A stretch of 34,965 nucleotides of DNA. Source: Candidatus Dadabacteria bacterium. GTDB taxonomy: Bacteria; Desulfobacterota_D; UBA1144; Nemesobacterales; Nemesobacteraceae. The notes under the pieces were generated by a model. The model was not told the DNA's origin and ran no database searches. It was given only the letters and a program-made list of their open reading frames with translations. Shown piece after piece: positions 1-34,965 of this stretch. Positions within the stretch are counted from its first letter, which is position 1, and each line of letters starts with the position of its first letter. The DNA is taken from assembly GCA_028823955.1 (NCBI GenBank), contig JAPPFE010000047.1, positions 1-34,965 on the forward strand, in the 5' to 3' direction. The translations under genes and the position numbers were made by a program.

Positions 1-1815
1 CAGTCTCGTAAGTCTTGTCAGTCCTCCAAGCGCTGCCGGAATACTTCCGCTCAGCTTATTCTCGTTGAGAAACAGCCACCGAAGATCTGCCAGGTCCCCC
101 AGTTCGGCCGGAATACTTCCGCTCAACTGGTTTCGTGAGAGAGACAGCTGCTGAAGGTTTGTCAGTTGTCCCAGTTCGGCTGGAATCTCCCCGGTTAACT
201 GGTTTCCATATAAATACAGGCGATAAAGCTGCCTCATGCCCGCAAGTTCAGCCGGAATTCCTCCGCTCAGCTTATTCTCGTTGAGATACAGCCACCAAAG
301 ACCTGTCAGGTTCCCCAGTTCAGCCGGAATACTTCCGCTCAACTGGTTTCTATTTAAAAGCAGTCGCTGAAGGTTTGTCAGTTGTCCCAGTTCGGTCGGA
401 ATTTCCCCGGTTAACTGGTTTCCCCATAAATACAGCCACAGAAGGCTTGTCAGGTCCCCCAGTTCGGCCGGAATACTTCCGCTCAGCTGGTTTCTATTTA
501 AAACCAGCTGCTGAAGGTTTGTCAGTTGTCCCAGTTCGGTCGGAATTTCCCCGGTTAACTGGTTTCCCCATAAATACAGCCACAGAAGGCTTGTCAGGTC
601 CCCCAGTTCGGCCGGAATACTTCCGCTCAGCTGGTTTCTATTTAAAACCAGCTGCTGAAGGTTTGTCAGTTGTCCCAGTTCGGTCGGAATTTCCCCGGTT
701 AACTGGTTTCCCCATAAATACAGCCACAGAAGATCTGCCAGGTCCCCCAGTTCGGTCGGAATACTTCCGCTCAGCTTATTATCACTGAGAACCAGGTACT
801 GAAGGTTTGTCAGGTTCCCAAGTTCGGCCGGAATTTTCCCCGTTAACTGGTTTCCCCATAAAGACAGCTGCCAAAGGTTTGTCAGGTTCCCCAGTTCGGC
901 CGGAATTTCCCCGGTTAACTGGTTTCTATATAAACTCATGTGCCCAAGGTTTGTTAGTTGCCCCAGTTCGGCCGGAATACTTCCGCTCAACTGGTTTCTA
1001 TTTAAAAGCAGTCGCTGAAGGTTTGTCAGTTGCCCAAGTTCGGCCGGAATTTCCCCGGTTAACCGGTTTGTCCATAAATACAGATTCTGAAGGTTTGTCA
1101 GTTGCCCAAGTTCGGCCGGAATTTCCCCCGTTAACTTGTTTTCATATAAATTCAGATAAAAAAGGTTTGTCAGGTTCCCAAGTTCGGCCGGAATTCCCCC
1201 CGTTAATTGGTTTTGAAATAAACTCAGCTCCCAAAGGTTTGTCAGGTTTCCCAGTTCGGCCGGAATACTTCCGCTCAACTGGTTGCTCGATAAAACCAGT
1301 CGCTGAAGGTTTGTCAGGTTTCCCAGTTCAGCCGGAATACTTCCGCTCAGCTGGTTGTTATTTAAAAGCAGTTGCTGAAGGTTTGTCAGTTGCCCCAGTT
1401 GAGTCGGAATTTTCCCGCTCAGCTTATTTGATGGCAGATTAAGCATTGTCAAACTGGACAGATATCTCAACTGGACTGGCATTCTCCCGGTCAAGTTGTT
1501 ATTCCCTAGCACCAGCTGTGTGACACGGCCTTGAGCATTAATTGTGACCCCGTGCCAACTTCCAATGGGTGTGGCGTCAACCAGCCATCCTTGCTTGTTT
1601 GTCCAGTCGGCGCCGCCCGTCTCGCAGTAAAAGTCTATCAGCACCTGCCTGTCGGTAGGCGGGTTGGAGAACCTGTTTGAAGCACATGTCTCCGCCCGCG
1701 CGTTTCCCGGCAAAGCGAAAAGCGCCGCGGCAAGGCAGAGCAGAACGCACCTCACAGCAAACACAGCAATACCTTCTGAGAAAAGAGCGTATCGGGGACT
1801 TTCTAACACCTTCAT
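1..1815 (-). CDS. Secreted leucine-rich-repeat protein, C-terminal part beyond the window
   Basis: The minus strand is open from the ATG at 1815 to the left edge, giving 605 codons without a stop. The protein starts with a Sec-type signal peptide: a basic start, the hydrophobic core CVLLCLAAALFALPG, and cleavage near ARA-ET around residue 41. A cap follows (GADWTNKQGWL, then SWHGVT), typical of the first repeat of plant-type LRR proteins. About 20 repeats of 24 residues come next, with the consensus LSGSIPAELGNLTNL-Q-L-LNxNQ. LRR solenoids usually bind proteins or surfaces, and the signal peptide places this one outside the cytoplasm. AGAGG stands about 7 nt before the ATG. The promoter contains a G8 tract (separate entry). 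The ligand is unknown and the C-terminal anchor is not visible. The family call is secure. Confidence 0.9.
   Translation of the reverse strand, partial: MKVLESPRYALFSEGIAVFAVRCVLLCLAAALFALPGNARAETCASNRFSNPPTDRQVLIDFYCETGGADWTNKQGWLVDATPIGSWHGVTINAQGRVTQLVLGNNNLTGRMPVQLRYLSSLTMLNLPSNKLSGKIPTQLGQLTNLQQLLLNNNQLSGSIPAELGNLTNLQRLVLSSNQLSGSIPAELGNLTNLWELSLFQNQLTGGIPAELGNLTNLFYLNLYENKLTGEIPAELGQLTNLQNLYLWTNRLTGEIPAELGQLTNLQRLLLNRNQLSGSIPAELGQLTNLGHMSLYRNQLTGEIPAELGNLTNLWQLSLWGNQLTGKIPAELGNLTNLQYLVLSDNKLSGSIPTELGDLADLLWLYLWGNQLTGEIPTELGQLTNLQQLVLNRNQLSGSIPAELGDLTSLLWLYLWGNQLTGEIPTELGQLTNLQQLVLNRNQLSGSIPAELGDLTSLLWLYLWGNQLTGEIPTELGQLTNLQRLLLNRNQLSGSIPAELGNLTGLWWLYLNENKLSGGIPAELAGMRQLYRLYLYGNQLTGEIPAELGQLTNLQQLSLSRNQLSGSIPAELGDLADLRWLFLNENKLSGSIPAALGGLTRLTRL
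13..1441 (-). repeat. Array of 72-bp tandem LRR-coding repeats
   Basis: A 72-bp unit recurs about 20 times with constant phase; copies of the GGTTTGTCAG-like motif start near 1381, 1309, 1237 and so on down to 85 and 13. Each unit encodes one 24-residue LRR on the minus strand. Even-length in-frame units give long open frames on the opposite strand that are not genes. Adjacent units differ mainly in the solvent-exposed codons. Confidence 0.9.
371..733 (-). repeat. 144-bp exact tandem duplication inside the LRR array
   Basis: The segment 371-514 is repeated without visible change at 515-658, and a third, partial copy runs from 659 to about 733 before diverging. The period is two LRR units (48 residues). 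The identity at synonymous sites points to a very recent duplication or gene conversion. Confidence 0.85.
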
Positions 1816-1867
1816 TCTAAACCTCTCTATTTTTTTCATATTCCAGTTGAGTTTCTGGTGGGGATGA

Positions 1868-1894
1868 ATTATATACGTCTACCCCCCCCGTCAA
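1868..1894 (-). promoter_or_regulatory. Promoter of the LRR gene with a poly-G spacer
   Basis: On the minus strand a -35 box TTGACG (1889-1894) and a perfect -10 box TATAAT (1868-1873) are separated by 15 nt (1874-1888). Most of the spacer is a run of G; the whole tract is G8, 1882-1889 on the plus strand as C8. The start site would fall near 1861, giving a leader of about 46 nt to the ATG at 1815. Slippage in the tract would change the spacing toward or away from 17 nt. Confidence 0.6.
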
Positions 1895-2097
1895 TTACAG
1901 GGCGGCGGGTGTTGATACAAAACAATGCCGGAGGAAGGAACGTAATTACTCACCCCCTCTTTCGTAAGCACATGCTCTACTGGGGGTCAGGCTGTGTTGA
2001 TACGTCAAATCTGGTGTATGGGAGAGTGGCCAACAATGCCTTCAGTCCATTCCTGTCTTTCTCAAGACACCGTGCTGCGTTCGGACCCTGGTCCGGC

Positions 2098-3444
2098 TCA
2101 GAAACTGTAAGCCAGATTGATCTTTACGTAACTGTCGCGCCGCACGTAGTATATGAAGTCCTCTTCGTCGATATCCAGAAAAGCCGAGGTCTCAATATGC
2201 AGCAACCAGTTGTCCGAAGAAAGGCGGCGCTTGAACTCGCCTGCGATGACGCGACTGCTTTTGTTGAGGGAACTCAAAACGCTGACGACAAATTCGGTGC
2301 TCTGCGGATCGTTCAATCCGAGACGCGCGGCAATGAACAGGTCGTTCTCGAATGCATTGGTTGCCCAGCGGCCACGGCCATCGTAAGCCCATTCGGCAAA
2401 CAGGATCAGGTCAGAGTTCGAACCCAATATGGAATAGAGTGTGTACTCGCTGCCCAGTATGAAAGCTGTGTAGTCCTCTTCCTCCAAAGTATTGAGGTGC
2501 TGGATGTACCTGCTGTTCCTCGCGCCAACGCGGTAGATTGCTTCCAGCTTGAGCAGCAGGGAACCCCTTGTAAGCTGAGAATCCACACCGAACTGGCGAA
2601 TCTTCTCGTAATGCGGAGCCAGTACCAGCCCGGAGTCGAGAAATACAGGCAAGAGGGTGGGCTCCCGGTTCGTACCGTTGAACAGACTGAGACCGATCTC
2701 GAGCGGTCCTAGTAAGCCGCTGTACCGGCCGGCAAGATCAACATGCCACTTTTTCGCGCCGGATTCGTATGAAATCATGTCCTGGTCTACAATGAACTCA
2801 TACCGCTGGCGGCCACGCCGGCCCGGATAGATGCGCGCGCGGTGCCACGTCATCGCGAACAGTTCCAGCGTTCCCCAGTCACCCGACCAGGTGAAATGGG
2901 CCATCGGCTGACCCATCTTTGTCTTTTCGTTCGGGTGTTCAATAACATCGGCCTGGTTGATGATATCCACCAGGGAACGCAGTTCCGCGACGCCCCAGAA
3001 CACCCGGTCGATGCCCAGACGCAATTCCCATTCGCCATCGCCAATATCGCCGTACATCAGTAGGTAGGCCTCAAGGAAATCAGCGTACGTGCGGTCCGGA
3101 TCCCCGGCATCATATCGCAAAAAGGGAGTCACCGTTATGCTTGTGCCTTCGTCGTTCTCAACATAGAACGTCGTCTCAACCGCAAGCCCGCCGGCATACG
3201 AGCGCTGGTCGGGGTACGCAGAATCCTGGGGATACAGCCAGGCCTCAGTCGAGAGGCGCCCGGAGACATCAATCCCCTCGGCGAAGCCGGCCGGGTACGC
3301 CACGGTCGGGAGCACCGAAACAAGCATCCCCAGCACCACCGCTAAAATCGCCGGGATGACTGAAGCCGGAACGCCCTTGCCGCTCTCACCGGGTGCGGTG
3401 AACGGATTTTTGAGAATCCGGCACTGGGTCCTTTCAAACAACAT
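2098..3444 (-). CDS. Outer-membrane beta-barrel protein
   Basis: This 448-residue protein has an N-terminal hydrophobic segment (IPAILAVVLGMLVSVLP, about residues 30-46) that serves as a signal peptide. The rest alternates short amphipathic strands with charged turns and ends in YVKINLAYSF. A C-terminal phenylalanine after alternating hydrophobic residues is the usual signal for the BAM machinery. The strand pattern resembles porin-like barrels of about 400 residues, but I recognise no named family. The long basic stretch before the hydrophobic core suggests that the real start may lie downstream, for example at the GTG just before PASVIP. No clear ribosome site precedes 3444. It lies upstream of the LRR gene on the same strand, 282 bp from that gene's start, and that gene has its own promoter. 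Confidence 0.75.
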   Translation of the reverse strand: MLFERTQCRILKNPFTAPGESGKGVPASVIPAILAVVLGMLVSVLPTVAYPAGFAEGIDVSGRLSTEAWLYPQDSAYPDQRSYAGGLAVETTFYVENDEGTSITVTPFLRYDAGDPDRTYADFLEAYLLMYGDIGDGEWELRLGIDRVFWGVAELRSLVDIINQADVIEHPNEKTKMGQPMAHFTWSGDWGTLELFAMTWHRARIYPGRRGRQRYEFIVDQDMISYESGAKKWHVDLAGRYSGLLGPLEIGLSLFNGTNREPTLLPVFLDSGLVLAPHYEKIRQFGVDSQLTRGSLLLKLEAIYRVGARNSRYIQHLNTLEEEDYTAFILGSEYTLYSILGSNSDLILFAEWAYDGRGRWATNAFENDLFIAARLGLNDPQSTEFVVSVLSSLNKSSRVIAGEFKRRLSSDNWLLHIETSAFLDIDEEDFIYYVRRDSYVKINLAYSF

Positions 3445-3486
3445 GATGGTAGTGCGTAAGCCTCATTTTATTCAGAAATATAGTAA

Positions 3487-3520
3487 CCAGTACCTTTCTA
3501 AAAAGCTTGAATCAAGCGAA
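3487..3520 (+). repeat. Dyad-containing interspersed repeat, copy A
   Basis: This stretch starts CCAGTACCTTTCTAAAA and contains the dyad GCTTGA-A-TCAAGC at 3505-3517. It recurs with one base less at 34919-34948. It lies about 215 bp before the IS110 transposase, so it may be the target site or the left end of that element. Confidence 0.6.
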
Positions 3521-3587
3521 AAGAACAAAAATCGAATTTATAATTAAATTCACGGGTTGCCTGACCGAGAGCTGCCTAATTTTAACT

Positions 3588-3699
3588 GTGCCATTGAGCA
3601 CCTATTTAGGACAAGCGCCTCGGCCAGGCGCCGTGATAAATGCCCAACAGGAAGTTCGCGCCCAAGAGCGCCCGTACTGGTTCTGTCAAGCATCACGGC
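3588..3699 (+). ncRNA. Candidate IS110 bridge RNA
   Basis: Three nested or consecutive stems lie just upstream of the transposase: GTGC/GCAC (3588-3591 with 3598-3601), GCGCCT/AGGCGC with a CGGCC loop (3615-3620 with 3626-3631), and an 8-bp outer stem GCCGTGAT/ATCACGGC (3630-3637 with 3692-3699). The outer stem encloses a further bulged stem (3647-3653 with 3681-3686) and a large internal loop. IS110-group elements encode a bridge RNA at this end, with loops that pair with target and donor DNA. Position and architecture fit; the loop-DNA pairing cannot be checked without the exact element ends. Confidence 0.5.
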
Positions 3700-3733
3700 A
3701 AACCCGAATTTACAATGGAGGTATTAGTTTACA

Positions 3734-4981
3734 ATGAATAATCTTGAATCTCTATTTTTTGCGGGCATAGACTGGGGGAAAAACTCCCACCAGGTCTGCG
3801 TCATTGACAATGAAGGTTCCGTTGTCGAAGGAAAAAGCTTCAGACACACGGGAACCGGTCTTTTTGAAATGTCTCAGTGGATACAGAAGGTCTCAGGTTC
3901 TGATTCCTGTGACATGGCCGTTGCCATAGAGGTGAACCACGGCCCCGTGGTGGAAAGTCTATGTGAACAGGGTTTTATGGTTTATTCCGTAAATCCCAAG
4001 CAGCTTGACCGCTTCAGAGACAGGTTCTGCGTCTCGGGAGCCAAGGATGACAGAAAAGACGCTCTGGTTCTTGCGTCTGCGCTGCGCACGGACCGCAGAC
4101 GCTTCCGCCGCGTTGAACCGCAGAACCTGGACGTCATAGTTCTGCGGGAACTTACCAGAACGAGGGAAGAACTCACAAGAGAACGCACACGCCTTGTGAA
4201 CCGTTTCCGCACGCTGCTGTGGAGGTATTATCCTCAGTTTGAAGAGCTTCTCGGCAGTACCGTAAGGCCATGGCATCTTGAGCTTTGGGAACTTATCCCC
4301 TGTCCTGGCGCGGCAAATGGGAAAAGAGCCTCAACGGTCAACAAGATTCTCAAGCGCAACAGAGTGAGACGTGTTGACGCCGAGGGAGCGCTCAAGATAC
4401 TGCGGGCTGAAAGAATAAACGTGAGCGACGCGACCGTGCAAAGCTGTGTCTTCCATATAAGGTCGGTTGTTGAACGTTTGAAGGTGGCAGACCGTCAGCT
4501 CGGGGGAATCAAAGACTCCATAGAGAAGGTTATAGAAACCGTGAACGAAAAGCTTAAGGCTGAGGGAGACGGACCGACTGATATTGAGATTCTACGCTCC
4601 ATCCCCGGCGTGGGAATCGTGGTGCTCGCCACGCTTATTGCCGAGGCGTGGAGTCTTGTGCGCCGTCGGGACTTCGAGGCGATCCGATGTCTCGGGGGCA
4701 CAGCTCCAGTAACAAGACAATCGGGCAGGACAAAGCTGGTTGTCAGGAGAAGGGCTGTGTGCAAAAGCCTCTCGGCCGCGTTTCATATTCTGGGAGGGAT
4801 AGCCGTAACCAATGATCCGGTAAGCAAGGCAAAATATGAAGAGCTTCGGGAAAAGGGTCATGGTTACTGCAGATCCGTTCGCACTGTGTGTGACCGTCTT
4901 TTGTTCGTCGCCCGCGTCATCCTGGAAAAAGGAGAACTGTTTGACAAGGAATTCAGGAAACCTCTTCCAGATGCCGCGTAG
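3734..4981 (+). CDS. IS110-family transposase (DEDD and serine recombinase)
   Basis: This 415-residue protein has both IS110 domains. The N-terminal RuvC-like DEDD domain shows D13 in GIDWGKNSH, E66 in VAIEVNHG, and D106 and D109 in KDDRKDALVLA. A coiled-coil linker follows. The C-terminal Transposase_20 domain begins at LRSIPGVGIVVLATL and includes the serine in TRQSGRTK (S330), the position of the nucleophile in this family. Such enzymes recombine a circular donor with a target chosen by the bridge RNA. Length and residues are complete, so the copy looks active. A GGAGGT site lies about 15 nt before the ATG. It stands between the barrel gene and the sterol genes, and the following gene begins 299 bp downstream. 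Confidence 0.93.
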   Translation: MNNLESLFFAGIDWGKNSHQVCVIDNEGSVVEGKSFRHTGTGLFEMSQWIQKVSGSDSCDMAVAIEVNHGPVVESLCEQGFMVYSVNPKQLDRFRDRFCVSGAKDDRKDALVLASALRTDRRRFRRVEPQNLDVIVLRELTRTREELTRERTRLVNRFRTLLWRYYPQFEELLGSTVRPWHLELWELIPCPGAANGKRASTVNKILKRNRVRRVDAEGALKILRAERINVSDATVQSCVFHIRSVVERLKVADRQLGGIKDSIEKVIETVNEKLKAEGDGPTDIEILRSIPGVGIVVLATLIAEAWSLVRRRDFEAIRCLGGTAPVTRQSGRTKLVVRRRAVCKSLSAAFHILGGIAVTNDPVSKAKYEELREKGHGYCRSVRTVCDRLLFVARVILEKGELFDKEFRKPLPDAA

Positions 4982-5280
4982 AAGGAAATGTTAAGAAGAA
5001 AAATCAGGGAGGAATCTTAAAAAAAAGAAATTCGCTCTATACATAAAATTTAAGCTTGTAAAAGACAGGAAGTCCTAAATTTTCGCGTTCCAAGTCTTGA
5101 ACCAGAATTATATTCAAATCTGGTTTTATTGAAGTTCTGAAAAAAGCGGGCCGGGTGATCCAAAGAATGTTTTTGACCCATTGACGGAGATCGGATAAGA
5201 TCGTTTCCCAAAATTCAGAAGAAAAGTCAGAAGGTGATAAAGAATCTTTCATATAGAAAACTCTACAGAGGGAAACACAA

Positions 5281-6282
5281 ATGGCAGATGACTCCCATAA
5301 CCCAGTTTCAAATTCAGTTCAGCCGGATGATATTTTGGAAAGGCTGTCGAAGTACCGCAGAAGCCAGGGGCTGAGCAAGGAAGAGTACGCCAGCACGGTA
5401 ACGGCGTTTTATAACCTCATTACCGACTTTTGCGAGCGTGGATGGGGACAGTCGATTCACTTCGCAGTGATGGAGCCGGGGGTGTCTTTCGAGGAATCCA
5501 TTGCCAACCATGAGTATTTTCTGGGCGAAGCCATTGGGTTGAGACCGGGTATGAATGTGCTGGATGTCGGGTGCGGCGTGGGCGGACCCCAACGCTCCCT
5601 CGCAAGAAAGTACGGCGCTTCGATCGTGGGCCTCAACATCAACAAATATCAGCTCGGGAAGTGCTCCGTGTATAACAGCGAGGCTGGCCTGGACCATCTC
5701 TGCAGCGTCCTGCACGGCGATTTCCTGAATATACCGGCGGAAGACGGAAGCTTCGACGCGGCTTACCATATCGAGGCCTTGTGTCATGCGCCGGATAAAG
5801 CCGCGGCCTATGCCGAGATATTCCGTGTATTGCGGCCCGGCGCGGTCTTCGTCGGCTACGACGTGTGTACGACCCCGCTTTACGACGGCGGAAATCCTAA
5901 GCACCGGGAACTCAAGGAAATAAACGAATACGTCTCCGCTCTTCCGGAAATCGCTTCATTCACGGAGGTAGACGACAGCCTGCGGGCAGCCGGTTTCGAA
6001 CTTGTCGAGGCGCGTGACCGCGCTCTTGACGCCGACCCCAAGACGCCGTGGTATCAACCGCTGGAAGGGGGCAGCCTGAATCTGAGGAGTTTCTCGAGAA
6101 CGGCCCTTGGCCGCAAAATCGCCTCGGCGGTTGTGCCCGTTCTGGAAGGCGTGCGCGCCGTACCCAAGGGATCATCCGAGGCACGAAGAATTATCAATGT
6201 CGTGGCCGACAGCCTCCTGGCCGCAGGACGTCTGGGAATTGTTACGCCCATGTACTACCACAAGGCGCGCAAGCCGGGCTGA
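5281..6282 (+). CDS. Sterol C-24 methyltransferase family protein (ERG6/SMT-like)
   Basis: This 333-residue SAM-dependent methyltransferase has the marks of the sterol methyltransferase family. Near residues 45-62 is the sterol-binding region (FYNLITDFCERGWGQSIHFA, compare the Y-D/E-x-GWG-x-S-x-HF signature of ERG6). SAM motif I is VLDVGCGVGGP (about 93-103). ALCHAPDKAAAYAEIFRVLRPG follows in the core. The C-terminal Sterol_MT_C segment ends in LGIVTPMYYHKARKPG. SMTs transfer a methyl group to C-24 of the sterol side chain. It lies convergent to a sterol reductase. GAGGGAA sits about 8 nt before the ATG. A second, interrupted SMT lies at 18769-19809. Related SMT-like enzymes that methylate other isoprenoids are the main alternative. 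Confidence 0.85.
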   Translation: MADDSHNPVSNSVQPDDILERLSKYRRSQGLSKEEYASTVTAFYNLITDFCERGWGQSIHFAVMEPGVSFEESIANHEYFLGEAIGLRPGMNVLDVGCGVGGPQRSLARKYGASIVGLNINKYQLGKCSVYNSEAGLDHLCSVLHGDFLNIPAEDGSFDAAYHIEALCHAPDKAAAYAEIFRVLRPGAVFVGYDVCTTPLYDGGNPKHRELKEINEYVSALPEIASFTEVDDSLRAAGFELVEARDRALDADPKTPWYQPLEGGSLNLRSFSRTALGRKIASAVVPVLEGVRAVPKGSSEARRIINVVADSLLAAGRLGIVTPMYYHKARKPG

Positions 6283-6374
6283 TCCGTACAGACAGCAATC
6301 AGGTTCCAACGAAAGCACTGTGTGGCCCGGCGGCGGGTGTAATTACCCTGAATGAATCCAGCCGGGAACTCTCA

Positions 6375-7514
6375 TCAATAAATGCCGGGGAAAATCCGGT
6401 ATTTGACCCGCGCCTGATATTCCGCCCACTTTTCGGCACCGTATTTCTCGGCACAATACGCATCGTCAAAACGTTGACGAAAGGTAAAAAACGTTACGAC
6501 GAAGACAAAGTAGATCCACGCCCAGGGATTGGTAAAGTAGCCGAATGCCAGGGCAATTGAAAGACCAAGGAAACCTTCGCCTAGGTAGTTGAAGTGGCGA
6601 GCGGCACCCCAGAAGCCACTGCACAGGATCTTGCGGTCTCCGGCCTGGATGTACTCAGGCTTGATGATCCCGAGAAATTTGCGGTCGGGCCATCGCTTGA
6701 ATGTATATTTCTGCATGTTGGCGCCGCGCGAGATGCCCCACCCGAACAGGAACAGCGCAGTTGTCCCGATCAGCCAGAAATATGTCCATCCCGACGAGAA
6801 CCCGGGAGACGGGTAAGCGGCCATGCCCCAAAGCGGGAGGATAAACAGCCACCCGTAGACCACGAGGCCTCCCCAGAACATTTTGAAGCCGATGCCCTCA
6901 TGGATCAGATCATAGGTATACAGCTGGACGCGCTCGAAGATAAAATAGTCCAGTATGTAGTATGTGTAGAATGCCGCATACAGGAAAACGCCCGGATTAT
7001 AGTTCTCGCCAAAGATTTCGTAGTTGTACGCAGCCCCAGACAAGGCGTTGAGCGCCAGCATCGTCCCACCGACGACATAGAAATACATCTTTATATCGAA
7101 GCGCTCGTTAAAGAACGATATCTCCTGCACCCGCCCGTCCCAAAGCGCCAGAAGCGGGTTTTTTATCCTGCCTTGCGGCTGGCTGAAGACCGCCATGATC
7201 GCAAAGATCGTGGTGAAGACCGTTCCGCCGGTCACGGCATAGACCGAGGACTGGTAGAACCACTCACGCGGCATCCCGGTGAGCTCGAAAGCCCACACGA
7301 TCAGCGCGACCGCAAACACCACGATACCGTTTAGCCGGTAACTGCGGGGTTTACCGGTCTGCGGATTAATAACGTAGCCGGGAACCCGCTTTCCGGGCAG
7401 TATAAGCTGCGCAAGGAAAAACACGGCGAAAATCACAAGCGGGGTGAAAAAACCCGCTATCGCTTCCGTCCGGGAAAGCTCGAAAAGGTGGCCAATGCCA
7501 AGCCATTCGATCAT
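6375..7514 (-). CDS. Sterol reductase, ERG24/ERG4/DHCR7 (LBR) family
   Basis: This is a polytopic membrane protein of 379 residues with about eight to ten hydrophobic segments. The C-terminal half carries the family signatures: RGANMQKYTFKRWPD, then GFWGAARHFNYLGE, then RQRFDDAYCAEKYGAEKW and the terminus YRIFPGIY. These match the NADPH-binding and active-site motifs of delta-14, delta-7 and delta-24(28) sterol reductases. The position of the reduced double bond cannot be read from sequence. Because C-24 methylation can leave a 24(28) double bond, an ERG4-like role next to the SMT is plausible; a delta-14 reductase acting after C-14 demethylation is the other option. The start is supported by AAGGAGGA 8 nt upstream. 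It is divergent from the P450 gene, sharing a 282-bp regulatory region. Confidence 0.88.
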   Translation of the reverse strand: MIEWLGIGHLFELSRTEAIAGFFTPLVIFAVFFLAQLILPGKRVPGYVINPQTGKPRSYRLNGIVVFAVALIVWAFELTGMPREWFYQSSVYAVTGGTVFTTIFAIMAVFSQPQGRIKNPLLALWDGRVQEISFFNERFDIKMYFYVVGGTMLALNALSGAAYNYEIFGENYNPGVFLYAAFYTYYILDYFIFERVQLYTYDLIHEGIGFKMFWGGLVVYGWLFILPLWGMAAYPSPGFSSGWTYFWLIGTTALFLFGWGISRGANMQKYTFKRWPDRKFLGIIKPEYIQAGDRKILCSGFWGAARHFNYLGEGFLGLSIALAFGYFTNPWAWIYFVFVVTFFTFRQRFDDAYCAEKYGAEKWAEYQARVKYRIFPGIY

Positions 7515-7679
7515 AACTGAATCCTCCTTTCCCCAGTGAAGTGGTCGCTATACGCACAGAGAAGATCAATGACGCACTGCACTGGAATTGCGTAATGCTA
7601 GCAGTATACAGACTATATGGGGACAGTGCTCGGAATTTTTTCAAAATCGTGCTTTCAAGTTCCCGGCATTTCTTCAGAT

Positions 7680-7708
7680 TTGACTATATCCCGGCCGGGG
7701 TATAAAAT
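7680..7708 (+). promoter_or_regulatory. Promoter of the P450-flavoprotein pair with a palindromic spacer
   Basis: A -35 box TTGACT (7680-7685) and a -10 box TAAAAT (7703-7708) are 17 nt apart. The spacer holds the perfect palindrome CCCGGCCGGG (7690-7699), a likely operator. The start site would be near 7715, about 80 nt before the GTG start of the P450 gene. Confidence 0.55.
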
Positions 7709-7796
7709 CTCCATATTGCGAACTATGGTCATAGGTTTTACAATTCCCTGTAATCATTACCGTGCCACAGGTTAAAACGGAAGGGGGCGACGACTG

Positions 7797-9815
7797 GTGA
7801 ATGGTTCTATTGAAAACCACCAACTGAGCTTGCTCGACGAGTTCATATTGATGCTCCTCGACGAAGAGAGCGGCTACTTTTACCAGATATCCGCCCACAA
7901 GATGAACTGCGCTATCATCGGTGCGGTACTCGCTGAACTTTCTCTGTTTTCGCGTATCGACACGGACGTGGAGTCACTCATCCTCCTGGATCCGACAGAA
8001 ACGGGCAACCCAAGCTTGGACCTGATTCTTAAGGAAATCGTCGATGAGCCAGATCATCACAACGCCCAGTACTGGATTGAAAAGCTCATCAAACATGCGG
8101 AAACAATCACCGACTTGACTTTAGAGAATCTGCTTGATCTGGGAATTCTGGAACATCACCAGGGTGATTTCTGGACAGTGGCGCCTGGAAAACTGTACGC
8201 GGATGCAGAAATCGATGATGATGATGGGAGCATAGGTCAGTTCATCAGAACCAGAATCGGCAAAGACATCTTTTCAGACGACATTCCACATCCGCGAGAT
8301 ATTATCATCATTTGCCTGATCGAAACATGCGATGTCTTTCCCCTCATGTTCAAGCTCGACAAAAAGGCGGAAGAACGGATCGAGCTTATCTGCAGAATGG
8401 ACCTAATCGGCCGTTCAATGGCGGACGCGGTAGCAGAGAACATCAATAATCCACTGCTTACAAGTTCTCAAATCAGCAAAAAAATCCCGCGCGTTTCACT
8501 TCATCGGCTGCTGCTCAACCCGCATACCCGTACAGGGAACCTCCCGGCACTTTTTGCAGATTTGACAAAGCAGTATGGCCCAGTCTTTGAGATCGCTCCT
8601 CCTTTTTCAAAGCCGAATATTTTTATTTCCGGACCGGAAATAAACCGCTGGGTACGTCGACACGGACGTAAGTACCTGACATCCAAGAGTTATTTCGACG
8701 ACTTTGAGAAAGTGTACGGGGCGGTAGGAATACTGCCTTCTCTGGACGGCGCAGATCATTTCCGGTACCGAAAAACCATGACTCCAGCCTACTCCCGCGG
8801 GAGACTGGAAGAGCAGCTGGACGTGGTCTACAGCAAGGCCCGCGGATACATGGCAAACTGGAAAGTGGGCGAAAGCTACCCCGCAAGGGATTTGTGCCGA
8901 AAAATGATTAACGCTCAGATGTCGCCTTTATCCATGAACATTGATTCGCAGGATATCATGGATGATATAATTGCCTACAAGGAGCGGGCGCTCAGCACCC
9001 ATCTCTTGAACATCCTGCCGAAATTCATGCTGAAAACACCGGGAATGAAACGCAGGGCCAAGGCAATAGACACGTTGATAGGGCGGGTGCAGAGCGTACA
9101 TACAGCAGCCCAGCGGGCCGGTTGTCCGCGAAACTTTGTGGATGATCTGCTGAACCTACATGAGAACTACCCGATGTTGATGCCCGAGTCGAATCTGAGT
9201 TTCGCTCTATCGGCAGTGGTGCTTGCCAGCATGTACCTGGGTGACGGCTTCAGTTTCGCCCTTTACGCCATGGCGTCACAATCTGAGCTTTACGAAAAAA
9301 TTCGAAGTGAGGCCGACGCACTGTTTTCAGATGGTGACCCAGCCGGCGAAGATTTTACTCCCGCCAACATGGAAATCACCGATCGCTTCATCGATGAATG
9401 CCTTCGGATGTACCCTATTGTTCCCATGTCCATGCGTGACGTTGTGAATACGTTCACGGTCGAGGGCTACGAAATACCGCAGGGGGCCAGAATAAACATT
9501 GCGCAAACCGCCCCGCACTATATGGAAGATTCCTTCCCGGACCCCTTTTCATTTGATATCGACCGCTACCTGCCGCCTCGCAATGAGCATAAAAACCCCG
9601 GATACGCCCCATACGGACTGGGTCCGCACACCTGCCTTGGCGCCCGATGGATGACCCTGCATATGGCTGTCAACCTGTTGATCATAGCGCATTACTTTAC
9701 CCTTCGCATACACCCCGAAGACTATAAACTCGGGATTACATCGTTTCCATCAATGAAACCGAACAAGAAGCTTGAATTTCATGTCGCCGAACAGAAACGA
9801 GAGTTGCCCGTTTGA
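7797..9815 (+). CDS. GPP34-domain/cytochrome P450 fusion protein
   Basis: This 672-residue protein has two parts. Residues 1 to about 215 look like a GPP34 (Golgi phosphoprotein 3) domain: LSLLDEFILMLLDEESG, then GAVLAELSLFSRI, later HPRDIIIICLIETCDVF. In eukaryotes GPP34 binds phosphoinositide membranes. From about residue 230 it is a P450: the ExxR motif is ECLR (E534-R537), and the heme loop is YGLGPHTCLG with the ligand Cys613. Histidine replaces the usual arginine of FxxGxRxC, as in many bacterial P450s. The I-helix reads YLGDGFSF rather than the common AGxDT. P450s of this size hydroxylate or demethylate hydrophobic substrates; a sterol is implied by the neighbours. The start is GTG, with AAGGGGG about 11 nt upstream. 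No ferredoxin or reductase gene is in the window. Confidence 0.85.
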   Translation: MNGSIENHQLSLLDEFILMLLDEESGYFYQISAHKMNCAIIGAVLAELSLFSRIDTDVESLILLDPTETGNPSLDLILKEIVDEPDHHNAQYWIEKLIKHAETITDLTLENLLDLGILEHHQGDFWTVAPGKLYADAEIDDDDGSIGQFIRTRIGKDIFSDDIPHPRDIIIICLIETCDVFPLMFKLDKKAEERIELICRMDLIGRSMADAVAENINNPLLTSSQISKKIPRVSLHRLLLNPHTRTGNLPALFADLTKQYGPVFEIAPPFSKPNIFISGPEINRWVRRHGRKYLTSKSYFDDFEKVYGAVGILPSLDGADHFRYRKTMTPAYSRGRLEEQLDVVYSKARGYMANWKVGESYPARDLCRKMINAQMSPLSMNIDSQDIMDDIIAYKERALSTHLLNILPKFMLKTPGMKRRAKAIDTLIGRVQSVHTAAQRAGCPRNFVDDLLNLHENYPMLMPESNLSFALSAVVLASMYLGDGFSFALYAMASQSELYEKIRSEADALFSDGDPAGEDFTPANMEITDRFIDECLRMYPIVPMSMRDVVNTFTVEGYEIPQGARINIAQTAPHYMEDSFPDPFSFDIDRYLPPRNEHKNPGYAPYGLGPHTCLGARWMTLHMAVNLLIIAHYFTLRIHPEDYKLGITSFPSMKPNKKLEFHVAEQKRELPV

Positions 9816-11199
9816 TTATTCCCAAACGGAGAACACTGAAAAAACAAGAAAGGTCGCTATTATTGGTGGTGGAGTATCCGGGTTGGGGGTGGCTTGGGCT
9901 CTGCACCGACACCCTGATCTGTTCGAGTTTCGAATTTTTGAAGCCCAGCCTCAGCTGGGTGGCAATGCCGTAACAGCTGACATGCCACAAAATGATGGAA
10001 ACTCGATCTCGTTTGATATTTCCGTTACCGCGTGCATACCATCGGCATACCACCATATGGTGCTGTTCATGCAGCAGCACGGCATCGATCTGGTAGACAC
10101 CAAATTCAACTACAGCGTGAAGTACCGTGGCGAAATCTACGCGCATGATTTCGACTCAGACATAAGGAGTCAGCTGCAACCGGAAATTGCCAGGTTCCAG
10201 AAACTCCTGAGGCGGCTCAAATGGTTCGGTCAGCTTAACCACTCCAGATCCCTATTGCTCAATGCTCTCAATCCATTCAACTACATAAGCATGGGAACGG
10301 TTCTCAACCTGGGCAGGTTTTCCGGAGACTTCAGGTACAAGGTTCTTAAGCCGATGTTCGTCAATTTCCTGATGGCAACGAATGTGTTCGATATGCCCGC
10401 GTCCCTGTTTGCCCGGTATCTTGAGTTCTTTGATATAGAAACCGCGACAACAATGCATACATGGGATATGGGTACGCGGCGCATATACGGGGAAATGTCC
10501 GCCGGGTTTCGGGACAGGATATACCTCAACAGGCCCGTGAGGAAAGTGTATCGGAGCACATCCGGTGTGCTCATTGAAGATGAGGACGGAATCACGGAGA
10601 CATTTGACGATGTGGTCTTCGCGTGCAACGCGAACCAGACATTGATGATTCTGGACAATCCGACCTTGCTGGAGAGCTTCCTTCTTTCCTCGATTCGTTA
10701 CGAGAGCGAACTGCACAACCATACGGTTGTACATTCCGACGCCTCTGTCCTCCCGAACAACGCCGCCAAGCCCCTCGAGACCCGGAGCAACCACATTGAA
10801 CAGTACGGTGCGAGACCAGACAACTATGAAATCACCTACATCATGCACAACCAGCAACCCGGGGCGAAGAAATCGGACAAGCCGTGCCTAGTGACCTACA
10901 ACCCGATCAGTCGCATCAACGAAGAGAAAATCGTAAAAAAATGGTGGTTTCAGCACATCGTACACGATGTGTCTCACATAGCGTTTCTGATTAATCTGTT
11001 TGGTTTCGTTCAGGGGCGCAAAAGAACCTGGCACTGTGGTGCTCATACTCTGATCAACAGTCAAGAGACATGTTTTGTTTCCGGCCTCGTTACGGCAAGA
11101 CAACTTGGAGCAGACTATCCCTTTCAGGATTCCGAAGCGAGGAAGTGGTTTAACTTCTACGGACGTATGATGTACGGCTGGCGCCTCAGAAAGGCATAG
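9781..11199 (+). CDS. FAD-dependent amine-oxidase-like oxidoreductase
   Basis: This 472-residue flavoprotein begins with a Rossmann dinucleotide fold: KVAIIGGGVSGLGVAWAL (GxGxxG at residues 29-34), then an acidic residue in RIFEAQPQLGGNA. GCHTL-like flavin-contact residues occur near the end (WHCGAHTL). The layout matches the NAD(P)-binding/flavin amine oxidase superfamily, which includes phytoene-desaturase-like and sterol-oxidising enzymes. The actual substrate is not visible. It overlaps the 3' end of the P450 gene by 35 bp, so the two are translationally coupled and probably act in one pathway. A TTG at 9772 is a possible earlier start, but ATG at 9781 is preferred. It converges on the TPR gene, only 41 bp away. 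Confidence 0.8.
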   Translation: MSPNRNESCPFDYSQTENTEKTRKVAIIGGGVSGLGVAWALHRHPDLFEFRIFEAQPQLGGNAVTADMPQNDGNSISFDISVTACIPSAYHHMVLFMQQHGIDLVDTKFNYSVKYRGEIYAHDFDSDIRSQLQPEIARFQKLLRRLKWFGQLNHSRSLLLNALNPFNYISMGTVLNLGRFSGDFRYKVLKPMFVNFLMATNVFDMPASLFARYLEFFDIETATTMHTWDMGTRRIYGEMSAGFRDRIYLNRPVRKVYRSTSGVLIEDEDGITETFDDVVFACNANQTLMILDNPTLLESFLLSSIRYESELHNHTVVHSDASVLPNNAAKPLETRSNHIEQYGARPDNYEITYIMHNQQPGAKKSDKPCLVTYNPISRINEEKIVKKWWFQHIVHDVSHIAFLINLFGFVQGRKRTWHCGAHTLINSQETCFVSGLVTARQLGADYPFQDSEARKWFNFYGRMMYGWRLRKA

Positions 11200-11240
11200 A
11201 GCAGCCCCGGCATCTTGGTTCCCGAAGTTGCGGCAAGTCA

Positions 11241-12032
11241 TCAGTAGTCGTCATCGTCATCGTCGGATTTATTGAGGTTGTCGAGAGCCTCGACCGCTTC
11301 GATGTGCAGTATCCGTTCGTAAGCATCCTTCGCCGGCAACCCGATGGCGCGCATCAGCAGGTTCCGTGCTTTCTCCCGGTATTGGTAATCATCCAGCGCT
11401 ATTAAGCCGAGTGCGTATTGCAGAGGCACAGCTTTTGCATCGGGAGCCAGGGCAAGAGCCCTTTCGAAGGAGGCAATGGCATCCTTTTTCCGCGCACCGT
11501 AGACGGTGCGGGCCACGAACGAACCCATCGCGCCAACCAGTTCCGAATGCCACCGCCCCAGGCTGAGATGTGCCGTCACCAATTTGGGATTAATTCGAAG
11601 CGCGTTTTCCGTGGATTCGCGTATTTTTTCCGCCTCTCCCGCCGCTTCGAACACGCCGACAGTCTCCGCGCGCCGTCCGATAGCACGCGCCAGCTGCAGA
11701 TGGGCATCCGCATTGCCGGGGTCGGAGGTAACCGCCTTTCTCGCCAGCGTTACGGCGTGCTCAAGCAACTTTTTCTTCTCACCTTGTTTGGCGATGTAGT
11801 GAGCGTGGACTGACAGCGACTCTGCGGAGAGCGCGAACCCCTGCGAAGTCCCGAGACTTTCACCGATCCGGGCCGCCTCGGCAAATCGCCCTTGTGCATA
11901 GGCCGCCTTTGCCTCGTCAATGCTTTGTGCGTGGGCAACACCGATCAGCGGCAGGACATATACAAAAGCCAAGCAGCAGAAAAAAAACAGGCAGATCATA
12001 TTAACCGGATAGTGTTTATTGCGACTGTTCAT
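11241..12032 (-). CDS. Secreted TPR-repeat protein with acidic tail
   Basis: This 263-residue protein has a signal peptide (hydrophobic ICLFFFCCLAFVYVLPLIGV, cleavage after AHA at residue 35). The mature part is alpha-helical with TPR-like repeats: IDEAKAAYAQGRFAEAARIG, then ARKAVTSDPGNADAHLQLAR, then ALRINPKLVTAHLSLGRW and FERALALAPDA. It ends in SDDDDDDY, an unusual aspartate run. TPR proteins scaffold protein contacts; here that would be in the periplasm. It resembles bacterial relatives of the RMD (regulator of microtubule dynamics) TPR group, but I would not assign more. It is divergent from the receiver-phosphatase gene across a 281-bp region that contains TATAAT at 12259-12264 on the plus strand. 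Confidence 0.75.
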   Translation of the reverse strand: MNSRNKHYPVNMICLFFFCCLAFVYVLPLIGVAHAQSIDEAKAAYAQGRFAEAARIGESLGTSQGFALSAESLSVHAHYIAKQGEKKKLLEHAVTLARKAVTSDPGNADAHLQLARAIGRRAETVGVFEAAGEAEKIRESTENALRINPKLVTAHLSLGRWHSELVGAMGSFVARTVYGARKKDAIASFERALALAPDAKAVPLQYALGLIALDDYQYREKARNLLMRAIGLPAKDAYERILHIEAVEALDNLNKSDDDDDDY

Positions 12033-12313
12033 TTAACGGCTCCAGAGTAATTGGGGTCTGCCAGAAAACCGAACGTTCGTACATATTATGTAGCGTACCA
12101 ACCACAAGAGTTATATTCAAATCTGATATGCGGAAGTTATTCCTAAATGCGTTTGCCATAAAACAACTGCGGTTTCCGTGGATTTGTTAGTGTTCGACAC
12201 AGGTATTTTGCCGAGTCAAGGATATGATTCCCTGTACATAACTTAGTGTAATCAGGTATATAATTATCGGTTTACCAATTAAATTAGGCCCTAAACGGCA
12301 AGGTAGGTTCTAA

Positions 12314-13471
12314 ATGGACAACGGCAAATTCCGAATTTTGGTTGTCGATGACGAAATAGATTTAGAACAGCTTATGCTGCAGAGAATGCGGCGTGAAGTT
12401 CGTCGCGGTCGTTACGAATTCGAATTTGCACACAACGGTGTGGAAGCTCTCGAACGTCTACGCGACGACGACGGGTTCGATATTGTGCTGTCTGACATTA
12501 ACATGCCCGTTATGGACGGGTTGACATTGTTAGCACAGATACCGGAAGTAGACCCTGATATTCGTGCCGTAATGGTCTCCGCATACGGTGATATGGAGAA
12601 CATACGGACTGCCATGAACCGCGGGGCATTCGACTTCGTTACCAAGCCGATAGACTTCACGGACCTGAAGACTACAATTGAACGTACGATTGAAAACCTT
12701 GCTATGTGGCGTAAAGCACTGAGCGCGCGCGACAAGCTTGTGGCTCTCCAGAACGAGCTTGATGTGGCAAGGACGATGCAGCAGGATATTCTTCCGAAAT
12801 CCTTTCCAACTTCTGAAACATTTGATCTGTACGCAAGCATGGTTCCGGCTCTTTCCGTAGGCGGCGACTTTTACGATGTTTATGAATTTAGTGACGGCCG
12901 GATTGGAATTGCGATAGCCGATGTGTCGGGCAAAGGAGTGCCCGCGGCAATGTTCATGATGGCCAGTCGTACGCTGCTGAAGGCTTGCGCGGCAATTTCC
13001 ACATCTCCTGCCGCCGTACTGGAACAGGTAAATACGATGTTGGCGGAGGACAACGATGCCATGACATTCGTAACCCTGCTATACGGCATTTACGATCCTA
13101 GAACGAAAGAATTCGTCTACGCGAACGGCGGACATAATCCGCCAGTTATTGTCAAGCCGAATCTGACAACTGAACTGTTGGAGTCAACGGGCGGAGTTGC
13201 TCTGGGCGTGATGCCGAATTTCAAATATGAGGAGAATACAGTCACCATTGAGTCGGGTTCCATGATCGTGTTTTACACTGACGGAGTAGTGGAAGCTGAA
13301 AAAGAAGATAAGGAATTATTCGAAATGGACAGGTTTTGCGAAATTTTCCAAAGCGGCACTTTCAAGAACTCCGAGGAAGTTACGAATGAGGTATTCGAGA
13401 CGGTCAAAGAGTTCGCTGGTGAAAATCCGCAATCTGACGATATAACCTGTCTTGTTCTGCGAACCACATAA
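12314..13471 (+). CDS. Response regulator fused to a PP2C/SpoIIE phosphatase (RsbU-like)
   Basis: Residues 1-130 form a receiver domain: acidic pocket VVDDEID, phosphoacceptor D61 in DIVLSDINMPVMDG, then AYGD and the conserved lysine in FVTKPID. A coiled linker (about 135-160) leads to a PP2C-type SpoIIE domain (about 165-385) with metal-binding aspartates in VGGDFYDVYEF, IADVSGKGVPAAMFM, ANGGHNPPVI, YTDGVVEAE and SDDITCLVL. Such proteins remove phosphate from STAS anti-anti-sigma factors when their receiver is phosphorylated. The candidate upstream kinase (15155-17380), the RsbW-like kinase (13490-13906) and two STAS partners (17387-18332) all follow. It is the first gene of a four-gene run with gaps of 4-18 bp. 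A GGTAGG site precedes the ATG. Confidence 0.93.
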   Translation: MDNGKFRILVVDDEIDLEQLMLQRMRREVRRGRYEFEFAHNGVEALERLRDDDGFDIVLSDINMPVMDGLTLLAQIPEVDPDIRAVMVSAYGDMENIRTAMNRGAFDFVTKPIDFTDLKTTIERTIENLAMWRKALSARDKLVALQNELDVARTMQQDILPKSFPTSETFDLYASMVPALSVGGDFYDVYEFSDGRIGIAIADVSGKGVPAAMFMMASRTLLKACAAISTSPAAVLEQVNTMLAEDNDAMTFVTLLYGIYDPRTKEFVYANGGHNPPVIVKPNLTTELLESTGGVALGVMPNFKYEENTVTIESGSMIVFYTDGVVEAEKEDKELFEMDRFCEIFQSGTFKNSEEVTNEVFETVKEFAGENPQSDDITCLVLRTT

Positions 13472-13489
13472 TGGGTAAAGACAGTTAGG

Positions 13490-13906
13490 ATGCAAGCTTC
13501 ACGTACGTTGATCGTTCCGAATCGGTTGGAGGAAATCCAGAAAATTGCGGCAGCGCTGGAGGAATTTTATGAACAACTGGATCTCCCCTCCGAAGCACTG
13601 TTTCACATACAGCTTTCCCTGGAGGAGATCTTCACTAACGTGGTCAGCTATGCGCATGATGATGATCAGGAACATGAAGTGGAAATTATATTCTCAGGAG
13701 AAGGTGAAACCATGACTGTTGAGATACTGGATGACGGATATCCCTTTAATCCGCTTGAAGATGCGCCGGAGCTTGATGTCGAAAGTTCGCTTGAGAACCG
13801 CCGTATTGGCGGAGCAGGAATAATGCTGGCCAAGCAACTGATGACAGAGTTGCGCTATCAGCGCAACAGTGATCGCAATCATCTGACCATGATCAAGAAA
13901 ATTTAG
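13490..13906 (+). CDS. RsbW-like anti-sigma factor/serine kinase
   Basis: This 138-residue protein is a stand-alone HATPase_c_2 domain of the RsbW/SpoIIAB type. The N-box is LSLEEIFTNVVSYAH (E46, N50), the G1 box is DDGYPFNP, and the ATP-lid region is GGAGIMLAKQLM. In partner switching these proteins phosphorylate STAS proteins on serine and bind either a sigma factor or the unphosphorylated STAS protein. It lies 18 bp after its presumed opponent phosphatase and 4 bp before the binding-protein gene. No sigma factor gene is in the window, so the final target may be encoded elsewhere or may not be a sigma factor. Confidence 0.88.
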   Translation: MQASRTLIVPNRLEEIQKIAAALEEFYEQLDLPSEALFHIQLSLEEIFTNVVSYAHDDDQEHEVEIIFSGEGETMTVEILDDGYPFNPLEDAPELDVESSLENRRIGGAGIMLAKQLMTELRYQRNSDRNHLTMIKKI

Positions 13907-13910
13907 AAAA

Positions 13911-15149
13911 ATGCGGTTACTAAGCAGACTGTCTCTCAAAAAATTGGTTGCCGCTTCAGTAGTTGCAATACTAGCAAGCGCAGCATCAGGGGAGGCCCGG
14001 GAGCAAATACGCGCCGAACCGGGCGTATACAGCGATCGTATTGTCTTTGGACAGTCAGCCGCTTTCAGCGGTCCGGCCGGCGAGCTTGGTAAGGGCATGC
14101 AGACCGGCATTCTTTCCGCGTTCAAAGAAGTTAATGACCGGGGTGGCGTTAAGGGACGTCGTCTGGAACTGCGATCACTGGATGACGCATACGAACCGGA
14201 AGCGGCAATCGTAAATACACAGCAACTGATTGGTGAGAATGTTTTCGCGCTCATCGGTGCGGTTGGCACTCCCACATCCAAGGCCGCGGTACCCGTCGCG
14301 GAGGAACACGATGTGCCTTACATAGCGCCCATGACCGGGGCGGAGTACCTGCGTGGCAGCGAACGCCGGACAGTCATCAATCTGCGGGCCTCGTATTATC
14401 AAGAAACCGAGGAGATGATAGAACGATTAACGACTGACCTCGGAATTGAACGCATCGCCATCCTCCACCAGGATGACTCATTCGGCCGTGCCGGTCTGCA
14501 GGGGGTGCTTCTTGCTCTTGAGCGGCGCAAACTCTCCGCTGCCGGAACGGGGATATTTTCTCGCAATACCGTAGCGATAAAGACGGCGCTTCTTGATTTG
14601 CGCGCCACAGGACCGGAAGCTGTGATTATTGTTGGTCCCTACAAGCCAACTGCGACATTTATCAAGTGGGCACGCCACATCGGCATGGACTCCATTTTCA
14701 TGACGCTTTCCTTCGTAGGCAGCAATGCCCTGGCGAGCGAACTGGGTGATCAGGGGGCCGGAGTTCTGGTTACTCAGGTGGTTCCCTTTCCAACCGGGGA
14801 CACGGTGCCTGCTTCCGCTTCCTATCGCGCCGCGCTGAAGGCTTACGATCCGGCGGCGAAACCCGGATTTATATCGTATGAGGGATATTTGGCGGGGCGT
14901 CTGATTATCCATGTCGTAGACAACTGCGGCAGGCAGGTTACCCGCAGCTGTATTGATGCGGTGCTGCGCACCGGCAACAACATTAACTTGGATGGCTTCA
15001 CCTTGCGATACAACAAGAATGACAATCAAGGTTCAGACAGTGTGTTCTTGACGATTATTGGTCCTGACGGCCAGTACACGCCTCTTGTGTCTCTGACCTC
15101 CGCGACGATACTGACCGACATTGTGCATATGCAAAAGACACTAAGATAA
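13911..15149 (+). CDS. Periplasmic ligand-binding protein (Peripla_BP_6, branched-chain amino acid type)
   Basis: This 412-residue protein has a signal peptide (KKLVAASVVAILASAASG, cleavage near residue 27). The mature chain shows the type I periplasmic binding fold of LivJ-like proteins: IVFGQSAAFSGPAGELGKGM, GIRLA-type GVKGRRLELRSLDDAYEP, IGAVGTPTSKAAVPVAEE, and the second lobe IERIAILHQDDSFGRAGLQG. No ABC permease or ATPase gene is nearby. Its place between the RsbW-like kinase and the sensor kinase, with gaps of 4 and 5 bp, suggests that it presents a ligand to the sensor rather than feeding a transporter. The ligand is unknown. Confidence 0.88.
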   Translation: MRLLSRLSLKKLVAASVVAILASAASGEAREQIRAEPGVYSDRIVFGQSAAFSGPAGELGKGMQTGILSAFKEVNDRGGVKGRRLELRSLDDAYEPEAAIVNTQQLIGENVFALIGAVGTPTSKAAVPVAEEHDVPYIAPMTGAEYLRGSERRTVINLRASYYQETEEMIERLTTDLGIERIAILHQDDSFGRAGLQGVLLALERRKLSAAGTGIFSRNTVAIKTALLDLRATGPEAVIIVGPYKPTATFIKWARHIGMDSIFMTLSFVGSNALASELGDQGAGVLVTQVVPFPTGDTVPASASYRAALKAYDPAAKPGFISYEGYLAGRLIIHVVDNCGRQVTRSCIDAVLRTGNNINLDGFTLRYNKNDNQGSDSVFLTIIGPDGQYTPLVSLTSATILTDIVHMQKTLR

Positions 15150-15154
15150 ACTAA

Positions 15155-17380
15155 ATGCTTTCAAAACTCTGGAACAGGATTTCCACGCAGATTTCTACGC
15201 AACTCTATATAAGTTTCGGAGGTGCCGTAGTACTCGTCATTATCGTCAGTCTGATTGCCCTTTTCTTTCTCAACCAGATCGGCAAAATTCAGCAAAACGT
15301 TAACGAAAAGAACATACCCGAGATGGCATCGGCGTTTGCAATTGCCCAGCAGACAGGCATGCTCGTCGCCGCCGCCCCACGGCTCACCACAAGCACTCCT
15401 GAGCAGTTCGGAACCGTAGCCGGAACGATCGACCTGCAGGCGGACGCATTTAAAACACAGCTCTCGGCAATGATGGAAGACCAGGGAGAAAACGAACAAT
15501 CACAACGGATCAAGTCTGACGGGGTTGCAATAATCCAGAACATAGAGCGAATCAAACTGCTCGTCAGGGAACGTTTTGACCTTCGCAAGAGCAGTCTCAA
15601 CCTCAGAGACGAGCTTCAGGATATACATGGCAAGATAACGCCGATTATGATTAACGAAATCGACGATCAGATGTTCTATCTGATGACCGGACACCGATCT
15701 CTTGGTGAAGTACAGTCGCCCCGCTCGGTTCATTTCTCCGAATCGGAATTCCTGATCTATCGCCACCTCTTTGAGCTCCGCGAAGCGGCTGTGGTCGCTT
15801 CGCAGCTGCTTGCAACCACATTCGTAGTGACCGATGCGGCCATGCTGCAGCCATTGCGGGAACGGTTTGAAGCCGCAGCCGGCAGCATCAGCAGGTCGCT
15901 TGAAGCGCTTGAGAAATACAAACAGGATGGAGGCAACCTTCATGACCAACTGCCACGGATTTCCGAAGACCTGATCTCGTTCGGCAGAAGGGAGAACAAC
16001 GGATTCGACCTGCGCAGTCGGGAACTGGCAGTTGACGATGAACTGTTCGCCCTGCTTCTCGAGAATCAGGCTTTAGGAATTGATATCGTAGCGCGGGTAG
16101 AAAGTGTTGTAAATGATTCAAGCATGGCCGCGGGGGAAATGGCAAGCAAAGCGGCCGCGGTAACCGCTACCAGCACCAAGCTGCTGCTGGCTTTCAATAT
16201 TGTCAGCATAAGCGGCGCAGTCCTGCTGGGATGGCTGCTTGTGCAGCGTCGTCTTATCCGGCGTCTGGAGCGCATATCGAATCAAATGCAGGAAATGGCT
16301 GACGGCAACCTGGAAATAACCGTCGACACCAGAGGCAATGACGAAATCGCGCAATTGTCCAAGGCGCTTGAGGTGTTCCGACACAACGCACTGGAAGTAC
16401 AGCGCCTTAATCTTGTGGAAACTCTTGCGAACCAGCTGCAGGAAAAAAATGAGGAACTGGCACATACCAACGAGGAGTTGAAACGGGCGCAGGACCAGAT
16501 CGTGATGCGAGAGAAGCTTGCCGCGCTTGGACAGTTGACAGCCGGGGTCGCGCACGAAATCAAAAATCCGATGAACTTCATCATGAATTTCTCAGAGGTT
16601 TCACAGGAACTGCTGGAAGAACTGCTGGAGGAAATAGCCAAGCTTGAGGCTGGCGGAAGCACGGAAGAGGGATATGATCCGGAGTTAATCGAGGAAGTGG
16701 CAGAGGACCTGACGGGAAACCTGAAGCGCATTCACGAGCACGGAACTCGAGCGAACCGGATTATAACAGACATGCTCAAGATGGGTCGTGGTGGCGGGGA
16801 CTGGCAACCGACTGACCTCAACGCACTGCTTAACCAGCACGCGCTGCTTGCGTTCCACAGCGCTCGCGCCTCTGACCCTGAATTCCAGCTGGAAATCAAG
16901 GAAGACTACGCGACGGATATAGGCGAGATCATGGTACAACCGCAGGACATAGGCCGGGTTTTCCTAAACCTGGTAACCAATGCCTGCTATGCCGCAGACG
17001 AAAAACGAAAAACGCTGACTGCTGCTGACGATGCTTCGAAAAAGGATTTTCAACCGACGCTTAGCCTGAGCACGCGGCTGATTGATGACCATATTGAGAT
17101 CCATGTCCGTGACAATGGAACAGGTATTCCAGAATCTGCATTGGAGCGCATCTTTAATCCGTTCTATACAACGAAACCCACGGATCAAGGAACAGGGCTG
17201 GGATTATCGCTGTCCAGTGACATCATACGGCAACACGGTGGTGAGATCCGCGTAGAAACGCAGGAAGGCGAATATACAGATATGATTGTTGTCTTGCCGC
17301 TTGACCCCGCGGCTAACCAGGTGATTGATGCTTCAGAAGGAGAGGCACAAGGCCAGGATTCGACAACTGCTTCTTCATAA
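15155..17380 (+). CDS. Membrane sensor histidine kinase with HAMP domain
   Basis: This 741-residue protein has one membrane helix at residues 18-40, a long periplasmic helical sensor (about 41-340, TorS-like in pattern), a second helix at about 341-362 and a HAMP domain (RRLERISNQMQEMADGNLEI). A coiled coil follows, then the HisKA box ALGQLTAGVAHEIKNPMNF with His467 as the phosphorylation site. The catalytic domain has N-box FLNLVTNACYAAD, G1 DNGTGIPESALERIF, F-box FNPFYTTK and G2 GTGLGLSLS. There is an acidic insertion between the H-box and the N-box (EELLEEIAKLEAGGSTEEG). It lies 5 bp after the binding-protein gene, its likely ligand partner, and presumably phosphorylates the receiver encoded at 12314-13471. 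It converges on a STAS gene only 6 bp away. Confidence 0.93.
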   Translation: MLSKLWNRISTQISTQLYISFGGAVVLVIIVSLIALFFLNQIGKIQQNVNEKNIPEMASAFAIAQQTGMLVAAAPRLTTSTPEQFGTVAGTIDLQADAFKTQLSAMMEDQGENEQSQRIKSDGVAIIQNIERIKLLVRERFDLRKSSLNLRDELQDIHGKITPIMINEIDDQMFYLMTGHRSLGEVQSPRSVHFSESEFLIYRHLFELREAAVVASQLLATTFVVTDAAMLQPLRERFEAAAGSISRSLEALEKYKQDGGNLHDQLPRISEDLISFGRRENNGFDLRSRELAVDDELFALLLENQALGIDIVARVESVVNDSSMAAGEMASKAAAVTATSTKLLLAFNIVSISGAVLLGWLLVQRRLIRRLERISNQMQEMADGNLEITVDTRGNDEIAQLSKALEVFRHNALEVQRLNLVETLANQLQEKNEELAHTNEELKRAQDQIVMREKLAALGQLTAGVAHEIKNPMNFIMNFSEVSQELLEELLEEIAKLEAGGSTEEGYDPELIEEVAEDLTGNLKRIHEHGTRANRIITDMLKMGRGGGDWQPTDLNALLNQHALLAFHSARASDPEFQLEIKEDYATDIGEIMVQPQDIGRVFLNLVTNACYAADEKRKTLTAADDASKKDFQPTLSLSTRLIDDHIEIHVRDNGTGIPESALERIFNPFYTTKPTDQGTGLGLSLSSDIIRQHGGEIRVETQEGEYTDMIVVLPLDPAANQVIDASEGEAQGQDSTTASS

Positions 17381-17386
17381 ATGCGT

Positions 17387-17746
17387 TTAACCCGTTATCG
17401 CAGCTATAGCATCAGAACGAGATTCGAGCACGTTAATGATTTTGTCAAAACCCGCAATCTCGAAAATTTCCTTTATGGGAACGGGCAAGGAACACAGCAT
17501 GAATCCCGTCTTTCTGCCTTGAAGCGTTTTCGCAACAAGCAGAATTGAGCGCAGCCCCGCGCTGCTGATGTAGGACAGCTTTTCAAGATCCAGAACTACG
17601 GGATTCTCAGAATCGCCAATTTCCTTGTCCAGATTTTCGTGGAATTCCTGCGCGTTCATACCATCAATCCGGCCAGCTACGCTTATTACCAAGGCCCCCT
17701 CAATCTGATCGGCCTGTAACTCAAGTTGGTTGTTTTGAGTGCTCAT
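17387..17746 (-). CDS. STAS-domain anti-anti-sigma factor, first copy
   Basis: This 119-residue protein is a single STAS domain. The signature VVLDLEKLSYISSAGLRSIL includes the serine (S62) that RsbW-type kinases phosphorylate. The unphosphorylated form would capture the kinase at 13490-13906, and the PP2C domain at 12314-13471 would restore it. It is divergent from a close paralogue at 17970-18332, with 223 bp between the starts, and its stop is 6 bp from the end of the histidine kinase gene. No strong ribosome site is visible. Confidence 0.9.
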   Translation of the reverse strand: MSTQNNQLELQADQIEGALVISVAGRIDGMNAQEFHENLDKEIGDSENPVVLDLEKLSYISSAGLRSILLVAKTLQGRKTGFMLCSLPVPIKEIFEIAGFDKIINVLESRSDAIAAITG

Positions 17747-17969
17747 TCTCCACCAATAGCAATCTATCTGACTGCAGAGAGATAATCAAGATAGAACTTT
17801 CTTTTTACAGCAGCATAAATAATACCGGAATATTTCAGAGGATACAACCCTGTGTGTGCTGGTGGTGTATTGGAAATTTTATTGCAAGTTGACGGGAGGA
17901 ATGGGGCAGTATACATTTCATTCGCACTTAACCGGAATATAGAGATATTTTCGGAGGTGTCTTCAGGAC

Positions 17970-18332
17970 ATGGAAGGAAGCGATAAAACAGTCGAGCTTC
18001 AGACCGAGCGGATAGAAGAAGTCCTCATCATAAGCTTATCTGGAGAGGTTCACGGCCTTGATGTGCGCAAACTCCATGAAGAACTGTGGGATGCAACTGG
18101 CGGGCCCGACAAGCTTGTGCTTCTCGACCTCGAAAAACTCCTCTATATCAATAGCGCTGGTCTGCGCTCCATTTTGATGGTTGCGAAAAGATTGCGGGAA
18201 AAGAAAGCAAAGTTTGCGGTGTGCTCCATGTGCAGAGCGGTAAAGGGAATCTTCAAGATGTCGGCTTTTGACAAGGTAATTGATGTGTTTGAGTCCCGAT
18301 CCGAAGCCATAGAAGCGATAAGGAGCAGCTAG
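17970..18332 (+). CDS. STAS-domain anti-anti-sigma factor, second copy
   Basis: This 120-residue STAS protein is paralogous to the preceding gene; the signature here is LLDLEKLLYINSAGLRSILM with the target serine again at residue 62. Asparagine replaces the serine before it. Similarity continues through the C-terminus (AFDKVIDVFESRSEAI against GFDKIINVLESRSDAI). GGAGGTG lies about 11 nt before the ATG. Divergent expression of two copies would let the cell vary the ratio or tune two outputs from one kinase. Confidence 0.9.
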   Translation: MEGSDKTVELQTERIEEVLIISLSGEVHGLDVRKLHEELWDATGGPDKLVLLDLEKLLYINSAGLRSILMVAKRLREKKAKFAVCSMCRAVKGIFKMSAFDKVIDVFESRSEAIEAIRSS

Positions 18333-18768
18333 TCCGCGGCGGGAACCTCTTACTCAAATCTGTGGTTATCCAATATGCCGACCCCTTTTAAACCTGCCTT
18401 ACAGTTTTCCGAATTCTCTGGTTCCGGACATTATCAGTTCCGCCTTGGAACAAGACTGCCCCAGCAGTCTTCTTCGGGCGCATTCCCAGAAGATCATGAG
18501 CTTCCTTCTGAACAGGCGTCAACTCGTCTCTGGGCCCTACCCCTCAAACTCCATTACTTCAGGCTTTCGTGGTCCGGATTTACGCACGCACCGGTATCCA
18601 CTACTTAACCACCTTTTCACATCAGCCCCAATTTCAATTTTGTCCTTTGGCCTAACGAGCCCCTCAGACATTATCCACGCACCCGCAATGGTTCTCCCAC
18701 TGCCTGCAGGCAGGGTTTGTCCGGGGATTGTAACGGCACGTGTGCGGCAAGCACGGTGTCAATCGGGC
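18333..18768. other. 436-bp spacer without a recognised gene
   Basis: The spacer holds a strong hairpin (18452-18471, separate entry) and a minus-strand open stretch, encoding MSEGLVRPKDKIEIGADVKR and about 24 more residues, that starts near 18671. That stretch resembles nothing I know and has no clear ribosome site. The base composition is GC-richer than other spacers here, so a decayed gene or element is possible. Confidence 0.4.
18452..18471. repeat. 8-bp perfect inverted repeat (hairpin)
   Basis: AAGACTGC and GCAGTCTT enclose the 4-nt loop CCCA. No T-run follows on either strand, so it is not a typical intrinsic terminator. It lies about 120 bp after the second STAS gene and about 300 bp after the end of the SMT remnant. 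Confidence 0.6.
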
Positions 18769-19809
18769 CTAATGGGGTTTGCGAGCCAGAAAACAGTATA
18801 GAGGCGTGAAGATGCCGGTCCTCCCAGCTTCGACATAGGCATCAGCAGTCTGGTTCAGGGATCGGAAGACCTCTGCGGAACCCCTTGGAAACAACCCAAC
18901 CATCTCGCCCAGCTTTGATCCTGCGACCAGTGCTCTGCGGCCTTGGGGAAACCTGAACAAGACTTTACCAAGCATCCCGTGTCGACTTACCATGGGTTGA
19001 TACCATGGTCTGGAATACCCCCCCCCTACCGAGACGCCCCGGTCCGTCCCCTCAATGATGTGGAACCCTGCCGCTTCAAGCGCTTGATTCACTTCCCCGA
19101 ACGTGGCGATGTCCTTTAGTGCAATGCCACGCTTGAGGTCGTGCTTAAGATCCCAGTGCCGGCTGTCGTTCGGATCAAACTTGTCCGTCAGACACATCTC
19201 CTGCCCCCAAAACAGAGCTCCGGGTTTCAGTACGCGGAGTATCTCTTCAAACGCACTCTGCTTATCCGGCGCATGGCACGTTGACTCAATAGCATAACCA
19301 CGGTCAAAAGTGTTGCCTTCAATAACGCTCATATCCATGAAGCTGCACGCCAGGTAATCGACCATGTGGTCGAGCCCCGCCTCGGTATTCAATTTTTTCG
19401 CCTTTTCCAACTAGATTTCGTTTATGTTGATCCCGACAACCTGGACACCGGCCTCACGAACGACACGACGCATCGGGCCACCGATCCCACAACCAACATC
19501 AACCACCGTCATGCCCTGCCGCAGATCCAGCTTGTCGATCATCAACCGCTGATGGCGGATTTTGGAGTCCTCCGGGGTCTCATGGGGCGCAAGGGGTGCG
19601 AAGTGCAGGGATTCACCCCAACCCCATACCATTAGCTCACCGTAAAGATCGTAGTAGTCCTTGACCGACTGGGCGTGGTCGTAACCGCCCGAGTCAACGG
19701 CTTCGGGCGTCGCTCGCTCCATCCGACCCTCGAAGTCTTGCACGCGACGGGCGACATCGGACCCCCGGTACACATCCTTGAGTTTTTTAGACAGACTGCC
19801 TATATCCAT
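18769..19809 (-). pseudogene. Second sterol methyltransferase, interrupted by one in-frame amber codon
   Basis: Two open stretches in the same frame, 132 codons and 213 codons, are separated by a single TAG at 19411-19413. Before the stop: YYDLYGELMVWGWGESLHFA and SAM motif I VVDVGCGIGGPMRR. After it: LEKAKKLNTEAGLDH, ESTCHAPDKQSAFEEILRVL, and the Sterol_MT_C end GRTGIFTPLYCFLARKPH. The intact paralogue at 5281-6282 reads GLNINKYQLGK where this one reads GININEI-stop-LEK, so the lost residue was probably glutamine (CAG to TAG). The downstream frame is otherwise whole, which implies a very recent mutation or some readthrough. A G9 run encodes three glycines (plus strand 19018-19026) and could slip. 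Family assignment is firm; whether it is functional is not. Confidence 0.85.
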
Positions 19810-20174
19810 GGCATGGTTTACCCATTTCCATCAGTTTTTAGAGGCAGGCAGAGCCCCCTGAGATTATTCTCTTCCGTTCTCATCCATTCTTAGGGAAAGT
19901 TTCAAAATTGAGTTTGAAATGCGTTATCCCGCTTTACCGGAGACCTTGGGAACGGAACACTCATAATGAACCTGCTATCCCCGTCTATAGGCTAATACAG
20001 ACGGTTGTTCCCGTCAACGCAAAGAATCTTTGAAGCAAATACGAGAGGTTGCGTCCCCTGAGATATATCGGTACCATTTTTTGTCGCGACATGAAAGTCC
20101 CATCTTGTTTGTCGTGCTATAATTATTTTTGCGCTCAGCAAATATTGCACTGCCAAGGCGGATAGGGCCCGGAT
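19810..20174. promoter_or_regulatory. 365-bp divergent spacer between the SMT remnant and the RND gene
   Basis: A good -10 box TATAAT lies at 20118-20123 on the plus strand, about 120 nt before the RND start at 20241, but no convincing -35 box lies 16-18 nt upstream. I see no other gene or repeat here. Confidence 0.35.
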
Positions 20175-20240
20175 GTGGCAAAAGGAAGAGGAAGTACAAG
20201 ACCTGAAACCTGCAGATACTGCGGAATTCGGCATGATCGT

Positions 20241-22571
20241 ATGAAACTGAAATCCTGTATCTCGATGATAGTCACCCGACGCTGGCTGACTATTCTGCTC
20301 TCTTTGCTTGTTATGCTGGCGCTTGCTGCGGGGGCCACGCGCTTGGTTGTGGTGGATGTAGACTTTCGCAATCACTTTGGCAAATCCGACCCGCACCTCA
20401 TCGCGCTGGAACAGCTTGAAGAGACATATGCGCTGTCCGATGTTGCATTGGTCGCCGTGGCGCCGCATAACGGCACCGTCTTTACGAAGGACGCGCTTGT
20501 TGCCATTGAAGAGTTGACTGAGCAGCTTTGGCGCACCCCTTACGCCACCCGTGTCGACTCTATTTCGAACTACACGCACAGTAAGGGGCTTGAAGACGAA
20601 CTGGTTGTTGAGCCACTTATCGAGGAAGCCGGTTCCCTGAGCGATACGGATATAGAACGAATCAAGGATGTCGCCCTCGGTACTCAGGAAGTTGCCGGGC
20701 GGTTCATTTCCCGTGACGGAAAAGTTGCCGGTTTGGTTGTGAGTATTGTGCTTCCTGACGACAATCGGGAATTGACCAAGCGAGAGGTTACCGACTACCT
20801 GTATGAGACTGTTGCCAACGCCCGGGAGAAATATACATCCATCGACTACCACCTTTTAGGTGGACTCATCCTAAATCGTGTCATAGGTGACGCTCTTGAC
20901 GATGAAACAGCCGTACTCGGGCCAATTGCTCTTGGAACCATGCTGCTTGTCGCCCTGGTTCTGATACGTTCGATATGGGGAACGCTTGCCATCGTGCTGA
21001 TGATTTTTGCCGTCATCTCATCCGCGCTGGGCTTTGCCGGATGGACCGGCTTAAGGTTGTTTGGTGAAAGCGGTGCCGCGCTGTTCGTACTGATGGCCGT
21101 GACCGTCGCTCATTCCGTGCACATTATTGAGGGAATGGCCGGGGGCTTGCGCCAGGGCATGACAAAAGCAGAGGCGGCGATCCATGCTGTGCGAGTGAAC
21201 GTGTGGCCTGTTTTCCTTACCTCGTTCACAACTGCAATCGGATTTCTGAGCCTGAATTTCGTAGATATGCCGCCGTTTCGAGTCATGGGCAACATCGTGG
21301 CGTTCGGCTCCATGTGCGCTTTTGTCTTTTCGGTGACCCTGTTGCCCGCATTCCTGTCAGTATTACCTGTTCGTGCCCGGAAGATGCGGGAGAACAGACA
21401 GGATTTTTTCGATCGTCTCAGCCGTTTTGTCATCTCATACCGTACGATCCTTCTGTGCTTCTTCGGCATTGTAACTATCGTGCTGGTTGCCGGCATTTCC
21501 AAGATCGAACTTAGGGAGAACTGGCTTGAGGTTATGGATGAGAGTTATGAGTTCCGGCGATCCGCGGATTTTCTGAGCAAGAATTTCCCTGGCGTGGAAA
21601 CCTATGAGTACTCTCTTGACTCCGGCCGTGAAGGCGCCGTTACGGATATAGGATACCTAAAGCAGGTCGAGGCGTTTTCGGACTGGTACAGGAAGCAACC
21701 GGAATTTGTCCATATCTTCTCAATTGCCGACATCATGAAGCGTCTGAACAAGAACCTGCATGGTGATAACCCGGATTACTACACGCTTCCAGACGATCCC
21801 GAACTTGCCGCGCAGTATCTTCTGCTCTACGAATTCTCTCTTCCGATAGGCCGTGACCTTAATAATCTGATCGACCATGACCGGAGGGCAACACGCGCAA
21901 CGGTCTCAGTGAAAAGTATGTCCAGCAAGGAAAAAATCGACCTCGACAACCGTGCGCACGCATGGTTGCGGCAAAATGCCCCCAGCATGGAAACCGGCGC
22001 TACAGGAATTTCGATTGTGGGGTCTCATTCAATTCAGAGAAACATTGAAAACATGCTGCAGGGCACTTTTGTGGCGATGGCCATAGTCTCCCTGCTGCTG
22101 TTCGCCATATTCAGAAGCATACGCCTGGGACTGGTCAGTCTGATACCCAATTTCCTTCCGGCCGCTATGGCCATGGGACTGTGGGGCCACCTGGTGGGAG
22201 AGGTGGGAGTTCCGGCGGCAGTCGTCACCGCTATAGCATTCGGCATCATCGTGGACGACACCATCCATTTCATGACAAAATACACGGACAGCAGAAAAGC
22301 GGGGAAACTGCCTTCGGAGTCCGTCCAGATTGCCTTTCGCTCTGTGGGCAGGGCATTATTTACAACTACCATAGTGTTCGGGCTCGGCTTCATGGTGTTC
22401 GGAACATCCGGGTTGGTGGGAAACCAGGTGCTTGGTCTTCTGGTAGGAATAACGGTAATTATCGCTCTGGTGGCAGATTTCTTCTTTCTTCCGCCGCTTC
22501 TGATGCTGCTTGACGAAACCAAGGAAACCGGTGAGCAGATCAGAGAGCGACTGAGAAGCTCAACCGCATAG
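20241..22571 (+). CDS. RND-superfamily (MMPL/HpnN-like) lipid exporter, possible sterol transporter
   Basis: This protein of about 776 residues (798 from the GTG at 20175) has the RND duplication: one helix, a periplasmic loop, five helices, then the same again. The first block includes GPIALGTMLLVALVLIRS and LMAVTVAHSVHIIEGMAGG; the second ends with AIAFGIIVDDTIHFMTKYTD and VFGLGFMVFGTSGLVGNQVL. Such MMPL/HpnN-type pumps move hopanoids, lipids or sterols from the inner membrane outward, and their helices resemble sterol-sensing domains. In Methylococcus an RND protein (BstA) takes part in sterol transport, and the sterol-type neighbours here suggest the same. No periplasmic adaptor or outer-membrane channel is adjacent. 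Of the possible starts, ATG at 20241 keeps a short cytoplasmic lead before the first helix. Confidence 0.82.
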   Translation: MKLKSCISMIVTRRWLTILLSLLVMLALAAGATRLVVVDVDFRNHFGKSDPHLIALEQLEETYALSDVALVAVAPHNGTVFTKDALVAIEELTEQLWRTPYATRVDSISNYTHSKGLEDELVVEPLIEEAGSLSDTDIERIKDVALGTQEVAGRFISRDGKVAGLVVSIVLPDDNRELTKREVTDYLYETVANAREKYTSIDYHLLGGLILNRVIGDALDDETAVLGPIALGTMLLVALVLIRSIWGTLAIVLMIFAVISSALGFAGWTGLRLFGESGAALFVLMAVTVAHSVHIIEGMAGGLRQGMTKAEAAIHAVRVNVWPVFLTSFTTAIGFLSLNFVDMPPFRVMGNIVAFGSMCAFVFSVTLLPAFLSVLPVRARKMRENRQDFFDRLSRFVISYRTILLCFFGIVTIVLVAGISKIELRENWLEVMDESYEFRRSADFLSKNFPGVETYEYSLDSGREGAVTDIGYLKQVEAFSDWYRKQPEFVHIFSIADIMKRLNKNLHGDNPDYYTLPDDPELAAQYLLLYEFSLPIGRDLNNLIDHDRRATRATVSVKSMSSKEKIDLDNRAHAWLRQNAPSMETGATGISIVGSHSIQRNIENMLQGTFVAMAIVSLLLFAIFRSIRLGLVSLIPNFLPAAMAMGLWGHLVGEVGVPAAVVTAIAFGIIVDDTIHFMTKYTDSRKAGKLPSESVQIAFRSVGRALFTTTIVFGLGFMVFGTSGLVGNQVLGLLVGITVIIALVADFFFLPPLLMLLDETKETGEQIRERLRSSTA

Positions 22572-22591
22572 ATCGCGGGAATTCCACTGTG

Positions 22592-22634
22592 CGGTCCGGG
22601 AGGGCCGAACACAACAGCATGCCGGTTTCGGCAT
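22592..22634. terminator. Two hairpins between convergent genes
   Basis: The stem CGGTCC/GGGCCG with loop GGGA (22592-22607) and the perfect stem ATGCCG/CGGCAT with loop GTTT (22619-22634) lie between the converging RND and Rieske genes. Neither has a strong T-run, so termination is only a likely role. Confidence 0.4.
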
Positions 22635-22650
22635 AAACCCCTACACTCCT

Positions 22651-23694
22651 CTACGGGCTGTAATACTGACCATCCGGATAGAACTGCCTGCAGTAGCGCC
22701 GATACTTCCCGATATCGCTGTCAGCACTGCAGAGTTTCGGACGTGACCGATGCCTCAGATTGCTCCAGATGACGACATCCTGCATGACGTCATGCTCTTG
22801 GGAGGCAATGAGTATCTTGTTCATGATGCGGGTCCTGATCCCCGTGGGAAAGAGCCGCAATCCCAAGCCCAGCCCCTTAGGGTTACGAAGTTGCCGCATC
22901 TGGCTCACCAATGTCATTTCAACGAATTTGCCGTCAATCGGTGTTGTGAGCACCCACATGCGGGTTTCCATGCCTATTGAATGTTCGCGGACCTCGACAA
23001 ATGAATAGCCGAGCCCGTGTATATTGGCTACCGCGGAGACGTCGTACTCGAAAAGCCTTATACCGGCAACTGCAAGGGTACGTTTGAAATTGAAGGAATT
23101 TCTGAGTGCGGCGCCGTCAATTGATACCGAACCGACAATGTTCACACTGTCGTAGTGGTGCACATAGTTTAGGTGCGCGGCATCCACTGAGTTCTCGGTA
23201 GTTTCCTGGGGGTGTCCGGGGAAACGGATGTGCCGGAATTCCATCCCGCTCCAGTCCGCATCCGCCGTGGGAGCCTCGGGCAGGTGCCATTGAGGCGTTC
23301 GACCGCCGCTGCCCCACCACGCAAAGATGAGACCCTGAATTTCCCGCGTCTCGAACACCTTCAGCCTGGCGGTCTTCGGCGGAGGAGCGAAGGGTGTCGC
23401 CACGCATTGACCGCTTACATCAAACTCGAAACCGTGAAAAGGACATACCAGGCAACCGTTGCTTATCCGCCCCCCTACCTCAGGGCCAAGGTCGGCTCCA
23501 AGATGCGGACAGACTGCCTCGGCAACGCAGACTCTGCCTTCGCTGTTGCACCAGACAACAACCTGTTCTCCAAGCCAGATTCTCTTCAGAAGCCCCTGTT
23601 TTTCAATCATCTTGCGGCTGGCGACAAAATACCAGCCTTCCGGAAACGGGTAAAGCAATGCTTCATTCTTTCGCGCGTTTGGGTTTGGATTCAT
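22651..23694 (-). CDS. Rieske non-heme iron oxygenase, cholesterol 7-desaturase/SdmA-like (first)
   Basis: This 347-residue protein has a Rieske domain at about 15-120 with both ligand pairs, CPHLGADLG (C62, H64) and CPFHGFEFD (C84, H87). The catalytic domain holds the mononuclear iron motif ENSVDAAHLNYVHHYD, that is E-N-x2-D-x2-H-x4-H. The overall form, including FPEGWYFVA at the start and EHDVMQDVVIWSNLRHRSRP near the end, matches the DAF-36/Neverland type of Rieske oxygenase and bacterial SdmA, which acts at C-4 in Methylococcus. Such enzymes oxidise the sterol nucleus and need an electron-donating reductase, which is not in the window. The ATG is preceded by GGAG at about 9 nt. It is divergent from the second Rieske gene across 657 bp. 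Confidence 0.87.
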   Translation of the reverse strand: MNPNPNARKNEALLYPFPEGWYFVASRKMIEKQGLLKRIWLGEQVVVWCNSEGRVCVAEAVCPHLGADLGPEVGGRISNGCLVCPFHGFEFDVSGQCVATPFAPPPKTARLKVFETREIQGLIFAWWGSGGRTPQWHLPEAPTADADWSGMEFRHIRFPGHPQETTENSVDAAHLNYVHHYDSVNIVGSVSIDGAALRNSFNFKRTLAVAGIRLFEYDVSAVANIHGLGYSFVEVREHSIGMETRMWVLTTPIDGKFVEMTLVSQMRQLRNPKGLGLGLRLFPTGIRTRIMNKILIASQEHDVMQDVVIWSNLRHRSRPKLCSADSDIGKYRRYCRQFYPDGQYYSP

Positions 23695-24158
23695 TTGCTG
23701 TTACTCCGCTTATCCAGTTATGCAGCGTTAAGTACCAGAAATGCATTTGCATTAGCTTTAGAAAATTGTATAGCTAAATAGAAAAAGTGTAAACATACTG
23801 CTCTTTCCCATCGTTTTGCTTGCCTTTCGTCTCTGGATCAATGCACAGCTAGTCTGTTCTCTTAACATAAACCCATAACCTGTCATTATGAAATATTTTG
23901 GTCGCAGGCAAAATGGCGCCTGTCTAGCCAAGTTGATTTTGAAATTGTTTGCACTTTTCATTAATACCATCCTAGTATTTACCAACCGGTTGATGCTACA
24001 GAATTCTTTACAGTGACTGTCCTCACGCAGGCTCGGAAATCTAGAAATGCTGTTACAGACGGGCTCCAGAAGCTCAAGCAGCAAAAAAGAGTAACAAAAA
24101 ATGAGAATTATACTTTGTTCGACAAAAGTTCTTGACAATACCGGACAGAAAGTAGCCT

Positions 24159-24187
24159 TTGACTGTATGTCAGGCGCGCTATACAAT
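24159..24187 (+). promoter_or_regulatory. Sigma70-type promoter upstream of the second Rieske gene
   Basis: TTGACT (24159-24164) and TACAAT (24182-24187) are exactly 17 nt apart. Transcription would begin near 24194, run through the antisense strand of the tRNA-like sequence and meet the terminator at 24310-24346 before reaching the Rieske start codon. The rest of the 657-bp region between the two Rieske genes (23695-24158) is AT-rich, and I see nothing coding in it. Confidence 0.5.
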
Positions 24188-24211
24188 AGTGTCTTGTCGG
24201 CTGGTGTTGCT

Positions 24212-24295
24212 TGCCCTAGGCGGGATTCTAACCCCCACGGACTAACGGCCAACCGATTGAGAGTCGGTCGCGTCTTACAGTTTCGCCACTGGGGC
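24212..24295 (-). tRNA. tRNA-like sequence, leucine-type body with a CTC anticodon loop; possibly a tRNA pseudogene
   Basis: On the minus strand, 84 nt fold as a class II tRNA: acceptor GCCCCAG/CTAGGGC, a three-base D stem GCG/CGC with an 11-nt loop, anticodon stem ACCGA/TCGGT, a variable region of about 15 nt, and a T arm with loop TTAGAAT. The body from TGGCGAAACTG to GACGC resembles tRNA-Leu. Oddities: a C-A mismatch in the acceptor stem, a G-G mismatch in the T stem, C56 changed to A with the matching D-loop G19 changed to T, no encoded CCA, and an anticodon loop CTCTCAA, which reads GAG (Glu) rather than a leucine codon. Read on the other strand, the loop is TTGAGAG, a proper Leu(GAG) loop. 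TAATAAT at 24303-24309 could be its -10 box. Confidence 0.45.
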
Positions 24296-24309
24296 GATTA
24301 GAATTATTA

Positions 24310-24346
24310 CCCCGCTTGGTTGCCAGCGCAATCGGCGGGGTTTTTT
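24310..24346 (+). terminator. Intrinsic terminator 5 nt before the second Rieske gene
   Basis: The stem CCCCGC/GCGGGG (24310-24315 with 24335-24340), extended inside by GTTGC/GCAAT, is followed by T6 (24341-24346). The T-run ends 5 nt before the ATG at 24352. Upstream GGGG (24291-24294) could pair with the CCCC arm and open the hairpin, so the element may work as an attenuator rather than as a simple end of transcription. Confidence 0.7.
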
Positions 24347-24351
24347 AATAA

Positions 24352-25338
24352 ATGACAGAACAACAAGAACGCAGGGAACGCACCTATCCCCCACCTTTCC
24401 CGGACGGGTGGTACAGGGTGGCGAATTCGAAAGACATTAAACCTGGAGAGGTAAGGCACATTCAATGCCTGGGGGAGGAGATTGCTCTTTTCCGCAGCGA
24501 CACTGGCCGAATAGCAGCGCTTGAGGCTTTCTGCCCCCACATGGGAGCCAATCTGGCCTATGGTGAAGTCAAGGGAGACCGGCTTCAGTGTCCTTTTCAC
24601 GGCTGGCAACTCGATGGAAACGGAAGGGTTTGCCAACCTCGTATTTCCGAATCTTTCGTTCAAAAACGCTGGGAAGCAATCGAGTATTACGGGATGATCT
24701 TGATTTATCATTCCGCAAGCGGCAAATCGCCGCCGTACCAATTACCGTCTCAGGAGAAGATCGATAGTGGGCAGCAGGTTTATCGCGGCCATCACAACGC
24801 AGGCGAAGAAGAAATCCATATCATTGAGTTTGCCGAGAACACTGTCGACTTCACTCATTTCTCCACTGTGCACGGAACTATGTGTATTCCCTGGACTCAA
24901 ATTAAGCTGCCCTGGATAAAGATTCGGCATAAGCCCGGCTGGTCCTCTGACAAGTACCTCGCATATTTTAAAGACGAGGCAACGCTTGAGATAAGAGGCA
25001 AGATTTACGAGAACACCAGATGCTCGGCGCTGCTTACTTTTTTCGGGCCGGGGAGCGTGGTGAGGTTTGAACTTGATATACCGAAGATTGGCGAAATAAC
25101 GATATTCCAGACTTTCACCCCTGTTGAAGCACTGAAGCAACGGATAGCCCTCCGATGGTTTGCTCCCCGCAAGGCCCCTGGGATACTGGTTTCCTCTGTG
25201 GTTGGGAGCTGGTTTTCACAGTTAAAAGAAGATCTAGGGATACTAAAAAGGAAAATCTACCAGAAGGTCCCTTTGCAAGCTAAAAGCGAAGGCCTCTTGT
25301 TAGAGGATATGCGAAGGTGGTATCAGCAATTTTACTAA
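24352..25338 (+). CDS. Rieske non-heme iron oxygenase, cholesterol 7-desaturase/SdmA-like (second)
   Basis: This 328-residue protein has Rieske ligands in CPHMGANLAYG (C61, H63) and CPFHGWQLDG (C80, H83), and the iron site ENTVDFTHFSTVHGT with the same E-N-x2-D-x2-H-x4-H spacing as the first Rieske protein. FPDGWYRVANSKDI at the start and the HIIEFAENTVD segment place it in the DAF-36/Neverland group. The two proteins are clearly homologous but far from identical, so they probably act on different positions or steps. No ribosome site is evident: the sequence just before the ATG is the terminator T-run. Expression therefore depends on passing the terminator or on an unseen promoter. The following 146 bp holds no gene. 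Confidence 0.87.
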   Translation: MTEQQERRERTYPPPFPDGWYRVANSKDIKPGEVRHIQCLGEEIALFRSDTGRIAALEAFCPHMGANLAYGEVKGDRLQCPFHGWQLDGNGRVCQPRISESFVQKRWEAIEYYGMILIYHSASGKSPPYQLPSQEKIDSGQQVYRGHHNAGEEEIHIIEFAENTVDFTHFSTVHGTMCIPWTQIKLPWIKIRHKPGWSSDKYLAYFKDEATLEIRGKIYENTRCSALLTFFGPGSVVRFELDIPKIGEITIFQTFTPVEALKQRIALRWFAPRKAPGILVSSVVGSWFSQLKEDLGILKRKIYQKVPLQAKSEGLLLEDMRRWYQQFY

Positions 25339-25484
25339 GTATTTTCCCACGGCCATTGCGGTTTTTCCACCTAGACCCCCACATTCCCTTGCTCGGCAAT
25401 GCGGAATTTTGGCTTTTCGTTCGGTTTCATCGCAGGTAAGGGTATATCTTAGGAAATTAATAAGCTGCGCGTCTTGCAATTTCT

Positions 25485-26340
25485 TTAAGCATCTGCCTGA
25501 AAATAATCCAGTGAATACTGAAGCCACGCCTGACCGGGCAATCTCATTTCCGCTCTCAGGCTTAGCAGCCGATTCTCTTCATACGCCTCAACACGCCAGA
25601 AATCCAGAGAGTCGCCCTAGCGCAAGTCGGTCGGGTGCCGCACGCCGATCTGGCGGGCATACTCCTGCATCAGCTCGCCGTAGGTAACCTAGTCGGGACC
25701 GGCGATTTCAAAAACGGCGCTGTCTTTCAGTTCCAAGTCCAGACCGCAAATGAGGTAGGCTATTACGTCTCCAGTGGCGATGGGCTGGGTTAATGTTCTC
25801 ACCCAGCTCGGGGTGACCATAAGCGGCAGCCTGTCAACCAGGCTTCTCAGCAACTCAAAAGAAAGCGATCCCGAGCCGATTATGGTCGAAGCGCGAAATT
25901 CCAAGGTAAGGGGACCTTCTGAGGCCAGAATATCCCCTACTTCCCTGCGGCTCGCCAAGTGAGAAGAAAGTTCACCGTCTCCGAACAATCCTCCCAGATA
26001 AATGATTCGACGCACTCCATGTTGGCGAGCAACCCGGGCGAAATTACGGACCCCGATACGGTCCTGTTCCTCGAAGTTGTCCCCGGAGCCCATGGAATGG
26101 ACCATGTAGTAAGCCGTGTCCACCCCCTCAAGCGCGGTCTCAAGAGAATCCGGGTCAAGCACATCGCCGGCGATAATCCGGGTGTCGGGAGAGAAACGAC
26201 CGGCGAGATACCCGGGATTGCGGGCAAGGCAACGTACCCGCTCCCCCCTTCCCTCCAAAAACCGGAACCAGCCGTCCGCCGACGTAACCGCTTGCCCCAG
26301 TCACCAGTACGATCCGGTCTTTTTTCTTATCCTCAGACAT
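25485..26340 (-). pseudogene. Broken SDR-DUF2867 oxidoreductase gene
   Basis: The minus strand encodes the start of an NAD(P)-binding SDR protein (DRIVLVTGASGYVGGRL, then RVRCLARNPG, DVLDPDSLETALEGVDTAYY and YLGGLFGD). A one-base shift lies near the A5 run at 26257-26261: removing one base joins GRLVPV to LEGRGERVRCLAR. Two in-frame TAG codons follow at 25689-25691 and 25617-25619. Between them is YGELMQEYARQIGVRHPTDLR, and after the second GDSLDFWRVEAYEENRLLSL, part of the C-terminal DUF2867 domain. The intact family is near 480-500 residues; here about 200 central residues are missing. Frameshift, deletion and stops together make this a true pseudogene. Confidence 0.8.
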
Positions 26341-26437
26341 TAAGAACGAACCCAAATGCTGTAAAAATCTTTTTTGTTTTTTTGACGGAAAGGCAGACAG
26401 AGATTTTTCCGCCTCCCTCGTCTCGGACATAGAAAAA

Positions 26438-27106
26438 CTAGGAAAGCAGTTTCTGGATTCTCTTTATCCTCTCTTCTTCCGTTTCCTCTTCCTTCGGGCT
26501 TGGGGGAATTCCGTTTCCTCTTACCACGGCGGGCCTTTCGCCAACTTCGGCATGCCACCTAGTAAGATTCGGAAAAGCCCCGAGATCCAGTTCCGCCCAG
26601 TCGTAAGCGTTTATCCAGGGCCACGTGGCTATGTCGGCGATCGAATACTCTTTTGCAAGATACTCCACCTCAGAGAGTCTTTCGTCGAGTATCGAGTAGA
26701 GCCTTTTAGTCTCCTCGGTGTATCTCTTTATCGCATAGGGTATTTTTTCCGGGGCATACTTTAAAAAGACGTTCAACTGTCCCTGCATGGGCCCTACAGC
26801 CGACATCTGGAACATGAGCCACTGGATACACGTTGTTCTGCGACTGTCTCCGAGGGGCGGAAGAAAGCTTCGGAACTTGTCGGCAAGATATATGAGTATA
26901 GCTCCTGACTCAAAAACCGCAGTGCCGTCATCATTATCGACTATCGCGGGTATTTTCCCGTTCGGATTTATCTCGAGAAACCACGGCTTCTTGTGTTCAA
27001 ACTCAGAGAGGTTAAGCGCGTGAACCTTGTAGGCGGCTCCAAGTTCTTCAAGCATTATTGAAACCTTCTTGCCGTTCGGTGTGGCCGCCGTGTAAAGATC
27101 GATCAT
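26438..27106 (-). CDS. Glutathione S-transferase family protein (YfcG/YghU-like)
   Basis: This 222-residue protein has an N-terminal thioredoxin-like domain, [20 protein letters not shown], then [11 protein letters not shown] and the glutathione-binding [12 protein letters not shown]. An alpha-helical C-terminal domain includes [18 protein letters not shown] and the [10 protein letters not shown] region match the YfcG/YghU (Ure2p-like) group, which reduces disulfides or peroxides with glutathione. It ends in a charged tail ([18 protein letters not shown]). GAGG precedes the ATG. It lies 97 bp upstream of the SDR remnant on the same strand. Confidence 0.88.
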
Positions 27107-27258
27107 TTTTTGCCTCGGTTTATATCGGGCCTTTAGTCAACTGACAATCCGAACCAAGAGCGTGAGCCGCATGCAAAAATTTTTAGGTTCCTCACCCTCT
27201 TTGTTCCCTGAACTGAGTTCCCTTTTTTTAGAAAACCTCATGAAAGATCTCTGCTAGA

Positions 27259-27294
27259 AACCTGTAGAGCTCTAGAGGTTGTTTGAGATAAAAT
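27259..27294 (+). promoter_or_regulatory. Palindromic operator and -10 box before the small barrel gene
   Basis: A 22-bp near-perfect dyad (27259-27280), centred on GAGCTC with arms AACCT and AGGTT and one mismatched pair, sits where the -35 box should be. It is followed by TAAAAT at 27289-27294. Such placement suggests a dimeric regulator that blocks or replaces sigma contact at -35. The ATG of the barrel gene is about 60 nt downstream. Confidence 0.5.
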
Positions 27295-27355
27295 AATACC
27301 ATCAAAATCGAGCAGTAACGACAACGGCGAAACAAGCAAGGAGGTTAAGAACGAA

Positions 27356-28225
27356 ATGGTAAAGGAAACTTTCTGGTCATCCGTATATGCCACACCACGG
27401 TGTTTTAATCAGTTGAGAGCCCGTTTGCGGTGGCTTGCCGCGGCTTTAATCCTGGCAACCTTTTGCTTCGCGTCGCAGCCCCAGACCGCAAATGCCGAGG
27501 GCATGGGTGGGTTTTACATCGGAGCGGCGCTCGGAGGAGAATACACCGACGTGGATTACAAGAAAATGGTAATTCACAATTTTCCCGACATGGAACCCAT
27601 GTCGAATTACGAAAGCGATAACGGCAAGGGTGGAATCGGCTCCATCAAGGCCATCTTGGGACATCGATGGAACCTCCCCGGCCAAACCTATTTTTCAGGC
27701 GAACTTGACTTCGCTTTTAACCTGAACAAAAAAGTAGACGGCAGGCTTGAAGGAGTTGATGACACTTCTTCGCCGGACGCTCCCGACGTGTTTTCTGGAG
27801 ACTGGGACCTGGAGAAGAACTACAGTGCGGGATTTAACGCGAAGCTGGGATTGTCGCCCGGGGAAGACATTCTGGGAAGCAGCGGTTCGATTTACCTGGT
27901 CGGAGGCGTTAAGTGGGCGGACTTCACGTTTGACGGTGCTTATGACGGCATGGTCGTTCTTCCCGACGGCACTACCGAGCGGATTGCAGGCGTGGACCGC
28001 AAGGAACTTAGCGCGTGGCCCTGGCTCGTGGGAGCCGGAGTAGAATTCGGAAGCGAGCAAAATCGTCTTGATCTGAGGGTCACCTACTCCAGGTATAAAT
28101 TCGATTCCAGCTCGGGAGACGGATTGACCACCTCGACTGCAAGGGTTGATCACGATTTTGAAATCAGCGAATGGGGAGTCTACGTCGGTTACACCTTCGC
28201 TACCGGATTCGGTCTGGGCATCTGA
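27356..28225 (+). CDS. Small outer-membrane beta-barrel protein (OmpW/opacity-like fold)
   Basis: This 289-residue protein has a signal peptide (RWLAAALILATFCFASQPQTA, cleavage after ANA at residue 47) and then GMGGFYIGAALGGEYT, a typical first strand of porin-like eight- to ten-stranded barrels. Alternating strands continue (YFSGELDFAFNL, LRVTYSRYKF) to the final WGVYVGYTFATGFGLGI. The terminal residues are hydrophobic rather than phenylalanine. AAGGAGG is 11 nt before the ATG. The palindrome at 27259-27280 suggests regulation. The function is unknown. Confidence 0.75.
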   Translation: MVKETFWSSVYATPRCFNQLRARLRWLAAALILATFCFASQPQTANAEGMGGFYIGAALGGEYTDVDYKKMVIHNFPDMEPMSNYESDNGKGGIGSIKAILGHRWNLPGQTYFSGELDFAFNLNKKVDGRLEGVDDTSSPDAPDVFSGDWDLEKNYSAGFNAKLGLSPGEDILGSSGSIYLVGGVKWADFTFDGAYDGMVVLPDGTTERIAGVDRKELSAWPWLVGAGVEFGSEQNRLDLRVTYSRYKFDSSSGDGLTTSTARVDHDFEISEWGVYVGYTFATGFGLGI

Positions 28226-28415
28226 GTTCCCGAATAACTTTCAACAGAGGCAGGATCCGGCGAAAAAGCGAGGTGCCGTATGTGCTTGGCCGATTTTGCC
28301 GCATACTCTTAATAATGGAATTTACCGAATGATTAACAGGAATCAATAGAAATTATGCCAGCCCCCGTTTACCGCTCTTAGCATAAAGAAAAAGTGATCA
28401 AACTATCTTTGTAAT

Positions 28416-28443
28416 TTGATAAAACCACCTCTTAGACTATACT
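28416..28443 (+). promoter_or_regulatory. Promoter of the luciferase-like oxidoreductase gene
   Basis: TTGATA (28416-28421) and TATACT (28438-28443) are 16 nt apart. The start site would be near 28450, about 50 nt before the ATG, with a strong AAGGAGGT site at 28489-28496. Confidence 0.65.
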
Positions 28444-28502
28444 TTTTGTCAATTTTTTTACAATTCCCAGTAAGTTAAAAATAACTTTAAGGAGGTATAA
28501 AT

Positions 28503-29528
28503 ATGAAATTCGGCATTGGTTATTACAGTCTTCAATCACCCTCTCACCATCCAAGATCACATAGCGACCTGTACAGCGAAATGCTGACTGAAGTGGAGAT
28601 GGCAGATCAGATGGGGTTTGACTCCGTATGGCTGACGGAGCATCACTTTCTGGACGATGGTTACTGTCCCTCAATGCTTATAGCCGCTTCGGCAATGGCC
28701 GCCAGGACTAAAAATATCCGTATAGGTACAGGTGTGTTGCTGATACCCCTTCATGACCCGATCCGAATAGCGGAAGATGCTTCCGTTGTTGATCTCATTT
28801 CCGGCGGAAGATTTATACTGGGACTGGGACTGGGTTACAGGAAAGAAGAGTTTGATGGATTTGGCAGGCAGTTAAAGGAGCGCAGGGGCAGGATTGAAGA
28901 AAGCCTTGAGATACTGAACAAGAGTTGGAGTGATGATCCTTTCAGTTTTGATGGAAAGTATTATCAGGTAGAGAATTTGAATGTAACTCCCAAACCCATT
29001 CAACAGCCAATACCAATATGGATCGGTGCTTTTACAGAACCCGCCATAAGGAGAGCAGCTCGGATTGGTGCTCCGCTTTACGTTCCGGCAATCGGCGTAA
29101 TACCGATTATCAAATACCTTTTTGACATGCATTCATCTTTCTTGAAGGAATATGGCAAAAACCCCGACGAAGTTGAAAAGCCACTTGTCAGAGAAATTTA
29201 TATTTCCAACAAAAAAGCCGATGATGCTTGGGAGGATATAAAAGAGCACGTCACTTATACGGCCAAGGGATATGCTTCATGGGGTTCAATGGTGGATGCT
29301 GAGGGCAACTTGCTGAGTGATCCGTCAGATCCGATCTTGTATGACCTTGCAAGGCAGCAGTCAATTATAGGAACCCCCGAAGAATGTGTTGAGACTATCA
29401 GAAAATACCAGGAAAGTTTATCTATAGACAACCTGATATGTAGATTTAAATTCCCGGGTATTTCGCATGAAGAAGCAGTAAGGTCAATGAAGTTGTTTGT
29501 GGATAAGGTGCTGCCTGAAGTAGGATAG
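28503..29528 (+). CDS. LLM-class flavin-dependent oxidoreductase (bacterial luciferase-like)
   Basis: This 341-residue TIM-barrel protein of the luciferase-like monooxygenase family has MKFGIGYYSLQ at the start, GFDSVWLTEHHFLDDG, the flavin-contact region IRIGTGVLLIPLHDPIRIAED and LISGGRFILGLGLGYRKEEF. The C-terminal SIIGTPEECVETIRKYQE is typical. These enzymes use reduced FMN or F420 to oxidise small organic molecules; the substrate is unknown. It has its own promoter and a perfect ribosome site and is not clearly part of an operon. Confidence 0.92.
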   Translation: MKFGIGYYSLQSPSHHPRSHSDLYSEMLTEVEMADQMGFDSVWLTEHHFLDDGYCPSMLIAASAMAARTKNIRIGTGVLLIPLHDPIRIAEDASVVDLISGGRFILGLGLGYRKEEFDGFGRQLKERRGRIEESLEILNKSWSDDPFSFDGKYYQVENLNVTPKPIQQPIPIWIGAFTEPAIRRAARIGAPLYVPAIGVIPIIKYLFDMHSSFLKEYGKNPDEVEKPLVREIYISNKKADDAWEDIKEHVTYTAKGYASWGSMVDAEGNLLSDPSDPILYDLARQQSIIGTPEECVETIRKYQESLSIDNLICRFKFPGISHEEAVRSMKLFVDKVLPEVG

Positions 29529-29580
29529 CTCGGCTATTTCTCAAACCATTTTTGCAACCATACCCACAGCGCGGGGTTCA

Positions 29581-30180
29581 TCAGGCCTGAATCTCGTCCG
29601 CTTTCCGAAGATGTTTCGCGTATTCGAGAATTTCCGGGAAAAACCGGTTGAAATGCTCGTTCATCTCGTCGTAGTGCGCCACGAGTTCCTGCTCGGACCC
29701 GGAAAGGGGATTTTTTCTCCTTACCCTTATCGACATCCCCTGGAATACGACGCCGAGCCCGGAAATGCTCCGGTACTTCTCTATCCAGCCGCCCTTGATA
29801 ATGGTGTTTATCCTAGCCGCTGCGGGCTCGGGGAAGATATCCGCCGCCCCGAGGATTATACCGTACGACCTGTCAAGAAAGTCCCTTAGGCTCTCATCCG
29901 AATACCTTTCCCAGTTAACGGCAAGCAGGTGGTCATAGAAGATGTCAAGAATAACCCTGCTCCAGCGCCGGCGCTCGGGACTTATAAGCCGGGCGCACTC
30001 CCTCGTTATCTCGTGAGAATCCGTCCAGGCGTCAATCCTGCGGTGCATCACTATCCCGCGTCTTATGCCCGGGGAATAGCGCTCCTCGGTGAGACGGCCC
30101 TTCACGAAATCGCCCAGGAAATTTCCTATCAGGCATTCCGGGTCATCCCCGGCAAGGCGGATATGGGCAAGGTAGTTCAT
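29581..30180 (-). CDS. acpH: Acyl carrier protein phosphodiesterase
   Basis: This 199-residue protein matches AcpH: MNYLAHIRLAGDDPECLIGN, then FLGDFVKGRL, the HD-like MHRRIDAWTDSH, and DIFYDHLLAVNWERYS. AcpH removes the 4'-phosphopantetheine group from holo-ACP. The family length is about 195 residues. The start lies 9 bp after the htpG stop, so it is probably co-transcribed and translationally coupled with htpG. Confidence 0.88.
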   Translation of the reverse strand: MNYLAHIRLAGDDPECLIGNFLGDFVKGRLTEERYSPGIRRGIVMHRRIDAWTDSHEITRECARLISPERRRWSRVILDIFYDHLLAVNWERYSDESLRDFLDRSYGIILGAADIFPEPAAARINTIIKGGWIEKYRSISGLGVVFQGMSIRVRRKNPLSGSEQELVAHYDEMNEHFNRFFPEILEYAKHLRKADEIQA

Positions 30181-30189
30181 CTGCGGGCA

Positions 30190-32040
30190 TCACCCGGAAC
30201 TCAGCCGCTCAAGCAGCTTGTTTATTCTTCCGACCATGCTTCCGGGGTTCTCCATGTACCCGGCGGCCAAAAGCGCGTTATCAAAAAGCTGCTCAACTAT
30301 GATCGCGGCGAATTCTGTGTCTTTTTCTCTCATGGAGGCAAGGTTCTTTATAAGCGCGTGGTCGCCGTTTATCTCAAGGCGGACAACGGAACGCATGTCG
30401 GCGCCCGCGCTTATGTTCCTCATGATCCTTTTCATCCCCTGGGTCATGGTGGAATCAGAGTTAAACGCGGCGGCGGGACTCTCAACGAGCCTCCGGCTCA
30501 TGCGCACGTCCCCTACCCTCTCGCCAAGCACTTCCTTCATCCAGCCGCAAAGCGATTTTTCCTCCTCGGAAGGACGCTCTGAAGAACTCTCTGGATCCTT
30601 ATCCGCAACTCCTACGTCAACGCTGTCGGCTGAAACAATCTTTTTTTCCTTGTACTCTCCGAGAGTTGACATCACGAATTCATCAATCGGCTCGTATATG
30701 AAAAGAACCTCAATATCCTCTGAGCGGAAAAACTCCATGTGGGGCCCGTTCGAAAGCGTGTCTCTTGCGGAACCGAACAGGTAATAGATCTCCTCCTGGC
30801 CTTTGCGCATCCCCGAGAGGTAATCTTCAAAGGAAACCAGTTCCTCTTCCCCCTTGCGCGAGGAAGAAAAGCGAAGCAGCCCCCGAAGCTGCTCTTTGTG
30901 CTCAAAATCCGAGGCCACTCCCTCTTTTATGAAAAGACCGAACCTGCCGTAGAAATCGCCGTAACTCTTGGGGTCGTCAGCCGAGTTCTGCTCAAGGAAC
31001 TTTATGAACCTTTTAGTGATGGCGGAATTAAGTTTCCTCACAAGGGAGCTGTCCTGCATGGTCTCTCTTGAGATGTTAAGAGGAATGTCGGCGCTGTCCA
31101 CCACGCCCTTAAGGAACCTCGCCCATTCGGGAAGAAGATTCTTGGGAGAGGCGTCTATAAGAACCCGCCTTGAGTAAAGACTCACTCCGGGGTCCATTCT
31201 CCCGAACCCCAGGCGCTCCATGTTGTCCTCCGGCACGAACAGAAGCACGTTCATGTCAATCGGGGCTTCAGAGGAGAAATGAAGCCTGTGTCTCGGTTCG
31301 TCAAAGGAGTTTGTCTGGAACCTGTAGAAGCCGCCGTACTCCTGATCTGTAATCTCGCTCCTGTTGCGAAGCCAGACGGCTTCGGTGGTATTTATCTGCT
31401 CGCCGTTTAGCTTAAGGGGGAAGGGAACAAACGCGGAGTATTTTCTGAGGATGTCCCCTATCACCTCCGGATCTGAGTACTCCCTTGCATCCTGCCTCAG
31501 AGACACTACGACTTTCGTTCCCCTTCTGTGCCCCTTTCCCTTTGTTATCTCGAACACTCCGTCCCCGCCGCTTCGCCAGATGAGATGCTCCGAATTCCTC
31601 CTGTAGCCGCGGGTCGCTACCTCAACCGAGTCGGCAACCATAAAGGAGCTGTAAAAGCCCACCCCGAACTGCCCGATCAGGTCTCCCCCTTCGGTCCCGC
31701 TTTTCTCCATCGCGTCAAGAAAGCTCCTTGAGCCCGAGCGGGCTATGGTTCCCAGGTTCTCAACGAGGTCCTTCCTGCTCATTCCGACGCCGTAGTCGGT
31801 AAAGGTGATCGTATTGTCCTCGCTCGAGGTAGATATTTCGATTTCAAGCGGGAGAGCCTCGTCGTATATCTCTTTTTCGGTAAGCTGTATGTACCTCAGC
31901 TTCTCTAGCGCGTCAGAAGCATTTGAAACGAGCTCCCTGATGAATATCTCCTTGTCCGTATAGAGGGAATTGATCACGATATCCATCAGCCTTCGCACTT
32001 CGGCCTGGAACTCGTGCTTTTCAGTTTTCTCCCTGGTCAT
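30190..32040 (-). CDS. htpG: Molecular chaperone HtpG (bacterial Hsp90)
   Basis: This 616-residue protein has the GHKL ATPase domain (EFQAEVRRLMDIVINSLYTD, IRELVSNASDALEKLRY, DYGVGMSRKDL, GTIARSGSRSF, GQFGVGFYSSFMVA), the middle domain with its catalytic arginine region (NISRETMQ) and the C-terminal dimerisation domain. HtpG folds and remodels proteins in the cytoplasm with ATP. GGAGG stands 6 nt before the ATG. An IS30 element begins only about 40 bp upstream, so the native promoter is probably separated from the gene. Confidence 0.97.
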   Translation of the reverse strand: MTREKTEKHEFQAEVRRLMDIVINSLYTDKEIFIRELVSNASDALEKLRYIQLTEKEIYDEALPLEIEISTSSEDNTITFTDYGVGMSRKDLVENLGTIARSGSRSFLDAMEKSGTEGGDLIGQFGVGFYSSFMVADSVEVATRGYRRNSEHLIWRSGGDGVFEITKGKGHRRGTKVVVSLRQDAREYSDPEVIGDILRKYSAFVPFPLKLNGEQINTTEAVWLRNRSEITDQEYGGFYRFQTNSFDEPRHRLHFSSEAPIDMNVLLFVPEDNMERLGFGRMDPGVSLYSRRVLIDASPKNLLPEWARFLKGVVDSADIPLNISRETMQDSSLVRKLNSAITKRFIKFLEQNSADDPKSYGDFYGRFGLFIKEGVASDFEHKEQLRGLLRFSSSRKGEEELVSFEDYLSGMRKGQEEIYYLFGSARDTLSNGPHMEFFRSEDIEVLFIYEPIDEFVMSTLGEYKEKKIVSADSVDVGVADKDPESSSERPSEEEKSLCGWMKEVLGERVGDVRMSRRLVESPAAAFNSDSTMTQGMKRIMRNISAGADMRSVVRLEINGDHALIKNLASMREKDTEFAAIIVEQLFDNALLAAGYMENPGSMVGRINKLLERLSSG

Positions 32041-32053
32041 CTAAACCTCCATT

Positions 32054-32071
32054 AAGCGGCAAATTCCGCTT
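32054..32071 (-). promoter_or_regulatory. Hairpin in the htpG leader
   Basis: AAGCGG and CCGCTT (32054-32059 with 32066-32071) form a 6-bp stem with a 6-nt loop. On the htpG transcript it ends 3 nt before the GGAGG ribosome site. It could influence translation, for example with temperature, but nothing in the sequence proves that. Confidence 0.4.
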
Positions 32072-32148
32072 GCACCACTTGAACTTTAAAGTGCAACACT
32101 AACTTCGATAATCTCTTTTCAGGGGAGTTTAGCACAGGGACCGACAGG

Positions 32149-32200
32149 GGACAATGCTCTTCGTAGCGAGGGCGAGCCCGAGCGAAGAAGAGCATTGTCC
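32149..32200. repeat. 14-bp perfect inverted repeat inside the IS30 element
   Basis: GGACAATGCTCTTC (32149-32162) and GAAGAGCATTGTCC (32187-32200) flank a 24-nt GC-rich loop. There is no T-run. It may end the transposase transcript or be a nested miniature element. Confidence 0.75.
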
Positions 32201-32300
32201 AGGAATTGCATTCTGTATTGCACTGCCCCCAAAACAGCACGCAACTCTCCCATAACTAAAAACCTCCCCTATCAACATATTCGGACTACAAATCCGAATT

Positions 32301-33311
32301 TCACTCCCTCCACGAACACAGCTCACTCACAACCGAACTCTTCACTCCAACTGCCTCCAGCGCCTCGCAGAACACCTCGGCAGGGGTTCTGTAGTCAAGC
32401 ACCCGCCTCGGCCTGGTATTGAGCAACTCTTCCACCCTCTTTACCTCCCGAGGGTCTACCTTGCGTAAGTCCTTAGACTTTGGAAAGAACTCCCGTACCA
32501 GACCGTTTGTATGCTCATTGAGCCCCCTCTCCCACGAATGGTAAGGCGTTGCGAAGTAAAACCCCGCATCAAGCTCCTCAGACACTGTACTGTGCCCGGC
32601 AAATTCTTTGCCGTTGTCCGCCGTTATGGTGTGCACAAGCTCCTTAACCGGCTCAAGACACCTCACCATAGCACTTCCTACATTCTCTGCTGTCTTTTGT
32701 CCTGCCTTGCTTAGAAACGCGAATTTAGAGTGACGGTCCACCAGGGAAACAATTGCTCCAAGATGCCTTGTGCCTGTTATGGTGTCAGCCTCCCAGTCTC
32801 CGACCCTTGTTTTGTCTTCAACTTCCACAGGACGTTTGCTTATGTCCACCCTCCCCGGGATAACACCTCGCCCAGAACCGTCCCTGCCTCTGCGGTTGGG
32901 TTTCTTTCCCCGTCTGCGAAGACTCTTGTGCAGAACTCCTCCTGCCTTTCTGTCCTCCCAGATGTAGTTGTATATCCACTTTGCGCTTACCGAGACCACC
33001 CCGTCACGGTGGAATCTCCCGGATATCTGGTCGGGGCTCCAGTGCTTGTTGACCAGCCGGTCTTCCACCATCGCCCAACGCTCCGGGGTCATCTTGCGGG
33101 GAACTGCTGATGCTTCCCCGCGACGACGCTTCGCCGATTCATCTGCCTGCTTGTATCGGTAACCACGTTTACCGGTGTTACGCCTTATCTCTCGACTGAT
33201 CGTAGAGGGATTGCGTCTGAGGGTTTTGGCAATCTTGCGCCGCAAGCAGTCTTCTTGCAAATAGTGGTGGATCAGGAACCTTTCTTTTGGGGTCAAGTGC
33301 TTATATGACAT
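32301..33311 (-). CDS. IS30-family transposase
   Basis: This 336-residue protein starts with the IS30 helix-turn-helix (YKHLTPKERFLIHHYLQED, then AKTLRRNPSTISREIRRN). The catalytic triad is D176 in GDWEADTITG, D232 in ITADNGKEFAGH and E266 in ERGLNEHTNGLVREFFPK, with the family's DD(33)E spacing. The family length is about 320-350 residues, so it is complete and probably active. AAGGAGG is about 8 nt before the ATG. Confidence 0.96.
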   Translation of the reverse strand: MSYKHLTPKERFLIHHYLQEDCLRRKIAKTLRRNPSTISREIRRNTGKRGYRYKQADESAKRRRGEASAVPRKMTPERWAMVEDRLVNKHWSPDQISGRFHRDGVVSVSAKWIYNYIWEDRKAGGVLHKSLRRRGKKPNRRGRDGSGRGVIPGRVDISKRPVEVEDKTRVGDWEADTITGTRHLGAIVSLVDRHSKFAFLSKAGQKTAENVGSAMVRCLEPVKELVHTITADNGKEFAGHSTVSEELDAGFYFATPYHSWERGLNEHTNGLVREFFPKSKDLRKVDPREVKRVEELLNTRPRRVLDYRTPAEVFCEALEAVGVKSSVVSELCSWRE

Positions 33312-33434
33312 CAGATAACCTCCTTAGTGTGTTAACTTTAGAGATTATCTTTGTTGCTTGGCCCCTTCAAATTGAGGTGTATCCCTCATAAGGACTCAAA
33401 CCCTGATTTTAGGGGTGTTGCACTTCAATGTTCA

Positions 33435-33615
33435 CGGGGCGTTGGAAAAACCTTTTTCACATTAGTAAAAATAAGACCGATTACTTCCTTGACAAGTGCA
33501 CACGGCCCGAGAACCGTTTTTTTTATACGGTAAATGTCCCGAGACGGCGAGTTCATCGCGGAAAGCCCAGAAGAAAAACATGGGGTCAGGTCTTGATAAT
33601 GTCCAGAAGACAATC
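33435..33615. other. Spacer with a GGGTCAGGT motif
   Basis: This 181-bp spacer contains TGGGGTCAGGTCTTG at 33581-33595. A reverse-complement copy of the 9-bp core lies at 34697-34705, so the pair brackets the methyltransferase gene. Similar motifs flank some mobile or REP-associated elements, but no transposase is here. Confidence 0.3.
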
Positions 33616-34434
33616 CTATTTGCGCCCTATAGCCTCTCCCCAGGCAAAAGCCGCAAGCGCTCCGGGGGTGTCCTTCCACTCATCAAGCTCGCGGCGCCAG
33701 CCATCGAACTGCTCCCGGGTGGCAATCCCGTACATCTTGGCCGCCGAAACAGTGGGCGGAGAGAAAAACCAGGTAGTAATGAAACCGTGAAGAAAATCAA
33801 TGTCTTCTTCCGTGCAGAAAGGCTCAAACGAAACGCTCGCGCTTATATCCCGGAAACCGGCCTCGATAAACAGCCGCTTGAGCTCCCTGCCGATCTGAGG
33901 GTTGCCCCCGTTAGCCTCGATAAGCTTCGCGAATGTTTCCCATCCGCCTCTCATCGAAGGCTCAAGAAACGAAGAGTCAACAAACATCTCCCGGCTTGAG
34001 ATGATACCGCCGGGCTTCAGAACCCGACGCACCTCCGCCAGAACGGCCATCGTGTCCGGGGCGTGCATGAGCACGGCGTGGCAGTGCGCGACGTCAAACG
34101 AGTCATCCTCAAAGGGCATATCTGTCACGTCGGCGGTCTGGAATGTCGCGTTTCGGTGTCCGCCGGCCTCCGCGGCGGCCCGTGCGATCTCGATCTGCGA
34201 GGCTTCCATATCGACGCCGAAAAGCTCTCCAGGTTCAATCGCTTCTGCCAGCCCCACCGAAATCGTTCCGGGGCCGCACCCGAAATCAAGAATGCGCATC
34301 CCCGGCTCGAGGTGCGGAAGCAGGTGTGCGGCGCTGCTCCCTGCGTTGCGGCGCCTGAGCAGTTTCTGAAAATCGTCGCTGTATCCCATGGTGTAGGTGG
34401 CAGTGGAAGCATCTTGGGTCTTTTTGCTGTTCAT
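33616..34434 (-). CDS. Class I SAM-dependent methyltransferase (UbiE-like)
   Basis: This 272-residue protein has SAM motif I ILDFGCGPGTISVGLAEAI (about residues 47-65), the acidic loop GVDMEASQIEIA, motif II DSFDVAHCHAVLMHAPD and motif III EVRRVLKPGGIISSRE, as in Methyltransf_11 enzymes. It lacks the GWG sterol-binding signature of the two SMTs, so a sterol role is not implied. The substrate is unknown. GAGGAGG precedes the ATG by about 7 nt. Confidence 0.9.
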   Translation of the reverse strand: MNSKKTQDASTATYTMGYSDDFQKLLRRRNAGSSAAHLLPHLEPGMRILDFGCGPGTISVGLAEAIEPGELFGVDMEASQIEIARAAAEAGGHRNATFQTADVTDMPFEDDSFDVAHCHAVLMHAPDTMAVLAEVRRVLKPGGIISSREMFVDSSFLEPSMRGGWETFAKLIEANGGNPQIGRELKRLFIEAGFRDISASVSFEPFCTEEDIDFLHGFITTWFFSPPTVSAAKMYGIATREQFDGWRRELDEWKDTPGALAAFAWGEAIGRK

Positions 34435-34858
34435 GGATTCCTCCTCGGTGTTCTTGGCAAATCATTATAGACCCCAAGCACCGCATTTAAAAGGCCCGGG
34501 AAACCGGAATTCGGAAAAAACTTGAGCAGGGTCCTCTCCGCCGTCCCTATCTTCCAAACACTCGCCGGGAATATTCCCTTTTGTTGACTATTCTCCCGGG
34601 TCTTTTATCGCCCGTTTAGCTTTAAAGTTCACCACCCCTCAAACATGGTCTGAACCGCGGTCTGCAGGTATTCACTTCCTTTTTTCCGCTTTACACACCT
34701 GACCCTTTCTCCACAACGTGAAATCGTCTTGCGCAGAAGCCCCGGGCTGAACTGAGACTTGACAGTGCACATTCATGTTTGTTAGACTAATCGTACGTAC
34801 CTAGACCGACCGTATGTTCCTAATACGGGAAGTCCGCAATCAAGGGGGAAAGTGCTTC
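34435..34858. other. Spacer before the right-edge gene
   Basis: The left part holds no gene. The second GGGTCAGGT-type motif is at 34697-34705 (reverse complement), and the promoter of the right-edge gene is at 34759-34788. Confidence 0.4.
34759..34788 (+). promoter_or_regulatory. Promoter of the right-edge gene
   Basis: A perfect TTGACA (34759-34764) is 18 nt from TAGACT (34783-34788). The start site would be near 34796, about 64 nt before the ATG at 34860. Confidence 0.5.
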
Positions 34859-34859
34859 C

Positions 34860-34965
34860 ATGAGAAATTCAGTTTATAGAAATAAACCAACTCAACGGGA
34901 GTTTAGTTCTACCCCCCCCCAGTACCTTTCTAAAAGCTTGAATCAAGCAAAAAAAGTTAAATCAA
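34860..34965 (+). CDS. Start of an unrecognised gene with an in-frame poly-C tract
   Basis: The ATG at 34860 is preceded by a promoter and AGGGGGA about 10 nt upstream. The frame stays open to the window end: MRNSVYRNKPTQREFSSTP, then PQYLSKSLNQAKKVKS. A C9 tract (34912-34920) sits at codons 18-21, so slippage would shift the frame after about 18 residues. The part after the tract coincides with the interspersed repeat (copy B). I cannot name the product; it could equally be a short spurious frame. Confidence 0.35.
   Translation, partial: MRNSVYRNKPTQREFSSTPPQYLSKSLNQAKKVKS
34919..34948 (+). repeat. Dyad-containing interspersed repeat, copy B
   Basis: CCAGTACCTTTCTAAAA followed by the dyad GCTTGA-A-TCAAGC (34936-34948). 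It matches copy A (3487-3520) except for one fewer A before the dyad. It directly follows the C9 tract. Confidence 0.6.

Follow-up and report, generated by a model that had tools for sequence, protein, structure and literature searches.

The window analyzed here, a stretch of 34,965 nucleotides from a Candidatus Dadabacteria genome, contains an uninterrupted open reading frame with a GTG start, whose 672-residue product joins an N-terminal GPP34 (GOLPH3-like) domain through a linker to a cytochrome P450 domain (Table 1). This fusion protein represents both the sole GPP34 domain and the sole P450 that we found in the source genome (1.68 Mb). Its gene lies between those for an ERG4/ERG24-family reductase and a flavin oxidoreductase, and the window additionally encodes a sterol C24-methyltransferase homolog, Rieske oxygenases and an MMPL transporter. 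The methyltransferase is present as a full-length protein, with at least 83% identity, in 12 of the 14 genomes of the genus. The reductase likewise occurs in 12 of 14, namely those which have the fusion or in which the sequence is cut where the fusion would be, and a search of 61 genomes recovered no version of this reductase outside the genus.

Several further genes share the window. A second sterol methyltransferase homolog (18769-19809, minus strand; 41% identity to the first copy) carries a single in-frame TAG that breaks its reading frame, and has intact relatives in sister genomes. An IS110-family transposase gene (3734-4981, plus strand) separates the DUF1302 gene from the methyltransferase gene; as these two are only about 250 bp apart in most of the related Dadabacteria loci compared, the element looks like a recent insertion. 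An IS30-like transposase with HTH_38 and rve domains is encoded close to the window's right edge (32301-33311, minus strand). The region 12314-17746 codes for a partner-switching set comprising a SpoIIE-type response regulator, an RsbW-like kinase, a periplasmic binding protein, a sensor histidine kinase and a STAS protein. All of the complete Dadabacteria loci that we examined keep this set beside the fusion, but it was not found there in the examined loci of other phyla.

Table 1. Features of the window, followed by stand-alone GPP34/STAS loci from elsewhere
Feature	Position	Strand	Basis
GPP34-cytochrome P450 fusion gene, 672 aa	7797..9815	+	open frame, Pfam domains, orthologs
GPP34 (GOLPH3-like) domain, residues 12-214	7830..8438	+	PF05719 E=3.1e-26; profile match to Vps74/GOLPH3 structures
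Segment LEHHQGDFWTV, residues 118-128, aligned with GOLPH3 beta-hairpin (190-201)	8148..8180	+	profile alignment
Linker, residues 215-245	8439..8531	+	length constant in most of the family (alignment of 28 fusions)
Cytochrome P450 domain, residues 246-656	8532..9764	+	PF00067 E=8.9e-38
I-helix A477-S-M-Y-L481 replacing the usual [A/G]Gx[D/E]T	9225..9239	+	alignments
ExxR motif ECLR, residues 534-537	9396..9407	+	E534 and R537 invariant in 28 fusions
Heme-ligand Cys613 in YGLGPHTCLG	9633..9635	+	invariant in 28 fusions
DUF1302-like protein, cassette member in two phyla	2098..3444	-	weak Pfam match
Sterol C24-methyltransferase homolog with Sterol_MT_C domain	5281..6282	+	Pfam
ERG4/ERG24-family sterol reductase	6375..7514	-	PF01222 E=1e-32; 4quv E=1.6e-33
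Flavin amine-oxidase-fold oxidoreductase, LkcE-like	9772..11199	+	gene start lies within the 3' end of the fusion gene
TPR protein, cassette member	11241..12032	-	Pfam; cassette comparison
MMPL/RND transporter, weak sterol-sensing-domain similarity	20175..22571	+	domain match; cassette comparison
KshA-like Rieske oxygenase, cassette member	22651..23694	-	55-62% identity in other phyla
Second KshA-like Rieske oxygenase	24352..25338	+	domain match
Stand-alone GPP34/STAS loci	L037 9969-11020; L038 11971-12976; L039 7893-8920; L041 4620-5672; L047 3216-4221		
Further stand-alone GPP34/STAS loci	L113; L118; L119; L124; L126		

Domain architecture, lipid pocket and active site

The original prediction had assigned the first 215 or so residues to the GPP34 fold and the remainder to a P450 with an ECLR motif and Cys613, and profile comparisons bear out both assignments. 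The N-terminal domain spans positions 1-200 of the 201 in the PF05719 profile with a score of 93.1 bits (cut-off 29.1), and the C-terminal domain spans positions 19-455 of the 462 in PF00067 with 130.7 bits (cut-off 22.8). When residues 1-230 were compared with the PDB as a single sequence only a chance match was obtained and an alignment profile was needed; a profile of the fused and related GPP34 domains recovered Vps74 (E=3e-12) and GOLPH3 (E=2e-9). AlphaFold models based on shallow alignments reached a pLDDT of 31.6 for the full-length protein and 41.5 for residues 9-221, both too low to be of use. In the portion of the open-access literature covered we found no description of a GPP34-P450 protein, in agreement with the earlier statement that no characterized example of the fusion is known; the three papers mentioning both terms, among 5.39 million, deal with insect pests according to their titles and abstracts.

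The pocket through which GOLPH3 binds PI4P is formed by W81, R90, R171 and R174, and a beta-hairpin (residues 190-201) inserts into the membrane (PMC13408441). In our profile alignment the four pocket positions are occupied by S32, I41, E102 and T105 of the fusion, so that none of them is kept. This speaks against PI4P binding through the GOLPH3 pocket, and the PI4P analogy drawn in the original prediction is not supported. The stand-alone GPP34 proteins of Dadabacteria also lack the equivalent of R90 in the same alignment. The segment matching the hairpin retains the aromatic residues F125 and W126, and a hairpin appears at the same residues in the otherwise unreliable AlphaFold model. Thus, the fused domain belongs to the same family as GOLPH3 and Vps74 by profile similarity over most of its length and retains their aromatic hairpin region, but differs from these eukaryotic Golgi PI4P effectors in being bacterial, linked to a P450 and devoid of the four PI4P-binding residues. 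A lipid tether that does not depend on PI4P is plausible for such a domain.

A bacterial GPP34 domain is also seen in the SCO4440-type proteins of Streptomyces. SCO4440 is a single GOLPH3-domain protein which has been linked to peptidoglycan and to wall-deficient cells and is encoded beside a carboxypeptidase gene; unlike in the fusion, no P450 is mentioned in that study (PMC12402492). We also observed that stand-alone GPP34 genes adjoin a STAS-domain gene in five of six Dadabacteria and in all five examined members of one clade of the phylum here termed P3, which suggests that GPP34 and STAS proteins form a functional pair.

In the P450 domain both the cysteine of the FxxGxxxCxG signature (C613) and the ExxR motif (E534/R537) are present, and as these residues, together with an FDxDR stretch, are invariant across 28 fusions, heme binding should be intact. 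The window protein lacks the acid/alcohol pair in the I-helix that marks canonical monooxygenases. The same is true of 27 of the 28 fusions, which show A-S-M-Y-L or close variants at this position, and the sole version with the pair is the copy G392c (TGLDTT), which is also the one without sterol-related neighbors. All 12 of the stand-alone P450s compared keep the pair. Given that it is restricted to these stand-alone P450s and G392c, the pair was probably lost after the fusion, in the lineage associated with the sterol cassette. Its loss points to a chemistry that may be unusual, and not to inactivity. Among the best PDB matches of the fusion is CYP120A1, which aligns over its full length with 72 bits but is distant and has a canonical AGHET where the fusion has ASMYL.

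Phyletic spread and evolutionary history of the fusion

Full-length orthologs with 86-91% identity are found in eight other genomes of the same Dadabacteria genus, and one of these is located on a single-contig chromosome of 1.59 Mb. In two further genomes the fusion is truncated where the contig stops, and in another (G013) the neighboring reductase gene lies at the contig end, just where the fusion would come next. In other Dadabacteria genera GPP34 and P450 genes are only seen as stand-alone versions. When 387 genomes were searched with the GPP34 family, the long GPP34 frames recovered from other phyla proved to be GPP34-P450 fusions as well. In the small phylum P2 the fusion occurs in all 12 genomes of one genus (with an in-frame stop in G168 and a split frame in G396), and in P3 it occurs in five of the seven genomes of one genus, two of which have two copies. 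These versions show 31-66% identity to the window protein over its full length.

The original prediction had itself raised the concern that two genes might have been joined in assembly. We regard the probability of such an artifact as negligible: nothing speaks in its favor, the stop in G168 and the split in G396 being local defects, and the complete fusion is seen at 31-91% identity in nine Dadabacteria genomes, one of them the single-contig chromosome, as well as in P2 and P3. The TAG of G168 is situated around position 8151 of its locus (L078), before the heme-binding region, and the frame is open in the sister genome G392; this copy may represent a pseudogene, a sequencing error or a case of recoding. 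The in-frame stops reported for the copies of G403, G405 and G406 appear, unlike that of G168, to lie outside both domains, which are covered by open frames.

In the GPP34 tree all fused domains fall on one side of a branch with an SH-aLRT support of 94, and in the P450 tree they do so with a support of 79. The pairwise distances of the two domains are also strongly correlated (Mantel r=0.92; 0 of 5000 permutations). These trees were quickly constructed and contain some long branches, such that their deep placements are not firm, and both are consistent with a fusion that arose once, after which the two domains were inherited and transferred together. The P3 version closest to those of Dadabacteria (G406a, 66% identity) is adjacent to them in both trees. 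As the Dadabacteria copies are nested among the fusions of other phyla, they were probably acquired horizontally as a ready-made gene. We reject an origin within Dadabacteria from their own GPP34, because the fused GPP34 domains group with the fusions of other phyla to the exclusion of the stand-alone Dadabacteria versions. Searches of viral contigs with the GPP34 and fusion profiles found no relatives, and plasmids yielded separate P450s and two GPP34 proteins but no fusion. The closest stand-alone P450 that we found (26.6% identity) is encoded on a Planktothrix plasmid, where it is clustered with squalene-cyclase-like and squalene-synthase-like genes. The carriers of the fusion are probably associated with sponges; for the source genome this reflects the reported presence of Dadabacteria among sponge-associated bacteria rather than its own metadata.

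Sterol-related gene-neighborhoods and a functional proposal

Across the three phyla the neighborhood of the fusion repeatedly contains genes for an MMPL transporter, a DUF1302 protein, a sterol C24-methyltransferase, a KshA-like Rieske oxygenase, a flavin oxidase and a TPR protein. Relative to the window, the versions from other phyla show identities of 47-57% (MMPL), 48-52% (DUF1302), 42-50% (methyltransferase), 71-78% (flavin oxidase) and 41-52% (TPR), besides that given for the Rieske oxygenase in Table 1. The methyltransferase in particular is linked to the fusion in Dadabacteria and in loci of both other phyla. The most divergent fusion, G392c (locus L142, 8613-10631, minus strand; 31% identity), has no sterol cassette genes around it, so that the GPP34-P450 architecture as such need not imply sterols, and this copy may serve a second function.

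In P3 the fusion is located close to genes for de novo sterol synthesis. Two loci of this phylum, L139 of G406 (11130-14465) and L134 of G405 (6033-9602), each have a minus-strand frame that encodes a squalene epoxidase (PF08491) and, downstream of it, a complete oxidosqualene cyclase, with both the N- and C-terminal SQHop_cyclase domains and a VSDCTA/VTDCTA motif (VSDCTA in L139). By its domain content this frame is a fused epoxidase-cyclase of a bacterial sterol cluster. In L139 it lies some 200 bp upstream of the fusion gene, in the same orientation, and in L134 it adjoins genes for a CYP51 (E=3e-102 to that of Methylococcus), an ERG24-type reductase and homologs of SdmA (E=6e-114) and SdmB (E=3e-91), the latter two scoring under the NCBIfam equivalog cut-offs; here the fusion is situated about 1.2 kb beyond these genes. 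The C14-reductase of this locus shows 30% identity to the divergent reductase of the window. The fusion itself is not a CYP51. It belongs to the same superfamily and occurs near a CYP51 in one phylum, but its similarity to the Methylococcus enzyme is weak (67 bits, as against 346 for the separate CYP51 of L134) and it lacks the I-helix motif. With a true CYP51 beside it in L134, the fusion most likely performs a step other than C14-demethylation. Pfam searches of 14 genomes of the Dadabacteria genus, which are incomplete metagenome-assembled genomes, found no oxidosqualene cyclase, and these bacteria therefore probably act on sterols taken up from outside. Functional sterol methyltransferases occur in sterol gene clusters of sponge-symbiont metagenomes, and these clusters resemble the cassettes of the fusion in containing sterol methyltransferases and sdmA/sdmB homologs; unlike the fusion loci, they are described, in the main text, with no mention of GPP34, P450, CYP or Dadabacteria (PMC10070321).

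Based on these observations we propose, with somewhat better than even confidence, that the fusion is a sterol-tailoring P450 that is peripherally docked by its GPP34 domain on the membrane holding its sterol substrate. Eukaryotic P450s normally reach membrane substrates by means of a hydrophobic anchor, and the GPP34 domain would stand in for the transmembrane anchor of the microsomal enzymes, binding a sterol-containing membrane by way of its beta-hairpin and of general contacts with lipids instead of PI4P. The suggestion in the original prediction that GPP34 tethers the P450 to a lipid surface or delivers a membrane substrate fits this sterol context, and we infer it to be the best reading of the domain. 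The P450 would carry out a tailoring step on the sterol. The side chain is its most likely target, with the reaction falling between the methyltransferase and reductase steps, and C22-desaturation and side-chain hydroxylation are candidates. The set of methyltransferase, fusion and reductase presumably parallels fungal ERG6, ERG5 and ERG4, and we propose the sterol C22-desaturases CYP61/CYP710, side-chain P450s acting between ERG6- and ERG4-type steps, as candidate functional analogs. In Dadabacteria the sterol would be imported via DUF1302/MMPL proteins rather than synthesized, and the electrons for the P450 would have to be supplied by a partner. At the level of sequence, this proposal is supported by the fusion itself, its conservation in three phyla, the shared history of the two domains, the recurrent sterol neighborhood, the co-location with sterol synthesis in P3 and the squalene-related plasmid neighbors of the closest stand-alone P450. 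It is weakened by the missing acid/alcohol pair, which is unusual for a monooxygenase, by the loss of all four PI4P-binding residues, by the most divergent fusion with its lack of sterol neighbors, and by the KshA-like, MMPL and DUF1302 proteins, which are also typical of steroid degradation.

Other readings depart from this proposal to differing extents. In one, which differs solely in the role of GPP34, the domain is a protein-docking module that recruits partners from the cassette, for instance the flavin oxidase or the Rieske oxygenase, or that connects the P450 with regulators. The absence of the PI4P-binding residues, the pairing of stand-alone GPP34 genes of Dadabacteria and one P3 clade with STAS-domain genes, and the fact that GOLPH3 itself binds protein tails (PMC13408441) are in its favor; yet the aromatic hairpin region is kept, and with a membrane-bound substrate a lipid tether is the simpler use, making this a doubtful, if serious, possibility. 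Another reading shares both substrate and docking with our proposal, but in it the P450 would no longer activate oxygen in the normal way and would function as a heme-bound sterol binder, an isomerase or a peroxide-dependent enzyme placed at the membrane by GPP34. The replacement of [A/G]Gx[D/E]T in nearly all fusions, as opposed to its retention in the stand-alone P450s and G392c, speaks for this reading. However, the invariance of Cys613, ExxR and the FDxDR stretch, and the fact that P450s without the I-helix threonine such as P450eryF and P450cin can still hydroxylate, make it unlikely.

The remaining readings concern the pathway or the substrate. KshA-like Rieske oxygenases, MMPL and DUF1302 proteins resemble those of steroid-degradation loci, and the fusion and the Rieske oxygenases might initiate, for example through terminal oxidation of the side chain, the breakdown of host sterols imported via DUF1302/MMPL. 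The apparent lack of an oxidosqualene cyclase in the Dadabacteria genus agrees with such catabolism, but the sterol methyltransferases and ERG4/24 reductase of the same cassette are anabolic and in P3 the fusion is located with de novo sterol synthesis genes, leaving it quite unlikely. A different triterpenoid or membrane lipid as substrate, with the sterol genes being neighbors for other reasons, appears decidedly improbable: the triterpenoid-like plasmid cluster of the nearest stand-alone P450 and the divergent copy in L142 point in this direction, but are countered by the repeated linkage to a sterol methyltransferase in three phyla and to the oxidosqualene cyclase, CYP51, SdmA and SdmB in one.

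Beyond the original prediction, the analysis places the fusion in three phyla and in a sterol cassette, and reveals the non-canonical I-helix of its P450. To our knowledge, bacterial GPP34 proteins have almost no known function, and a lipid-binding-type domain on a P450 from a sterol cluster would, if true, provide a concrete role for them. As a bolder scenario, unlikely to hold in its entirety, we could be dealing with a family of sterol P450s with a GOLPH3-type peripheral domain and a non-canonical site devoid of the acid/alcohol pair, which moved between phyla of probable sponge symbionts within a sterol-remodeling cassette, and whose side-chain reaction, along with the linked methyltransferases, helps make unusual sponge sterols. 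The cassette also has a bearing on the source of the 24-isopropylcholestane biomarker, in that it supplies specific genes with which to ask whether the underlying sponge sterols are produced or remodeled by bacterial symbionts.
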